Positions 1 through 64,000 of a DNA stretch of 64,000 nt are shown piece after piece. The stretch covers positions 124,001 to 188,000 of the forward strand of contig NZ_JACFRN010000005.1 in the NCBI RefSeq assembly GCF_016100975.1. Direction: 5' to 3'. The stretch comes from Lactobacillus sp. W8174. GTDB lineage: Bacteria; Bacillota; Bacilli; Lactobacillales; Lactobacillaceae. The stretch's first letter is position 1. Each line of letters starts with the position of its first letter. The translations under genes and the position numbers were made by a program. Under the pieces are notes generated by a model. That model did no database searches and had not been told where the DNA came from. It saw nothing but the letters and a program-made list of their open reading frames with translations.

Positions 1-2298
1 ACCTGTACGAACAGCTTTTTCAGCATAAACTCGCTTAATTTTTGCTAGCAATGAATCTACTTTATAAGGCTTCATTCCCTGACCAGATTCGCCTATAATT
101 GGTAGAAAGTTCAGTAATTCACCCATTTTTCTTTTTTGAACACTCGAAGTTAATTTGCCTACTCCAGTATTTAGCCTTGTAGAAGCTGCCATTATTTTTA
201 GTGCACGGTCAGGTGCAAAGTCAAAAATATAGCAATTCGTTTTTTTACCAAATGTAGGTGACGAATAGGGTGTTTGAGCTCTAAAAGCAGCCTGAAGATA
301 CTGCATTGCACTATTAGTGTTGGATAAAAATAAAACTCCTGTCCAAGGTTTAATTGTGACACCAGTGGTTAACTTTCTTACAGTTAAAGTAATTGTTTTC
401 GTTTCTGCTGGATCAGGACCCATAGCATCATTAACTTGTTTAATATCACTCTCGTATGTGATACCATTATCGTCTCCATTACGAACAACGTTAACCACCT
501 TGTAATCCATACCAAAGACAGGATGATCTTTTAGCAATATTTCAAGCGCATTGGCTTCTTTAACTCCTGGTAAGATCCATAGGGTATGACGTAGCCGTTC
601 ACGAAATTCCTTGGTTGAAAATGGATAGTTCGTATTTTTATCAGGTTGAGTGATATTATCCAAAAAATGGCGAACTTTATCTTCATAAATAAACTTCCCA
701 TTCTGATTAACTCTAAAAAATTCCTTAAAATTAAATGAATTGTTTTCATCTAAAAAGATTTCATCTTTAAGCTTTCTATTCATTTCAAACGTGAACATGG
801 AAACTTTAGGTAGTCCATCATAAGGATTTGGCTCATTGGGATGAAGTTCATTCCAGGTGTACTTTGCTTGTTGCTCCATAACATAGTCCCATGTATAAGT
901 AGTATCTTCGTTATACTGATCAAGAATATTGAATGGAGTACCTGACAATTCCAACAATTTTGTATAACCTTTTTTTACAACTAAACTAGTAACTTTTTGG
1001 GCTAGCTCCGTCTGGGTACCTTCATGTGCCTCATCAATTATTACTAAATCCCAGTTAGTACTAAATAATTTACGGTTTTTATCTCCTGCAGTACCACCGA
1101 CTATCTCAGACCCACGCAAATCCTGTAAACTTGCAAAATATATGAATGGCTTATCACTATTCGATAGATAATCAAAATCCTCTCCTTCTTTTTTAGAGCC
1201 ATAAAGATACCCTGCTTCAGCCATATTTAACTTTTTGAAATCATTGAACCAACCATCATCAACAACTGGCCGATGTGTCATAATCAAGACATGTTTGTAT
1301 TGCTCATCTTTTACTAGCTGCAAAGCAGAAATTGTTTTACCAAAACGCATTTTTGCATTCCATAGCATTTCATCATGTTTCTTAAAAGCCCTTTCGGTTT
1401 TCTTAACAGCATCTTTTTGCTCGGGGCGTAAAACAATATTAACTTTAAGACTATTACTGCTTGGCGCATCAATAGATTTTTTCCCTTCTTTAACAGCTTT
1501 GATAGCCTGTTTTGCAGTCTCAAGATCAGTTTCAAACCATTCTTGCCCTGTTCCCATTTCTTTTTTCTTAATGCCAGAGCGTAGCAAAACTTCATGTACA
1601 TCGTAATCACGAAACCAACTGTTATCAAACTTTCGATAAGCTAATTCAGCCCATCCTAATTTATAGGGCACGCCAGCCGTTCCCATATATTGTTTAATCC
1701 TATTATTTGCTACTTTTCTTAAATCAGGACTATTGGGCTTATTATCCATTTCGTAATCGTCTATGGTGGCATCACCAACTTTTTCTAGCCCATTATAAGC
1801 AGGCCATTTACCATCTGTATTATCACCCGTTTCTACATAGATTAATTTTCGTTCAGCTGTTTGATATAGATTGGAATGCTGTGGCTCAACAAAGTTGGTG
1901 ACCTTTTCATGTCCATCAAAATAGGAATTGGTAAACCATATTAAAATACTGTAAAGTTTCTTTAAACCCCCTAAAGCGTCAGACTTACTATATTTTTTTA
2001 GAGTATGGGCAGCACTATTACCTAATGATTTTAATTGGTAAAACAAATTTAATATTTCTTCACTAACCAAATTTTTTTGTTTTAATATTCTCAAGTTATC
2101 ATTTAAAGAATTAAATTCATCAACAGCTATGTAATTTAAATCTAAAATCATTAAAACTACTTTTTCAATGATCTTGCGAATAGATTCAAACTCATTGCTA
2201 AACTTTCCAAGAACGTAAAGTTCTTCAGCATCCTTAGCTGCATCATACAATAAATGAGTATCGATATTATTATTTAAAAATTCAAAATTACTTTCCAT
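1..2298 (-). CDS. SF2 helicase/restriction-type ATPase with DUF4145-like N-terminus (partial, 3' end beyond window)
   Basis: The frame is open from the ATG at 2298 to the left edge, giving 766 residues without a stop; the C-terminus lies outside. Residues about 1-130 are helical and contain an LGNSAAH motif like the DUF4145 (HEPN-like) domain seen at the front of some HsdR-type subunits. The helicase core shows a variant Walker A (MRFGKT, about 317-322), DEAH (422-425), SGTPF (452-456) and a motif-VI-like QAAFRAQ (669-675). This suggests an ATP-driven DNA translocase of restriction or defence type. It sits 105 bases after gajB on the same strand, so it may be cotranscribed with Gabija. The ribosome site is weak (TAGG, about 9 bases before ATG). 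Whether a nuclease domain follows cannot be seen. Confidence 0.8.
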   Translation of the reverse strand, partial: MESNFEFLNNNIDTHLLYDAAKDAEELYVLGKFSNEFESIRKIIEKVVLMILDLNYIAVDEFNSLNDNLRILKQKNLVSEEILNLFYQLKSLGNSAAHTLKKYSKSDALGGLKKLYSILIWFTNSYFDGHEKVTNFVEPQHSNLYQTAERKLIYVETGDNTDGKWPAYNGLEKVGDATIDDYEMDNKPNSPDLRKVANNRIKQYMGTAGVPYKLGWAELAYRKFDNSWFRDYDVHEVLLRSGIKKKEMGTGQEWFETDLETAKQAIKAVKEGKKSIDAPSSNSLKVNIVLRPEQKDAVKKTERAFKKHDEMLWNAKMRFGKTISALQLVKDEQYKHVLIMTHRPVVDDGWFNDFKKLNMAEAGYLYGSKKEGEDFDYLSNSDKPFIYFASLQDLRGSEIVGGTAGDKNRKLFSTNWDLVIIDEAHEGTQTELAQKVTSLVVKKGYTKLLELSGTPFNILDQYNEDTTYTWDYVMEQQAKYTWNELHPNEPNPYDGLPKVSMFTFEMNRKLKDEIFLDENNSFNFKEFFRVNQNGKFIYEDKVRHFLDNITQPDKNTNYPFSTKEFRERLRHTLWILPGVKEANALEILLKDHPVFGMDYKVVNVVRNGDDNGITYESDIKQVNDAMGPDPAETKTITLTVRKLTTGVTIKPWTGVLFLSNTNSAMQYLQAAFRAQTPYSSPTFGKKTNCYIFDFAPDRALKIMAASTRLNTGVGKLTSSVQKRKMGELLNFLPIIGESGQGMKPYKVDSLLAKIKRVYAEKAVRTG

Positions 2299-2403
2299 AC
2301 TTTTTACCTAACCTAATGCTTAATTATCCTAAATTCCGCCTGTAAATTTTTTTAAAAACCTGTATACCAAATCTAAAAAATAAGTATATTTAAAGAATGC
2401 CAT

Positions 2404-3513
2404 TCATTTTGTTAACAGATTAATCGCTTTATCATATATATTTTTGGGCATTAGATAAATATCAGATGACGAACGTGTTAAAGCAACATAAAGTTTATGC
2501 AAAGTTTCCTTTGTTATTTTGTTCTTTCCTCTGTTTGACAATAAATTATAAGCATTCTCAGTCAAAATTACACATGTTTTTTCAAAAGTACTCCCTTTAG
2601 AATAGCCCCATTTATTTTTGTTCTTTAACTTATTGTATCCTTTTGAACTCGCATCATATAATAACTTTACAATACTATGATCGACCAAAATATTTAAAGC
2701 TGTACCTATATTTAAAACAAAATTTACCTCGCCTTTTTTGTTATCTAATTTAGGGAAAATATTGATCCCTAAATTGGCTCTTATAAAGCTACAAATTTTT
2801 GGCGCACAGCGCCAGCTTTTCACTAAAGTAACTGTATCAACTTTGATTTTTTTATTTTCAAGATATTTTATAAATTGATCGTAATCATATTTTAAATAAA
2901 TATTTTGGCTTTTCTTAACTTTTCCAGCAAAGGTTACCAAACTTTGATAGTAATCTCCTACCATAGTTACATTATAGTTTTTACCTTTGCTTATATCTAA
3001 TATAAGTTTATGATCAAAATTTATAAAATCCTGAAATTCATCAATATAAATTTCATCAACAAACTTACCAATATACTCTCTTACTGCCTTTTTAACTGTA
3101 GCTTTTTGTTTAACAAATAGCTCCGAAAGTCTTCTGACATAATAACGGCTATTTTCATCAAGAAAGTGTCTAGGAAATTCATCTTTTACGTATCCATTTC
3201 CCGGATTATTTCTATCAAATTCAATAGGTTCAACAATAGTCATGCCCTTACCTTTTAGCCTTTTCCCTGATTTACAGAGGTACAATTTTTCATTAGGTTT
3301 AATAATCCAATAATATACAAATTTTGTATAAGTCATTATTTCTGTGTTGGCTGGTATAATTCCATTATGGCTTTCCTTTACACTTTTTATTAGGTTTTCA
3401 ACGTTTAGGTTAGTGAAAGTTATCAATAAATTTTTCTTATTTGGATCAATCATCTTTCCCAACCAAGTAGTTTTACCTGCTCCGGCAACTGCTAATTTTA
3501 CTTCAGCAGCCAT
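2404..3513 (-). CDS. gajB: GajB-like UvrD/Rep-type SF1 helicase of a Gabija system
   Basis: This 369-residue protein has the SF1A motifs in order: Walker A AGAGKTT (10-16), Walker B IYIDEFQDF (155-163), MVGDYYQ (184-190), the SWRC arginine motif (233-236), a motif-V-like KGSTFEKT (306-313) and LYVALTRS (341-348). In Gabija, GajB assembles with GajA and responds to DNA ends and nucleotides. The pairing with an OLD-TOPRIM gene is what identifies it. It is shorter than GajB proteins I know (nearly 500 residues), as if the 1B/2B insertions were reduced, yet every motif is present, so it reads as compact rather than broken. Its start overlaps the end of gajA by 16 bases, which suggests translational coupling. 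Confidence 0.85.
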   Translation of the reverse strand: MAAEVKLAVAGAGKTTWLGKMIDPNKKNLLITFTNLNVENLIKSVKESHNGIIPANTEIMTYTKFVYYWIIKPNEKLYLCKSGKRLKGKGMTIVEPIEFDRNNPGNGYVKDEFPRHFLDENSRYYVRRLSELFVKQKATVKKAVREYIGKFVDEIYIDEFQDFINFDHKLILDISKGKNYNVTMVGDYYQSLVTFAGKVKKSQNIYLKYDYDQFIKYLENKKIKVDTVTLVKSWRCAPKICSFIRANLGINIFPKLDNKKGEVNFVLNIGTALNILVDHSIVKLLYDASSKGYNKLKNKNKWGYSKGSTFEKTCVILTENAYNLLSNRGKNKITKETLHKLYVALTRSSSDIYLMPKNIYDKAINLLTK

Positions 3514-5123
3514 GTTATACCTTCTTCTATATATTCTGGGGTTCTAAACTCAACCTTACCCTTAATCTTTTCGGCTAATTTTAGTGCAAACTCTGTCTTT
3601 CTTGTTAGCATTGCAGCCAATGTATTTGGCAAATCTTCATGTTGTTTATATCTTGTATTTCGAAGTTTGCCTTTTGTGATTTCTTTGATGATTTGCTCAC
3701 ATAACTCTTTGTTATTATTATAAAGGGTAACTTCAAATGTAAATTCGTCAATATCTTTCGGCATATTTACTTTGAAAACTTCATTATTTATATTATTTAT
3801 ATTTTGGACTCTTGTCACATCACCGTCATTGTCAGTTAACACAAGAGTTTTCTTATTTACTATTTTCGATAAACTTTTAAAATGATTATAGTGAATTCCT
3901 CTCATCGATATAATACTAATTTTATTTTCATCCAAGTCCTTATTTAAAGCATATTTAACTATTGCAGGTAGTAAAATATACTCACTTGCCCCCTCAACAA
4001 GTATAATTCTATTTCCTAAAACATATCTCAAAATATCAAAATTATCAGCTTTTTCGAAGTATAGCGCATCATCTTTTGGCAAGTCTTTGAGACTTTGTCC
4101 CTTATTCTCTTTAATCCAAATAGCTTTCATTAAATTTAATTTATTTATAATCATAGATTCATGAGTTGTTGCTATTATTTGACTAACATTTTTTTCTTTT
4201 TCTTGAATTCTATCAATTTGCTTCCTTGTATTCGAATAACTTAAATGATTTTCAGGTTCCTCCAACATTACTAGATCTAAATTTACTTTTTTTTGTAGAG
4301 AAAGTGAAGTTTTTAAAATATTTTCTTCACCTTTACCCATATTTCGTAAAGAAATATTATCCTCTTGAATTTCTATTAAATTATTTAATTTACTTTTTTG
4401 TTCGTCTAACGCAAAAGTTCTTTTCTCACCTATATCTAAGATATCTTTCTTATCAGATAAAAAATTTTTCAAAGAATTTGAGAAAACATATGATAACTTT
4501 CTTTGATCTCCCTCACTTAGGCTAGCTCTATACAAATTACGAGCATAATTTCCATAGATATCCTTCTTACTTTCGGAACTATCAATTAAAATTGATTTTA
4601 AAGGATTCATATTTCTTTTATATGCTTGACCACTAAAAGTAGTCCAAACTGCGTGATAATATTCTATAGGTATGACTTTGTTTGCATCATTTGAAAAATC
4701 TATATTATTAAATTCTGAATCATAAGCTTCATCAAATGAAAACTTAAAATTAATTCCGTATCTGCAATTTTCATCTGAATCTTTGGATAATAAATTATAA
4801 TTTTGTCCATAAAATCTTTGATTTTTCAACTCATTATCTAAAGCTAATTCAATTTCAATTTCAATTACAGGCAAATCTTTTGGCTGCGGTGATTTCTTCT
4901 TTAGAAAATGATCTATATTTTTCATATTTAGCTCTTGCTGATCTTCATTGCTGAAGCCATTAAAATAGTATTGATTTAAGACAATATTTATTGCTTCAAG
5001 TATTGTTGACTTACCTACAGAATTCTCACCAATTAAAATATTTAGTCCTTCTTGAAATTCAATATGAAAATTTTCAAACCTTTTATAGCCTTTGATATGA
5101 AGCGATTTTATATAATTTGCCAT
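3498..5123 (-). CDS. gajA: GajA-like OLD-family ATPase/TOPRIM nuclease of a Gabija system
   Basis: This 541-residue protein combines an ABC-type ATPase with a TOPRIM nuclease. It has Walker A GENSVGKST (32-40), a signature-like NMGKGEEN (261-268), Walker B VMLEEPENHL (285-294) and an H-loop ATTHES (318-323). The TOPRIM half has LVEGASE (375-381, catalytic Glu) and LTDNDGD (429-435, DxD metal ligands). Class 2 OLD proteins followed by a UvrD-like helicase are the Gabija anti-phage system, in which GajA cuts DNA when nucleotide pools fall. All catalytic motifs are present, so it looks functional. The start is fixed by AAAGGA 8 bases before the ATG. The IS element lies about 200 bases upstream and may have altered its promoter context. 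Confidence 0.9.
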   Translation of the reverse strand: MANYIKSLHIKGYKRFENFHIEFQEGLNILIGENSVGKSTILEAINIVLNQYYFNGFSNEDQQELNMKNIDHFLKKKSPQPKDLPVIEIEIELALDNELKNQRFYGQNYNLLSKDSDENCRYGINFKFSFDEAYDSEFNNIDFSNDANKVIPIEYYHAVWTTFSGQAYKRNMNPLKSILIDSSESKKDIYGNYARNLYRASLSEGDQRKLSYVFSNSLKNFLSDKKDILDIGEKRTFALDEQKSKLNNLIEIQEDNISLRNMGKGEENILKTSLSLQKKVNLDLVMLEEPENHLSYSNTRKQIDRIQEKEKNVSQIIATTHESMIINKLNLMKAIWIKENKGQSLKDLPKDDALYFEKADNFDILRYVLGNRIILVEGASEYILLPAIVKYALNKDLDENKISIISMRGIHYNHFKSLSKIVNKKTLVLTDNDGDVTRVQNINNINNEVFKVNMPKDIDEFTFEVTLYNNNKELCEQIIKEITKGKLRNTRYKQHEDLPNTLAAMLTRKTEFALKLAEKIKGKVEFRTPEYIEEGITWLLK

Positions 5124-5169
5124 AGAAAAATCCTTTTTTAAAATTACTTATTTAATGTTTTAAAAAATA

Positions 5170-5186
5170 ATACTTATACAAAGTAT
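5170..5186. promoter_or_regulatory. Candidate operator/promoter region of gajAB
   Basis: A short inverted repeat, ATACTT-ATACA-AAGTAT, lies about 50 bases before the gajA start. It overlaps TATACT/TATAAG sequences that could be a -10 on the minus strand. Such repeats are common by chance in AT-rich DNA, so this is a weak call. Confidence 0.25.
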
Positions 5187-5320
5187 ACCATTTGAATATA
5201 TATTTGCTTATCTTTACTATAGTTTACAACAACTTTCAGGTGGAAAGTTCAGAATTTTATTAAAGCTAATTCTAACTTCTTAACCAAAATAGCTAGCCAA
5301 ATAAAAATAGAAGCCAATAT

Positions 5321-5344
5321 GATATGACCACCAAATTTAGGACA
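5321..5344 (+). repeat. Left terminal inverted repeat of the IS element
   Basis: It matches the reverse complement of 6769-6792 at about 19 of 24 positions. The inner part, TTAGGACA, is identical. Confidence 0.8.
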
Positions 5345-5362
5345 AATTTGGGGGTTATTTTT

Positions 5363-6757
5363 ATGTCTAAATTATCCAAACAAGATAAAATTGAAATCTA
5401 TCATCTTTGGCATGATTATCAAATCGGCCCTGCTGAGCTAAGTCAGCGTTATCAGGTTGGCAAATCTAATATTGGTTACTTGTTGGCTTTAATTGACCGT
5501 CACGGTCTAGCCATTTTAGATCAGCCTTTCACAGCTTATACAAGTAATTTTAAGGAGCAGGCTCTTAGGCGAATCATAGTTGACCATGAGCCCCTTTATC
5601 ACGTAGCGCTAGATTTAGGTTTAAAAAGTCATGGCATGTTGTCCAATTGGCTGCGCGAATACCGTAAAAATGGGTATAATATCGTTAACAAGCAGAGAGG
5701 ACGACCGCCCCATGACCAAAAGAGAGCAGCTGATCAAACAGGAAAACCATCGACTCAAGCAAGAAAACGAACGCTTACGCCAGCAGAACTTGAAGCTGAA
5801 AATCGAGAACGAATTCGTAAAAAAATTGAGCGCCTTAGTCGACCAGCGGACCAAGAACCGCAAGCCGCGGAAATAGCCCAGGCAGTTACCCAACTAAGGC
5901 GCGAGCTTAAAGTCAGCGTAACTTTTATTCTTGATGCCATTAATGCCAATCCTGATCTGCCCCATCTATCCCGCAGCAATTACTACTACACTTTAAAGAA
6001 GAAGGACAAAGAGCGGAATAATCGAGAAATAATGGCTGAAATCAAAGCTGTTTATGAGGAACACAAGCACCGCTATGGCTATCGCCGCATTACTGCAGAA
6101 CTAAGACGTCGCGGTTTATTAGTCAACCATAAAAAGGTGCAGCGCTTAATGAACAAGCTGAAATTGTTTGGCATAGTCAGTAAACGCTGGCACAATTACA
6201 GCAGCTATCGCGGCACTCAGGGTCCGATTAAGCCTGACTTGATTAAACGCAGCTTCAGTGCGGTTTATCCCAATCACAAATGGTATTCAGATGTGACGGA
6301 GTTTAAGCTCAAGGGGCAAAAGACCTATTTATCACCGATCATTGACGGCTGCACCCAAGAGATTGTTTCCTATACTATTTCCCGCAGCCCTAATCTTAAG
6401 CAGACCATGGATATGTTAAAAAAGGCCTGGCACAAATATCCGGCCTTGAATGGCTTGATCTTCCATACTGATCAAGGCTGGCAATACCAAAACGGCCAGT
6501 TTCAAGCGTGGCTGAAAAATCACGGCATTAGCCAGTCAATGTCACGCAAGGGCAATTCGCTTGATGATGGGTTAATGGAAGGCTTCTTCGGGATACTCAA
6601 GCGAGAAATGTTTTATGGTTTTGAAAAGCACTTTAAGAATCTCACTGAACTGGAAGAGGCGATTAGAGACTACATTGAATATTACAATCAGAAAAGAATC
6701 AAGATCAAACTAAAAGGACTAACTCCGCTTGAATATCGGAAGTTAGTCCTCAGTTAG
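5363..6757 (+). CDS. IS3-family transposase, OrfA and OrfB in one frame but with a scrambled OrfA C-terminus
   Basis: The frame is open from 5324, but GGGGG 8 bases before the ATG at 5363 supports that start (464 residues). The N-terminus is an OrfA-like HTH domain; the C-terminus is an rve integrase core with DDE residues in SDVTEF, HTDQGW and LMEGFF (Asp323, Asp383 and Glu419 counted from 5324). Normally OrfA and OrfB are joined by a -1 frameshift. Here a run of four C (5708-5711) shifts frame after RGRPP, so residues about 130-166 are read out of frame. The typical OrfA coiled coil (ending ENEFVKKL) is instead found in frame 3 at 5712-5876. One fewer C would restore a normal OrfA. The present protein probably lacks its leucine-zipper region and may be inactive. 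Confidence 0.85.
   Translation: MSKLSKQDKIEIYHLWHDYQIGPAELSQRYQVGKSNIGYLLALIDRHGLAILDQPFTAYTSNFKEQALRRIIVDHEPLYHVALDLGLKSHGMLSNWLREYRKNGYNIVNKQRGRPPHDQKRAADQTGKPSTQARKRTLTPAELEAENRERIRKKIERLSRPADQEPQAAEIAQAVTQLRRELKVSVTFILDAINANPDLPHLSRSNYYYTLKKKDKERNNREIMAEIKAVYEEHKHRYGYRRITAELRRRGLLVNHKKVQRLMNKLKLFGIVSKRWHNYSSYRGTQGPIKPDLIKRSFSAVYPNHKWYSDVTEFKLKGQKTYLSPIIDGCTQEIVSYTISRSPNLKQTMDMLKKAWHKYPALNGLIFHTDQGWQYQNGQFQAWLKNHGISQSMSRKGNSLDDGLMEGFFGILKREMFYGFEKHFKNLTELEEAIRDYIEYYNQKRIKIKLKGLTPLEYRKLVLS
5819..5825 (+). other. Slippery heptamer A AAA AAA for -1 frameshifting
   Basis: Seven A residues lie in the OrfA frame (GTA AAA AAA TTG) just before the OrfA stop at about 5876. This is the classical -1 slip site of IS3 elements and shifts into the OrfB frame. 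In this copy the upstream extra C has already placed the OrfA start in the OrfB frame, so the slip site is no longer needed. Confidence 0.75.
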
Positions 6758-6768
6758 CTAATATAAAG

Positions 6769-6792
6769 TGTCCTAATTTTAGGGTTCACATC
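6769..6792 (-). repeat. Right terminal inverted repeat of the IS element
   Basis: It is the partner of 5321-5344. It begins TGTCCTAA on the plus strand and is followed directly by the AATAT target duplicate at 6793-6797. Confidence 0.8.
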
Positions 6793-6995
6793 AATATTTT
6801 GGAAAAACTCTTTTTCTTTTAAATTATACTTTAGTATATTCATGCACTCAAACTCTCTTTTTATTATAAAAGCTAAATTTTAGCCAGAAAGACAGATTTT
6901 GTAACCATTAATGACGTTTATTCCACCATTTGCAGTAATCTAGGATAAAAGTTGAATTCATCTACTATACTTATTAACAGAAAGGAGCGCCAGGA

Positions 6996-7430
6996 ATGAA
7001 AATTAATTGTCACATCGATCCTAATATTAGTGAAGAACACGGTGAATTATGGATCAAAAAAATGACACCAGCAATTAATGAACTTTTGCAAAAATTAACA
7101 AAGTCCGAAAATTCTTTATGGTGCCATTATCAATCTCAAATTTATCCTATTAATTTTGAAGATATTTATTCACTTGAAGTTGCTAATAGAGATATTAATG
7201 TTTATACAGAAAAGCAGCAACTTACATATAATGATCGTTTATCTAATTTGAAAGCAGATCTACCGAACTATTTTATTGAAGCTTCACGCAGCGCTATATT
7301 TAATTATCAGCATATCGACCACCTTGAATTACTTAATAATGGGTTAATCGATGTTGTTCTGACTAATAAGCATCGCGTACAAATATCAAGAAGAAATATT
7401 AAGAACCTGAAAGAGAGGCTAGGAATATGA
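6996..7430 (+). CDS. LytTR-domain DNA-binding regulator
   Basis: This 144-residue protein resembles stand-alone LytTR regulators of Firmicutes, with a C-terminal LytTR domain (about 45-144, including IYSLEVANRDINVY and ending RVQISRRNIKNL) and no response-regulator receiver. Such proteins bind DNA through a beta fold and often regulate themselves together with a small membrane partner. The start is supported by AAAGGAG about 10 bases before the ATG. Its stop overlaps the next gene in ATGA, so the two are coupled. The downstream DUF3021 gene is the usual partner. Its targets are not visible here. Confidence 0.85.
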   Translation: MKINCHIDPNISEEHGELWIKKMTPAINELLQKLTKSENSLWCHYQSQIYPINFEDIYSLEVANRDINVYTEKQQLTYNDRLSNLKADLPNYFIEASRSAIFNYQHIDHLELLNNGLIDVVLTNKHRVQISRRNIKNLKERLGI

Positions 7431-7885
7431 AAAACATTAAAAAATTCATCAACTATATATTTAGGTTTTCAGCTGAAGGAACCCTATATGGACTGATCGT
7501 TTCTCTTTTTTACAATTTTTCCAATAAAAATTCAGTATATTATCCCTCAGATCCCAGTTTTACCACAAAATTTGCTACCCCTTTAAACGCTATGACCGTC
7601 TCAGTAATTTTATGGGCATTAATGGGATTAGTATTCGGTTTTGGCAGTTTTGTCTTTGCTATTAGACAATGGTCCATATTAAAGAAGACAATCGTTAGTT
7701 TTATCATTTACTACATCGGGTTTACTCCGCTTGCTTTTTTAGCAGGTTGGTTTCCAGCAAATATCGTTAACTTTATGATTTTTACAGGAATCTTCATCTT
7801 AATTTACGTCATAGTATGGTTTATAAGATCTTACCAAGTTATAAGAGAAATTAGAGAGATCAACAATAAAATAAAAAAGAAATAG
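7427..7885 (+). CDS. DUF3021-family membrane protein
   Basis: This 152-residue protein has four predicted membrane segments (about 15-33, 57-80, 87-110 and 115-140) and a basic C-terminal tail ending in lysines. Size, topology and its place directly after a LytTR gene fit the DUF3021 family, which commonly pairs with LytTR proteins and may restrain the regulator at the membrane. That role is inferred from family context. It overlaps the upstream gene by 4 bases and is followed by a strong terminator. Confidence 0.8.
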   Translation: MKNIKKFINYIFRFSAEGTLYGLIVSLFYNFSNKNSVYYPSDPSFTTKFATPLNAMTVSVILWALMGLVFGFGSFVFAIRQWSILKKTIVSFIIYYIGFTPLAFLAGWFPANIVNFMIFTGIFILIYVIVWFIRSYQVIREIREINNKIKKK

Positions 7886-7905
7886 TTTATTTGTTTCTAC
7901 AAATT

Positions 7906-7939
7906 AAAAAGGTGAACATTTTGAAGTGCTCACCTTTTT
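7906..7939 (+). terminator. Rho-independent terminator after the LytTR-DUF3021 pair
   Basis: The stem AAAAAGGTGA...TCACCTTTTT is followed by T-rich sequence. It is symmetrical, so it can also serve the minus-strand operon ending at 7976. Confidence 0.85.
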
Positions 7940-7975
7940 ATTCAATCAAATTATTTTCTACTGACTAACCGTGAT

Positions 7976-8341
7976 CTAAAATAGATCAATTCCTTTTTGA
8001 TGCAAATTATCTAAGCAACTTTGCAAATATTCATCGTCGTGCTCTGGGTAAATTGGATCAGTCCACGGAATAGCCGGTAAACTTGCGTACTCAGGACAAT
8101 ATTGTCCTCTATAATAAGGATCAAACCATTTAATATCTGGATGATAATGGCGTCGTTGCATTTCAGCTAATACTAACAAATGAAATTGATACAATTTATA
8201 CGGTGAATACTGAAAAACATAGTTAACAGTGGCATGTGATTTGCCCCAGCCACGTCCGCGCAAAGCTGCAATTTCTCGATGTTGCCCTAATAACTGTTGC
8301 CTTGGTAATCGCCAAATTAAGTCTTGATGCCATAATCTCAT
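7976..8341 (-). CDS. TIGR02328/Pyr_excise-family protein (T4 endonuclease V-like fold)
   Basis: This 121-residue protein starts MRLWHQDLIWRLPRQQLLGQHRE and contains LRGRGWGKSHATVNYVF, typical of the TIGR02328 group related to pyrimidine-dimer DNA glycosylase (endonuclease V). The QHRE stretch aligns by eye with the catalytic-Glu region of that enzyme. Glycosylase activity has not been generally shown for this subfamily, so repair is a guess. It overlaps the DUF1722 gene by 4 bases and is the last gene of the run. Confidence 0.75.
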   Translation of the reverse strand: MRLWHQDLIWRLPRQQLLGQHREIAALRGRGWGKSHATVNYVFQYSPYKLYQFHLLVLAEMQRRHYHPDIKWFDPYYRGQYCPEYASLPAIPWTDPIYPEHDDEYLQSCLDNLHQKGIDLF

Positions 8342-8718
8342 AATTTTTCTTTATTCTCCTGAATTAAACGTGAATTTAATAAATAAGAAACTTGATACTT
8401 TTCAGCTAAACGACTTAAAAATGGACCCAATTCATCTTCTGTTGGTGATAATTCTTGCAATAAATGTAAGTAAGTTTGCTTTTCCTCTGACGTACAAGTT
8501 TTCTTAAAGTAGCCCCAGATATGTTGATAGGCGTTGGTTAAGGTTTTAACTGTTGGAATTTGACTGGCTGCTTTTTCTAATAAGTTCTTGAATTCGATAT
8601 TCTTTTGCTCTGACCATTCGTTGTCTTTAGCCAGCAGCCTAATCTGCTCATAGCACTGTTGCGAATGAGCCATTACCCAATATTTATTATAGGCCCACTC
8701 TTCTTGCCATTTTTCCAT
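8338..8718 (-). CDS. DUF1722 (YbgA-like) protein
   Basis: The protein has about 126 residues; the KYWVMAHSQQCYEQI core and the helical remainder fit DUF1722, the domain of E. coli YbgA. Its function is not firmly known; in other bacteria the domain is found near photolyase and other repair genes. The frame is open from 8745, but AGGAC 8 bases before the ATG at 8718 makes that the better start (MEKWQEEW). It follows the Vsr-like gene by about 40 bases and overlaps the Pyr_excise-like gene by 4, which fits a small DNA-maintenance unit. Confidence 0.75.
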   Translation of the reverse strand: MEKWQEEWAYNKYWVMAHSQQCYEQIRLLAKDNEWSEQKNIEFKNLLEKAASQIPTVKTLTNAYQHIWGYFKKTCTSEEKQTYLHLLQELSPTEDELGPFLSRLAEKYQVSYLLNSRLIQENKEKL

Positions 8719-8759
8719 TTTCATTTGTCCTATTTTTTCGTGCATTTACATGTATAGTT

Positions 8760-9197
8760 TTATTTTACAATAATTTTTTTCTGTATTTCGTTAACAATTT
8801 GAAAGACACAATAGTCTACATCCTTTAAAACTTCATGCTTTTCCCAAAACCTTAAAACTATCCAACCCATGTTTGCTAATTTTAAATTGACTTCTCTGTC
8901 ACGTTTCATGTTGTTACTTATCTTTTTTATCCAAAATTCTCTATTTTTATGAACTCTTTTTCCTGAAGCAATTTCATCAAAATTATAGCCATGCCAAAAT
9001 TCCCCATCAACAAAAATAGCAATTTTATATTTGGTAATTGCTATGTCAGGTTTACCTAGAAGTTTTTTGTAATTTCTAAAATATCTAATTCCTTTATGCC
9101 ACAGTTCTTTTCCTAATAAAGTTTCTGCTTTACCTCCTGTAGATTTTATCTTCGACATCATTTTAGATCTGTATTCATTCGTTTCCATTATTTGCAT
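8760..9197 (-). CDS. vsr: Vsr-type very-short-patch-repair endonuclease
   Basis: This 145-residue protein matches Vsr in order: RSKMMSKI near the N-terminus, LLGKPDIAI with the catalytic Asp at 51, IFVDGEFWHG (61-70), REFWIKKI (86-93), NMKRDRE and GWIVLRFWE. Vsr nicks next to T:G mismatches that arise by deamination of 5-methylcytosine, which fits its place after a C5 methyltransferase; in other systems Vsr-fold nucleases act as the restriction enzyme. The cysteines that bind structural zinc in E. coli Vsr are missing (GEFWHGYNF, FWEKHE). Start choice between 9197 and 9188 is uncertain because the ribosome site is poor. Confidence 0.88.
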   Translation of the reverse strand: MQIMETNEYRSKMMSKIKSTGGKAETLLGKELWHKGIRYFRNYKKLLGKPDIAITKYKIAIFVDGEFWHGYNFDEIASGKRVHKNREFWIKKISNNMKRDREVNLKLANMGWIVLRFWEKHEVLKDVDYCVFQIVNEIQKKIIVK

Positions 9198-9339
9198 CTT
9201 TACCGTTGATAAGTACTGTTAATACATTATTTTATATAAATTAAGTTTATTTACGCAATTATAAAATGCGCTTATTTGAAAGTAATTAAACGTTTTACGT
9301 CAAAAATAAATTTTATTTTAAAATTAAAAAATTTGGCTT

Positions 9340-10587
9340 TCATAGCGAAAATTGTTTAAGAGATATAAATACAGCTTTAGCTATTTTTTTTGATAGCATA
9401 GGGGGGACAGCATTACCAATTTGTTCATAAGCAGCAGTTCTTGAGTTTTCAAAATAGTAATCATCAGGAAATCCTTGAATTCTTGCTGCCTCGCGAACAG
9501 TTATTGATCGATTTTGAGTTACATCTGGATGAATATAGTGATTACCATCTTTAGCAATATGCGCAACAATTGTATGAGAGGGCCCATCCCAAGGCAAGGC
9601 CTTATATCTATCTAAAAATTCTTTTGTATTTTTATGTGTGATTAATTCTTTATCTAATTCATCATACCTTAGATTTATTCCCTTTTGCTTAGCTTCAGCA
9701 ACAATTTTATATATTTTTAGATCATTTGCATTATTGGGTCTAGATATATTCTGAGTAAGCTGAATTTTATTATTCTTTCGATAATATTTTTTTTCAATAT
9801 AACTAACTTTATCAGTATACATATTATTAGTCTGTCCAGCTTTTAGCTTTGGCAATCCTGTAAAAGCTTCCTTAACTGTTAATGGGTTTTCTTTCATAGC
9901 TTCAAAATTTTTAAAAAAGATTTGTGGAAGTCTTGGATAAACTTTTTGAGCTCCAAAAATAATTATTCTCTCACGTATCTGTGGGACGCCGAAATCCGCT
10001 GCATTAATGACTTGAAATTCTAAATTATAGCCAGCTTTTTCAAATTCTTTTTGCATTTTAGGAAACAATAATTCATTACTTGTATCTCTAAAACTTAGTA
10101 ACCCTTTAACATTTTCAAAAACAAAAAAAGTTGGTTTATATTTTTTTAAAAAACGGATGTAATACTTATACAAATATATTCTTTTATCTTTTGATTTTTT
10201 TGAAGCGTTCCTTGAACGTCCTATTGTAGAATAAGCCTGACAAGGAGGACCGCCAATAATACCTGTTATATTTTCTTTTCTATTTAATTCCTGATCTATT
10301 TCATGAAAAATACTCTGGATATTCTTATTATTTATTTCGATATTAAGAGTTTTTCTTAATACCTTTTTGGGAACAACAGAATATATTTTTTTTTCACTAA
10401 TTTTGCCTTTTAAAAAATCATAATACTTATCTATCATATTATGATTTGAGAAATAATAAAAAGAATCTCTCAGCCTTAAAGTTTCACAAGCTGCATTCTC
10501 CTTCTCCACATGTTTAACAATTCTAAATTCTTTTCTAAATCCTTCAGTGAGTCCACCTGCACCAGAGAATAAATCAATTATTTGCAA
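9340..10587 (-). CDS. DNA (cytosine-5) methyltransferase
   Basis: This 415-residue enzyme has all main C5 motifs: DLFSGAGGLTEGF (5-17, AdoMet site), GGPPCQAYS (112-120, nucleophile Cys116), FENVKG (157-162), QIRER (203-207), a late ITVREAARIQGFP and QIGNAVPP near the C-terminus. The target domain lies between motifs VIII and IX and gives no specificity by eye. It lies 48 bases after the GHKL ATPase gene and 142 bases before the Vsr gene, all on one strand, as in restriction-modification loci that carry MutL/MORC-like ATPases. Confidence 0.95.
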   Translation of the reverse strand: MQIIDLFSGAGGLTEGFRKEFRIVKHVEKENAACETLRLRDSFYYFSNHNMIDKYYDFLKGKISEKKIYSVVPKKVLRKTLNIEINNKNIQSIFHEIDQELNRKENITGIIGGPPCQAYSTIGRSRNASKKSKDKRIYLYKYYIRFLKKYKPTFFVFENVKGLLSFRDTSNELLFPKMQKEFEKAGYNLEFQVINAADFGVPQIRERIIIFGAQKVYPRLPQIFFKNFEAMKENPLTVKEAFTGLPKLKAGQTNNMYTDKVSYIEKKYYRKNNKIQLTQNISRPNNANDLKIYKIVAEAKQKGINLRYDELDKELITHKNTKEFLDRYKALPWDGPSHTIVAHIAKDGNHYIHPDVTQNRSITVREAARIQGFPDDYYFENSRTAAYEQIGNAVPPMLSKKIAKAVFISLKQFSL

Positions 10588-10635
10588 CTAATTACCCTTT
10601 CATTTAAAACATATGTTTAATAAATTAAAGCTTTT

Positions 10636-12426
10636 TTAAATATAATTAAAAGCTTCTAAAAAAACTGGGCATAATTCTTCCCAGTATGATTTTAATATTT
10701 TGAATTTTGGAAAATCATTTGGATCATGCATTAACTCATCTAGTCCATTAATTATATCTAAACTTTGAAAATCATGTTTATAATATCCTAAGTTTTTTCT
10801 TGAAGAAAAAGCTTTTTTCAAATCTAAAAATTCTATCATTGCGTTTAACCTTGTACTCAGAGATAAATTACAAATCCATCTATTGCTGACAACAGTATTT
10901 TTCTTCATTTTAGTTGAAATACTATTTAAATCAGTAATATTATTCTTATTTTTTATAAGAATTTCACAAGTTGTGGCCTCAAGAATTGCTCGTAAAAGCA
11001 AGCCTTCTGATATTATATAATTATCTTCATCTTTCATTCTACTTGCTAAACTAACGGCTTCTTCACGAATTCTTCTTATTTTGTCGTTTATTTCTTTAGG
11101 AACAGTAAAATTATGTGGGATCAAATCGCTATATACACTATTATCCATTACATATGCATCACTATTCTTTAATATTTTTTCAAAATATACTTTTTTGTCT
11201 TCTTTTTTTACTTTTTCTTCTCCCTTTCCAAAAACTTCTCGAAATGCATCGATGTTGCTTTTATCCTTTTCTGAAAAGTTAATAGAACTATTTACTTTTT
11301 TATATAATTCGCTCTGACTAAAAATATCATCCAATTCTTTTTTATTTTTTTCTTTAGCTTCGTTATGTCTTTCTTTTCTCCATTTTCCACCTATAATATT
11401 AATAAGTTTTTGCATCGCTTCTTTAATATTTAACAGTTTCCTATCATTTTCCCACATTACAGATTGCCTATCTGTAGATATATTATCCGTACGGTTATCT
11501 TTATCTATAAAGTCCATATTAAAATATCCTGCTGCATAACTATAGAATAAATCATTGGCTCTATTTGAAAATTGGTAAGTAAGCGTATCGCCTACTAATT
11601 TACCACGGACTAATATACCAAAACCTTGATCACGTGCATTTAAGGGTTTCACAGAAGTATATACTACTCCAGTTACTTTTTTTCTTTTCAATTCCTCTAG
11701 TGCTTTGTTTTTTTTGATTTCTTTCTTAAAATCCTCTGGAAATTTGTAGGTTGCCTGGATATCTTTAGGTTTAATGCTTTCTAAATGTGTATTTTCATCT
11801 ATTTCTTTCTTATTCCCCTTTTCATCACATAAAACTACTAAAAATTCTTTTCTTGAATATTTGGAGAATCTTCTTGCCAATGAATGAGACAGTTGATTTA
11901 TATTCATTATATTAACAATTGAAAGATCCTTCATCACGAATGTAGTTCCATCACGTTCATTATTACCAGCTTTTTGGTTATATAATATAGTTTTCGGATG
12001 ATATTGCTTGTTACTGTTTGTTTTTTTAATTTTTCTGTGATCCATTAAAAATGAGTTTACTAAACCATTTTTTATACTAGTAACCTCTATCACATTAGCT
12101 ATGCCAAAAAGTGCTAGTTTTCCAAGTCCTTTTTTCCCAGTAACCGCTCTCCTTTTATTAGCAGAATACGCTCTTCCATTTATTCTTCTATTTTTATAAA
12201 CAGTCAAGAAATCTTGATTTAACTCTTGATAGGTCATTCCATCGCCATTATCAGAGACAGTTATTTCTTTTTCTTTATAATTAATAGAAATTTTTACTTT
12301 AGTAGCATCAGCATCCCAAGAATTAGAAATTAGCTCTTCTAGTGCTTCTGGTAGTTGTTTATATAAACTAATTCCTAAACTATCAATTATATTTGCAGAA
12401 ATAGATAACGTAAAATCGTCTTTCAT
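10636..12426 (-). CDS. MORC/MutL-like GHKL ATPase of a restriction-modification-type locus
   Basis: This 596-residue protein opens with a GHKL ATPase domain: EELISNSWDADA (N-box, Asn35), VSDNGDGM (57-64), the glycine-rich lid GKKGLGK (97-103) and GTTF (160-163). Its sequence after the N-box is closer to Hsp90/MutL/MORC proteins than to sensor kinases, and there is no phospho-acceptor or membrane segment. The C-terminal half is lysine-rich and helical and resembles no nuclease I can name. GHKL ATPases of this kind are known beside C5 methyltransferases and Vsr-like nucleases, where they probably act as ATP-driven clamps. AGGTGGG before the ATG supports the start. Confidence 0.85.
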   Translation of the reverse strand: MKDDFTLSISANIIDSLGISLYKQLPEALEELISNSWDADATKVKISINYKEKEITVSDNGDGMTYQELNQDFLTVYKNRRINGRAYSANKRRAVTGKKGLGKLALFGIANVIEVTSIKNGLVNSFLMDHRKIKKTNSNKQYHPKTILYNQKAGNNERDGTTFVMKDLSIVNIMNINQLSHSLARRFSKYSRKEFLVVLCDEKGNKKEIDENTHLESIKPKDIQATYKFPEDFKKEIKKNKALEELKRKKVTGVVYTSVKPLNARDQGFGILVRGKLVGDTLTYQFSNRANDLFYSYAAGYFNMDFIDKDNRTDNISTDRQSVMWENDRKLLNIKEAMQKLINIIGGKWRKERHNEAKEKNKKELDDIFSQSELYKKVNSSINFSEKDKSNIDAFREVFGKGEEKVKKEDKKVYFEKILKNSDAYVMDNSVYSDLIPHNFTVPKEINDKIRRIREEAVSLASRMKDEDNYIISEGLLLRAILEATTCEILIKNKNNITDLNSISTKMKKNTVVSNRWICNLSLSTRLNAMIEFLDLKKAFSSRKNLGYYKHDFQSLDIINGLDELMHDPNDFPKFKILKSYWEELCPVFLEAFNYI

Positions 12427-12446
12427 TATGATAACCCACCTATATT

Positions 12447-12476
12447 TATATAATCTATAAATTTAATATACATCAA
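12447..12476 (-). promoter_or_regulatory. Candidate promoter of the GHKL-methyltransferase unit
   Basis: A minus-strand TTGATG (12471-12476) is followed, 18 bases on, by TATATA (12447-12452) about 20 bases before the start codon. An overlapping TTGAAC further upstream is an alternative -35. Confidence 0.4.
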
Positions 12477-13007
12477 AGTAATGTTCAAAGTAAAATAAAA
12501 CTTTATTTATGATATTAAAAAAATTTACAAACATTAAAAAATATTTCAAAAATGTATAATAATAAATAGACGGTTTATTTGACCTCGGATAATGATTTTT
12601 TAGATATAATTTTTAATTTAAATCATCACTATATTATAGCAATAAATAAATGCAGTACTATAATATAAAGAAATATAGATGAACTTTTTAGTGTGAATTA
12701 GATTTACAATAATATTCTGTATTACAGTTTTTATAAGGTACCTTTGTTTTTTTATAATAAAGAAATGATTTTATTGTCAGATAAATAAAATGTTAATATT
12801 CGTATTTCTATTAACTTATCAACAAAACGTGATACTAGCATTTTTCAAAATAGAAATAGATACACTCTTCTACAGAAGAAACTTATTATTTTGATTTCAG
12901 TTTTTTATCTGCCAAATTAAATCATCATGATGGCTTTTATATTATTCTCTGTTTTAGATTTTTGCTTGATAAAGCCATTTCCTTACTAAAAGAATAATTT
13001 TCAACAC

Positions 13008-13038
13008 AAAAAGTCCGCAAACTATTTACGGACTTTTT
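13008..13038. terminator. Strong bidirectional terminator
   Basis: A perfect stem AAAAAGTCCG...CGGACTTTTT encloses an 11-base loop. On the minus strand it is the first good terminator after rlmD, about 280 bases past its stop. It would shield the island from core transcription. Confidence 0.85.
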
Positions 13039-13316
13039 TATTAAACCTAAATTCATAATTAAATAATCTGGTATCTAAATGAATTTAAAATAATAACTTA
13101 TATTACCCTGAAAAGACCTAATTTGGGAAACAGAATATCTCAAAATTTTTTGATGTATGGACTCAGCCTATTTTTGTCCCAAATGTAGGAAACTTTAATT
13201 AGCAACAGAGCTTAATCAATTTTTTTATAATAGTAGTTAATAACAGTTTTTACAATTCAGAAAATGAATGAGAGACTTTCATGACTATTTTTTATTTTTA
13301 ATAATTTCAAAAGTTA

Positions 13317-14666
13317 TTACTTCATCCGTTCCAGCACCGTCACCGCCTCTACATGCGGTGTTTGTGGAAACATGTCAACAGGATCAATTTGACTAAAGGT
13401 GTATCCTTCATTCATAAATTCCTGCAAATCACGAATCATGGTTGCGGGATTGCATGAGATATAAACAATTTTCTTTGGACTAGTTTTTACTGCTGCCTCA
13501 ATAAATTCTGACGTTAATCCTTTTCGTGGTGGGTCGACAAAGATAATATCAGCTTTCATCCCCTTAGCAGCCCATCTTGGCATCACTTCTTCAGCTTTAC
13601 CAGTAACGTATTTCGCATTATTGATACCATTCAACTTAGCATTATTATTGGCATCTTTCACCGCGTCAGACACACTTTCAATTCCACGGACCGATTTAAC
13701 GTGTTTAGCAACACTTAAACCAATAGTTCCAATACCAGAATAAGCATCAATCACGATATCATCAGGCTTTAAATCAGCTTTTTTGATAGCTAAATCATAT
13801 AGGCGGGGAGTTTGCAGTGAATTAATTTGAAAGAAACTCTCAGGGGAAATCTTAAACTTAACATCACCTATTTGATCCGTAATTTGTGGTTTACCAAAGA
13901 TCAAATAATCAACTTTGCCCAAGATAACGTTGGTCTTCTTCGGGTTATAGTTCAAGACTAAGCTAGTAACACCGTCAATTTGCTTAATTGCATCAGCCAC
14001 TTTAGGTAGTTGCGGAAAATCCTTGTGCAGACAAACCAAGATGACCATAATTTCACCAGTCGCTTTACTGCGGCGAATGTCCAAGTATCTGACTTCACCC
14101 TGATTACGAATTTCATCGTAAGCTGGAACACGATATTGTCTTAAAATGTCACGCACAGCAACTAAAACGCGGTCAATTTCAGGATCAGTAGTAAAGAAAT
14201 TAGTCAGTGGCACTAAATCATGTGAGTGCTTTCTGAAAAAGCCAATTTCAAGCTGGCCCTTAACTTCACGAACAGGCACTTGTGCCTTGTTACGATAGCC
14301 AGTTTGTTCTGGACTAGGCAAGGTCTCTCCCACTTTTACATCATCTAAATGTGCTTTTTGCAGTAAATTTACTACTTGATTACGTTTAAATTCCAGTTGT
14401 TTATCGTATTTAACGTGTGCTAAAGATGCCAAGCCGGTTTGCACCCACTGGTTGAGCTTAATATCAACCCGGTCAGAACTTTCCTTAATGATTTGCTCGA
14501 TTTTAGCAAAAGCAAAACTCTTTTTGACTTTTAAGATCTTGGCTTCTACCGTTTCTCCCGGTAAAGCATTGTTAACGAATACCGTCATCCCTTCATAATG
14601 GGCTACTCCCATAGCTTCATATGATAAGTCGGTAATTTCAAGTTTAATTATTTGATTTTTTTCCAT
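13317..14666 (-). CDS. rlmD: 23S rRNA (uracil-5-)-methyltransferase, RlmD/RumA family
   Basis: This 449-residue enzyme has an N-terminal TRAM RNA-binding domain (about 5-60) and a C-terminal AdoMet methyltransferase with DAYSGIGTIGLSVA, FVDPPRKG and the catalytic-cysteine motif YISCNPATM. It ends with the family's typical PQTPHVEAVTVLER. It methylates a uracil of 23S rRNA (U1939 or U747 type; Gram-positive RlmCD does both). The iron-sulfur cysteines of E. coli RlmD are not evident. An upstream ATG exists at 14738, but AAAGGAC just before 14666 and the family N-terminus favour 14666. It faces away from the Bax-inhibitor-like gene. Confidence 0.92.
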   Translation of the reverse strand: MEKNQIIKLEITDLSYEAMGVAHYEGMTVFVNNALPGETVEAKILKVKKSFAFAKIEQIIKESSDRVDIKLNQWVQTGLASLAHVKYDKQLEFKRNQVVNLLQKAHLDDVKVGETLPSPEQTGYRNKAQVPVREVKGQLEIGFFRKHSHDLVPLTNFFTTDPEIDRVLVAVRDILRQYRVPAYDEIRNQGEVRYLDIRRSKATGEIMVILVCLHKDFPQLPKVADAIKQIDGVTSLVLNYNPKKTNVILGKVDYLIFGKPQITDQIGDVKFKISPESFFQINSLQTPRLYDLAIKKADLKPDDIVIDAYSGIGTIGLSVAKHVKSVRGIESVSDAVKDANNNAKLNGINNAKYVTGKAEEVMPRWAAKGMKADIIFVDPPRKGLTSEFIEAAVKTSPKKIVYISCNPATMIRDLQEFMNEGYTFSQIDPVDMFPQTPHVEAVTVLERMK

Positions 14667-14839
14667 ATTTTGTCCTTTTTTACAAACACTAATTAATATA
14701 TCTATTTTACTAAAAATCCCAACAAAAGTAATGTACATGCCGTATTCTTAATATTGAATTAATTTCAGTTTTTTCCCTTCACACTTACTTTACTCTGTGT
14801 TACTTTTAATACTAATCAATTAAAGAAAGGACGTTTTTC

Positions 14840-15550
14840 ATGAATAATTATGATACCAATTCAGATAGGCGCCAAATCCACACCATCTCCGAAACTAATA
14901 CTTTTTTAACTAAAATGTATGCTCTCATGGGTGGTGCCGTGCTGATTTCTGCATTAGCTGCTTACTTAACAATGACCGTATTCAGAAGCGCTGTGATGAA
15001 TATGCCAGTGGCCATGATGTGGCTCATTTTATTTGTACCTTTTGGCTTATCAATGGGAATTAGCTTTAAGGCAGATCGTAGTCCAGTTGCCAGTTTAGTA
15101 ATGTTAACAATATTATCAGCAATTTACGGCTTTGAGTTTGCTTTAATTGCCGGCTTTTATACCGGCACCCAAATCACCACTGCTTTTGTTTCAGCAGCTG
15201 CCGTGTTTATTGCCATGGCCTTGTTTGGTACTTTTACTAAAAGAGATCTTAGCAACTGGAATTCATACTTGAGTGCTGCTTTACTTGGTTTCGTTGTTGC
15301 CTGGGCAGTTAATATGTTTTTACGTAGCCCTGCCGTTACCTATGTCTTCTCATTTATCGGTGTCATTCTTTTCACGGGCTTAGTTGCCAGTGATGCTAAC
15401 AGAATGAAAGCAATTTACAGTAATTACGGTGATCAAGTTTCAACTAATGGCTTAGCAGTTCTCGGTGCATTGCAACTTTACCTTGATTTCATTAATATTT
15501 TTATGTTCTTGCTAGAAATCTTTGGTGGCAGTGGCAATAGCCGCAACTAA
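14840..15550 (+). CDS. Bax inhibitor-1 (YccA/YetJ-like) membrane protein
   Basis: This 236-residue protein has about seven hydrophobic segments and the family's C-terminal signature (DANRMKAIY, ALQLYLDFINIFMFLL). Bacterial members such as YetJ are pH-sensitive calcium-leak channels; the function here is by family only. AAAGAAAGGACG precedes the ATG. It is a single-gene unit with its own terminator and divergent from rlmD across a 173-base gap. Confidence 0.9.
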   Translation: MNNYDTNSDRRQIHTISETNTFLTKMYALMGGAVLISALAAYLTMTVFRSAVMNMPVAMMWLILFVPFGLSMGISFKADRSPVASLVMLTILSAIYGFEFALIAGFYTGTQITTAFVSAAAVFIAMALFGTFTKRDLSNWNSYLSAALLGFVVAWAVNMFLRSPAVTYVFSFIGVILFTGLVASDANRMKAIYSNYGDQVSTNGLAVLGALQLYLDFINIFMFLLEIFGGSGNSRN

Positions 15551-15569
15551 TAGATTTTATTAACAAGCA

Positions 15570-15605
15570 AAAAGAGCAGCTGCTATTAATGGCAGTTGCT
15601 CTTTC
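15570..15605. terminator. Bidirectional terminator between the Bax-inhibitor-like gene and dagK
   Basis: The stem AAAGAGCAGCTGC...GGCAGTTGCTCTTT sits between two convergent genes. It closes both the plus-strand gene and the long pcrA-to-dagK run on the minus strand. Confidence 0.9.
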
Positions 15606-15617
15606 TTTGTGTTTTAA

Positions 15618-16538
15618 TTATTCACCAACAAAAAATTCAATTCGTTGTTGTAAATTTTTAAAGGTAACAGGACAATAATCACCAATTTCACCATCAAGGT
15701 TAACTGGCAACTTCTCTCCCTTGCTTTTACCCATTAATTCAATCTTTAAGCTACGTGTCTTGGTATAAATAATGTTTGGGTCATCAACATGCTTGCCGTT
15801 TAATGCCAAAGCCATCAATTTCAGTAATTTTACTGGATCAGACGGCTTAACAATTATTAGTTGGAATAAACCATCACTTAGTTCAGCATCAGGCATTATT
15901 TGTTCAAAACCACCAATAGAATTGGTCATTCCGAGCAATAGCATTGAAAGCTTGCCCTCATATACGCCCTCATCATATGTTAGACGCAGTTCATTTTCAG
16001 TTAAATGAGGCAACATTTCAGCACCTTTAATTAAATAGGCGGTATAACCCAGAGCAGATTTTACTTCTGAAGGAACTCCATAGGTTAATTCAGTTAGTGA
16101 ACCACAAGCTGCAATATTGACGAAATACTGAATATCTTTGGCAAAAGTTGCTTGACCAATGTCCATTTTACGAGTTTTATTTTTGAGAATAACTTTTGTC
16201 GCTTCGGCAATATCATTTCGTGGAATATGTAGAGCACGAGCATAATCATTAGTTGTACCGGCAGGAATAATTGCCATCTTAGGTCTTTTCTCTAAATAAG
16301 CAATGCCGTTTACTACTTCATTGATAGTGCCATCACCACCAGCGGCAACAATCAATTCAAAACCTTCATTAGCTACTCGAGTTGCTTCTTTTTGCGCACT
16401 CTGCTTTTCCGGCTTAGTTCTAAATGCACTTGCCTCATATCCAGCTTGTTCCAAAACGTCCAATATATCCGCGACATTTTTAGGCATCTGTTCGTGACCA
16501 GATACAGGATTATAGATCAATCTTGCTTTTTCAGTCAT
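15618..16538 (-). CDS. dagK: Diacylglycerol kinase, DagK/DgkB family lipid kinase
   Basis: This 306-residue protein has the DAGK catalytic motif GGDGT (67-71), an N-terminal IYNPVSG phosphate loop, PAGTTNDYA and NLDGEIG near the C-terminus. It phosphorylates diacylglycerol, recycling the lipid left by lipoteichoic acid synthesis. It begins 30 bases after gatB and is the last gene of the pcrA-ligA-camS-gatCAB run, an order common in lactobacilli. Confidence 0.93.
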   Translation of the reverse strand: MTEKARLIYNPVSGHEQMPKNVADILDVLEQAGYEASAFRTKPEKQSAQKEATRVANEGFELIVAAGGDGTINEVVNGIAYLEKRPKMAIIPAGTTNDYARALHIPRNDIAEATKVILKNKTRKMDIGQATFAKDIQYFVNIAACGSLTELTYGVPSEVKSALGYTAYLIKGAEMLPHLTENELRLTYDEGVYEGKLSMLLLGMTNSIGGFEQIMPDAELSDGLFQLIIVKPSDPVKLLKLMALALNGKHVDDPNIIYTKTRSLKIELMGKSKGEKLPVNLDGEIGDYCPVTFKNLQQRIEFFVGE

Positions 16539-16568
16539 AATTTCTACCCTTATTATTTCAAAACTTAC

Positions 16569-17999
16569 TTAACGCTTCTGCAATTCTTCATTCAGCAACT
16601 TATTAATTACCTTTGGATTTGCCTTGCCCCTGGTCTGTTTCATCAACTGGCCGACAAGATAGCCAATTGCACGGTCTTTACCGTTCTTAAAGTCTTCTAC
16701 TGATTGTGGGTTGTTATCAACAACTTCTTTAACCATAGGTGCCAAGACGCTGGTATCAGATAACTGCACCATACCTTTGTCTTCAACATATTTCTTAGGA
16801 TCGGTACCATTAGCAATTGTCTCTGCAAAAACCTTTTTAGCAATTTTAGAAGAAATTGTGCCATCTTTAATCAACTTAATCATGGCAGCCAAATGCTCTG
16901 GTGTCAACTTAATATCAGCAAGTTCAACGCGATTATCATTCAAATAACCATTAACTTGGGTATTCATCCAGTTGGCAGCAAGTTGCGGATCAGCTCCAGC
17001 AGCAACAGTCTGATCAAAGAAGTCTGAACTTTCTTTAGTTTGCAGAAGAACATTAGCATCGTATTCTTTTAAACCAAATTCATTCACGTATTGGTTGTAT
17101 CGTTCTTCAGCTGAGCGTGGCAAAGTTGATTTGATTTCATCAATCCACTCTTTGCTGATATGATCAGGAGCAATATCAGGTTCAGGGAAGTAACGGTAAT
17201 CTGCATCGCCTTCTTTGACACGTTCCAAAACAGTTTTACCAGTTGCTTCATCAAAACGCCGAGTTGAAAGTTGCACGCGACCACCAGAAAGGAGAACTTG
17301 TGCTTGCCGCTTTTCTTCATATGCCAAAGATTTACGCACATGTTCAAATGAGTTCAGGTTTTTCATTTCAACTTTAGTACCCAGCTCTTTTTGGCCAGCG
17401 GGTCTAATGGAAATATTGGTATCAACACGCATTGATCCCTCTTCCATCTTAACATCGGAAGCTCCTGTAAACTGAACAATTTTACGTAATTTTTCAAGAT
17501 AGGCATAGCCTTCATCAGGATCAGCAATTTCTGGTTCAGAAACAACTTCAAGTAAAGGAACACCCTGACGGTTTAAGTCAACGTATGAATACCCGTTTGT
17601 ACCATGAGTATTTTTGCCGGCATCTTCCTCGATGTGCATTTCATGAATGCCGATACGCTTTTTCTTACCGTGAGATTCAATTTCAACATAGCCATCACGA
17701 GCTAGTGGTTGGAAAAATTGGGTGATTTGGTAAGCCTTAGGGCTATCTGGGTAATAATAATTTTTCCGATCAAAATGAGTAGTTGGCAAAATATGAGCAT
17801 GTGTTGCCAATGCAACCATAATTCCTAAGCGATAAACGTCTTTGTTAACGTAAGGTAAAACACCCGGCATTGCCCAATCAATTACATTTGTTTCCGTGTT
17901 GGGCTTTGCACCATAACTTACTGGTGAAGGTGAAAAAATCTTACTTTTAGTTTTTAATTCAAAGTGAACTTCGAACCCAATCGTTGATTTAAAATTCAT
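16569..17999 (-). CDS. gatB: Asp-tRNA(Asn)/Glu-tRNA(Gln) amidotransferase subunit B
   Basis: This 476-residue GatB begins with the catalytic core ([16 protein letters not shown], the [11 protein letters not shown] region, [27 protein letters not shown]) and ends with the GatB/YqeY tRNA-binding tail ([18 protein letters not shown]). It activates the mischarged tRNA and accepts ammonia from GatA to make Gln-tRNA and Asn-tRNA. It starts 3 bases after gatA stops, so the subunits are translated together. Confidence 0.97.
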
Positions 18000-18002
18000 C
18001 AG

Positions 18003-19442
18003 TTAATCCTCCATTCCAGTTGGTGTTTTTTCATAAAATTTATTAGTTCTTTCAATAAAGTCAGCCACTTGGAAAATGCTGCCTTCATCGAATCTTTTGG
18101 CCATAATCTGCAGACCTACAGGCATTCCGTCAACTAAACCAGCTGGAACACTGGCAGCAGGAATTCCAGCTAAATTTGCTGAAATTGTCAAAATATCATT
18201 GTTGTACATTTTGATTGGATCAGAAATTTCACTGCCGATGCCAAAAGCAGGAGTTGTCGTCGTTGGTCCCACAATAACATCATTTTCAGCGAAAATCTGA
18301 TCGAATTCATCACAAATTAACGTTCTCACTTTAGATGCTTGTCTAAAGAAACGATCATACGATCCAGCTGAAAGAGCAAAAGAACCCAGCATAATCCGCC
18401 GCTTAACTTCTTCGCCAAAACCTTCTGAACGAGATTTAACGTAAACATCTAGTAAGTTCATAGTATTTTGAGCACGGTAGCCGTAACGAATACCATCAAA
18501 TCTTTGCAAGTTTGACGAAGCTTCACTTGAAGCAATGATGTAGTAGTCGGGAACTGCATATTTTGTTAAAGGTAAAGATACCTCGGTGATAATAGCACCT
18601 GCTTTTTCCAGAGCATCAATTTGTTCTTGCAGAACAGAACGCATATCGCCATCAACTGCAGCCATATATTCTTTAACAACTGCTACATGCATCCCCTTAA
18701 CATCTTGACCAATATATTTGGTAAAATCGGGAACTGCCCTAGTTGAAAGAGTAGAGTCATGATCGTCACTACCTGCAATAACATTTAAAACTTGAGCCGA
18801 AGTTTTTGCTCGCTTACTCATCACACCGATTTCATCTAATGAAGAAGCAAATGCAATTAAACCCCAACGTGAAACTCGACCATATGTCGGCTTAATACCA
18901 AAAATACCGTTAAATGCAGAAGGCTGTCTGATTGAACCACCAGTATCAGATCCTAACGCTGCTACAACTTGCCCAGAAGCAACAGCAACTGCTGAACCGC
19001 CCGATGAACCGCCCGGTACCTTATCCAGATTCCACGGATTATGGGTGATGCCAAAGTATGAGTGCTCCGTAGAAGAACCCATCGCAAATTCATCCATATT
19101 GGTTTTGCCCACGAAAGTCACTTGTGCTTTTTTCAGCCTTTCGATAACCGTTGCATCATATACTGGAATATAATTGTCCAAAATATGACTGGCAGCTGTT
19201 GTCTTAACACCATCAGTTATAATGTTATCTTTAATAGCAATCGGAATACCAGCAAGTTTATTTTGATCAAAATCAAGATTACTTGCAGGTTTAGCATCTT
19301 CTTGAACAGTAATCCAGGCATTCAACTTATCATCTGTTTTTTTAATATTATCGATTGTATCTTGCGCTAATTTGTCAGCAGACAAAGTTCCTTGGGCAAG
19401 CTTTTCATTTAAAGAGTCAATATCTTCATTTAAATAATTCAT
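18003..19442 (-). CDS. gatA: Asp-tRNA(Asn)/Glu-tRNA(Gln) amidotransferase subunit A
   Basis: This 479-residue amidase has the Ser-cisSer-Lys triad in family spacing: Lys71 (AIKDNI), the first serine of PGGSSGGSA at about 146 and the nucleophile Ser170 (DTGGSIRQP). It releases ammonia from glutamine and channels it to GatB. The start overlaps the gatC stop by one base (TAATG), which implies coupling. Confidence 0.97.
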
Positions 19443-19744
19443 TACTCGTCCTCATCCTTATTAATAATTACTGGAACCTTAATGAAGCCATTAGCTTGGT
19501 CAGGAACATTTTTCATTAATTCATCTCTGTCTTGCCAGTGTTCAGGCTTATCTTCTCTAAAAACAGTATCACGATCAACAACCTGAACTGTCTCTTTAAC
19601 GCCATCGGTATTAACTTCTGACAATTGATCTGCCATATTAATAATTGAACTCATTTGTTCAGTTACTTTGCTGATATCTTTTTCATCAATTTCAAGTCGC
19701 GACAAAGTCGCAACGTGTTTAATTGTATCTTCTGTAATTTCCAC
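19442..19744 (-). CDS. gatC: Asp-tRNA(Asn)/Glu-tRNA(Gln) amidotransferase subunit C
   Basis: This 100-residue GatC shows the standard VATLSRLEI start region and the FREDKPE motif; it clamps GatA and GatB together. It uses a GTG start, fixed by AAGGAGG 9 bases upstream. It lies 14 bases after camS. Confidence 0.95.
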
Positions 19745-19758
19745 GCAAATATACCTCC

Positions 19759-20898
19759 TTATTCGCCACCATAAATATGGACTTGATAACTACTATCCCC
19801 TGTTTCCTTGGCAACTAAAGCTTGGATGTCATTAACAGAGCCAATTTTAATTTCAATTGGCACGTTATTAGCCAAATACTTCTTTGCAGTTGATAAAACA
19901 AGTCTCGTGAAACTTTGAATTTGCTCATACCCATAAAACTGGGTAGTAATTGAAATATTTTCCTGAGCTAATTTACCATTTTCATATCGTAAAGTTGCCG
20001 TTACACCACTGATATTAGGGAAATAATTTTGAATAGATTCTTTAAAACTATTGAAACTGGAAGCATCACTGCTGTTGATCGCTTTTTTACCACCAACAGT
20101 AGGCAAAACTTCAGATTGAGTATTAATAGTTTTCCATTTAGTTATTTTACTACTATTAGCAACCGCTGTCCCACTCAAAAAGTAAGTTCCAGCAACTAAC
20201 GAATCCTTGCTTTCTTTTGCAAAAAGACCAACAGTGATTGGAATTTTCTTTAACGATTTTTTCTTCCGCAAGCGAGCTACGACTTGCTCAGCTGCTGCTT
20301 GGCCATATTGCTTTTGCTTTGCACGCGATATTTGGGCTTGATATTCAGGACCATCTTTTTTCTTTTGATAGTAATCAATAGAATTAAGAGCAAGACCAAC
20401 GCTAATACCGCCAATATGATAATTCGAACCGGATCCTGTCAAAAAATCTTGTTCAAGTATTTCTTCTATGTAATACGGCTGATAATTTTTCTTAGTTCCA
20501 GCTGCAGGATTCAGACCATTGGGATTTGACTTTGACTTGCGCCCTAACCATTCATTAGCCATGTTGGCAGAAATATACTGACCTTCTTGAAAAACATAAG
20601 AATTGGTTGAATAAACACCCTTAGAAATCTGAACCAAACCTCGTTCTAATTCTCTGGTATCCACAGAATTATCATTATTAGTTGCTGTTAAACCAGATAT
20701 TGGGCTAGTTACATAGTGTCCGTTTTTAAGCAAAACAGTATATCCATTGTTACCAGTATCAGTAGTCTGATAAGTTTTAGAATTGGAATTAGAAGATGTT
20801 TTGGCATTATTCGCCAAGTCAGAATTTTTCAAGTTTCCACAAGCCGTCAAACATAATGATATTCCTAAAAGCGCTAATATATGCAAGTATTTTTTCAC
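19759..20898 (-). CDS. camS: CamS-family sex-pheromone-type lipoprotein
   Basis: The protein has about 379 residues with a signal peptide and lipobox LTAC (lipidated Cys20), an asparagine/serine linker and the CamS domain. CamS lipoproteins contain in their signal peptide the precursor of enterococcal-type peptide pheromones; the role of the mature protein is unclear. An upstream TTG at 20928 keeps the frame open inside ligA, but AAAGGACC 7 bases before the GTG at 20898 and the position of the signal peptide make the GTG the likely start. It sits between ligA and gatC. Confidence 0.9.
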
Positions 20899-20911
20899 TT
20901 TAAATGGTCCT

Positions 20912-22966
<2,055 letters not shown>

Positions 22967-22970
22967 TTAA

Positions 22971-25223
22971 TTATACCTTTTTAATTGGTGCAAATGCTGC
23001 TAGAAGCCGCTTAATTCCTTTGCCACTGAATGCAATATCTAGCTCCATGTCTTCGCCTTTACCATTAACCTTAGTTACAACGCCTCTTCCCCAAGACTTA
23101 TGTTCTACTTGATCACCAACATTCCATCCCTTTTTCTCAGCTCCAACTGCACCAGCGGGTTTGATTTTAGGAGTGTAAACCTGTGCACGGGCTCGTTCAT
23201 CGCTATTAGCAAAAGGAACAGTTTGTGTCTGGTAATTGTCATTTGAGAAAGTAATTGGAACTGAATTTTCAATATCCAGATCATCTTGATCAATTTCTTC
23301 CAAAAATCTGGATGGCGGATTATTCTGCATTCGACCATACATCATACGCGAATATGCATTAGTTAAGAATAGTTCGCGCTTAGCTCTGGTAATTCCAACA
23401 TATGCCAATCTACGTTCTTCTTCTAACTGGTCGTCTTCCATTAATGAACGCGATAAAGGAAAAAGTCCATCTTCCATCCCCACTAAAAAGACTACAGGAA
23501 ATTCCAGTCCTTTGGCAGCGTGTAATGTCATTAATGCCACCTGATCATCATTATTAGCTAAATCATCTTGGTCACTTAAAAGAGAAACTTCCGCTAAAAA
23601 GTCACTAAGAGCATTTTCGGTCTCATCACTGTCATCATTTTCTTCGTATTCGTCATCAAAACGTTTCGTAACAGACAAAAATTCATCCAAGTTTTCTAGT
23701 CTGGTTTCAGCTTCAATTGTGTGTTCTGCCTTAAGAGCAGCTGTATAGCCAAAATCCTGCAGTATTTTTTCTGTTAGACCGGTAACGCTATGATCTTTAG
23801 CAAAATTAATCGCATCGCGTAGTTTAGCGCCAAAATCACTCAGTTTGGCCGCTGCCCGAGCAGTAACGCCCGACATATTAAGGTGATCAAAAGCTCCTAG
23901 AATCGACAAATTATTTTCACGGGCAAAATCTAGAAAACGTCTGACACTAACTGGTCCAATACCACGTTTAGGGGTGTTAATAATGCGGTTAAAACTCATT
24001 GAATCGCTCGGATTAGCAACCAATTTTAGATAAGCCATAACATCCATGATTTCTTTTCTGTCATAGAACTTATGACCACCGACTATTTGGTAAGGCACGT
24101 TTGACTTTACGAATGACTCTTCGACCGTACGAGACTGGGCATTAGTACGATATAATACCGCAAAATCATGATAAGAGCGTCTTTTTTCTTTTACCTCTTC
24201 TTGAATTTTAGAAATAATAAAGTGAGCTTCATCATCGCCACTTTGGGCACGATAATAAGTTACTTTTGCTCCTTCACCTTGGTCAGTCCATAATTTTTTT
24301 GCCTTACGGTTGCTATTATTCGTAATTACTGCATTAGCAGCTGCCAAAATATGACCAGTTGAACGGTAATTTTGCTCCAGTTTAACGGTTTGAACACCTG
24401 CATCATGATAATCTTTTTCAAAATTCATGATATTTTCCATATTAGCACCGCGCCAGCCATAGATAGACTGATCCGCGTCTCCCACAACGCAAATATTTTT
24501 ATATTGTGCAGCTAATGCATGACACAATTCATATTGTGCCTGGTTGGTATCCTGGTATTCATCAACTAGCAAATAGCGAAACTTATTTTGATAATAATGC
24601 AAAACAGTAGGATCAGTTTTAAACAGAACTAAGGTTTGCATGATCAAATCATCAAAATCCATAATTTGATCATTCTTTAAGCGTTTTTGATATTCCTGAT
24701 AAACTTGGGCAGTTACTTTTTCAAAAGGTGAAGAAGCGCTGGCAGAATATGCATCTGGAGTAAGTAAATCGTTTTTGCCATTAGAAATAGCAGATAAAAT
24801 CCTGCGTGGTTCGTACATTTTAGGATTAATATTTTGTTCTTTTTGAATATGCTTAATTAAAGTAAGCTGTTCCGCCGAATCAGCAATAGAAAAATTACTG
24901 GTATAACCAATTTTTTCTGCATCTCGCCTTAATATTCGCACACAAAGAGCGTGAAAGGTAGACATCCAGATACTGTCAGCCTGTTGTCCCAATAATTTAT
25001 GCTCACGCTCTCTCATTTCAGTGGCAGCCTTATTGGTAAAAGTGATAGCCAAAATATTCCACGGCGCAATTCCTTTTTCAGCAACAAGGTAAGCAATTCT
25101 TCTGGTTAAAACGGAAGTTTTCCCTGAACCTGCTCCTGCAACAACTAATAATGGTCCTTCAGTAATCTGCACTGCCTTTTTTTGCTGTGGATTTAAACCC
25201 GCTAAAATTGATTCTGCGCTCAT
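22971..25223 (-). CDS. pcrA: ATP-dependent DNA helicase PcrA
   Basis: This 750-residue UvrD/PcrA helicase shows Walker A AGAGSGKT (29-36), LLVDEYQDTN, VVGDADQSIYGWRGA, LEQNYRS, LMTLHAAKGLEF and YVGITRAKR. The C-terminal region ends with a Tudor-like WNVGDQVEHKSWGRGVV domain that binds RNA polymerase in B. subtilis PcrA. The frame opens with a GTG at 25238, but GGGGTG places the ribosome on the ATG at 25223. It leads the pcrA-ligA-camS-gatCAB-dagK unit. Confidence 0.97.
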   Translation of the reverse strand: MSAESILAGLNPQQKKAVQITEGPLLVVAGAGSGKTSVLTRRIAYLVAEKGIAPWNILAITFTNKAATEMREREHKLLGQQADSIWMSTFHALCVRILRRDAEKIGYTSNFSIADSAEQLTLIKHIQKEQNINPKMYEPRRILSAISNGKNDLLTPDAYSASASSPFEKVTAQVYQEYQKRLKNDQIMDFDDLIMQTLVLFKTDPTVLHYYQNKFRYLLVDEYQDTNQAQYELCHALAAQYKNICVVGDADQSIYGWRGANMENIMNFEKDYHDAGVQTVKLEQNYRSTGHILAAANAVITNNSNRKAKKLWTDQGEGAKVTYYRAQSGDDEAHFIISKIQEEVKEKRRSYHDFAVLYRTNAQSRTVEESFVKSNVPYQIVGGHKFYDRKEIMDVMAYLKLVANPSDSMSFNRIINTPKRGIGPVSVRRFLDFARENNLSILGAFDHLNMSGVTARAAAKLSDFGAKLRDAINFAKDHSVTGLTEKILQDFGYTAALKAEHTIEAETRLENLDEFLSVTKRFDDEYEENDDSDETENALSDFLAEVSLLSDQDDLANNDDQVALMTLHAAKGLEFPVVFLVGMEDGLFPLSRSLMEDDQLEEERRLAYVGITRAKRELFLTNAYSRMMYGRMQNNPPSRFLEEIDQDDLDIENSVPITFSNDNYQTQTVPFANSDERARAQVYTPKIKPAGAVGAEKKGWNVGDQVEHKSWGRGVVTKVNGKGEDMELDIAFSGKGIKRLLAAFAPIKKV

Positions 25224-25303
25224 TTTGAATTCTTTCACCCCAAAAATTTTTTAACTATTCTATTGTACCAAAAATCATGACCATATTTTGAGTTGATTGC
25301 ATT

Positions 25304-25951
25304 CTATTTATCAAAACGTGCAAGATCGTATTCTTCGATTAACTTAATTAATTTGTCAGCATAATTGGGGTCTGTTGCGTAACCGTCTTTAACTAAAGCA
25401 CGAGCCTGCGTTTGATAGTTCTTAGCAGCCAGAACGTGACGATATTGTTTTGCATCCCAAGTTGTCCCCTTCTGGAATAGCCTGGCATGAGCCCTTATAG
25501 AAGCTTCATAGGAATCATAGATTTGAAAACGAGCTTTAACAACTACCCATTTGCCTTTTTCAAACTCTTTGGTTTTTAGTACTGCCGAAGTATTAGGATT
25601 ATTTCCTTTGACGCCAAATAGGTTATTGTATTTTTGTGAAAGATCGCTTTTGCCATAATCACTTTCAAGGCAGGCCTGAGCAATCGTGATGCTTGGCAAG
25701 AGATCGAAGGATTTATCTACTTCTTTAGCTATGGGACCTATTTCTCTGATAAAAGCTTTATGTTGCCTGATGATCTTCTGCCTGGCCTGTTCTCGAGCAA
25801 GCTGCTCCTGTCTAATCTGCTCTGATTGAATTGCCTGTCTGCGATAATAACGAAAAGTTGCAAAAGCAATAATCAATAAAAATAGAATTATAAATGTTCG
25901 AATGATGATCGCTGTATTAGATAATTTTTTGCTTTTTCGTTTTCTCGCCAT
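25304..25951 (-). CDS. Membrane-anchored N-acetylglucosaminidase (GH73)
   Basis: This 215-residue protein has a basic N-terminus, one membrane segment (about 13-33), a Gln/Arg-rich coiled linker and a GH73 domain. The catalytic Glu lies in AQACLESDYGKS (about Glu96), and NLFGVKG, KARFQIYDSYEASI and KDGYATDPNYADKL are family landmarks. It likely trims peptidoglycan at the outer face of the membrane. There are no LysM or SLAP repeats. It stands alone between pcrA and the tRNA. Confidence 0.9.
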   Translation of the reverse strand: MARKRKSKKLSNTAIIIRTFIILFLLIIAFATFRYYRRQAIQSEQIRQEQLAREQARQKIIRQHKAFIREIGPIAKEVDKSFDLLPSITIAQACLESDYGKSDLSQKYNNLFGVKGNNPNTSAVLKTKEFEKGKWVVVKARFQIYDSYEASIRAHARLFQKGTTWDAKQYRHVLAAKNYQTQARALVKDGYATDPNYADKLIKLIEEYDLARFDK

Positions 25952-26084
25952 TTGTTTTCCCTTGCTTTAAAAATCTCCTCTTAAGTATAACCTCTCTTGA
26001 GTATAAATTATGCAATGTAATTAATTTTTAAAATAAAAGTAGTAAGCTAACATGACAATTTTGCTCATATATAATTAAGTATAC

Positions 26085-26115
26085 AAAAAAAATGGAGCCA
26101 AAGCTCCATTAAAAA
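26085..26115 (-). terminator. Terminator of tRNA-Leu
   Basis: The stem AATGGAGC-CAAA-GCTCCATT is followed on the minus strand by a run of eight T. Confidence 0.9.
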
Positions 26116-26116
26116 A

Positions 26117-26202
26117 TGCGGGCAAGAAGACTCGAACTTCCACGATCTAAAAGCGATCACAAGATCCTTAGTCTTGCGCGTCTGCCATTCCGCCATGCCC
26201 GC
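26117..26202 (-). tRNA. tRNA-Leu (anticodon AAG)
   Basis: The minus strand folds as an 86-base class II tRNA. It has a 7-bp acceptor stem GCGGGCA/TGCCCGC, an anticodon arm CAAGA-CTAAGGA-TCTTG giving AAG, a long variable arm (GATCGCTTTTAGATC) as in leucine tRNAs, and a T arm with GTTCGAGTC. CCA is not encoded. A-34 of AAG is presumably modified to inosine or reads CUN by superwobble. Confidence 0.95.
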
Positions 26203-26214
26203 AACACATTCAAT

Positions 26215-26243
26215 ACTATAACCCAAAATTAAATTTAACACAA
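26215..26243 (-). promoter_or_regulatory. Promoter of tRNA-Leu
   Basis: TTGTGT (26238-26243), a 17-base spacer and TATAGT (26215-26220) place the start a few bases before the tRNA 5' end. Confidence 0.75.
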
Positions 26244-26274
26244 GACTTTTCTTACTCATTTTAGCTAAAAAGCT

Positions 26275-28026
26275 TTAATCGACCATTTGCTCATTTACAT
26301 ACTTGGCATACAAACTGTGATTTTGCATTAATTCGTGGTGAGTACCATGACCTGTAATTTTACCGTTCTCTACAAAATAAATTTGATCAGCATTAACTAT
26401 CGTAGCCAGGCGGTGTGCGATAACCAATGTGGTTCTATTGACCATTAGTTTATCAAGAGCCTGTTGCACTTTTCCCTCGGATTCCGAGTCCAGACTTGCC
26501 GTTGCTTCGTCCAGCATCAAAATTTTAGGATTACGCAAAAAAGCTCGGGCAATAGCTAAACGTTGTTTCTGACCACCAGATAGTTTAATTCCCCGTTCAC
26601 CAATTTCAGTTTCCATTTGATCAGGAAATTCACGCACAAATTGATCGGCATAAGCCAATGCAAGCCCGTGCCAGAGATCATCGTCAGTCATATCTCTGGT
26701 TAAACCGTAAACCAAATTTTGCCGGATCGTTCCGGAAAAAATAGCACTGTTCTGAGAAACATAGCCTATTTGGGAGCGCCAATTTGCCAGGTCAATATCT
26801 TGAATATCTTCATCCCCAATAGTGAATTTGCCACTTTCAGGCTGATAAAAGCGTTCTAATAAGGCAAAAATGGTAGATTTGCCGCCACCACTAGGTCCCA
26901 CAAAGGCAATTACAGAGTTGGGTTTTGAAACAAATGAAATAGATTGTAAAACGGGTTCATTTTTAACATAGTTAAAGCTAACGTTTTGTGCTGTCAACGT
27001 TTTATTACTCAAATCAAAAGTATGATGACTTAAATTCTTTTCAGGTTCAATTTGTAAAATTGCTTGTATGCGTTCAGTTGAACCCAAGGCTTTTTGTATC
27101 TGTGAAAAGAAAGTTGCAAAATTAGCAACTGGTGCAATCACGTTAAACAGATATAGTAAGAATGCTACAAGAGAACCACTGGTCAAAGAACCCTGACCTA
27201 CGCGAATAATACCAAATGCCAGAATGCCTGCAAAAGCCGCCATCATCAAAGTCATGATAATCGGCTGCAAAATAGCTTCAACCCGAGCGTCCAATACGCC
27301 AATAGTAAAAATCTTCTTGATCCTGTGGTTACCCGATTCTTGTTCATACTGTTCGCCATTACTGGATTTAATTAAACGTACCTCAGACAATTTTTCACTG
27401 ACATCACCGTTAAATTTAGCTGTTTCTGACTGCAATTTGCGACCAAGTCTCACCATAATGCGACCAATTGGCAATAAAATTACTACCACAATAGGGATTA
27501 CGGTAAACATTAAGGTGGCCATTTGCCAATCCATCACAAATAAGATGATTAATGAGAAAAATAGTTGTATTGCCCCAGTAATAAAGTTAGGAAATTGAGA
27601 AGCCAGCAAATCTTTAATAATTCCCGTATCATTAACCAAACGAGAACTGCTTTCACCTACTTTAGTAACATCAAAATAACTTACAGGCAGCTTTAAAAGA
27701 TGACCCCACAGGCGTTCGCGCAGACTTTTAACAACGCTTTCACCAAAATAGCGCAAAACAAATCCGCCCACTGTTCCTAAAATTAATTGAAGGACAAAAA
27801 CAATGATAATAATAATTAAGCTCGAATAATTAAAATCATCCCACTTGCTAGTATCTACTAATTCTCTGGTTAACAATGGTAAAGCCAAATTTGCTACACT
27901 TGTGATCAGACTGAGAAACAGCCCTAATGCAAATAACGATTTTTTAACATTCAAACTTTTTAACAAGTTTAAAAAATCACTGAATTTAACACTTTGTGTT
28001 TTATCTTTAAGTGACTTGAATGCCAT
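26275..28026 (-). CDS. Multidrug-type ABC exporter half-transporter (BmrA/LmrA-like)
   Basis: This 583-residue fusion has six membrane segments (about 30-310) followed by an ATPase: Walker A GPSGGGKST, Q-loop YVSQNSAIF, signature LSGGQKQ, Walker B ILMLDEATAS and the IAHRLATI switch. It should act as a homodimer exporting drugs or lipids, all catalytic residues being present. A MarR gene with two operators lies directly upstream on the same strand, so substrate-induced expression is likely. A hairpin between the two genes would reduce read-through. Confidence 0.92.
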   Translation of the reverse strand: MAFKSLKDKTQSVKFSDFLNLLKSLNVKKSLFALGLFLSLITSVANLALPLLTRELVDTSKWDDFNYSSLIIIIIVFVLQLILGTVGGFVLRYFGESVVKSLRERLWGHLLKLPVSYFDVTKVGESSSRLVNDTGIIKDLLASQFPNFITGAIQLFFSLIILFVMDWQMATLMFTVIPIVVVILLPIGRIMVRLGRKLQSETAKFNGDVSEKLSEVRLIKSSNGEQYEQESGNHRIKKIFTIGVLDARVEAILQPIIMTLMMAAFAGILAFGIIRVGQGSLTSGSLVAFLLYLFNVIAPVANFATFFSQIQKALGSTERIQAILQIEPEKNLSHHTFDLSNKTLTAQNVSFNYVKNEPVLQSISFVSKPNSVIAFVGPSGGGKSTIFALLERFYQPESGKFTIGDEDIQDIDLANWRSQIGYVSQNSAIFSGTIRQNLVYGLTRDMTDDDLWHGLALAYADQFVREFPDQMETEIGERGIKLSGGQKQRLAIARAFLRNPKILMLDEATASLDSESEGKVQQALDKLMVNRTTLVIAHRLATIVNADQIYFVENGKITGHGTHHELMQNHSLYAKYVNEQMVD

Positions 28027-28059
28027 AAAAGATACCGGCTTTCCTTAGTTAGACTAAAT

Positions 28060-28092
28060 AAAAGAGTTTTTCAATAATTGAAAAGCTCTTTA
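28060..28092 (-). terminator. Hairpin between marR-like gene and ABC exporter
   Basis: AAAGAG-TTTTTCAAT-A-ATTGAAAAG-CTCTTT forms a long stem with adjoining T/A-rich runs. It can end the MarR message while letting part of the transcription continue into the exporter. Confidence 0.75.
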
Positions 28093-28105
28093 TTTATCTT
28101 GCTAA

Positions 28106-28786
28106 TTATAATTCTTCATTTTCATTATGCCAGAATTTGCGCCAAAAGTCCCGATCATATTTATGCATCTTATCATAATTATAACAATTTTTGGTAAAGT
28201 CACGTGGTTCAAAGTCATGATGGCAGTGATGCTTCCTATACATGTGGCGGCACATGTCTCGCATATCAGACCTGGAGAAGTCATGGTCTGCAGCATATTT
28301 GCGCCATTTTTTAATCCTTTCCATACGGTAGGCAGGATCAACAAAATCAGTGGCTTTTTCCTTAAAATCTTCATCCCAGCCAGCAGCAATTTTTTGCAAA
28401 TATTGACCAAATTGCTCCTGCTCTTGCGCAGTCAAACCGGCAAAGAAAGGCTCGGTATCTTGCTTGTCTTTTAATTCAGCCAGCTTGGCAGCCTTTTCTT
28501 TCCCAGTTGCTGTTAGATAAACACGTTTAACACGTTTGTCCTGCTCATCAACTTCACGTGAGATATCACCTTTTAGTTCCATTTTTTTCAATAATTCAGC
28601 TAAAGAACCAGGTTTCAAAGCCAAAATTTCAGCTAAATAATTTTGGGTTAAACCGTCTTCAAGTTTTAAAACAGCCAATACCCGTTTTTGTCCCGATATC
28701 GGTTCTTTGTTTTGAAACATATAATAACGACTAGCCCGCAAAATAAAATGAAGTTGTTTCATTAGTTGATCACTTGTTTGACTCAT
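28106..28786 (-). CDS. MarR-family repressor with His-rich C-terminal extension
   Basis: This 226-residue protein carries a MarR winged helix (about 10-140; GLTQNYLAEILALKPGSLAELLKKMELKGDI recognition region, DKRVKRVYLT wing). About 80 further residues are unusually rich in His, Asp, Tyr, Arg and Met (MCRHMYRKHHCHHDFE). Typical MarR proteins end near 150 residues, so this tail is extra; it may bind metal, but that is inference. Two palindromes at its own promoter and the adjacent exporter gene fit a self-regulated efflux operon. Confidence 0.88.
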   Translation of the reverse strand: MSQTSDQLMKQLHFILRASRYYMFQNKEPISGQKRVLAVLKLEDGLTQNYLAEILALKPGSLAELLKKMELKGDISREVDEQDKRVKRVYLTATGKEKAAKLAELKDKQDTEPFFAGLTAQEQEQFGQYLQKIAAGWDEDFKEKATDFVDPAYRMERIKKWRKYAADHDFSRSDMRDMCRHMYRKHHCHHDFEPRDFTKNCYNYDKMHKYDRDFWRKFWHNENEEL

Positions 28787-28814
28787 AATTAAGCTCCTTT
28801 TATGTAATAAAAAG

Positions 28815-28826
28815 TTAGGTACCTAA
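28815..28826. promoter_or_regulatory. MarR operator, proximal copy
   Basis: A perfect 12-base palindrome, TTAGGTACCTAA, lies 29 bases before the MarR start codon and downstream of the -10. Confidence 0.85.
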
Positions 28827-28842
28827 TATAATTTACAATTAA

Positions 28843-28872
28843 ATTATAGTTTGGTACCTAACAGTTTGTCAA
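28843..28872 (-). promoter_or_regulatory. Promoter of the marR-exporter unit
   Basis: TTGACA (28867-28872) and TATAAT (28843-28848) match consensus exactly, with an 18-base spacer. The second operator lies inside the spacer, so repressor binding would block polymerase. Confidence 0.88.
28850..28861. promoter_or_regulatory. MarR operator, promoter-spacer copy
   Basis: TTTGGTACCTAA differs from the proximal palindrome by one base. The two centres are 35 bases apart. Confidence 0.85.
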
Positions 28873-28895
28873 ACAAAAATGTTTAATTTTTTTAT

Positions 28896-29372
28896 TCATC
28901 CATAGTCAACCAGTTTTAATTTACCTTTACAATGACCACACGCATATCGTCGTAAATTTAGCCGGCGAACTCGCCAATACTTTTGTCCGCAAACTGTGCA
29001 AATGTATAAGTACTTTGCTTTTCTTTTGCGTCTGAGACCAATATCCGGGGCATACCTTGAACCACCAACTTTATTAAGTAAAACTTTAAAATCATGGTCT
29101 TGATGACGATATCCTCTGTGATTTAAATGTAAGTGGTAATGCGTCAATTCGTGCTTAATTATGCCAATCAATTCTTGATAATATTGCGGCACTAAAAAAT
29201 GCGCATTAATTTCAATGTGGTGATCATCTAAATGATACCGACCACCAGTTGTTGTCATGCGCTTATTAATTTTTACTTGGTGCTTAAACTGTCTGCCAAA
29301 AGATGTGCGCGAGATATTTTCCACCAATTTTTGCAACTCTTCTTCCGTCATGTTACCTGAAAAGTTTGGCAT
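28896..29372 (-). CDS. SprT-like zinc-metalloprotease-domain protein
   Basis: This 158-residue protein has the SprT HExxH motif (HELTH, 74-78) with a third ligand region HRGYRHQDHDF, and a C-terminal zinc ribbon (CTVC...CGHC). This is the Firmicute SprL/YdcK type; eukaryotic SPRTN relatives cut DNA-protein crosslinks, but the bacterial substrate is unknown. The start has GAGG 10 bases upstream and overlaps the end of the GT32 gene by 20 bases. Confidence 0.88.
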   Translation of the reverse strand: MPNFSGNMTEEELQKLVENISRTSFGRQFKHQVKINKRMTTTGGRYHLDDHHIEINAHFLVPQYYQELIGIIKHELTHYHLHLNHRGYRHQDHDFKVLLNKVGGSRYAPDIGLRRKRKAKYLYICTVCGQKYWRVRRLNLRRYACGHCKGKLKLVDYG

Positions 29373-30051
29373 AAAGAGCTGCCTCTTTTTTTGTTTTAAT
29401 CCTGACTTTAAGAGCTGTAACTAATTTTCTTTTTAATGGTTTAGCACCTTCCATCCACGTACCGGTAAATACGTGGATTGTCTTTGATTGTGCTGACGGA
29501 TTACAAAGAACGCCATCCGGATAAACGTGTAAACCGGTCTGCAATTGCTGTTCTTTGTTATTGGGCTGAGCATGATACTTGTTTTTTAAAATGTCAGACA
29601 CCGATACAGTATTGACTCCCGCCAATTGGTCCTGCTTATCAAATGTAAAATCACGGTCATCATAATAAGAAAGCATGTCCTTAATTAATGGATGACCTTT
29701 TTCGGCGCCAAATACTGCTGTAAAGGGATTCTCCTTATTTTCAAAACCGACAAAAGCTCTATTACCTAATAAATCATGCAAATTGTCCAAGACTAAAACG
29801 TCAGTATCCATATAAATGCCGCCCATTTCATAGACAGCTTTAGCCCGGATATAATCGGAAACAAATGCCCATTTTTTAGCTTGATAAGCCTGCTCAACAT
29901 ATTTATTTTCGTGGATATCAAAATTTTGTTCGTTCCATTCGATTATTTGGTAGTCTTGCAAATGCTTTGTCCAAGTTTTCATGCAACGCTGAATGTTTTT
30001 AGGCTTAGGGTTGCCCCCCACCCATACATAGTGAATTATTTTGGGAATCAT
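29353..30051 (-). CDS. GT32-type glycosyltransferase (capsular polysaccharide synthesis)
   Basis: This 232-residue protein has the GT32 sugar-transfer signature: IPKIIHYVWVGG at the start, the YIRAKAVYEMGGIYMDTDV region with DxD (82-84), and an HVFTGTW end. These enzymes add hexoses to cell-surface glycans. It sits two bases after the flippase and last but one in a surface-polymer group, so it probably decorates the glycan that the flippase moves. The donor sugar cannot be read. Confidence 0.88.
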   Translation of the reverse strand: MIPKIIHYVWVGGNPKPKNIQRCMKTWTKHLQDYQIIEWNEQNFDIHENKYVEQAYQAKKWAFVSDYIRAKAVYEMGGIYMDTDVLVLDNLHDLLGNRAFVGFENKENPFTAVFGAEKGHPLIKDMLSYYDDRDFTFDKQDQLAGVNTVSVSDILKNKYHAQPNNKEQQLQTGLHVYPDGVLCNPSAQSKTIHVFTGTWMEGAKPLKRKLVTALKVRIKTKKEAALYAKLFR

Positions 30052-30053
30052 AT

Positions 30054-31484
30054 TTAACCTCTAGTAAAAAATTTCTTTAATAGCAAAATTATGTCTTGAT
30101 TAAAGTCTAGTTTTAACAAGAACATTAGAGCTATATACAAAACAAACATAATGATTGATTTGACTAGCATATTAAGAAATGCTGATGTAAACATTTGTGG
30201 CAGAAGCATCCCCACTGCCAAAACAATAATTGCAATTATAAAATATTTAGGAATTTCACGAAAAGAATATTTAAAATCATAACCATCCCGCACAATCCAT
30301 AGTCGTAAAAGCAAAACTATAAACTCGGTAATTAAAATTGCAATCATTGCTCCTGTTGCACCATAAAACTGATCCAAAAAATAGCTTAATACTACTTCTA
30401 AAATGGCTCCCACTATAACGGGAATGGCATAATCTCGGTCTCGGTGGTTTGCAAGTGCAAATTGGTTAGCAAAAACTCCACCTGTGGGAATCATTATGAT
30501 GGTCAAAGTGAAGAAGAACATCAAAGGCGTCATTGGGATAAATTTATGCCCAAAAAAGAAAGGCACAAATTCTTTAGTATTAGCCATAATAATAACTGCA
30601 AATAATGTTCCCAGCATCACTGTTGCTTCCAAAGATTTTTTTAAAATAACCCGTTGTTCTTTTTTTCCTTCACCCGCCATTTTAGGCATAATAACTAAGG
30701 AAATACTGGTTACAATTCCCAAAACCATATTGGAAATTCTTTGTGAATTGTCATAAAAAGCAACCTGCGTCGAATTTTGAAAAAGGCCCAAAATAGGTTT
30801 ATCGAGAGAAGTATAAATTTGGGTAGCAATTTGCGGAATTAAAAGGGTAATGATTGCCTTAACAGTCGCACGATATTGATAAAAGTGTTTGACAGGTCCA
30901 CCTACATAACGGTGGATATCAAACCAAAAGACAAATGATCCCAACATAGTTGAAACCGACATAATCAACATATACTTCCAAAGATCACCAGGACTTTTAA
31001 CCCATAATAAAATCAAAATAACAGATACTAGTTTAACAGCAGTATTTTTTAAAACCACCCGGCCAAAATCAGCCAGACCCTGAAAGAACCAGGAAATATC
31101 TACTTGGGCTGAAATAAGGTAAGGCACCATTAATAACAAATATTGACCGTACTTAATATGGAAAAAACTGGTTACAGCAATTACTAATGCAATTGTCACC
31201 AAGCCGGCTATTGCCTGAAAGTACCATAATCCCCAAAAAGCTTTAGTTAGATCTTGACCACTGCCAAAAGCTCTAATCTGCGAAATTGTCCTCATACCAA
31301 TATATGACACAGACAGTGTACAGAATATCATTAAGAACTGAACAATATTATTCACATTGCTATAAATACCATATGTTTTAGGGCCTAAAATTCTGGAAAG
31401 GTAAGGCACGGTTATTAGCGGTACTAATACCAAAAATATCTGGTAAACCGCATTATATAGAATGTTTAAAAATGTTCTTTTCAC
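30054..31484 (-). CDS. Wzx-type polysaccharide flippase
   Basis: This 476-residue protein has about 12-14 membrane segments and the family opening (YNAVYQIFLVLVPLITVPYLSRILGP) of MATE-like polysaccharide exporters. It flips lipid-linked glycan units across the membrane. It lies between the CDP-glycerol transferase and GT32 genes with gaps of 2-3 bases. Confidence 0.92.
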   Translation of the reverse strand: MKRTFLNILYNAVYQIFLVLVPLITVPYLSRILGPKTYGIYSNVNNIVQFLMIFCTLSVSYIGMRTISQIRAFGSGQDLTKAFWGLWYFQAIAGLVTIALVIAVTSFFHIKYGQYLLLMVPYLISAQVDISWFFQGLADFGRVVLKNTAVKLVSVILILLWVKSPGDLWKYMLIMSVSTMLGSFVFWFDIHRYVGGPVKHFYQYRATVKAIITLLIPQIATQIYTSLDKPILGLFQNSTQVAFYDNSQRISNMVLGIVTSISLVIMPKMAGEGKKEQRVILKKSLEATVMLGTLFAVIIMANTKEFVPFFFGHKFIPMTPLMFFFTLTIIMIPTGGVFANQFALANHRDRDYAIPVIVGAILEVVLSYFLDQFYGATGAMIAILITEFIVLLLRLWIVRDGYDFKYSFREIPKYFIIAIIVLAVGMLLPQMFTSAFLNMLVKSIIMFVLYIALMFLLKLDFNQDIILLLKKFFTRG

Positions 31485-31487
31485 AAC

Positions 31488-32636
31488 TTACCCTCTGTTT
31501 TTTAACAACTTAAAGACATTTTCACAATTTGAACCAGCCTGTACCTCATTAGTTAAATTTAGCCAGTAGTGCCGCTTTTGACTGAATTGATCAGGCATTA
31601 CAAGTGCCTTAATCAGCTCCTGCTGCGTTTTCACACACAGTCCAGGCACAATTTCTTCATAAGGACCCATTAAAAGTCCTCGCTTTTTTTCATATTGTCG
31701 CAAATAATTGGTAATGAATATGATTGGCTTATCAATGTTTAAATAATCAAAATAAATCGAAGAAAAATCAGTAATTAAAAAGTCTGTATTACCTAAAAGT
31801 TCATATAAATCAATATCAAGTTGATACAAGTAGTCGTTATTGAGAAAGGCAATATTTGAAAAGCTGCTCCGCAAGTGTTTAAACAGATTCATTTCATAGG
31901 GATGCAACTTTACTATTAAATACTGATGGTTCTTTTTTAAAGAATTATTCAGCTTCACAGCATCAAAATCAGGCAATGTAAAGAAATTACCCTGCTCAAC
32001 TTGCGTCATAATTTGTCGATCGTCCATTTCATAACGAAAAGTTGGCATGTATATTCCAATTTGAGCGTCATCATCTTCATCTTTAGCTTTGAATAAGTCA
32101 GTTAATAGTTTCTTTTTACTAATAGCAGGATTTTTCAAGGCATCAAGACGAGGAAACCCAGTTTTTCGATATTTGTTAGTTTCAATCGCGCAGCAGGCAC
32201 TCATTAGACTTTCGTATAAATCACTGCTTGAACAAACAATATCCGCATTTTTTTGCCATAAATTAGCATTACGCTGATCAGTTTTGCGACTAGTATTATT
32301 AGCCATAAATCCCATGCGCTTGAGCGGAATACCATGCCAGAATTGAATATTGATTTGTCTGGCATGAACTTTAAATGGCTGGTGTGTCGTTAACACAAAC
32401 TTTGCTGCACCGATTTTTCGCCAAGTTTTTAACGATAAATGTGAGGACGGCCAAGGTTCAACGGTAATAACTTCATATTCAGGATGATTTTTTTGCAAAT
32501 ATTTACCGAACAAATAACCATTCGACCCTGATCTACCTGCGCCATTTAGAATCACCACTTTATTATCTTGCACTGGTGTAAAACGAGCAATTAATTTCAT
32601 TGCCGCCAAATATAAACGAAATAAAAAACTCTTCAT
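31488..32636 (-). CDS. CDP-glycerol:glycerophosphotransferase (TagB/TagF-like)
   Basis: This 382-residue protein shows the teichoic-acid polymerase landmarks WHGIPLKRMGFM, VKLHPYE and LITDFSSIYFDYL. Such enzymes move glycerol phosphate from CDP-glycerol to a growing polymer on the inner membrane face. Here it leads a small cluster with flippase and GT32, which suggests a glycerol-phosphate-modified surface glycan rather than the main wall teichoic acid. The start has GGGAAG upstream. Confidence 0.9.
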   Translation of the reverse strand: MKSFLFRLYLAAMKLIARFTPVQDNKVVILNGAGRSGSNGYLFGKYLQKNHPEYEVITVEPWPSSHLSLKTWRKIGAAKFVLTTHQPFKVHARQINIQFWHGIPLKRMGFMANNTSRKTDQRNANLWQKNADIVCSSSDLYESLMSACCAIETNKYRKTGFPRLDALKNPAISKKKLLTDLFKAKDEDDDAQIGIYMPTFRYEMDDRQIMTQVEQGNFFTLPDFDAVKLNNSLKKNHQYLIVKLHPYEMNLFKHLRSSFSNIAFLNNDYLYQLDIDLYELLGNTDFLITDFSSIYFDYLNIDKPIIFITNYLRQYEKKRGLLMGPYEEIVPGLCVKTQQELIKALVMPDQFSQKRHYWLNLTNEVQAGSNCENVFKLLKNRG

Positions 32637-32675
32637 TATTCAACTTCCCAATTTCTTACCTAGTATAAGAGTACA

Positions 32676-32706
32676 GAAAAAGCCTGAGAGAACTCAAGCT
32701 TTTTTA
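32676..32706. terminator. Hairpin in the leader of the surface-polymer operon
   Basis: The stem AAAAAGCCTGAG...CTCAAGCTTTTT has T runs on both sides. It may end the upstream aldo/keto reductase message or act as an attenuator. Confidence 0.7.
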
Positions 32707-32741
32707 CTTTATTTTTTAGTTTTTTAATGATTATGGCTTAT

Positions 32742-32770
32742 AAATTATTTTATTAGCTGCCGTTTTTCAA
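32742..32770 (-). promoter_or_regulatory. Candidate promoter of the surface-polymer operon
   Basis: TTGAAA (32765-32770), a 17-base spacer and TAATTT (32742-32747). The -10 is weak. It lies upstream of the leader hairpin. Confidence 0.4.
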
Positions 32771-32920
32771 CGATTTGCATTGCTCATATAAAGAATCCAC
32801 AATTAAAAAGAAGCAAAAATACAGTATTAAAGAAATTTTTAGTAATATATCAATATTTTTTACCTTTGGCGGACTGTATAAAAGTTGACATATTGGGGCT
32901 TAATACACAAGCATTGTTTT

Positions 32921-33769
32921 TTAATATATTGCCAGAGGCTCTTTATGATCTGGTTTCGGATAAGCCTGTTCCAAAACTTGTAAATCTTCCTTTGTTAGCT
33001 CAATATCTAGCGCCTTAAGATTAGATAATAAGTGTTTTGAACTACTACTTTTTGGTATTGCCAAAACATCTGGTTGTTGCATTACCCAAGCAAGTAAAAT
33101 TTGATAAGGACTTGCCTCGTGATCTTCAGCCACCTGTAAGACTGCCTCATTTTTGGTCATTGTACTGCCCATTTTTGGCCCTCGACCTAGTGGACTATAG
33201 GCAATCAACGGCATATTATGTTTCCTTTGCCAAGGCAACAGACTATATTCAATTCCTCTGGTTTCTAGGTTATATAAGTCCTCATTAGCAACGCAGTTTT
33301 GACCATCCGGCAATTGCCAGAGTTCTTGCATATCATCGATATCGAAGTTTGATACGCCCCAAGACCGAATTAGTCCTTCATCTTGCAAAGACTGCAATTC
33401 AGAAACGGTCTCCGCCAAAGGCACCATTCCGCGCCAATGATAAAGGTACAGATCTAAATAATCAGTTTGCAGCCTCTTAAGACTAGCTTCTAAGCTTTGC
33501 CGCATTTTGAGTGCAGAAGCATTTTGGGGCAAAACTTTGGAAATTAGAAAAATTTGTGATCTTTGATAAGGCGCTATCGCCTCACCAACTAGTTCTTCCG
33601 AATGACCATTGCCATACATTTCGGCTGTGTCAATCACCTTCAAGCCTGCATCAAGCCCTGATCGAATAGCTTTGATTTCCTTTTCTCTATCTTCGGAATT
33701 GTCCCCCATTTCCCAAGTTCCAATACCTAAGGCTGGCAGAACCTGATTATTGATAGTAACCTTTTTCAT
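32921..33769 (-). CDS. Aldo/keto reductase (AKR5-like)
   Basis: This 282-residue reductase has the AKR active-site set: DTAEMYGNG (Asp and Tyr), LISKVLP (Lys), YLYHWRG (His), and the NADPH-site motifs YSPLGRGP and IPKSSS. It reduces carbonyls with NADPH; the substrate is unknown. It is a single gene with a strong promoter and AAGGAGG-type ribosome site (TTAAGGAGGCTACTT). Confidence 0.9.
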   Translation of the reverse strand: MKKVTINNQVLPALGIGTWEMGDNSEDREKEIKAIRSGLDAGLKVIDTAEMYGNGHSEELVGEAIAPYQRSQIFLISKVLPQNASALKMRQSLEASLKRLQTDYLDLYLYHWRGMVPLAETVSELQSLQDEGLIRSWGVSNFDIDDMQELWQLPDGQNCVANEDLYNLETRGIEYSLLPWQRKHNMPLIAYSPLGRGPKMGSTMTKNEAVLQVAEDHEASPYQILLAWVMQQPDVLAIPKSSSSKHLLSNLKALDIELTKEDLQVLEQAYPKPDHKEPLAIY

Positions 33770-33844
33770 AAGTAGCCTCCTTAAATTCCATTTGGTATTA
33801 TTGTGTATATATAGTTATTTATATCTTCGCAAATAAATTGAAAT

Positions 33845-33873
33845 TTTATATTTTTTATACAATAAATTTTCAA
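33845..33873 (-). promoter_or_regulatory. Promoter of the aldo/keto reductase gene
   Basis: TTGAAA (33868-33873), a 17-base spacer and TATAAA (33845-33850), leaving a leader of about 70 bases. Confidence 0.65.
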
Positions 33874-34059
33874 CCCTAATATAATTAATTGTAACACATG
33901 TTCATTAGCCTCTATTAATGCAAATTCACCTTTAAGTTGAAATATCAGAATTTCATTAAAACAGTTAAGTAAAAAAAATATTGTTTTTCTTTTCACAAGC
34001 TTTGCGATTGTATTTTTAAGAGTGACAATATAGAATCAAAAATAAAAAGGTGAATTCCA

Positions 34060-34800
34060 ATGACAAATAATTTAACAAATTCATTTCACTTATCTGGTAA
34101 AAAATGGTTATTAATACTATTTTCTAACATAATTGCATACTGCTGTTTAGTCATGCCTGGTATACAAATACCTGATAATTTAGTCTTTGATGAAAATCAT
34201 CCCTCTTTAGCAGCTGCTTGTTTTCAGTTGTTAATTGTAACCATTTTTTTAGTAATTCAAATAATCGGTGTCCAAATTGCTACTGGTAAAAGATGGCACC
34301 AATTATTTCACGTGCCACATGCTAAGGAATGGCTTTGGATTCTTGTTTTCTTTATCTTTGCCTACATCGTATCTGTGTTATCAGGCACTATTTCTCAAAA
34401 ATTATTTGGCTCTGTTTCAGGTAATGCAGCTGCAGGATTGACTATGAAGACGCCTCATGTTTGGCTCATTTTTCTTTATCAACGCTTTAGCAGCGCTATC
34501 CAAATATTGGGTGAAGAATTCTTAGCAATCATGCCCTTACTAGCTGTGACCCAATTAGCTGATTCTTGCCATATGCCTCACCCTTTATTATGGGGTAATA
34601 TTGTTTCGGCTTTAATATTTGCACTACTGCACCTATCAACTTATGACTACAATCTGGGTTATGTCATATTAGGATTGGCATTTACACGTCTAGTTTTAAA
34701 TTGGGCTTTCATCAAAACCCATAATATCTGGGTCAGCTTTTTAGTCCACTTCTTGTTTGATACAGTAGCTTTTCTAATTTTATTGTTAGCAACAAAGTAG
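34060..34800 (+). CDS. CPBP (Abi)-family membrane protein
   Basis: This 246-residue protein has about six to eight membrane segments and the CPBP/CAAX-protease motifs: GEEFLAIMP (motif 1), ALLHLSTYD (motif 2) and HFLFDTVAF (motif 3). The EExxxR arginine of motif 1 is replaced (EEFLAI), as in a subset of lactobacillus proteins near bacteriocin loci. Peptidase activity or bacteriocin immunity is possible but unproven. AAAAAGGTGAATTCC precedes the ATG. It stands alone with its own terminator. Confidence 0.82.
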   Translation: MTNNLTNSFHLSGKKWLLILFSNIIAYCCLVMPGIQIPDNLVFDENHPSLAAACFQLLIVTIFLVIQIIGVQIATGKRWHQLFHVPHAKEWLWILVFFIFAYIVSVLSGTISQKLFGSVSGNAAAGLTMKTPHVWLIFLYQRFSSAIQILGEEFLAIMPLLAVTQLADSCHMPHPLLWGNIVSALIFALLHLSTYDYNLGYVILGLAFTRLVLNWAFIKTHNIWVSFLVHFLFDTVAFLILLLATK

Positions 34801-34821
34801 AAAATTATTTTAAATAAATTT

Positions 34822-34860
34822 AAAATCATAACTGAAATTTTTCTGGTTATGATTTTTTTT
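34822..34860 (+). terminator. Terminator after the CPBP gene
   Basis: The stem AAAATCATAACT...GGTTATGATTTT is followed by a run of T. Confidence 0.88.
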
Positions 34861-35055
34861 GCACTAAATTAGGCCTTCTTAGGAAAAAATGACTCTCAGA
34901 TAGAAGCTTGAATGCCCACTTTACGGGGCAGCCCAATATTTCTCACATGTCTACTATGGAATACAAAATGTTTTAACCTTTAGCGATAAATTCTTTAACA
35001 CAATACCAAATTTGATTATGCGCTTTACTTTTAAGTGCCTTGTTAGTTAATGTGA

Positions 35056-35070
35056 TAATTGTTACAATTA
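35056..35070. promoter_or_regulatory. Operator of the TetR regulator
   Basis: A perfect palindrome, TAATTGT-T-ACAATTA, lies 55 bases before the TetR start, the usual type and place of a TetR autoregulatory site. Confidence 0.7.
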
Positions 35071-35125
35071 GACACAAGCAGTCAGTGTTAAAAATTCAAG
35101 AGTTGAGTTAAGGTGGGCAGTCAAA

Positions 35126-35710
35126 ATGAGCAGTAATGTTGAACAAAGAATCTTAACAGCTTTCTCACAATTATTAATTCACAATGGCTATCAAAGAACC
35201 ACTACTAAAAAAATTGCTCAAGTTGCTCGAGTTAACGAAAGTACCCTGTTTAGGCATTTTAAAGATAAACACGGCATTTTACAGCAACTCATATCTGAGT
35301 ACCATAATGATATTCAACTAATTGGTAAAAATTATCAGCTAGTCGGCAATTTAGAAAAAGACATTATAAATTTGTCTATTATATGTCAAAGCTTTATAAA
35401 ACAGCATCTAGCACTGTTTTTAACCGGCATTCGTGAATCACAAAATTTACCGGAACTGCAAACAGTGATTAAAAAGTTACTTGATTTACTCAGAGAAACT
35501 TTAGCTGAAAAGTTTGAACAAATGCAAAAGAGAGGAGAAATTGCTGAAGATATAGATAAAAAAATTGAAATTGACAACTTAGTTTTACTCAATTTAGGTC
35601 AAGCCATCATGCAGCATTCTTTTCCTAATTCTGTTTTTCAAACTCAATCCAACGCCTTTATGCAAAAAAATATTCGCACATACGCTCATCATTTAAAGCC
35701 TGAAAATTAA
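35126..35710 (+). CDS. TetR/AcrR-family regulator
   Basis: This 194-residue protein has an N-terminal TetR HTH (TTTKKIAQVARVNESTLFRHFKDKHG, about 25-50) and an all-helical ligand-binding C-terminus without recognisable specificity. It is a single gene with a perfect palindrome upstream and a strong terminator downstream. Neither neighbour is an obvious target, except possibly the CPBP gene in front of it. Confidence 0.88.
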   Translation: MSSNVEQRILTAFSQLLIHNGYQRTTTKKIAQVARVNESTLFRHFKDKHGILQQLISEYHNDIQLIGKNYQLVGNLEKDIINLSIICQSFIKQHLALFLTGIRESQNLPELQTVIKKLLDLLRETLAEKFEQMQKRGEIAEDIDKKIEIDNLVLLNLGQAIMQHSFPNSVFQTQSNAFMQKNIRTYAHHLKPEN

Positions 35711-35712
35711 CA

Positions 35713-35753
35713 AAACGGTCAGTTGAATTTATTGTCCAGCTGACCGTTTTTTT
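35713..35753 (+). terminator. Terminator after the TetR gene
   Basis: AACGGTCAGTTG...CCAGCTGACCGTT followed by seven T. Confidence 0.9.
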
Positions 35754-35780
35754 AATAATGTCAAATTTGCAAGTGTATGA

Positions 35781-36539
35781 TCACTTTTTGTTATTAAGAT
35801 AAATATTACTATCATTTTTGGAGTCAATAGTATAAATCATTTTGTCTCCTCTTACTACATAATGTGAAAACTCCAGCGGCTGATCAAATTGATTATAAAC
35901 AGTCTTGTTCACATCAAATAGTGGTACCACATTCGTTAATGCCAATAATCTGGCTTGCTCACTGCTGGGTAGGATGGTACTAATTTCACGATATGAACTT
36001 GCTAAAGTTTCATGATACTTATCTGCCAGGTATTTGTATAGTGATGTTTCTTCATGAATATTTCTGAGTAAATCAGGAAAACGTTCAGCTGATAACCACG
36101 CTTCATCAATTGCCATGGGCACATTTCCTGTTTGCGATATTCTTTTAATGTAGACTAAATCTGTTTGTTCAGGCAATTGTAAAGTCTTAGCAATTTTAGC
36201 GTTTTGTAATATTTCTCTTTTTAAAATGATCTTTTTATTTGTCTTAGACCGCGACTCAGCAAATTCAGAAAATCCTTCAATTTGTTCCAGCCTCCCCGTC
36301 AATTTTTTGACATTAACATAGGAGCCTTTACCCTGAATAGTAACTACCAGTCCTTCATCAGTCAATAATTTCAGAGCTTTCCGCACTGTTATTCTGCTAA
36401 CCTGATATTTTTGACACAAATATTGTTCACTTGGCAATTTTTCATCAGTTTTAAAGATATTTTGCTGAATCTTTTGTTTGATATCTAAGTAAATTTTTTT
36501 GTAAAGTGGTACGCCAGCTATTGTTTTGACAGAATTCAT
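35781..36539 (-). CDS. GntR/HutC-family regulator with UTRA domain (FrlR-like candidate)
   Basis: This 252-residue protein has a winged helix (about 8-75; LPSEQYLCQKYQVSRITVRKAL, VVTIQGKGSYV) and a UTRA effector domain (about 95-245). UTRA regulators bind sugar phosphates or amino-sugar phosphates; FrlR of Bacillus is one and senses fructosamine phosphates. Here it follows the frl-opp-dfsB genes but is separated by a terminator, with its own promoter region containing a long inverted repeat. AAGGAAG sets the ATG at 36539 over an upstream in-frame GTG. Control of the frl genes is inference from position. Confidence 0.85.
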   Translation of the reverse strand: MNSVKTIAGVPLYKKIYLDIKQKIQQNIFKTDEKLPSEQYLCQKYQVSRITVRKALKLLTDEGLVVTIQGKGSYVNVKKLTGRLEQIEGFSEFAESRSKTNKKIILKREILQNAKIAKTLQLPEQTDLVYIKRISQTGNVPMAIDEAWLSAERFPDLLRNIHEETSLYKYLADKYHETLASSYREISTILPSSEQARLLALTNVVPLFDVNKTVYNQFDQPLEFSHYVVRGDKMIYTIDSKNDSNIYLNNKK

Positions 36540-36598
36540 TATCACACTTCCTTAATTATTCAATATTACTAAATTAAAATAGAAATAACAAACTCAAA

Positions 36599-36660
36599 GA
36601 TTAGTATAACAGTCATTTAAAATTATAACTGTATTAAAAGTTGGGACGATTATACTAATC
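36599..36660. repeat. Inverted repeat upstream of the GntR gene
   Basis: GATTAGTATAA (36599-36609) and its exact complement TTATACTAATC (36650-36660) flank 40 bases. With GTC/GAC just inside, 14 of 16 positions match. It covers the likely promoter and could be a two-site operator for repression by looping. Confidence 0.55.
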
Positions 36661-36788
36661 AAAGCACTCTAAAAATATTTTAAATCCTGTAATATTGACT
36701 TAGAGCCATAGCTGTATATGTTTTCTCACCAGTATTTTAAATAAATTGACCAAACTCTAATTTATTTAATAAGTAGCCCATTCAAAAC

Positions 36789-36819
36789 AAAAACCGTCAG
36801 CTTTTACGCTAACGGTTTT
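36789..36819 (-). terminator. Terminator of the frl-opp-dfsB run
   Basis: AAACCGTCAGC-TTTTAC-GCTAACGGTTT has a T-rich flank on the minus strand. Confidence 0.85.
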
Positions 36820-36828
36820 CATGAGCCC

Positions 36829-37362
36829 TTATTTCAAGGATCTTTGATATTTTCGTAACTTCTTTAAAGCCCATTCATAATGACTGCTAGTATTTGCAAT
36901 GAAGTAAGTACCCAATGCATTATTACCAGTCCAAGGAAAAACATTTTTTTGAAAGAGTTGTTCTTCCGTAAAGCTATCAAGCAAAGCCATAGTTTGTTTA
37001 TGACTAGTCGCCAGCAGCTTTTCTGCTTCTGCAAGTGAGGTAGATTGGTGTTTTTGCCAAAATTCTTGATTCATTTCACCATAATTGCGCCAATTATACC
37101 CTTCAGGCAAAAATTCTTTGCTTTCACCAGATTGATTGCTTTTAACCCATTCTAGCAACAATTTTTGCCATTCATATAAATGAATCAAAACGTCACGTAC
37201 ATTATGATCTCTCTTCCAGTGGGCTTCTTTTAATTTACTCGTATCAAAATTGAAACTGCCAGTGCGAGCTTTTTCCGGCAACTTAGCAATTAAATCAACT
37301 ATCTTTTGGTATGACGAATTACTTGCAGCAACTAATTCTTGCTTGCTTTTAGGACGTGGCAT
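36829..37362 (-). CDS. ClbS/DfsB-family four-helix protein
   Basis: This 177-residue protein matches the ClbS/DfsB family by eye: MPRPKSKQEL start, RDHNVRDVLIHLYEWQKLLL, EGYNWRNYGEMN, KHQSTSL, PWTGNNALGTY and SHYEWALKKL. The fold is a DinB-like four-helix bundle. ClbS hydrolyses the colibactin cyclopropane; most relatives are uncharacterised. It starts 61 bases after oppF with no clear terminator between, so it may belong to the frl-opp transcript. A link to reactive glycation products would be speculation. Confidence 0.85.
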   Translation of the reverse strand: MPRPKSKQELVAASNSSYQKIVDLIAKLPEKARTGSFNFDTSKLKEAHWKRDHNVRDVLIHLYEWQKLLLEWVKSNQSGESKEFLPEGYNWRNYGEMNQEFWQKHQSTSLAEAEKLLATSHKQTMALLDSFTEEQLFQKNVFPWTGNNALGTYFIANTSSHYEWALKKLRKYQRSLK

Positions 37363-37423
37363 CTATTATTCCTTTTCTTGATAATATTAAAAATTATTTA
37401 TCAATATTTTATCATAAAGAGTT

Positions 37424-38326
37424 TTACTTAGTCCACGACCCATCGTCTATTACATAGTGATCATTGCCTAAATCTACCATTTCTTTATTTTCATACTGTT
37501 GCCTGAATGCATGATAATCTGATAATTTTTTATTTTGTTCTGCTACCGGATTAGTCGTGGGAATAGCAGTTAGCAAACTTTTTGTATAAGGGTGCACAGG
37601 ATCATCAAAAATTGCTTCTGTAGGTCCAATTTCGACAATATGTCCCAAATGAATCACGCCTATATGACTTGAAATGTGCTTAACCATTGCTAAGTCATGG
37701 GCAATAAAGAGCATGGCACTGCCACTTTCTCTTTGTATTCGTTGGAGAAGGTTGACAACTTGGGCTTGTACTGAAACATCCAAAGCGGAAATAGCTTCAT
37801 CTGCAATAATAAGTCTAGGATGCATGATCACCACTCTGGCAATACCAACCCTTTGTCTTTGACCTCCGGAAAGTTCTTGTGGGTAACGGTTAACAAAGGA
37901 TGAATCAAGCCCGACTACTTTGAGCATTTCTATAACCTTTTGCAATTTTTCATCCTTAGATAATTCTGGATAATGAATATCTAACCCCAGCTTGACTATG
38001 TCACCGACTTTTTTACGAGGATTTAGTGAAGACATAGGATCTTGAAAAATCATTTGCATGTCTTTACGCAATTTGGCAGTCTGCTTTTTACTTAAATGAC
38101 CCGCTATTTGTTCACCCTCAAAAATCACCTCACCTGCAGTAGGCCAATAAAGACGAATAATTGAACGTCCAATAGTGGTCTTTCCACTTCCTGACTCACC
38201 CACCAGGCCAAAAGTCTCACCATTAGCAATGTTAAAGGACACATCATCTACCGCTTTAACTATTTTTTTATTTGCAACTGGAAAATATTGCTTCAAATGA
38301 TGAACTTCTAAGATATTTTTAGTCAT
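37424..38326 (-). CDS. oppF: Oligopeptide ABC transporter ATPase OppF
   Basis: This 300-residue ATPase has Walker [11 protein letters not shown]-loop [13 protein letters not shown], signature LSGGQRQRV, Walker [13 protein letters not shown], and the OppF-type tail [12 protein letters not shown]. It pairs with OppD to drive peptide uptake. It begins 3 bases after oppD. Confidence 0.93.
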
Positions 38327-38329
38327 CGC

Positions 38330-39394
38330 TTATGATGCTCCCTTCATTTTTAAAATTCTTTTTTGCAAAACTGGTGGAATTGATACTTTAGGAGCCCTCT
38401 TATCTAGGAGCCAAGTTGCAGCATAATGGTGGTCGTTAATTTTAAACATTGGCGGTTGCTTTTTAAAGTCAATATTTAAGGCGTACTTATTTCTGGGAGC
38501 AAAAGCATCACCAACAATTGGCTGTGTTAAGTCTGGAATCGTGCCTGCAATAGTTGGCAGTTCGTCAACTTTTTCATTAATATCAGGTACTGATTCAAGC
38601 AAACCCCAGGTATATGGGTGGCGAGGTTCAAAAAAGATATCTTGGCTCGTTCCCGTCTCAACTATTTTTCCAGCGTACATGACGTTCACATAGGTTGCAA
38701 TATTGGCAACTACTCCCAGATTATGAGTGATAAAAATGACAGATAATTTCCTTCTTTTCTGGATATCTTTAATCAGGTTCAAAATTTTTGCCTGAATAGT
38801 AACATCCAATCCCGTTGTTGGCTCGTCACAGATCAGTAAACTAGGATTTCCAGCCAAGGCTATGGCAATAACAATTCTTTGTCTCATGCCCCCAGAAAGC
38901 TGGTGTGGGTACTGGTTTTGAACAACCTGCATATTTTGAATGCCAACGGTTTCAATTAAACTAAGCACCCGTTCATTGATTTGATCCTTATTCATCTCGG
39001 GATGAGAAGACTTAACTGCCTCAGCAATTTGTTTGTTAATTTTCATGGTGGGATCAAGAGAGGTCATCGGGTCTTGAAAAACCATTGCTATTTCCTTGCC
39101 TTTAATGCGGTTTTGCATAATCTTAGGACTAATTTTTAATAAATCCACAGTTTGCGGACCATTTTCAGTCTGATAAGTGAAATTGATCTCACCGGCTTTA
39201 ATTATTTGATTGGCCTCTTTTTCGCCCATGATTGGTTTGACACTGGCCGACTTGCCACAACCGGATTCACCAACCAAGGCAACTGTTTCACCCTTTTTTA
39301 CCTGATAACTTATCCCCCTGACAGCTTGCACTTCTCCATGATCGGTATGATAGGCTACTTGTAAATTTTTTATTTCTAAAACTGTTTCGGTCAT
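38330..39394 (-). CDS. oppD: Oligopeptide ABC transporter ATPase OppD
   Basis: This 354-residue ATPase has Walker A GESGCGKS, Q-loop MVFQDPMTSLDP, signature LSGGMRQR, Walker B LLICDEPTTGLD and HPYTWGLLESVP, but the C-terminal iron-sulfur/zinc cysteine cluster of many OppD proteins is not seen. It forms the motor with OppF. It lies 8 bases after oppC. Confidence 0.93.
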   Translation of the reverse strand: MTETVLEIKNLQVAYHTDHGEVQAVRGISYQVKKGETVALVGESGCGKSASVKPIMGEKEANQIIKAGEINFTYQTENGPQTVDLLKISPKIMQNRIKGKEIAMVFQDPMTSLDPTMKINKQIAEAVKSSHPEMNKDQINERVLSLIETVGIQNMQVVQNQYPHQLSGGMRQRIVIAIALAGNPSLLICDEPTTGLDVTIQAKILNLIKDIQKRRKLSVIFITHNLGVVANIATYVNVMYAGKIVETGTSQDIFFEPRHPYTWGLLESVPDINEKVDELPTIAGTIPDLTQPIVGDAFAPRNKYALNIDFKKQPPMFKINDHHYAATWLLDKRAPKVSIPPVLQKRILKMKGAS

Positions 39395-39402
39395 AATCTT
39401 AC

Positions 39403-40311
39403 CTAACTTCCTTCAATAGCATCCCGCAAGCCATCCGCAATAATATTAAAGCTCAGCATAATTAGTGCTAAAAATAAAACTGGGAAAATAACCATGTACG
39501 GGTAAACGATAGCTTGGGTATAACCATCATTGATCATCGTTCCTAACGATGCTAATGGTGCCGGAACACCTAAACCGATAAAGGCCAAGAATGCTTCCAA
39601 AAAAATTGCGTTCGGAATAGATAACATAAATGTGGTAATTATTTGTCCTAATGTATTGGGTAAAATTTGAGAGAAAATAATTTTAATATCAGATTCTCCC
39701 ATTGTCTTTGCTGATAAAACATACTCGCTGGTTTTCAGTTCCAACACCTGTGCGCGAACTATTCTACTCATATTAATCCAGCCGACAATCATCATGGCCG
39801 TAATTATGCTTACTAGACCTGGTTTCATAACCAGAACCAGCAATGTAACAATAATGATCATAGGAATAGTACTGAGAATTTCTGTTATTCTTTGCATGAA
39901 TAAATCGATTTTGCCACCAAAATATCCTGAAATTAGACCATAACTAGTACCAATAACCAGATCAATTGCCATAGCCACTAATGCAACCCTTAGTGAAACT
40001 GACGTACCAGCCGCAACTCTTACAAAAATGTCTCTGCCTAGGTTATCCGTTCCAAACCAATGACCATTAACACCAGGAGCTAAATTAGACTGGTTAGGAT
40101 ACGGCGTAGTGGGTGAGTATTGACTAAGGTGAGGTGCCAGAATAGCTATTAAAGCAATAATAATTAAAACAACTGCGCTAATCACTGCACCTTTATTTTT
40201 CAAAAAGCGATGCCAAACCAACTGCCCATATGAATAAGATTTACCAGAATAATGGTCAACTGTTTCCGATTTATGGGCAAAATCAAAATCATTATTTTCT
40301 ATATTAGTCAT
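39403..40311 (-). CDS. oppC: Oligopeptide ABC transporter permease OppC
   Basis: This 302-residue permease has an N-terminal OppC_N segment (SVVLIIIALIAILAPHLS region), the FGTDNLGRDIFVRV motif and about six membrane segments with an EAA loop. It forms the pore with OppB. It is 2 bases after oppB. Confidence 0.93.
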   Translation of the reverse strand: MTNIENNDFDFAHKSETVDHYSGKSYSYGQLVWHRFLKNKGAVISAVVLIIIALIAILAPHLSQYSPTTPYPNQSNLAPGVNGHWFGTDNLGRDIFVRVAAGTSVSLRVALVAMAIDLVIGTSYGLISGYFGGKIDLFMQRITEILSTIPMIIIVTLLVLVMKPGLVSIITAMMIVGWINMSRIVRAQVLELKTSEYVLSAKTMGESDIKIIFSQILPNTLGQIITTFMLSIPNAIFLEAFLAFIGLGVPAPLASLGTMINDGYTQAIVYPYMVIFPVLFLALIMLSFNIIADGLRDAIEGS

Positions 40312-40313
40312 AA

Positions 40314-41246
40314 TTACTTGCCCTCATCTAGTCTAATACGTGGATCTATCAATCCATAGAGAATATCAACAATTAGCATAATGCTGATAAAAAGCACTGC
40401 ATAAAAGAAGGTTATGCCTAAAACAACATTATAATCATTAGCCTGAATAGCACTAATATACAAAGTACCCAGGCCTGGGATAGCAAAAGCTTTTTCAATT
40501 ACCATACTTCCAGCAAGTAGGTCAATCATCAGTGGTGCTAAAACTGTAATAACTGAAATTAAAGTGTTTCTGATAACATGATGTCCGATCAATTGGAACT
40601 TCTTAATACCCTTTGAATCCGCTAAACGATAATAATCGGAATTCATAATATCAATCATGTCGTTTCTGACGTACCTTTCAATACTTGCCATAGTAAAAGT
40701 ACTCAATGCTATCGTTGGCAGAATGCTGGAAACAAATGGCTGACTGGGTTGGTATGTACCTGGGAAGACCATCAACTTGTAAGAAAATATGATTGAAACA
40801 ATCAGAGCTACTACAAAGTTAGGAAGACTTATTCCTAAAACAGAGATGCCAGTCATTAAGTTATCCCAAATTGTACCTCTTTTGATCGCTGCCAAAATTC
40901 CCATCAGAAAGCCTAAAACCGAGCCTAGTACAGTAGCCTGTAAACCTATTTGGAGTGAAATAATAAAATGTTGCAAAATCATTGTAGTAACCGGTGTATT
41001 AACCTGAACTGTGTACGAAACACCAAAATCACCAGACAACATATTTTTCAAGTAATTAAAAAATTGTAATGGCACTGGACCATCTAAACCATATTTATGA
41101 TAAAGTGCCGCTACTTGAGCATGTGACATTTTTTCATCATTAAATGGCGAACCAGGCATTGCCTTTTCCATAATAAAAAGAATCAAAGTAATCAAAAATA
41201 ATGTAATCATTGCAATTAAGATTCTTTTCAAGACATACTTTTTCAA
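40314..41246 (-). CDS. oppB: Oligopeptide ABC transporter permease OppB, TTG start
   Basis: This 310-residue permease has the OppB N-terminus (YVLKRILIAMITLFLITLILF), the MPGSPF motif, KYGLDGPVPLQF and six membrane segments. The start is a TTG at 41246 with a near-perfect AGGAGGG 7 bases before it, and no better ATG lies nearby. The weak start plus the hairpin after oppA should lower permease output relative to the binding protein. Confidence 0.92.
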   Translation of the reverse strand: MKKYVLKRILIAMITLFLITLILFIMEKAMPGSPFNDEKMSHAQVAALYHKYGLDGPVPLQFFNYLKNMLSGDFGVSYTVQVNTPVTTMILQHFIISLQIGLQATVLGSVLGFLMGILAAIKRGTIWDNLMTGISVLGISLPNFVVALIVSIIFSYKLMVFPGTYQPSQPFVSSILPTIALSTFTMASIERYVRNDMIDIMNSDYYRLADSKGIKKFQLIGHHVIRNTLISVITVLAPLMIDLLAGSMVIEKAFAIPGLGTLYISAIQANDYNVVLGITFFYAVLFISIMLIVDILYGLIDPRIRLDEGK

Positions 41247-41282
41247 GTTTTTCCCTCCTATCTTCTTCTATAAGCAAACAGA

Positions 41283-41301
41283 GCTGAGATTGTATCCCAG
41301 C
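41283..41301 (-). promoter_or_regulatory. Stem-loop between oppA and oppB
   Basis: In the minus-strand RNA, GCUGGGAU-ACA-AUCUCAGC forms an 8-bp stem (one G-U pair) followed by a moderately U-rich tail. Such elements after binding-protein genes stabilise the upstream message or partly terminate, giving excess OppA. Confidence 0.65.
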
Positions 41302-41323
41302 CCCGTTAATACTTATAGTGAAA

Positions 41324-42943
41324 TTATTTAATTGAAGCATATTTGAAGAAGAATGGTACACCTGCAATATGCATCGGTAAATCTTTAATATTAGATCTTT
41401 CCAAAACTGGTGCGCCAATTTGATAAAGTGGTGGGCAAGAGGCACTGTCAATTAGGATATTATTTGCCTTGAGAAGCAATTTGTATCTCTTAGCTTGATC
41501 AGTTGTTTGATCAGATTGAGCCATTAACTTATCAAATTCTGAATTTGCCCAGCGACCGTAATTACTGTCGTTCTTAGATTGATACATACTCAAGATCGCT
41601 GTTGGATCTGCATAATCTGGTCCCCAACGAGTTAAAGTAGCGTCATAAGTAGCTTTTGACATCTTATCAGTTCTGGTCTTCTTTGCTACTTGTTGCAGTG
41701 TCACTTTCATGCCAGGAAGATGTTTTTCAACTTGTGCCTTGATATAAGCAGCTACGTTAGCATATGAAGGATCACTGTCATCATAAAGTAAGGTAAATGA
41801 CCTTAGATTAGTTGCTTTTTTGGCCTTATTCCAATACTTTTTAGCTTGAGCTGGTGAATACTCGTAAAGATTAGTAGTTGATTCATCTGCAAAATCTTTG
41901 CCTGTTGTCGGATTCTTAACCAAATCTTTCATAACCATAGAATGAGAAGGAATTGAACCATCTTTTAGGATGTGAGTTGTTATTTCTTTACGATTAATAC
42001 TGCAAGAAATTGCCTTACGCAAATCAGCATTATCTAATCCCGGTTTTTTCAGATTAAACATAATGTACTGGGTAAAATTACCAACATCATTGACAAAGTT
42101 CTTATCTTTTCTATATTTAGAAACAAGCTGACCGCTTAAGTGAACATAGTCTGCACTGCCGTTTTCGAAGGCAATTGCGGCTTTTTCTGGATCGGTAATA
42201 ATATCAAGCTTAACATTCTTTATTTTGACATTTTTGGCATCCCAATACTTCGGGTTTTTAACCAACTGGATAGTATTGTCACCTAATTTCCAGCCCTTAA
42301 TTTGATACGGTCCAGAATAAATTAAGTGATTAGAATCTTGTGCAAATTTCTTTCCTGCTTTTTCAAAATATTTTTGATTAACGGGGGCAAAATCACTAAA
42401 TGCCAGCAATTTGTTCATGTAAGGTACAACATGATCAAGTTGCACTACTAGAGTTTTAGGACCTGCAGCTTTAACACCTAATGACTTAACCGGCTTCTTG
42501 CCAGCAACAATGTCATTGGCATTTTTTATTCCGGCCGCACCTGGCTGGAAGTTAAAGGCTGAGGCAATCTTAGGATCTGATAACCGTCGCCAGGCAAAAA
42601 CAAAATCATTAGCAGTTACTGGATCACCATTTGACCATTTAGCATTCTCACGAATTGTATATGTCTTGGTTAATCCATGATTACTCGTTTTAACTTTAGA
42701 AGCCAATGCCAATTGGGGCTTATCGTGGGCGTCAATAGTATAAAGCCCTTCTGTTGTATTAGCAACGACAGTTGAGGAAGTGTTTTGATACGCTAAAATT
42801 GGGTCAAGAGAGTCAACCGTGGCATTTTGGACAACAGTGATTTTATCTTGATTTTTAGTACCAGAACTAGAATTTTTCTGGCATCCTGTTATTAGCAAAC
42901 CTACACATGCAATTGCAGTAGCAAACAATGCACTTTTTTTCAT
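41324..42943 (-). CDS. oppA: Peptide-type ABC transporter substrate-binding lipoprotein (OppA-like)
   Basis: This 539-residue SBP_bac_5 (cluster C) protein has a signal peptide with lipobox LLITGC (Cys21) and the LASKVKTSNHGLTKTYTIRENAKWSNGDPVTANDFVFAWRR opening shared by oligopeptide receptors (residue run shown only as landmarks WSNGDPVTANDF). It captures ligands outside the cell. The ATG at 42943 is preferred over an upstream GTG. It lies 15 bases after frlD, so it is co-expressed with the fructosamine enzymes, and the ligand may be a glycated peptide or amino acid. Confidence 0.9.
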   Translation of the reverse strand: MKKSALFATAIACVGLLITGCQKNSSSGTKNQDKITVVQNATVDSLDPILAYQNTSSTVVANTTEGLYTIDAHDKPQLALASKVKTSNHGLTKTYTIRENAKWSNGDPVTANDFVFAWRRLSDPKIASAFNFQPGAAGIKNANDIVAGKKPVKSLGVKAAGPKTLVVQLDHVVPYMNKLLAFSDFAPVNQKYFEKAGKKFAQDSNHLIYSGPYQIKGWKLGDNTIQLVKNPKYWDAKNVKIKNVKLDIITDPEKAAIAFENGSADYVHLSGQLVSKYRKDKNFVNDVGNFTQYIMFNLKKPGLDNADLRKAISCSINRKEITTHILKDGSIPSHSMVMKDLVKNPTTGKDFADESTTNLYEYSPAQAKKYWNKAKKATNLRSFTLLYDDSDPSYANVAAYIKAQVEKHLPGMKVTLQQVAKKTRTDKMSKATYDATLTRWGPDYADPTAILSMYQSKNDSNYGRWANSEFDKLMAQSDQTTDQAKRYKLLLKANNILIDSASCPPLYQIGAPVLERSNIKDLPMHIAGVPFFFKYASIK

Positions 42944-42958
42944 AATTATCACTCTTTT

Positions 42959-43774
42959 CTAAAAAGATTTCTGATGACCAAAGCCACCAGATAGTTGGCA
43001 AGTAGCTGCAGCATTTTTACTAGCAGCTAAAGCAGCTTCTTGCAGATTGTTTTGATTTAAATAGGAAACTAGAAAGCCGGCAATAAAGCTGTCACCTGCT
43101 CCCATCGTATCGACAATCTTCACAGTTTGTGGTTCTTGATAAAGGGACTCTTGCGATGTCAACAAGAAAGCTGGCTTGGCACCGCGTGTTATAACAATGA
43201 CTTCTGGTCCTAAAGTGAGATATTTTTTGGCAAAACCTTCTACCTGTTCATCAGACATCTCCGAACCAGAAAAGAAAGCGTAATCTACAAAAGGTAAAAC
43301 ACGTTTAAAATAACTTTCATTGCGAGAATCTGAAAAATCAAATGATACTTTGGCAATATGATGCAGTTCATCAAGATAATTTTCAATTCCTGAATCAATT
43401 CCAACGTGAGCTACATCAAATTTTTTTATTTCAGCAAAGTCTGTTGGTGTAAGCCTTAAAGATAATAAATGCATTACTGAATTTTTAGGACCAGGGGCAA
43501 AAGTTCTATCACCATCATCTGTGAGAATAACCCGAGGCTGAGCTGTAGGTGCATAGACCTTACGACAGTTAATAAGTTCCACTTTTTCTTCAGTTAAAGA
43601 TTGCTTGATATGCTGTGCGCGATCGTCATCCCCAAACATTCCTAGGTAAGCTGATACATCAGCTCCTGCCTTTTTGGCGTCGACTGCTACATTGACACAA
43701 TTTCCGCCTGGAAAAAATACCTTTTGCTTGATGTATGTGTCAGCCACATTGTCACCAACTGCAATTATTTTCAT
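42959..43774 (-). CDS. frlD: Fructoselysine 6-kinase-like PfkB sugar kinase
   Basis: This 271-residue PfkB kinase resembles E. coli FrlD by eye, with GDNVADTYI near the start, FPGGNCVNVAV, MFGDDDRAQ and the catalytic DTMGAGDSFIAGFL. FrlD phosphorylates fructose-lysine or similar Amadori compounds at C6. The directly upstream FrlB-like deglycase supports this reading; without it the gene could be any small PfkB kinase. Confidence 0.85.
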   Translation of the reverse strand: MKIIAVGDNVADTYIKQKVFFPGGNCVNVAVDAKKAGADVSAYLGMFGDDDRAQHIKQSLTEEKVELINCRKVYAPTAQPRVILTDDGDRTFAPGPKNSVMHLLSLRLTPTDFAEIKKFDVAHVGIDSGIENYLDELHHIAKVSFDFSDSRNESYFKRVLPFVDYAFFSGSEMSDEQVEGFAKKYLTLGPEVIVITRGAKPAFLLTSQESLYQEPQTVKIVDTMGAGDSFIAGFLVSYLNQNNLQEAALAASKNAAATCQLSGGFGHQKSF

Positions 43775-43789
43775 GAGTTGCAGCCCTTT

Positions 43790-44767
43790 TTAATAATCCA
43801 GATGTCCCATATAACGACGAACATCTAACGAGTGGCCTCTTTCATAAGCAAATCCTTCAGCTAGTTGACGGAAAGCAACTCCTGAAAGAATCTGAGAATA
43901 GTATTCTTTAAAGTCGTCGTCTACTTCATGCATATCAAAGTCAGCATCGTCAATTACATAAACTTTTTGACTGTGCTTTTTGGCAAAGTCAATTACGCGC
44001 TGATCCATTTTTCTAGTTACGCCTAATCCTTTGCAAATGATAAATGGCACATCAAAATCTGTTACTTCGAATGGACCATGGAAATACTCGGCAGAATTGA
44101 TGTAACCACTATGAATCCATTGCATTTCTTGAAGCCAGCATGCTGAGAATGAATATGTTTCTCCAGTATTAATACCTGAGCCTACAGCATAAATTAATTT
44201 TTCACGTTTTAATTCACTAGTCCATTTCTTAGCAGTTTCGCCAAATTGCTTTCTCACCCTATCAGCCATAGTTTCTAAACTAGCCAAAGCCTGCAAGCCT
44301 TTTTCATATTTATTATCACCAGTTACAGACTTCAATAGGCTAAACAAGAAACCATATAAAACCCCATTATTTAAATCAGAAGCATCTGTTCCTTTGCCCC
44401 AGCTATAATGCAAAGTGAAATCTGAGTTCTTTTCTAAGTCAGAACCTGCCGTGTAGGTAATGCCGACTGTTAAAGCCCCTTTACTTTTGGCAAAATTAAC
44501 TGCCTCATTTGTTTCTGGTGTAGTACCTGAATGAGAACAAGAAACTACTAAACTATGTTTGCCTAAATCATGAGGATTACGAGTTGTGAATTCTCGTGCA
44601 GGTAAAATTGTAGCAGGGATATCGCATTCGCGATTGAAAATATATTCAGCTGGCTGCATAAAAGCCATTGATCCTCCACAAGCTACAAAGTAAACATGAT
44701 TAATGCCATCAAGCTTTTCTGTAGCGGCAAGTGCATTTTTAATTTCTTGTTGATATTCTTTTTTCAT
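43790..44767 (-). CDS. frlB: Fructoselysine-6-phosphate deglycase-like SIS protein
   Basis: This 325-residue double-SIS protein has VYFVACGGSMAFMQP, VVSCSHSGTTPET, QWIHSGYINSAEYFHGPFE and a C-terminal RGHSLDVRRYMG that resembles the FrlB ending. FrlB splits fructoselysine 6-phosphate into glucose 6-phosphate and lysine. Lack of a glutamine amidotransferase domain excludes GlmS. GAGAGG 6 bases before the ATG at 44767 sets that start over 44785. It is the first gene of frlB-frlD-oppABCDF. Confidence 0.87.
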   Translation of the reverse strand: MKKEYQQEIKNALAATEKLDGINHVYFVACGGSMAFMQPAEYIFNRECDIPATILPAREFTTRNPHDLGKHSLVVSCSHSGTTPETNEAVNFAKSKGALTVGITYTAGSDLEKNSDFTLHYSWGKGTDASDLNNGVLYGFLFSLLKSVTGDNKYEKGLQALASLETMADRVRKQFGETAKKWTSELKREKLIYAVGSGINTGETYSFSACWLQEMQWIHSGYINSAEYFHGPFEVTDFDVPFIICKGLGVTRKMDQRVIDFAKKHSQKVYVIDDADFDMHEVDDDFKEYYSQILSGVAFRQLAEGFAYERGHSLDVRRYMGHLDY

Positions 44768-44809
44768 TTTTAACCTCTCAATCATTCTTGTTATATGATG
44801 TTATATTAT

Positions 44810-44847
44810 AAGATAATCGCTGGATTTTAATATGTCAAGCGTTTTCT
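44810..44847 (-). promoter_or_regulatory. Promoter of frlB-frlD-opp with cre-like sequence
   Basis: A perfect -35 TTGACA (44833-44838) is followed after 17 bases by TATCTT (44810-44815). The -35 overlaps GAAAACGCTTGACA, a cre-like core with mismatches, so CcpA control is possible. Between promoter and gene lie two direct TATAAC copies 10 bases apart. Confidence 0.5.
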
Positions 44848-44940
44848 TAAAATTAATTAAGAAAAATGATCAATTAGTAAAAATCTGATAAAAAGTTTGT
44901 GAACTGGTATAAACCAATTGCCTATATATCAAAGCACGCA

Positions 44941-44975
44941 AAAAAAGCACTTCACAAACTCGTGAAATGCTTTAA
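44941..44975 (-). terminator. Terminator of the glnQHPP operon
   Basis: AAAGCACTTCAC-AAACTC-GTGAAATGCTTT with a T run on the minus strand. Confidence 0.85.
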
Positions 44976-44999
44976 ATAATTATTAATAAATATCTTACT

Positions 45000-45653
45000 T
45001 TATGACAAATGTTTACCAATCACACTACCAATAATTGACAGTGTAAAACAAACTGCAAAGTACAATACAGCTAAGGCAGCAAACATCGGCAAAATATAAT
45101 TTGCATTTTGACCATAAATAACTTGTGCGTGTTGCATCATTTCCGGCACAACAATGATTGTTGCCAAAGAGGTGTCCTTAATTAGAGAAACAAACTGACT
45201 GATAATCGTTGGAATCATGTTTTTATAAGCCTGAGGTAAAACGACATGCCATAAAGCCTGAACAAAGGACATGCCAGTTGATCTTGCACCTTCCATCTGA
45301 CCGATAGAAACAGATTGAATACCAGAACGCACAATTTCAGCAATCATGCAGGATTCAAATACTGTCATGGCAATAATCGCCGCCGGTATAGTTTCCGGTC
45401 TTAAGCCAAAGTTTGGCAATCCAAAATAAGTAAAGAAGATAATTAGCAACAAAGGAATGTTACGAATAATATCAATAACGAAACCTACAATTGCTGAAAC
45501 ATATTTAATTTTAGAATATCTGATTATTCCTAAAATGGAACCAATAATAAAACTTAAAATGACTGAAATTACGGAGATGTAAATAGTTACCCAGAGGCCC
45601 ATCAACAAAAAGCGTACATTAAGCCACGAAAAGGCGTTAACCCAATTTTGCAT
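45000..45653 (-). CDS. Polar amino-acid ABC transporter permease (GlnP-like), second
   Basis: This 217-residue HisM/GlnP-type permease has five or so membrane segments and the family loop EGARSTGMSFVQALWHVVLPQA. It pairs with the permease encoded just upstream. There are 16 bases between the two. It is last in glnQ-glnH-glnP-glnP. Confidence 0.92.
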   Translation of the reverse strand: MQNWVNAFSWLNVRFLLMGLWVTIYISVISVILSFIIGSILGIIRYSKIKYVSAIVGFVIDIIRNIPLLLIIFFTYFGLPNFGLRPETIPAAIIAMTVFESCMIAEIVRSGIQSVSIGQMEGARSTGMSFVQALWHVVLPQAYKNMIPTIISQFVSLIKDTSLATIIVVPEMMQHAQVIYGQNANYILPMFAALAVLYFAVCFTLSIIGSVIGKHLS

Positions 45654-45669
45654 TTTCTAGTACCTCCTT

Positions 45670-46308
45670 TTAACCTAATTTCTTTTCCAAGTGCCGCATA
45701 TAATAACTAATAGGCAGAGTAACAATCAGATATAAAACACCTACAACTAAATAACTGTTAATAGTGTCAAAAGTAGTAGACGCAATTGAATTAGCTTGGT
45801 ACATTAAATCAAATCCTGCCACAAAGGCTAAAACTGAAGAGTTTTTGACCAAGTTAACAAACTGATTTCCTAAAGGTGGTATTACTATCTTGAATGCTTG
45901 AGGCAAAATGATATAGCGCATTGCCTGCCAGTAGGTCATACCAGTTGATCTTGCACCTTCCATTTGACCGCCGGAAACAGACTGAATTCCTGAACGAATT
46001 GTTTCGGCAATAAAAGCAGAAGTATACAGTGTTAAGCCAATAGTCCCTGCAGTAAACCCATTGATTTTGACCACATACATCGGAATTACTAGATAGAAAA
46101 ACATAGTGATTACAAGCAAAGGAATGTTACGCATTATTTCCACATAGGTATGTCCAATTACACGCATTACTTTACTTGGAACAACTTCCATAATTGCAAA
46201 TATAGTTCCGATTATTAAACTGAAAAATAAAGCAATTACACTAGATAGTATTGTCCAGCCCAAACCAACAAACAGCTGGCTGCTGAATTTTGAAAAAATA
46301 TTAATCAT
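45670..46308 (-). CDS. Polar amino-acid ABC transporter permease (GlnP-like), first
   Basis: This 212-residue permease has the same fold and EGARSTGMTYWQAMRYIILPQAF loop as its partner, from which it probably arose by duplication. Its start overlaps the end of the binding-protein gene by 4 bases. Confidence 0.92.
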   Translation of the reverse strand: MINIFSKFSSQLFVGLGWTILSSVIALFFSLIIGTIFAIMEVVPSKVMRVIGHTYVEIMRNIPLLVITMFFYLVIPMYVVKINGFTAGTIGLTLYTSAFIAETIRSGIQSVSGGQMEGARSTGMTYWQAMRYIILPQAFKIVIPPLGNQFVNLVKNSSVLAFVAGFDLMYQANSIASTTFDTINSYLVVGVLYLIVTLPISYYMRHLEKKLG

Positions 46309-47120
46309 CGGCGATACAGCTCCTTATACTTAAATCCTGGAACATCGCCAAACCACTTTTTAATTAAGCGATTATATTCACCATCATGCTGCATCTCAAG
46401 AACTGCCTTGTCTACAGCTTCAGTAAATGAGGTTTGTCCCTTATTAACCGCAACACCGTATGGTTCAACAGTAAAGGTACCGCCACGAACTTCGTAGCCC
46501 GGATTTTGCACCGCTAAACCAAATAAAATTCCGTTATCAGTAGTTAGAGCATCTCCTTGATGTGACTTCAGTGCATTCATTGCTTGGGCATAATCCTGCA
46601 ATTCAATCACTTTTGCTTTAGGAGCCACCTTTTTAATGTTTTGAACTGAATTTGCGCCTACAACACCGATAACTGTTTTACCGTTTAGATCCTTAGTACT
46701 TTTAATTGAAGAATCTTTAGGAACTAAAAGTGACTGACCCGCATCAAAGTATGACTTTGAAAAAGATATAATCTTTTTACGCTCGGGAGTGATTGACATC
46801 GTGGCTATAACGGCATCCACATTTCCGTTCTTTAAAAGCGGAATTCTGGATTGAGATGTTGTAGTAACAAACTCAGCTTTTCCTTGAGGTCCTAATATAT
46901 GCTTTGTAATATGCTTTGCCATATCAACATCAAAACCCTTTTGCTGACCATCCTTAACGTCAATTAAGCCAAAAAGTTTAACATCACCTTTAACACCCCA
47001 AACAATAGTATTTGCTTGTTTGGCATTATTTAAAACGGATTGATCACTAAGACTTTTACCACAACCAGTTAACATCAAAATACACGCTAATAAAGGAAAC
47101 AGCCAAAATTTCTTTTTCAT
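46305..47120 (-). CDS. Amino-acid ABC transporter substrate-binding lipoprotein (GlnH-like)
   Basis: This 271-residue SBP_bac_3 protein has a signal peptide with lipobox LMLTGC (Cys20) and the family pattern GFDVDMAKHI, ATMSITPERKKIISFS and YGVAVNKGQ. It probably binds glutamine, glutamate or aspartate; the exact ligand cannot be read. It lies 11 bases after the ATPase gene. Confidence 0.92.
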   Translation of the reverse strand: MKKKFWLFPLLACILMLTGCGKSLSDQSVLNNAKQANTIVWGVKGDVKLFGLIDVKDGQQKGFDVDMAKHITKHILGPQGKAEFVTTTSQSRIPLLKNGNVDAVIATMSITPERKKIISFSKSYFDAGQSLLVPKDSSIKSTKDLNGKTVIGVVGANSVQNIKKVAPKAKVIELQDYAQAMNALKSHQGDALTTDNGILFGLAVQNPGYEVRGGTFTVEPYGVAVNKGQTSFTEAVDKAVLEMQHDGEYNRLIKKWFGDVPGFKYKELYRR

Positions 47121-47131
47121 AATTGGCCTCC

Positions 47132-47869
47132 TTAGTGAGAAATAATTTTACTCAAAAATTGTTGTGCCCGCTCCGTCTTAGGCTGCTTAAAGAAGCTTTC
47201 GCTATCATCATCCTCAACAATTCGACCCTGGTCCATAAAGATAACTCTATTTGCTACCTCTTTAGCAAAGCCCATTTCGTGAGTAACAATTAATGAAGTC
47301 ATACCACTTTCATTGGTAACTTTCTTCATAACTTGTAAAACATCATCAATCATTTCCGGATCAAGAGCAGAAGTTGGTTCATCGTATAAAATCAGTTTTG
47401 GTCTCATTGCCAATGTTCTGGCAATAGCAACACGCTGCTTTTGACCACCAGAAATTTGTGAAGGCATATTATGTGCCCATTTGCGTAACCCAACCATATC
47501 AAGTAAATCTAACGCCTGTTTTTTATTTTCCTCTTCAGGCATGTGGCTTACTATTCTGGGAGCCAGCATAATATTTTCCAATACATCTTTGTTTTTGTAT
47601 AAATTAAAGTGCTGGAAAACCATCCCAACATCACTTCGTAAGATGTTGAGGTTCGTCTTTGGATCTGAAAGATCGTGACCGTTAACTACTAACTTACCTT
47701 TCTGGATTGATTCAAGTCCGTTTACGGTCCGTACCAAAGTACTCTTACCCGAACCAGATGGTCCAATCAGAACCACCGTTTCACCTTCATCAATCTCTAA
47801 ATTAATGTCGTGCAGTGCATGAAAATGGCCATAAAATTTTTGCACGTCATGGAACTCTATCATCGACAT
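47132..47869 (-). CDS. Polar amino-acid ABC transporter ATPase (GlnQ-like)
   Basis: This ATPase has about 245 residues with Walker A GPSGSGKST, VGMVFQHFNLYKN, signature ISGGQKQRV and Walker B LILYDEPTSALDP. AAAGGGG about 8 bases before the ATG at 47869 is the best ribosome site, although the frame opens with a TTG at 47893. It leads the uptake operon that ends just before frlB. Confidence 0.93.
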   Translation of the reverse strand: MSMIEFHDVQKFYGHFHALHDINLEIDEGETVVLIGPSGSGKSTLVRTVNGLESIQKGKLVVNGHDLSDPKTNLNILRSDVGMVFQHFNLYKNKDVLENIMLAPRIVSHMPEEENKKQALDLLDMVGLRKWAHNMPSQISGGQKQRVAIARTLAMRPKLILYDEPTSALDPEMIDDVLQVMKKVTNESGMTSLIVTHEMGFAKEVANRVIFMDQGRIVEDDDSESFFKQPKTERAQQFLSKIISH

Positions 47870-48200
47870 TGTCATCGCCCCTTTCATAATCAATGCATGA
47901 AATAATAAGTTGTAGAATCTATTTTACTATAACCGTTAAGAATTTTAAAAGTAATACAGTGTTTTTAATAAAAATTTATAGAAAGATCTGCTTAATTCAC
48001 ATTGACTTGAAAGTCACCTAGTTAGCGTTATGACGGGAAAGTATAGTAATAAAAAGCTTTTTTGTATGTTCATTAATAATAATTTAATGTCAAAAAATGC
48101 CAGTTATAATTAAAAATATCTGTGAAAAATATACTCTTATTTGCATTTTTTCTTCCAAAAATAGTTTGACTGGCATACACTCTAATTAAGGAGAAAACTT
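47870..48200. other. Divergent intergenic region glnQ / msrC
   Basis: It holds the candidate glnQ promoter and the leader of the GAF-domain gene (AAGGAG before 48201). I see no RNA element or further gene in it. Confidence 0.5.
47926..47954 (-). promoter_or_regulatory. Candidate promoter of glnQHPP
   Basis: TTACTT (47949-47954), 17 bases, TATAGT (47926-47931). Confidence 0.4.
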
Positions 48201-48650
48201 ATGGATAAAGAAAAAACTTATAAATTACTTTTAAAACAGGCTGGCAGCCTTCTTCAAGATGAACATGACTTAATTGCCAACATGAGTAACATTAGTGCAC
48301 TGCTTTTTAATGGCTTACCCGAAGTAAGTTATGCTGGATTTTATCGCTTCCAAGAGCAAGAGCTCATTTTAGGACCATTTCAAGGGCCAGTCGCCTGCAT
48401 GCGTATTCAATTAGGAAAAGGCGTATGCGGCACAGCTGCACAAACCGGTCAGATTCAAATTGTTCCCGATGTTCACAAGTTTAGTGGTCATATTGCCTGT
48501 GATGCCAATACCAATTCAGAAATCGTTCTTCCCATTATCCACGATAAAAAACTTGTCGCTGTTCTTGACCTTGACAGCAATGACTTTGCCAGATTCGACC
48601 AAATTGATGCTCAATATTTAGCAAAAATAGCAGAACTGCTATTTAATTAA
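48201..48650 (+). CDS. msrC: Free methionine-R-sulfoxide reductase (GAF domain)
   Basis: This 149-residue GAF protein has the three fRMsr cysteines at 66, 76 and 100, the same 10 and 24 residue spacing as Cys84/94/118 of the E. coli enzyme (GPVACMRI, GKGVCGTAA, HIACDANTNSE). It reduces free methionine-R-sulfoxide, part of oxidative-stress repair. It is a single gene with AAGGAG ribosome site and its own terminator. Confidence 0.92.
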   Translation: MDKEKTYKLLLKQAGSLLQDEHDLIANMSNISALLFNGLPEVSYAGFYRFQEQELILGPFQGPVACMRIQLGKGVCGTAAQTGQIQIVPDVHKFSGHIACDANTNSEIVLPIIHDKKLVAVLDLDSNDFARFDQIDAQYLAKIAELLFN

Positions 48651-48666
48651 ATGCAAGAAATAAAAT

Positions 48667-48708
48667 AAAAGACCAGTAAATCAACTATTAGATGACTTAT
48701 TGGTCTTT
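48667..48708. terminator. Terminator between msrC and the P-type ATPase gene
   Basis: AAAGACCAGTAAATCA...TGACTTATTGGTCTTT, a long imperfect stem between two convergent genes. Confidence 0.85.
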
Positions 48709-48762
48709 ATAAATTCTAAACTCTCTTAAATCTCTGACTAAAAGTTATTCCGTTAAACTTTT

Positions 48763-51432
48763 TTACTTTTTACCGGCTAGACGCTGAAATCCCTTCACAA
48801 TTTCTACTATTAAAATCATACAAATTCCCGCTCCTAAAACAATTAACCATTGAGTCGAGTTAAGTTCGGTTACATCAAAGAACTTGGTCATAAACGGTAG
48901 TTCAACTGCCGCCATGACAACAGCAGAAATTAGTATCGCCCAATTAAACCATTTATTAGCAAAAGTCCTTTTAGAAAAAATTGATTGGTGAATATACTTA
49001 GAATTAAAAGCATGAAACAGTTGAATTAGGCCTAAAGTGAGAAAAGCCATTGTCAGAGCATCAGCATGTTGCAGATTGGCATTACCCATATGAGGGCCAA
49101 AATTTAAGCCTAGTTGATAAGTGGTTAAAACAATGGCACCTTCTAAAATTCCTTGATAAATAATTGAGCTGGCAACACCACCACTGAAGAAGTTTGATTT
49201 TTTACCCCGTGGTGTCCGTTTCATAATACCTTTTTCAACTGGTTCAAGTCCCAAGGCAATAGCTGGTAAAGTATCTGTCACCAAATTAATCCACAACAAT
49301 TGCACTGGAGCTAAAATATCCCAACCTAGCATGGTCATCATAAATACTGTTAAAACTTCCCCGACATTACAACTCATGAGGTAAAGAATGGCTTTTTGAA
49401 TATTGCTAAAGACCTTGCGCCCTTGTTTAACAGCTTCAACAATCGTAGCAAAGTTGTCGTCTGCTAAAACCATATCGCTGGCACCTTTTGATACTTCAGT
49501 ACCGGTAATGCCCATGCCAATTCCAATGTCAGCTTGCTTTAAACTAGGTGCGTCATTAACGCCATCGCCTGTCATAGCCACAATTTTGCCCTGAGCTTGC
49601 CAAGCCTTAACAATACGAACTTTGTGTTCTGGTGAAACCCTGGCATAAACATCAAAGTCTGCCACATGTTTTTCTAAATACTCATCGCTAAATTCATCAA
49701 GTTGAGCACCGGTGACTACTCGTTCATCTTGTCCGGGCTTTAAAATTCCCAGCCTTTCCGCAATTGCCTGCGCGGTTACTTGAAAGTCTCCTGTAATCAT
49801 AACTGTTCTAATACCGGCACTGTGAGCTTCTTTAATAGCCTCTTTTGCTTCAGGGCGTTCTGGGTCTATCATCCCTACCAAGCCAGCAAAAATCAAGTCC
49901 TGCTCCACATTATCAGTTGTAGGATCATCATATAATTGTTCAACTGTTTTATAGGCTAACCCCAAAACTCTCAACGCATTTTTAGCCATATTTTGATTTG
50001 AAAGCATAATTTCATCTTTTTGCTTCTCAGTGATCTCACTGACTTTACCATCAAGTTCAATCCGCGTTACTCGCTTAAGCAGTTGATCTGGAGCTCCTTT
50101 AACTGCTACAAAATATTGTCCATTGTTCTCATTAATAGTACTCATTAATTTACGACCGGAATCAAATGGCACTTCCTGGAGTCTCTGATGATTTGCAAGC
50201 AAATTATGCACATCAATTTTTTGATCAAGCGCATACTGAACCAATGCAGTTTCAGTTGGATCACCCAACAATTGATTATTATCATCAAGTTTTGAATCAT
50301 TAGCTAAAACCATTGCCATTAAAGCATGATTATCATGATTAATGCTATTTGAAGATTGATGAATCTTGTTATCATAATAAACCTGTTCAACTGTCATTTT
50401 ATTTTGAGTTAAAGTACCGGTTTTATCAGAACAGATGATATCCGTTGCTCCCAAAGTTTCTACTGCTGGCAACTTACGTACAATCGAATTGTGCTTGGCC
50501 ATTACCTGAGTACCTAGAGCCAAAATAATAGTTACGATTGCAGGTAAACCTTCCGGAATTGCTGCAACAGCAAGTGAGACAGCTACTAAGAACATATCGA
50601 TTGCTAACTTATCAGTGGGTTCCGTACCCTTTTTAGTGAAAAAGCCTACAACGAATACTACCGCGCAAATGATTAAAATCATTATAGTCAGTGTCTTACC
50701 CAATTGGTTGAGATTACGCTTTAATGGTGTATCCGTTTCATCAGTGTTGTTAAGCATTGTCGCAATTTTACCGACTTCAGTATTCATACCTGTTGCGGTA
50801 ACGATACCTTCACCGCGACCATATGTGACATTGGTATTAGCAAATGCCATATTATCCTGGTCGGCTAAAGCTACCTTTTTTTCATTCACAGGTTCACTAT
50901 TTTTATCAACCGGAACAGACTCGCCAGTCAAAGCAGATTCTTCGATTTTAAGACTTTTAGTAAGAGTTAACCGCAAATCTGCCGGTACAACATCGCCTGC
51001 TTCAAGTAAAACCACATCTCCTGGGACTAATTCAGTACTTGGTATTTCCACAATCTGACCATCACGCCGAACATGGGCATTAGGAGTGGCCATTTTTTTC
51101 AAAGCATTAATTGCTTCTTCAGAACGTGTCTCTTGAAAAACGCCTAAAACTGCGTTCAAGATGACCACGATCATGATAATTGCCGCATCTGTCCATTCCT
51201 GAGCCACAAAGCCGGAAAGTAACGCTGCAACTATCAAAACAATGATCATGAAATCCTTAAATTGGGCTAAAAAGCGTTGCCAAATGCTAACTTTCTTTTT
51301 GCTAGTCAAACTATTAGAACCATATTTTGCTCGTAATCCATCTATTTGACTCGCCCTTAAACCACTGGATACAGACGTTGCAAAGTCCTTTGCAACATCC
51401 TCAATTTTTTGATTGTAAAAATTTTGGGGCAT
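48763..51432 (-). CDS. P2A-type cation-transporting ATPase (Ca2+/Mn2+ exporter type)
   Basis: This 889-residue pump has TGES (169-172), M4 PEGLP (293-297), the phosphorylated Asp336 in DKTGTLT, MVGMIDPERPEAKEAI, TGDGVNDAPSLK, M5 SCNVGEVLT and M6 INLVTDTLPAIALG, the ion ligands of SERCA/PMR1-type pumps. It should export Ca2+ or Mn2+. The yybP-ykoY-like leader points to manganese, as for streptococcal MgtA and lactococcal YoaB. AGGAGG precedes the ATG. Confidence 0.93.
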   Translation of the reverse strand: MPQNFYNQKIEDVAKDFATSVSSGLRASQIDGLRAKYGSNSLTSKKKVSIWQRFLAQFKDFMIIVLIVAALLSGFVAQEWTDAAIIMIVVILNAVLGVFQETRSEEAINALKKMATPNAHVRRDGQIVEIPSTELVPGDVVLLEAGDVVPADLRLTLTKSLKIEESALTGESVPVDKNSEPVNEKKVALADQDNMAFANTNVTYGRGEGIVTATGMNTEVGKIATMLNNTDETDTPLKRNLNQLGKTLTIMILIICAVVFVVGFFTKKGTEPTDKLAIDMFLVAVSLAVAAIPEGLPAIVTIILALGTQVMAKHNSIVRKLPAVETLGATDIICSDKTGTLTQNKMTVEQVYYDNKIHQSSNSINHDNHALMAMVLANDSKLDDNNQLLGDPTETALVQYALDQKIDVHNLLANHQRLQEVPFDSGRKLMSTINENNGQYFVAVKGAPDQLLKRVTRIELDGKVSEITEKQKDEIMLSNQNMAKNALRVLGLAYKTVEQLYDDPTTDNVEQDLIFAGLVGMIDPERPEAKEAIKEAHSAGIRTVMITGDFQVTAQAIAERLGILKPGQDERVVTGAQLDEFSDEYLEKHVADFDVYARVSPEHKVRIVKAWQAQGKIVAMTGDGVNDAPSLKQADIGIGMGITGTEVSKGASDMVLADDNFATIVEAVKQGRKVFSNIQKAILYLMSCNVGEVLTVFMMTMLGWDILAPVQLLWINLVTDTLPAIALGLEPVEKGIMKRTPRGKKSNFFSGGVASSIIYQGILEGAIVLTTYQLGLNFGPHMGNANLQHADALTMAFLTLGLIQLFHAFNSKYIHQSIFSKRTFANKWFNWAILISAVVMAAVELPFMTKFFDVTELNSTQWLIVLGAGICMILIVEIVKGFQRLAGKK

Positions 51433-51447
51433 CTTTACCTCCTAATA

Positions 51448-51487
51448 ACAAAAAAGAGACTTATATGTACAACACACACAAGTCTCA
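51448..51487 (-). terminator. Terminator stem of the ATPase leader (expression platform)
   Basis: GAGACTTGT...ATAAGTCTC followed by seven T, ending about 15 bases before the start codon. Its 5' arm is the GAGACTT stretch conserved in the aptamer, so folding choices are mutually exclusive. Confidence 0.85.
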
Positions 51488-51570
51488 CTATTTAAGATAA
51501 GTCCAGAAGTATTTCTTCGGGTGTTGGGCTTATCGCAAGTAATTGCTGTTACTCCCTTATGATGCTTCTT
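51488..51570 (-). ncRNA. Probable yybP-ykoY manganese riboswitch aptamer
   Basis: The leader begins CATCATAAGGGAGTAAC, close to the GGGGAGUA core of yybP-ykoY. It contains nested stems (GATAAG/CTTATC and CCGAAG/CTTCTGG) and the GAGACTT strand that also starts the terminator. Mn2+ binding would stabilise the aptamer and free the ATPase message. The gene class downstream is a usual one for this element. The call is by motif and context; no covariance model was run. Confidence 0.75.
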
Positions 51571-51599
51571 ATTATAAATAAATTTTTTACTTTTAACAA
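51571..51599 (-). promoter_or_regulatory. Promoter of the riboswitch-controlled ATPase
   Basis: TTGTTA (51594-51599), 17 bases, TATAAT (51571-51576). Transcription would start almost at the first aptamer base. Confidence 0.75.
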
Positions 51600-51626
51600 G
51601 AATAAGGCTATTAAATTAGTTAAATA

Positions 51627-51666
51627 AAAACACATGGCTTCATATTACGAGAAGTCATGTGTTTAA
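51627..51666 (-). terminator. Terminator of the phosphoketolase gene
   Basis: AAAACACATGGCTTC...GAAGTCATGTGTTT with flanking T. Confidence 0.88.
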
Positions 51667-51679
51667 TAAATAATAATAT

Positions 51680-54082
51680 TTACTTAAGACCTGTCCACTT
51701 CCATTCAGTAACTTCAGGCATATCTTTACCATTGTCACGAATGTATTGGTGGTGTTTTGCAAGTAATCTATCCATTTCCGCTACAAAGCCTGCACTCTTT
51801 TCAGCATATTGAGGAACACTTAAAATAGCATCTTTTGCCAAATGGAAACGATCAAGTTTATTAACTACCCGCATATCAAACGGTGTAGTAATATCCCCTT
51901 CTTCTTCATAGCAGTGAATATGAACATTGCTGCGCTTGCGACCAAACCAAATGGATTGCATCATTGCTTTATAGCCATGCCATGCAAAGATTACTGGCAC
52001 ATCGCTTGGGAATAATTGCTCAAATTCTTCATCAGAAATTGCTTCTGGATTATCCTTAGTATTCATTAATTTCATAACGTCAATGACGTTAATATAACGA
52101 ATCTTGAGATCAGGGAAATTCTTATGCAAAATATCGATTGCAGCAAGTGATTCCATTGTCGGTTCCGTTTCAGTTGAAGCAAAGACAACATCAGGCTTAG
52201 CATTTTGGTCAGTTGATGCCCAATCAATGTATGATAAGCCGTGGTTGGCAATACGAGTTGCTTCATCAATCGAGAACCACTGAGGTCTTTCTTGCTTAGA
52301 AGTAACCAAAATATTGATGCACTCACGATCGGTGAAAGCTTTTTGCGAAACTGCCAAAAGAGAATTAGTATCAGCTGGTAAATACTCATGAACTAAATCA
52401 GGACGATTCTTTTCATACATGTGAGTCAAAACACCTGGGTCTTGGTGAGTATAACCGTTATGGTCTTGTTGAAAGACAGTTGAAGTTGCAATAAAGTTAA
52501 GTGAAGGATAATCCTTACGCCAGTATTGTTCCTTAGCCTTTCTTAACCATTTCATGTGTTGAGTCAACATTGAATCTACAACACGACCAAATGACTCATA
52601 AGTAGCAAAGAAACCGTGGCGACCAGACAAAACATAGCCCTCAAGCCAGCCTTCATCTTGGTGCTCAGACAATTGTGAATCGATCAACCGACCACTTGGC
52701 GCCAAGTTTTCATCATTAGGCGTATGAACGGAACTTTCCCATTGCCGTTTTTGCTCATCAATAAATTTAAATAAACGGTTTGACTTAGTTTCATCTGGTC
52801 CAAAGCCGCGGAAAGTACTTGGATTGAGTTCAGCAATTTCGTTTAAGTATTTAGCCCATTCGGTCATGTCTTCAGCTTCAATAGAACCTGGTTGATCAAA
52901 TTTCAACGCATACTTGCGATAATCCGGCAGACTAAGACGTTTAGCTTTTTCTCCACCCGCATTAGTGATTGGATTCATGGCCATCCTACTATCACCAGTA
53001 ACATTATCAGCTGTCACGATTTCTGTTGGGACGCCATTTTCATCGAATAACTCTTCCGGTTTATAGCTCTTTAGCCAGTCCACCAGCATATCTTTATGTT
53101 CCATGTCATCTTGAGCAACAGGAATTGGAATCTGGTGAGCTCTAAATGAGTTTTCAATTGGATTACCATCAAGATCCTTCTTTGGACCTGTCCAGCCCTT
53201 TGGCACCCGGAAAATGATCATTGGCCAGTGTGGTAAAGTTTCATCATTATTTTCACGAGCATTCTTCTGAATTGCCTTAATTTCTTCAATTACGGTATCC
53301 ATTAATTTGGCCATTTCTTCATGAACCTGCATATGATCTTTGTAACCGTCAAACTCGCCACCGTTATATGCAGAAATAATATAAGGATGCCAACCCATGC
53401 CTTCAAAATACTTGGTCAATTCTTCATCCGACATTCGGGAAACGATAGTTGGATTGGAAATCTTAAAACCATTAATTTGCAAGATTGGCAAAACTGCCCC
53501 GTCCTTAATAGGATTAATAAATTTGTCGCTAAACCAGCTAGCTGCAAGAGGTCCAGTTTCTGCCTCACCATCACCAATTTCAACTGCGGCGATAACATCA
53601 GGATTGTCTAAAATTGCACCTGTGCCATGGGAAAGTGAGTAACCTAACTCACCACCTTCGTGCATCGAACCGGGGGTTTCAGGTGCAGCGTGCGAAGCAG
53701 AACCACCTGGGAAACTGAAACGCTTGAAGAGCTTAGCCATTCCTTTTTCATCTTGTTGAATTTCAGGATAAAGCTCGCTGTATGAACCATCAAGGTATGA
53801 ATTAGATACCATAACCTGACCACCATGACCTGAACCTTCAATATAGAACATGTTCAAACCATACTTTTTGATAACTCTATTTAAATGAGCATAAATAAAG
53901 TTTTGAGGTGAAATAGTGCCCCAGTGACCAATTGGTTTTGGTTTAACTTCATTTGCCTGCAATTCATGCTTTAATAACGGATTGCTCATTAAGAAAAGTT
54001 GGCCTACAGATAGATAGTTTGCTGCACGCCAGTGAGCATCAACACTTTTGAGAAATTCTTTTGAGTCGTAATCAACTGCCAT
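51680..54082 (-). CDS. xfp: Phosphoketolase (Xfp family)
   Basis: This 800-residue thiamine-pyrophosphate enzyme has the phosphoketolase landmarks [46 protein letters not shown] and [13 protein letters not shown]. It cleaves xylulose 5-phosphate and/or fructose 6-phosphate to acetyl phosphate. GGGAGAATAAAA precedes the ATG at 54082, preferred over the ATG at 54118. It is monocistronic and divergent from a DeoR-type gene that may control it. Confidence 0.95.
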
Positions 54083-54129
54083 TTTTATTCTCCCTTTTAA
54101 ATATTTGCTAAAATTCATTTTATAAACAT

Positions 54130-54157
54130 ATTATAGCAAGTTTTTGGTAAAGTTCAA
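54130..54157 (-). promoter_or_regulatory. Promoter of xfp
   Basis: TTGAAC (54152-54157), 16 bases, consensus TATAAT (54130-54135). Just upstream lies an imperfect palindrome AACCATTTT/AAATTGGTT (about 54156-54175), a possible operator. Confidence 0.8.
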
Positions 54158-54366
54158 CCATTTTAAAAATTGGTTCGTCCCAATTATAAAAGTACGCGTT
54201 TGGCTCTCACACAATACTAAGAAAAGCTGCTATCACTATATTTTTTATTTACAGATCAGCATATTTATGTTCAAATACTGATAAACACTTATTTTTTAAC
54301 ACAAATACAGAAAAAAAGATAAAGTAATATTGACTATGATGCTAAATTAATGGGAGGAGAAGTAAT

Positions 54367-55131
54367 ATGACACAAGAAGAATGTCTGCGGCAAATTAAGC
54401 AAATGCTTAATCAAGAAAATCATTTGAGTACTCGCAAGTTAGCAAATTATTTCAACATTTCTTTTGACACAGCCCGTCGTGATGTAGTGCGGTTAACTTC
54501 AACTGGCCAAGCTATCAGAGTTCACGGTGGATTAGTCGCAATAGATCGAAGTGATGTGCCCAACTTTCTCACGAGAAGTCAAATCGATTCCCCGGTCAAA
54601 ACCAAGATGGCAAAAATGGCTCAAAGGTTTGTCCATTCTAATCAATGCGACTTTATTGGTCCATCTACCACTTTAAAAAAATTGTGCAAATTAATTTGTG
54701 GTACTGATCTCCAGATAGTCACTAATTCAATCGACAACTCTTTAGCATTGTTGCAATCTAAATTACCAAGGGTAAGGCTTCTTGGAGGCAAAATGGATAA
54801 GGAAGACAGGTTTAATTACTCTGTTGATTCACTTGAACTTTTGCATCGACTGAGCTTTAATACTGCCTTTATTGGCACATCGAATGTTAAAAGTGATGGC
54901 ATTTATTCCGCAAAAATGGATGATTCAGAAATAATCAAAGTTGCCTGTTCCAGAGCAAAACAAGTGATCGTCGTCGCAGAAAAATACAAATTTGATAGTC
55001 AAAATACTTCTCCTTACATGTCAATTCCGCTTAATAAGATTGACGTTCTAATCACCGATTTGCCTTTGCCCAAAAAATTTCAGAATTGTTTTTCGCCCAA
55101 AACGCAAATCATTTCAGTATTAAGGAAGTGA
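54367..55131 (+). CDS. DeoR-family regulator
   Basis: This 254-residue protein has a DeoR winged helix (HLSTRKLANYFNISFDTARRDVVRLTSTGQAIRVHGG, about 20-56, longer than shown as one motif: core DTARRDV) and a C-terminal sugar-phosphate sensor domain (TFIGPST region, FIGTSNVKSDGI, KQVIVVAEKYKF). It is divergent from xfp and probably senses a sugar phosphate. GGGAGGAG precedes the ATG. A small unknown gene follows 4 bases later. Confidence 0.87.
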   Translation: MTQEECLRQIKQMLNQENHLSTRKLANYFNISFDTARRDVVRLTSTGQAIRVHGGLVAIDRSDVPNFLTRSQIDSPVKTKMAKMAQRFVHSNQCDFIGPSTTLKKLCKLICGTDLQIVTNSIDNSLALLQSKLPRVRLLGGKMDKEDRFNYSVDSLELLHRLSFNTAFIGTSNVKSDGIYSAKMDDSEIIKVACSRAKQVIVVAEKYKFDSQNTSPYMSIPLNKIDVLITDLPLPKKFQNCFSPKTQIISVLRK

Positions 55132-55135
55132 GGTT

Positions 55136-55507
55136 ATGCGCAGCTTTTTAGCTAGTTTGTTTTCAACAAAGCAGCAACAGCTAATCGAAGAAGTTTATCA
55201 AGATTTAGACCAATTTTATAACAGTTTTTTTAGTAATATATACAATGAATTGAATATCAAAAAATATAAGCAAATTCGTGATGCCGTTGGTATGGTAATG
55301 CGCAAGTTTGACAGTAAAGATCACCCATTAGATTATACTGGCAAATTAGTATTGTATATTGAGGCATGTGTCGCAATGCAGCATTTGCATTTAACGACCT
55401 TGCAGCAAAAACTTTTACGTGACTTAAGTGATAAAACCAGAAAAATCAACTTAAACTTTGTTTATACTGGACGGATTATGGATCTGCAACAATTCAAGAA
55501 TGTTTGA
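55136..55507 (+). CDS. Small unknown protein encoded after the DeoR regulator
   Basis: This 123-residue, mostly helical protein has no signal peptide or membrane segment, and I do not recognise it. It has alternating charged and aromatic residues (QDLDQFYNSFF, KFDSKDHPLDYTGKL, VAMQHLHLTTLQQKLL). It starts 4 bases after the regulator stop with a GTGAGG ribosome site inside the previous gene, so it is coupled to it and closed by a terminator. A partner role with the regulator is inference. Confidence 0.7.
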   Translation: MRSFLASLFSTKQQQLIEEVYQDLDQFYNSFFSNIYNELNIKKYKQIRDAVGMVMRKFDSKDHPLDYTGKLVLYIEACVAMQHLHLTTLQQKLLRDLSDKTRKINLNFVYTGRIMDLQQFKNV

Positions 55508-55534
55508 TTTTCTTTTTTAAATAGAATGTATCCC

Positions 55535-55561
55535 AAAAAAGCAGGCTTAAGCCTGCTTTTT
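55535..55561. terminator. Bidirectional terminator
   Basis: AAAAAAGCAGGC-TTAA-GCCTGCTTTT, a perfect stem between convergent genes. Confidence 0.92.
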
Positions 55562-56287
55562 CTATTTATTCAAATTAACAAATGTATTGAATTTCATATA
55601 TTGATAATGAATTCGCATTGTAGAAACTTCAAATGGAGTTCCATCATCCAAAAAGAAGATACCTTCCATTACTCCTACTGGTTCACTCTTTTTTAAATTA
55701 AGTCGAGACTGGTCTTCATCATTTGAAGGTTCAACCGTAATATTCAGAAACGCTTTGGTAACGACTTTATTTTGCGAATCTTCTAAGTAATTAAAAAGTG
55801 ATTTTTTCAAGTGTTCTGGTTTGAGTTCAGGAACAATTTTAATCGGTACATAGCCTGTTTCTATTAAAAATGGTTGTTCATCTAAAAAACGCAGCCTTTT
55901 AAATTGGTACACAAAGTCATTTTCTTTAAGAAATAAGTCTTGTGCTATCCCTTTGGGAGTCTTGATTACGCTAAAAGAAAGCAATTTGATCCCCTGCTTT
56001 TTGCCTGGAACCTTCAAACTATCAGTCAAACCTAGGTTAGACCCTTCATAACGAAACAAAGATTGATTTTTTAAATATAAAGGGTTAATAAATGTTCCAC
56101 TACCCCTTTTTTTAAAGACAATCCCTTGTTGAGAAAGCAGCTCCATCGCCCTTTTCATTGAGGAACGACTTACTTGATAGTGTTCAGCTAGACTACGCTC
56201 GTCTGGAAGGCGCATCCCCTCATATTTATTATCTAAAATATTCTGTTTAATATCGCGCATTACAGTACGATAAACGAAATCAGCCAT
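55562..56287 (-). CDS. GntR-family regulator with UTRA-like domain
   Basis: This 241-residue protein has the GntR helix-turn-helix (LPDERSLAEHYQVSRSSMKRAM, GTFINP) and a UTRA-like C-terminus (VYQFKRLRFLDEQPFLIETGYVP). It follows the nucleoside hydrolase by 8 bases and probably regulates that pair. Its effector may be a nucleoside-derived sugar, by inference. Confidence 0.87.
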   Translation of the reverse strand: MADFVYRTVMRDIKQNILDNKYEGMRLPDERSLAEHYQVSRSSMKRAMELLSQQGIVFKKRGSGTFINPLYLKNQSLFRYEGSNLGLTDSLKVPGKKQGIKLLSFSVIKTPKGIAQDLFLKENDFVYQFKRLRFLDEQPFLIETGYVPIKIVPELKPEHLKKSLFNYLEDSQNKVVTKAFLNITVEPSNDEDQSRLNLKKSEPVGVMEGIFFLDDGTPFEVSTMRIHYQYMKFNTFVNLNK

Positions 56288-56295
56288 TATCTACC

Positions 56296-57219
56296 TCAAT
56301 TATTTATATTCTTGACGGCAGCAATTAACCATTCTGAAAATTGCTTGCGGTCAACTTTCACTCCAACTTGAACATTTGCTGGTTTATTAAAGAAGTTATT
56401 AAAATCAATCAAAGAAGCACCATAAGCGCTTGGACTTTTGGTATCAACTAGAACATATGCAGGCTCAAAAATAAACATTTCGGGTTTTACCAGCATGCCT
56501 GCTGCCAATGCATCGTATACTTCACGGCCATTGGTTTCAGTATGATCATGTAAATTACTCATAATATGATAGAGCATGTCTCCCGTTCTGCCTAATTGCT
56601 TAATTTGGGCCAAAACATCTGAAGTCACATATGCTTGATGTCCTAATTCAAGAGGTGCCAACAAAATTTTTACACCACTTGAAAAAACAATCTGGGCTGC
56701 TTCAGGATCTCCTGCCACATTATATTCTGCATAAGGTCCCCAATTGCCGCGACCGATTGCACCACCCATAATTACAAGTTGCTCAATTTTATCCAGATCT
56801 TCTGGAAATTGTCTAAAGTAAAGTGCAAAATCTGTTGCTGGTCCAATTTGCATTAACGTTACTTTTTCAGCACTGCCCGCAACAACTTCATGAATTGCCT
56901 CTGCAGCAATACCTGGTTTTAACAAACTCATATCAGGGCTAGGAAAGTCAAACCCAGCCAGTCCACTCTTTCCGTGAACATCCGAAGCATCAATTTGATC
57001 TCGCAATAATGGTCTGACAGCACCACTTACAACGGGGACAGTGGTTTTTAAAAATGTTTCCAATTTTAAAGTATTATCCAAAGTATTTTTCAATGGTACA
57101 TTGCCCCAAGTTGCTGCTATTAATTTAACATCAAATTCAGGAGCAAATAAGGCAGCGGTAATTGCTACAACATCATCAATTCCGGGATCAGTACTAATTA
57201 TCAAAGGTTTTTTTAACAT
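56296..57219 (-). CDS. Inosine-uridine preferring nucleoside hydrolase family
   Basis: This 307-residue enzyme begins with the calcium/catalytic aspartates STDPGIDDVVAI, the residues that correspond to Asp10, Asp14 and Asp15 of the Crithidia enzyme. It also has VIMGGAIGRGN and AEYNVAGDPEAA. It hydrolyses ribonucleosides to base and ribose. Ribose would feed into pentose phosphate through enzymes such as RpiA next door and phosphoketolase. Confidence 0.9.
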   Translation of the reverse strand: MLKKPLIISTDPGIDDVVAITAALFAPEFDVKLIAATWGNVPLKNTLDNTLKLETFLKTTVPVVSGAVRPLLRDQIDASDVHGKSGLAGFDFPSPDMSLLKPGIAAEAIHEVVAGSAEKVTLMQIGPATDFALYFRQFPEDLDKIEQLVIMGGAIGRGNWGPYAEYNVAGDPEAAQIVFSSGVKILLAPLELGHQAYVTSDVLAQIKQLGRTGDMLYHIMSNLHDHTETNGREVYDALAAGMLVKPEMFIFEPAYVLVDTKSPSAYGASLIDFNNFFNKPANVQVGVKVDRKQFSEWLIAAVKNINN

Positions 57220-57287
57220 GAGTATCCTCTTTTTAAAAAATAGTTATAAAACAATAATACCAAATTTAGCCTTTTCTTGCTGTAAAA

Positions 57288-57328
57288 ATAAAAAGAGTTA
57301 ACCAAATAGACAAACTTGGGTCAACTCA
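57288..57328 (-). terminator. Terminator of rpiA
   Basis: GAGTTGACCC...GGTTAACTC followed by TTTTTATTTTT on the minus strand. Confidence 0.82.
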
Positions 57329-57333
57329 TAAAT

Positions 57334-58026
57334 TTACTTTTTACGATCTTCTATCTTACCATTTGAATGAGCAATAATGGCTTCATCGCACATTCCCAAA
57401 AAAAGCCCATGTTCTACCACGCCTACGGTATGATCCAAATAATCAGCTAAACCACCAGGAACAGGAATAGGATCAATATTCAAATCGATAATAAAATTGC
57501 CATAATGAGTTACAAAGCGTTCATTTCCTGACATGCGCCACTGCGGATTTAAGCCTTCAGCTTGAAAAAGTCTAAAATTTTGTTCACATGAAATAGGTAA
57601 AACTTCAACAGGCAAAGGAAAACCGCTTAAACGCTCAACCACTTTAGATTCGTCTACAATCCAAATTATTTTGCGAGAATTAACTGCAACGTTTTTTTCC
57701 ATGGTTAAAGCGCCACCGCCACCTTTAATACCATCAAAATTAGCTGCTAATCTGTCTGCACCGTCGATGGTCAAATCCAGTTGGTCTACTGCTTTCAAGT
57801 CATCAACATGAAACCCGTAGCTTTCCATTTGCTTCTTGCTTCTACTTGAAGTCGTTACCACGGCTGCTAAATTAAGTCCTTCTTCTTTTTTTCTTCTGCC
57901 CAATTCATCAATTAAAAATGCCACTGTTGAACCAGTACCTACTCCTAGTTTCATTCCAGGTTTTACTAATTCAGCAGCTTTAATTGCAGCCTGCTTTTTT
58001 AACTTATCCTGTTCTTCTTTATCCAT
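57334..58026 (-). CDS. rpiA: Ribose-5-phosphate isomerase A
   Basis: This 230-residue RpiA has GVGTGSTV (28-35), DLTIDGADRL, IKGGGGALTMEK, KIIWIVDESK, and the RpiA tail GVVEHGLF. It interconverts ribose and ribulose 5-phosphate and so links nucleoside breakdown with phosphoketolase. The ribosome site is modest (GAAAG). Confidence 0.95.
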   Translation of the reverse strand: MDKEEQDKLKKQAAIKAAELVKPGMKLGVGTGSTVAFLIDELGRRKKEEGLNLAAVVTTSSRSKKQMESYGFHVDDLKAVDQLDLTIDGADRLAANFDGIKGGGGALTMEKNVAVNSRKIIWIVDESKVVERLSGFPLPVEVLPISCEQNFRLFQAEGLNPQWRMSGNERFVTHYGNFIIDLNIDPIPVPGGLADYLDHTVGVVEHGLFLGMCDEAIIAHSNGKIEDRKK

Positions 58027-58103
58027 GATTCATGCTTTCTAAAATACGTAATTGATCTGTGACTAAAATTATTATAGCAAAAATATTAGAAAAAGAAGAT
58101 ACA

Positions 58104-58129
58104 AAAAAAGCAGCTATAAACTGCTTTTA
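58104..58129 (-). terminator. Terminator of the dps-like gene
   Basis: AAAAAAAGCAG-CTATAAA-CTGCTTTT with a T run on the minus strand. Confidence 0.85.
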
Positions 58130-58141
58130 AACTTGACTTTA

Positions 58142-58612
58142 TTATTCCGGATCAATTTCAGGAGCCTTGTTAATTTCGCCTGACATCATCCAAATTCTCT
58201 TTTCTACATCAGTGTGGAAACCAGTTAACATATCATTAGTTGAATAGTCTCCTTCTTCATCACTGACTTTAATGCCTTCTTCATAGAGTTGATCAAGGTA
58301 ATGGTAATCTTCAATAATTTTTGCATAACGTTCATCTATTGTTTCGTTCCAATTGCCCTTTTCATCAGGAATCTTAGTTTTAGCTGCTATTTCACCTAAG
58401 GTTGAAACTGGAGAACCATCAAGAGTAATTAAACGTTCAGAAACTTGATCCAGTTGGTCAGCTAATTCGTCCATTACCTTATCTAAATATGGATGTAATT
58501 TCAAAAAACGATTACCACGCATGTACCAGTGATGTTGATGAACCACCATGTGTAGTTGAGTCAAATCAGCAACTAATTGGTTTAAAACTTCTTTAGTCTT
58601 TGGATATTTCAT
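58142..58612 (-). CDS. dps: Dps-family ferritin-like DNA-protection protein
   Basis: This 156-residue protein has the Dps ferroxidase signature (VHQHHWYMRG with His ligands, PYLDKVMDELADQLDQVSERL and LDG). It stores iron and shields DNA from peroxide. Twelve-subunit shells are usual. TTGGAGGCAC precedes the ATG; single-gene unit. Confidence 0.93.
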   Translation of the reverse strand: MKYPKTKEVLNQLVADLTQLHMVVHQHHWYMRGNRFLKLHPYLDKVMDELADQLDQVSERLITLDGSPVSTLGEIAAKTKIPDEKGNWNETIDERYAKIIEDYHYLDQLYEEGIKVSDEEGDYSTNDMLTGFHTDVEKRIWMMSGEINKAPEIDPE

Positions 58613-58725
58613 ATAAAAGTGCCTCCAAAATCTATTAACATTGTTACACTTTTATTATAGCCAGTAAGCGCTATTAATACTAAAATATTGTTTAGCATTT
58701 TTTACTCCTACTATAATCTATAATA

Positions 58726-58756
58726 AAAAAATCTGCCTTTACCAGACAGATTTTAA
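58726..58756 (-). terminator. Terminator of the PTS EIIC gene
   Basis: AAAATCTGTCT-GGTAA-AGGCAGATTTT on the minus strand followed by T. Confidence 0.85.
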
Positions 58757-58768
58757 ATAATCTATTTT

Positions 58769-60133
58769 TTATGCAACATCTGGGGTTGCATTGTTCTTCT
58801 CTTTCTTTAGAGTGACATTGTCATAATGCTTAATAAACGGATACCAGATTAGAAATGCAACTATTGCACATATAATTGCGAGGATCCCTCCTTGCCAACT
58901 TGTCGTAGCTAAGTAGCCACCAATACCAACTGGTGTTGGCCAAGGCTGTTGTACTCTAATGACCGGAACTATCCTTGCCGCAATAGCTAAATAAGCTACC
59001 AGACCGGAAGCCATTGGAGCACAAATAAACGGCACAAATAAGTCAATATTATACACAATAGGCAACCCGAACAGAATTGGTTCGTTTATATTGAAAATTG
59101 CTGGTACAATTTCAACTTTACCTAATTCTTTCAACTGTGTTGAACGTGCTCTTAATACCAGCCAGATAGCAACACCTAATGTGGCACCTGAACCACCAAT
59201 TGTAACAAACGCATTTAAAATTTCACCAGCAAAAACATGGTGAGTACCTTGATTAACATTTGCCTGCATATTAGCTAAAACTATTGGTGAATAAAAGGAG
59301 CTAATAATTGTTGCGCCATGAATTCCAAACCACCATAAAAAGTGAATTAAAAAGAGTATGATCAGGAATCCCCACCAAGTATCTGCAATATTGCTGATGA
59401 AAGAAAACGGGATAAATAACACATTGAATAAATCAGTTCCTGCCAAAACTAAGGCCATATTAATTGCCGACATCACTACAGCAACACAAAAACCAGGTAT
59501 CATGGCACTAAATGAGTTTGCCACTCCTGATGGGACTGAATCTGGCATTTTTATTTGCCAGTTGTGCTTAATTGTAAAGCGATAAATCTGAACGGTTATC
59601 CACGCAACCACTAATCCAATAAAAATACCTACAGCACCTATACGATAAATACCAGTTAATGGACCTGCTTGGTATCCGCCAGCAACCATTTTGTCTTTAG
59701 TAAATATGGTTATAAATTCTACTCTGCCATTTTTCCAAACTAATTCAGCTACGGTAATAAAGAACCCCATTAAGAACATCATCAAGCCATCTATAGGTAT
59801 CAAGTTTAAATGTTCTTCATCACGGTAAATTTTTGTATAAGAGTAAGCAAAAGTACCAGAGAAAACTAGTGCGATGATGCCCATAGTAGCATTATAAACA
59901 GACTGAAACAGATTAGTAAGACGACCTATTGTTCCCGCATACCAAGTAGCAAACCCGGGAGCGGGAATTGCTTGCGGCAATACAGTCAAAATTAAGAAAA
60001 TGGACCCAATTATCGAAAATGAAATAACGCTATAACCCGCATCCATAATCGACCTTACAAATCTTGTGGCAGCAAATTTACCGGCCACTTCAGCAATTCG
60101 ATCTTTTATTGGTTTTTGATTTGGTTCAGCCAT
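58769..60133 (-). CDS. PTS lactose/cellobiose-family EIIC permease (CelB-like)
   Basis: This 454-residue EIIC has about ten membrane segments and motifs of the family: WWFGIHGATIISSFYSPI, GGSGATLGVA, FNINEPILFGLPIVYN and PWPTPVGIGGYL. It moves and phosphorylates a beta-glucoside with EIIA and EIIB. AAAGGAG before the ATG at 60133 favours this start over 60169. A perfect cre lies 54 bases upstream. EIIB was not seen in the window. Confidence 0.93.
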   Translation of the reverse strand: MAEPNQKPIKDRIAEVAGKFAATRFVRSIMDAGYSVISFSIIGSIFLILTVLPQAIPAPGFATWYAGTIGRLTNLFQSVYNATMGIIALVFSGTFAYSYTKIYRDEEHLNLIPIDGLMMFLMGFFITVAELVWKNGRVEFITIFTKDKMVAGGYQAGPLTGIYRIGAVGIFIGLVVAWITVQIYRFTIKHNWQIKMPDSVPSGVANSFSAMIPGFCVAVVMSAINMALVLAGTDLFNVLFIPFSFISNIADTWWGFLIILFLIHFLWWFGIHGATIISSFYSPIVLANMQANVNQGTHHVFAGEILNAFVTIGGSGATLGVAIWLVLRARSTQLKELGKVEIVPAIFNINEPILFGLPIVYNIDLFVPFICAPMASGLVAYLAIAARIVPVIRVQQPWPTPVGIGGYLATTSWQGGILAIICAIVAFLIWYPFIKHYDNVTLKKEKNNATPDVA

Positions 60134-60186
60134 AAAATATACTCCTTTCAAATAGTAATACATAATCAATTACTATTAACAAATAT

Positions 60187-60200
60187 TGTAAGCGTATTCA
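60187..60200 (+). promoter_or_regulatory. Catabolite-response element (cre) upstream of PTS EIIC
   Basis: TGTAAGCGTATTCA fits the cre consensus TGNAANCGNWNNCA at every fixed position. It suggests CcpA repression of the permease. Confidence 0.8.
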
Positions 60201-60212
60201 AATAAAATGCAA

Positions 60213-60713
60213 CTATTTGTCTTTTATTGCAGTTTCGATTGCATTTAAATATTTATCTTTTCCAATAATAATGTTATGTATTCTACGTTCACAGAAATAA
60301 GCTAACAAAATGCCAGCTAATAAAATAGCAATCATAAAATAACTTGAACTTGTACTGGTTATAAAAGGGAAGATTTGCAATTTAAAAGGTAAAAACAGAC
60401 AAACGATCAGAAAAGTATTAGCAACAATTTGTATCCAAAAATAAATTCTTGTAATTGGTACATCACTCCTGTGGTTGTACATTTTTGTTATCTGTTCTAT
60501 AGCAGCAATGCTGGAGAAGAGAGTTAGTATACCAGATAAAATTATCCCTAAGAGTTTTTTATATTGAACTAAAATTAACAGCCAAAAAAGGTTAGCAAAC
60601 AAAAAAATGACAACACAATAACGGACCATTAGATAACGGCTAAAATAAAGATATTTGATCTTATCATTATGTTTTTTACGTTCAACTTTATTTTTCTCTA
60701 AAGAACTATTCAT
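60213..60713 (-). CDS. Unknown membrane protein of the PTS locus
   Basis: The protein has about 166 residues, a basic N-terminus and four membrane segments (about 25-45, 50-70, 90-110, 120-145); I do not recognise a family. It lies 79 bases upstream of the EIIC gene on the same strand and divergent from GH1, so a role in the same sugar system is possible. The start at 60713 with AAAGGA is preferred over 60725. Confidence 0.7.
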   Translation of the reverse strand: MNSSLEKNKVERKKHNDKIKYLYFSRYLMVRYCVVIFLFANLFWLLILVQYKKLLGIILSGILTLFSSIAAIEQITKMYNHRSDVPITRIYFWIQIVANTFLIVCLFLPFKLQIFPFITSTSSSYFMIAILLAGILLAYFCERRIHNIIIGKDKYLNAIETAIKDK

Positions 60714-60791
60714 TTTAAGCTTCATTCCTTTACTATATTATATTAACAAGTATAGTCTAAATTAATCAAATAATGATAATAATTGTACGCC

Positions 60792-62310
<1,519 letters not shown>

Positions 62311-62331
62311 AATAATATTTTAAACAATCAT

Positions 62332-62375
62332 AAAATAAGCGATTCCGCCAATCAGCAGAAATCGCTTATTTTTTA
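62332..62375. terminator. Bidirectional terminator after GH1
   Basis: AAAATAAGCGATT...AATCGCTTATTTTTT between convergent genes. Confidence 0.9.
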
Positions 62376-62476
62376 AGTATTCAATTTTTTTACTATAGAC
62401 CCCGAATAGCCCTTAAAAATAACTGCCAGTCACAAAAAGCATGACTATACTGTTACATTAACTTCGTAACTATTCT

Positions 62477-63418
62477 TTAAAAGTTACTAAATAATTGATC
62501 TATTTTTTGATATTCGTCTGAAGTTAAATCAACTTTCATAGCGGCCGCATTACTCTTAACCTGGGCAGCATTACGGGCACCTGGAATGACAACGCTAATT
62601 GCAGGATTCGCCATATACCATGCTAATACGGTTTGTGTAACTGTCGCTTGATGATCAGCAGCAATTTTTCTGATGCCGTCAATACCTTTCATTGCCTCAT
62701 CATATTGCTTTTCACTGAAATCTCCCAGTAATTTTCCCCCATCACTATTTTTAAATTTTTCCCAGTCTTTTGAATAATATTTACCGGTCAAAAGTCCTGA
62801 TGCTAATGGGAAGAACGGTACAAAGGAAATATTATTTTCTTGTAAGTACTTTAATTCTTCTTTAACCGGAGCTTGGTGAACTAGGCTAAACTGGTCTTCA
62901 ACAATGTCAACTTTGCCATTTTTGTTTGCTTCTTTAATTTGAGCTAAAGAAAAATTGGAAACACCAATTGCTCTTATCTTACCCGCTTTGCGAATCTCAT
63001 CTAAAGTTTCGATTGCTTCATCTTTAGGCGTATCCTTGTCCGGAAAATGAATGTAAAAAATATCAATATAATCTGTTTTCAATCGTAACAAGGCTTCATC
63101 GACTGCTTTTTTAATAAACTCAGGTCTATTATTGATAGCCATATCGTGTGACTGGTCTTGAGCTGCCTTGGTAGCAATAATTACTTTGGACCGATCATAG
63201 TCTTGCAGCACATCACCAATAATTTCTTCAGATCTTCCCAGACCATATACATAAGCTGAATCAAAAAAATTAATTCCTTGTTTTAAAGCTTCTCTTAAAA
63301 GATCATAGCCATCTTGTTCATTTAAATTCTGAAATAAGTTATGTCCACCAACTTTGTTAGTTCCTAAACCTAACGGAGTAGTATAAACGTCACTTTTACC
63401 AATTTTTATTTGTTTCAT
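62477..63418 (-). CDS. Aldo/keto reductase (YhdN/IolS-like)
   Basis: This 313-residue reductase has the AKR set DSAYVYGLG (Asp and Tyr), IIATKAA (Lys), YIHFPD (His), IGVSNFS and VIPGARN. It reduces carbonyl compounds with NADPH; the substrate is unknown. It is unrelated by position to the PTS genes, though on the same strand as EIIA. Confidence 0.9.
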   Translation of the reverse strand: MKQIKIGKSDVYTTPLGLGTNKVGGHNLFQNLNEQDGYDLLREALKQGINFFDSAYVYGLGRSEEIIGDVLQDYDRSKVIIATKAAQDQSHDMAINNRPEFIKKAVDEALLRLKTDYIDIFYIHFPDKDTPKDEAIETLDEIRKAGKIRAIGVSNFSLAQIKEANKNGKVDIVEDQFSLVHQAPVKEELKYLQENNISFVPFFPLASGLLTGKYYSKDWEKFKNSDGGKLLGDFSEKQYDEAMKGIDGIRKIAADHQATVTQTVLAWYMANPAISVVIPGARNAAQVKSNAAAMKVDLTSDEYQKIDQLFSNF

Positions 63419-63547
63419 TTTGATTCTCTCCTAAATAAATGACTTGAGAGGCTCAAGGCAATAATTTTGTAATTTATACATATAAGAAAAAAGCAGACCG
63501 CATTTCATTAAAGCTAAATCAGTTAAGTCAATTCAGTGTTTTTTACC

Positions 63548-63572
63548 TAGGTAATTTATAAAAAATTACCTA
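63548..63572. repeat. Perfect 10-bp inverted repeat
   Basis: TAGGTAATTT-ATAAA-AAATTACCTA lies between the EIIA stop and the aldo/keto reductase start. There is no strong T run on either side, so it may be an operator, a stabilising stem or a weak terminator. Confidence 0.6.
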
Positions 63573-63612
63573 TTTATTAACTAATTGAAATTATTGTAGA
63601 AATAAGTTTTAA

Positions 63613-63987
63613 CTACTTATTAGCAGTTTCTTTCTTTAACGCACCTGCTTTAAAAAGCTTTTCATAAAGGTCTACCATTTCTCCAGCCAAATCCCTAAAG
63701 GTAATGGCATTCATCAAATGATCTTGTGAATGGACTACCAGAAGGGTAACCTTCGTGTGATCTCCTTGAGCCTCTTTCGTCAACATCCCTGTTTGAGAGT
63801 TATGTGCTTCGTTCAAAGATTGATCCGATTCTTTCAATTTAGCACGTGCACCTGCAATGTCACCCTTTTTCGCAAGACGAATAGCTTCAAAAGCAAGGCT
63901 TTTAGCGTTACCACCATTGGCAATAAGTCCCATGGCTGCTTCTAAAGTTTCTTGTTCTTTTTGTTCAGGTGTTTCCTTTTCAGACAT
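63613..63987 (-). CDS. PTS lactose/cellobiose-family EIIA
   Basis: This 124-residue EIIA is a LacF/ChbA-type protein with helices and the phosphorylation motif VHSQDHLMN (His86 corresponds to the active His). It takes phosphate from HPr and passes it to EIIB. AAGGGGATTACG precedes the ATG. Its partner EIIB/EIIC may be the CelB-like gene here or others right of the window. Confidence 0.9.
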   Translation of the reverse strand: MSEKETPEQKEQETLEAAMGLIANGGNAKSLAFEAIRLAKKGDIAGARAKLKESDQSLNEAHNSQTGMLTKEAQGDHTKVTLLVVHSQDHLMNAITFRDLAGEMVDLYEKLFKAGALKKETANK

Positions 63988-64000
63988 CGTAATCCCCTTA

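Follow-up and report, generated by a model that had tools for sequence, protein, structure and literature searches.

Bacterial use of Amadori products has so far been described with three kinds of entry: permease, sugar-type ABC importer and PTS. The B. subtilis frlBONMD-frlP system, as set out in PMC12632257, has an FrlB-type deglycase, an FrlD-type kinase and a GntR-type FrlR. The enzyme pair favours alpha-glycated amino acids. Import is by sugar-type FrlONM with FrlP/MsmX, and the FrlONM genes separate frlB from frlD. The E. coli frlABCDR operon also has FrlB, FrlD and an FrlR-like regulator. Its substrate is epsilon-fructoselysine and it includes the FrlA permease and FrlC epimerase. In Intestinimonas AF211, genes for a kinase, a deglycase and a four-gene ABC importer (AF_00952-00955) form a fructoselysine cluster. 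This importer (PMC4697335) may be of peptide type. Other FrlB loci are PTS-linked. For example, an Enterococcus faecium plasmid encodes an FrlB-like SIS protein and a GntR regulator alongside mannose-type PTS genes, with no annotated PfkB kinase in the cluster.

Here, we analysed a 64,000 nt window of Lactobacillus sp. W8174 DNA (GCF_016100975.1, NZ_JACFRN010000005.1, positions 124,001-188,000 of the forward strand). The locus resembles that of B. subtilis in its deglycase, kinase, GntR-type regulator and predicted alpha-glycated substrates. Unlike B. subtilis, it encodes a full Opp importer complete with two ATPases of its own. The most likely reading is a fructosamine operon whose dedicated Opp importer takes up N-fructosyl amino acids or short glycated peptides. 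Among the titles and abstracts listed by open-access literature searches, in which few full texts were covered, we found no description of the frlBD-Opp pairing.

Results

The initial annotation read the locus as frlB-frlD-oppABCDF. Open frames on the minus strand at 44785-37424 bear this out (Table 1). Only 15 bases separate frlB from frlD, whereas B. subtilis has the FrlONM genes there. The distance of 15 bases given for frlD to oppA is correct when counted from the frlD stop to the oppA ATG; counted to the GTG at the ORF start, it is 6 bases. Subsequent gaps are 77 (oppA-oppB), 2 (oppB-oppC), 8 (oppC-oppD), 3 (oppD-oppF) and 61 bases (oppF-DUF1706). The hairpin predicted between oppA and oppB is a possible processing or attenuation site. 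The importer is complete within one operon: a family 5 binding protein, two permeases and two ATPases (OppA, B and D scanned).

The DUF1706/DinB-like gene, inside the span first annotated, was not found in Opp-type loci L038-L041 and L051. It is likely a passenger. Judging from sequence and fold, the hairpin that follows likely closes the operon ahead of gntR. At the other end, the glnQHPP genes (47893-45000) precede frlB. A terminator-like hairpin follows them, so frlB is likely the first gene of the operon. Similar inverted repeats occur at this place upstream of frlB in several relatives. The glnQHPP genes are directly upstream in 10 of 11 Lactobacillus loci, and a gntR gene takes their place in L041. 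They do not adjoin frlB in Weissella bombi or the Clostridial locus L093; the upstream sequence of L103 is too short for this comparison. For this reason, and given the hairpin, we left them out of the operon. No Rfam family matched 32000-49000 at its gathering score.

Table 1. Features of the frl-opp locus in window coordinates
Feature	Position	Strand	Basis
Terminator-like hairpin after glnQHPP, before frlB	44944..44973	-	13-pair stem and T tail; -15.3 kcal/mol
Promoter-like TTGACA-17-TATCTT for frlB	44810..44838	-	10/12 consensus bases; consensus match only
Palindromic operator-like element TATAACATCATATAA, predicted FrlR-type site, just upstream of frlB	44789..44808	-	Pattern search
frlB-like, SIS-domain, predicted fructosamine-6-phosphate deglycase	43790..44785	-	PF01380; 3eua
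frlD-like, PfkB, predicted fructosamine 6-kinase	42959..43774	-	PF00294; NCBIfam fructoselysine 6-kinase best model
oppA, family 5 solute-binding lipoprotein, frl-linked clade (frlOppA)	41324..42943	-	PF00496 (SBP_bac_5)
Predicted hairpin, oppA-oppB intergenic	41263..41322	-	Sequence; stretch folds at -28.8 kcal/mol, without shuffle control
oppB, permease	40314..41246	-	Best NCBIfam model Opp3B, 348 bits (cut-off 480)
oppC, permease	39403..40311	-	Place and order conserved in Opp-type loci; no family scan
oppD, ATPase	38330..39394	-	Best NCBIfam matches are oligopeptide OppD models
oppF, ATPase	37424..38326	-	GESGSGKTT and LSGGQ motifs, conserved order; no family scan
DUF1706/DinB-like gene	36829..37362	-	PF08020, 192.8 bits
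Terminator-like hairpin, operon end	about 36786..36822	-	Sequence and fold; missed by consensus scan
gntR/UTRA regulator, predicted FrlR	35781..36545	-	Best NCBIfam model NF008491

The best solved relative of the FrlB-like protein is 3eua (residues 25-331 aligned, 280 bits), an entry named putative fructose-amino acid-6-phosphate deglycase. Other SIS chains scored 192 and 184 bits. GlmS-type chains reached at most 59 bits, and we rejected a GlmS or GlcN-6-P deaminase identity on these scores. Glu220 and His236 are invariant in all 19 aligned sequences; we take them to be the catalytic Glu and His, with roles drawn from FraB work. The FrlD-like protein has a PfkB fold (PF00294, 114.8 bits). Among 22 families, it best matched NF007321, the E. 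coli fructoselysine 6-kinase equivalog (158.5 bits, cut-off 247). The FrlB-like protein scored 101.3 bits against NF008481, the E. coli fructoselysine-6-phosphate deglycase equivalog (cut-off 430). Because both scores lie below the curated cut-offs, neither protein was filed as an equivalog. The initial FrlB/FrlD-like reading of the two enzymes is upheld.

Epsilon-glycated lysine (fructoselysine), or peptides containing it, could be the cargo, as for E. coli FrlABCD. Fructoselysine peptides are expected from dietary protein breakdown, and Asp443 of OppA could meet the free alpha-amine of such a peptide. However, the FrlB-like protein is 41-46% identical to B. subtilis FrlB (pieces) and 26% to that of E. 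coli. For the FrlD-like protein, the values are 40% (B. subtilis piece) and 32%. By sequence, both enzymes are nearer to the B. subtilis pair, with its reported preference for alpha-glycated amino acids. Hence, N-terminal (alpha) glycation fits better. In addition, none of the operon genes looked frlC-like. We consider fructoselysine an unlikely cargo.

FrlB (at least 62% identity), FrlD (57%) and OppA (60%) are encoded in 11 of 75 Lactobacillus genomes, always side by side. Among the matches listed for these 75 genomes, none has only one of the three at that identity and no further OppA match exceeds 40%. This all-or-none pattern rules out a chance neighbourhood of frlBD and opp. An early TAA is reported in the FrlB match of genomes G006 and G032, which still have frames of 326 and 336 aa open. 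The same gene order, proposed earlier as something to seek in other genomes, also occurs in further Bacillota loci. Sorted by importer, 80 FrlB loci comprise 53 with a sugar-type ABC system, 13 with a PTS, 11 with an Opp set and 3 with none assigned. The Opp-type loci include Weissella, Sporolactobacillus, two Clostridia and one Bacillota MAG; none was also typed sugar-ABC. The initial annotation rightly named FrlA permeases and sugar-type ABC systems as known importers, but left out the PTS. Several PTS-linked FrlB-like sets are also present in the window's own genome. In an FrlB tree, the Opp-type rows require two changes, not one (three unassigned loci labelled sugar-ABC; L049, L072 and L074 omitted, where the matched stretch starts with a stop before the start codon). 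These rows may have a single origin.

The palindrome at the frlB promoter is the sole window match to a 20-base pattern with up to three mismatches. It is also the sole match in the genome to a 16-base pattern with up to one mismatch. Eight of the 11 Opp-type loci carry it without mismatch; it is weak in L050 and was not found in L058 or L095. With at most one mismatch, it occurs in 20/56 sugar-ABC or unassigned loci and 2/13 PTS loci. Hence, this predicted operator is common to many sugar-ABC frl operons. Consensus promoter matches numbered 51, about equal to the shuffle mean of 43.4. We dropped a cre-like sequence overlapping the -35 box, as the promoters of most relatives lack it. The gntR/UTRA regulator is 28% identical to E. 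coli FrlR and scored 176.6 bits against NF008491 (cut-off 269), compared with 490 bits for E. coli FrlR.

The oppA product begins with a lipoprotein-like signal. Its AlphaFold2 model (pLDDT 89) has the DppE/OppA fold. Fold and component set are common to oligopeptide importers (OppA 5kzt, PrgZ 4faj, DppE 8azb), whose ligands are peptides. The fold also binds sugar-amino acid opines. Agrobacterium AgaA binds agropinic acid (6hlx) and MoaA binds mannopinic acid (6tfq); by structural alignment, they are 18% and 21% identical to OppA. The sole tie of these opine binders to FrlB/FrlD-like genes here is an AgaA-like protein of Allorhizobium ampelinum pAtS4c. Both there and in the window, a dipeptide-type ABC importer is encoded next to an SIS protein, a PfkB kinase and a GntR regulator. 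However, the binding protein of that cluster is AgaA-like (318 bits), with about 20% identity to the window OppA. It is therefore probably a separate recruitment. That cluster also has oxoprolinase genes. Structure searches gave no Amadori-ligand title among the matches listed, a result that carries no evidential weight.

An ordinary peptide importer could share the operon with frlBD by happenstance, with FrlD and FrlB using fructosamines that arise inside the cell or enter otherwise. Consistent with this, the closest solved structures to OppA bind plain peptides. OppB, C, D and F are 57, 57, 61 and 57% identical to those of the Clostridial frl-linked L093, only slightly more than the 57, 49, 58 and 57% for those of the frl-free G775. 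However, such an OppA was never found without frlBD among the matches listed from 75 Lactobacillus genomes, the genome has five other SBP_bac_5 genes and the palindrome at the frlB promoter recurs in other frl operons. Furthermore, in an IQ-TREE analysis, frl-linked OppAs of Bacilli and Clostridia form one clade, separate from the ordinary OppAs sampled (67 hand-picked rows, short search, no bootstrap; 17 of 20 frl rows, three identical or close ones omitted). Comparing 34 clade rows, 17 with directly established gene context, with 31 others (P0171 and E. coli OppA left out) identified 23 clade-typical positions. We regard such happenstance as quite improbable. The five other SBP_bac_5 genes, the comparison with frl-free opp genes and the separate clade led us to reject a general-purpose opp identity. 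As first annotated, frlBD is tied specifically to an Opp-type importer, by a single OppA clade, a shared operator sequence and all-or-none inheritance.

We mapped the pocket onto the site residues of E. coli OppA, a protein that itself has several of the 23 clade-typical residues. At position 109, 31/34 clade rows have Phe and 31/31 others have Tyr, a lead only. Asp443, presumably the residue that holds the peptide amine in OppA, is kept in 34/34 clade rows and 31/31 others. Being universal, it does not discriminate glycated from plain ligands.

Another OppA-imported amino-sugar conjugate, such as glucoselysine-like Heyns products or a cell-wall derived sugar-peptide, could be the substrate of the kinase and the SIS protein. 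This is just as improbable as the happenstance above: 3eua is well ahead of the other SIS chains, fructoselysine 6-kinase is the best kinase model and the palindrome is common to sugar-ABC frl operons.

Discussion

We propose, with a probability of roughly 70%, that the FrlB/FrlD-like genes of this conserved operon are served by a distinct ABC importer of the Opp type, whose cargo would be N-fructosyl amino acids or short peptides with N-terminal glycation. Several findings weigh against this: the nearest solved relatives of OppA bind plain peptides, its presumed amine-binding Asp is universal, the FrlB, FrlD and regulator scores fall short of the curated cut-offs, the operator is weak in L050 and was not found in L058 or L095, the Opp-type rows of the FrlB tree require two changes, and gene context is directly established for half of the clade rows. 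For ligand, enzyme activity and regulation, we infer the following course. OppA, a predicted surface lipoprotein, would capture the ligand and OppBC with OppDF would bring it into the cell. FrlD would then phosphorylate the imported N-fructosyl amino acid or peptide, and FrlB would cleave the product to glucose 6-phosphate and a free amine. The FrlR-type GntR repressor encoded nearby would bind the palindrome. Release would follow as phosphorylated fructosamine accumulates, a mechanism already proposed for FrlR of both B. subtilis and E. coli.

The nearest genomes belong to species that we take to be bee symbionts. Honey contains N-fructosyl amino acids, according to PMC12114437 and PMC11395089. 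Heated food or milk, suggested initially as the source, is therefore unlikely. For bee-associated hosts, honey is a plausible source of ligand.

A broader proposal stands at even odds. The frlOppA family, spread with frlBD in Bacilli and Clostridia, would be a separate family of binding proteins dedicated to N-fructosyl amino acids and to peptides glycated at the N-terminus, and part of the first peptide-type ABC importer of Maillard (Amadori) products. Bee-associated lactobacilli would gain both sugar and amino acid from aged honey and stored pollen.

The pairing, carried by Weissella, a number of lactobacilli and a few further Gram-positive bacteria, would give a known pathway a new point of entry. 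If our interpretation is true, a peptide-type importer extends the cargo to glycated peptides, which are products of glycated-protein digestion, and frlOppA is a marker gene for glycated-peptide use. The clade-typical positions of OppA could be matched to a new ligand within this set of binding proteins. The operon would also tie honey chemistry to the nutrition of bee-associated lactobacilli in a way that can be tested.

Results

Organisation of the frlB-frlD-oppABCDF operon

The genes from frlB through the DUF1706 gene likely form a single transcript with predicted limits, since hairpins lie after both the upstream glnQHPP genes and the DUF1706 gene. From frlB to the DUF1706 gene, successive gaps are 15, 15, 77, 2, 8, 3 and 61 bases. 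As the initial annotation stated, 15 bases separate frlD from the oppA ATG. A hairpin is also predicted in the oppA-oppB gap. OppA has a lipoprotein-like N-terminal signal (LITGC). OppB and OppD match Opp permease and ATPase models, respectively; oppC and oppF were named from gene order and sequence.

Features of the operon and its flanks (window coordinates)
Feature	Position	Strand	Remark
Terminator-like hairpin	44973-44944		3' end of upstream glnQHPP genes
frlB	44785-43790	minus	SIS domain
frlD	43774-42959	minus	PfkB domain
oppA	42943 (ATG) to 41324	minus	SBP_bac_5 domain
oppB, oppC, oppD, oppF	oppF ends 37424	minus	in this order after oppA
DUF1706 gene	37362-36829	minus	
Second hairpin			downstream of DUF1706 gene
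gntR	36545-35781		after DUF1706 gene, separate from the frlB-DUF1706 unit

The arrangement recurs in other species

We scanned one genome per species and used the best 80 of 559 confirmed FrlB relatives. Within ~7 kb of FrlB, the importer was a sugar-type ABC system at 53 of these 80 loci, a PTS at 13 and an Opp set at 11; none was assigned at three. The Opp-type loci belong to five Lactobacillus species, one uncultured Lactobacillus, Weissella bombi, Sporolactobacillus nakayamae (opp divergent), Caproiciproducens galactitolivorans, a Bacillota MAG (contig runs out in oppC) and a Clostridiales MAG. The same gene order occurs in two genomes of the Lactobacillaceae sample, G207 (locus L189) and G330 (L190). 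Their OppAs have identical counterparts in Weissella hellenica and W. bombi, respectively.

L. laiwuensis FrlB shares 98% identity with the window protein, the FrlBs of L. huangpiensis, L. kullabergensis and L. kimbladii share 97%, and L. apis FrlB shares 80%. These species are bee-dwelling, as are L. xylocopicola and W. bombi.

Some loci carry additional genes. Tandem oppA pairs, perhaps with different ligands, are present in L. apis (L036; 85/73% identical to the window OppA) and genome G032 (L037; 82/71%). In S. nakayamae (L058, 12200-17332), a second SIS/PfkB/GntR set adjoins the Opp-type locus and has amino-acid-type ABC matches instead. Amino-acid ABC matches also lie close to the sugar-ABC locus of Maledivibacter (L097), and Erysipelothrix (L084) has two FrlB matches in tandem.

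FrlB, FrlD and OppA occur together

The same 11 of 75 Lactobacillus genomes encode FrlB (at least 62% identity), FrlD (at least 57%) and OppA (at least 60%), adjoining on one contig. In the other 64, no FrlD passed E 1e-40. Outside the 11, OppA identity reached at most 40% among the matches listed (E 1e-98 or better). FrlBs of ~50% in G048 (one of the 11), G051 and G055 had no Opp matches within the fetched stretches (L042-L044). Among 397 Lactobacillaceae genomes, seven had FrlB at E 1e-70, four of them with at least 59% identity. These were the four with OppA of at least 63%, the next OppA being at most 41% among the matches listed. Across 398 genomes sampled at class level, OppA passed E 1e-112 only in the window's genome and G775 (41%). 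Five class-level genomes had FrlB at E 1e-85, G775 not being one of them; the 18 kb fetched with its opp set contained neither an FrlB nor an FrlD match.

Phylogeny of OppA and FrlB

In an IQ-TREE analysis of 67 OppAs (short search), all 17 frl-linked proteins fell inside one 34-row clade (SH-aLRT 99). Outside it lay 13 sampled Lactobacillaceae OppAs without frl, plus that of G775. FastTree also placed the frl-linked rows together (114 rows, including 20 frl-linked and 26 generic Lactobacillaceae OppAs). The clade has 23 typical positions. Nine OppA-FrlB pairs, among those compared, lay on equal-sized contigs. Four are loci already counted; the other five are new linkage hints (P0122, P0125, P0140, P0149 from Niallia, and P0161). 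In the FrlB tree, sugar-ABC, PTS and Opp types clustered strongly, with two changes for all three labels against a shuffled mean of 23.3. Opp-type rows of Bacilli lay apart from those of loci L093, L095 and L103. Hence, the importer clade is one but, given the split FrlB tree, the pairing may have had one origin or two.

A palindrome upstream of frlB

The palindrome TATAACATnATATAA starts 20-54 bases upstream of frlB, without mismatch in 8 of the 11 Opp-type loci. The pattern was derived from these loci, so independent support comes from the others: matches with at most one mismatch are present at 20 of the 56 loci of sugar-ABC or unassigned type and at 2 of the 13 with a PTS. Within the window's own genome, a 16-base form of the pattern occurs only at this site. 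All Opp-type loci but L095, where the contig ends, have a GntR match nearby (10 of 11; the L046 copy is cut by the locus end). For GntR of the window, L051 and L103, the best model is one holding E. coli FrlR, with scores under its cut-off. In B. subtilis, FrlR was shown to act as a repressor and fructosevaline as an inducer (PMC12632257). Upstream of the window gntR (36599-36660) is an inverted repeat, GATTAGTATAA ... TTATACTAATC, unlike the frlB palindrome.

Discussion

Among the titles and abstract starts listed, mainly of open-access papers, none reports an Opp importer together with frlB/frlD; the initial annotation knew of no such description. Intestinimonas AF211 has a kinase, a deglycase and a four-gene ABC importer, of a class not given in the accessible text (PMC4697335); this cluster could be a precedent. 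The Allorhizobium ampelinum pAtS4c cluster (L195, 224-14721) combines SIS, PfkB and GntR genes with an AgaA-like dipeptide-type importer, next to oxoprolinase genes. Its putative ligand is possibly N-fructosyl pyroglutamate or an opine lactam. The enzymes and the importer class are known; their pairing is specific and, within the literature covered, appears new.

FrlB matched 3eua, the structure of a putative fructose-amino acid-6-phosphate deglycase, with 280 bits. The window FrlB shares 26% identity with E. coli FrlB and 41-46% with two pieces of a B. subtilis FrlB; for FrlD the values are 32% with the E. coli protein and 40% with a piece of its B. subtilis counterpart. Amino acids glycated at the alpha position are the preferred substrates of the B. 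subtilis enzymes, and epsilon-glycated lysine is that of the E. coli enzymes (PMC12632257). Because the window enzymes are nearer to those of B. subtilis, we infer that alpha-glycated ligands are the better guess.

The window's genome has seven more FrlB-like SIS genes (24-37% identity) beside mannose-type PTS matches in five stretches (L171, L172, L173, L174 and L176); one of these genes is accompanied by another FrlD-like kinase. C13 carries an eighth SIS match, a weak one, outside these stretches. PTS sets that possibly serve glycated compounds seem plentiful in this genome.

Proline, valine, leucine, isoleucine, tyrosine and phenylalanine are reported to occur in honey as N-fructosyl derivatives (PMC12114437, PMC11395089). 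A study of Asian honeybees found fructoselysine/glucoselysine PTS genes to be commoner in Lactobacillus Firm-5 than in Gilliamella, and the accessible part of that report makes no mention of an Opp link (PMC9478171). A fructoselysine conversion gene (K19510) is among phage-carried genes of a honey bee metagenome (PMC12607879, in the part available). Relatives of the window OppA include proteins of W. hellenica, Leuconostoc and Niallia among the matches listed, which suggests that bees are not the sole setting.
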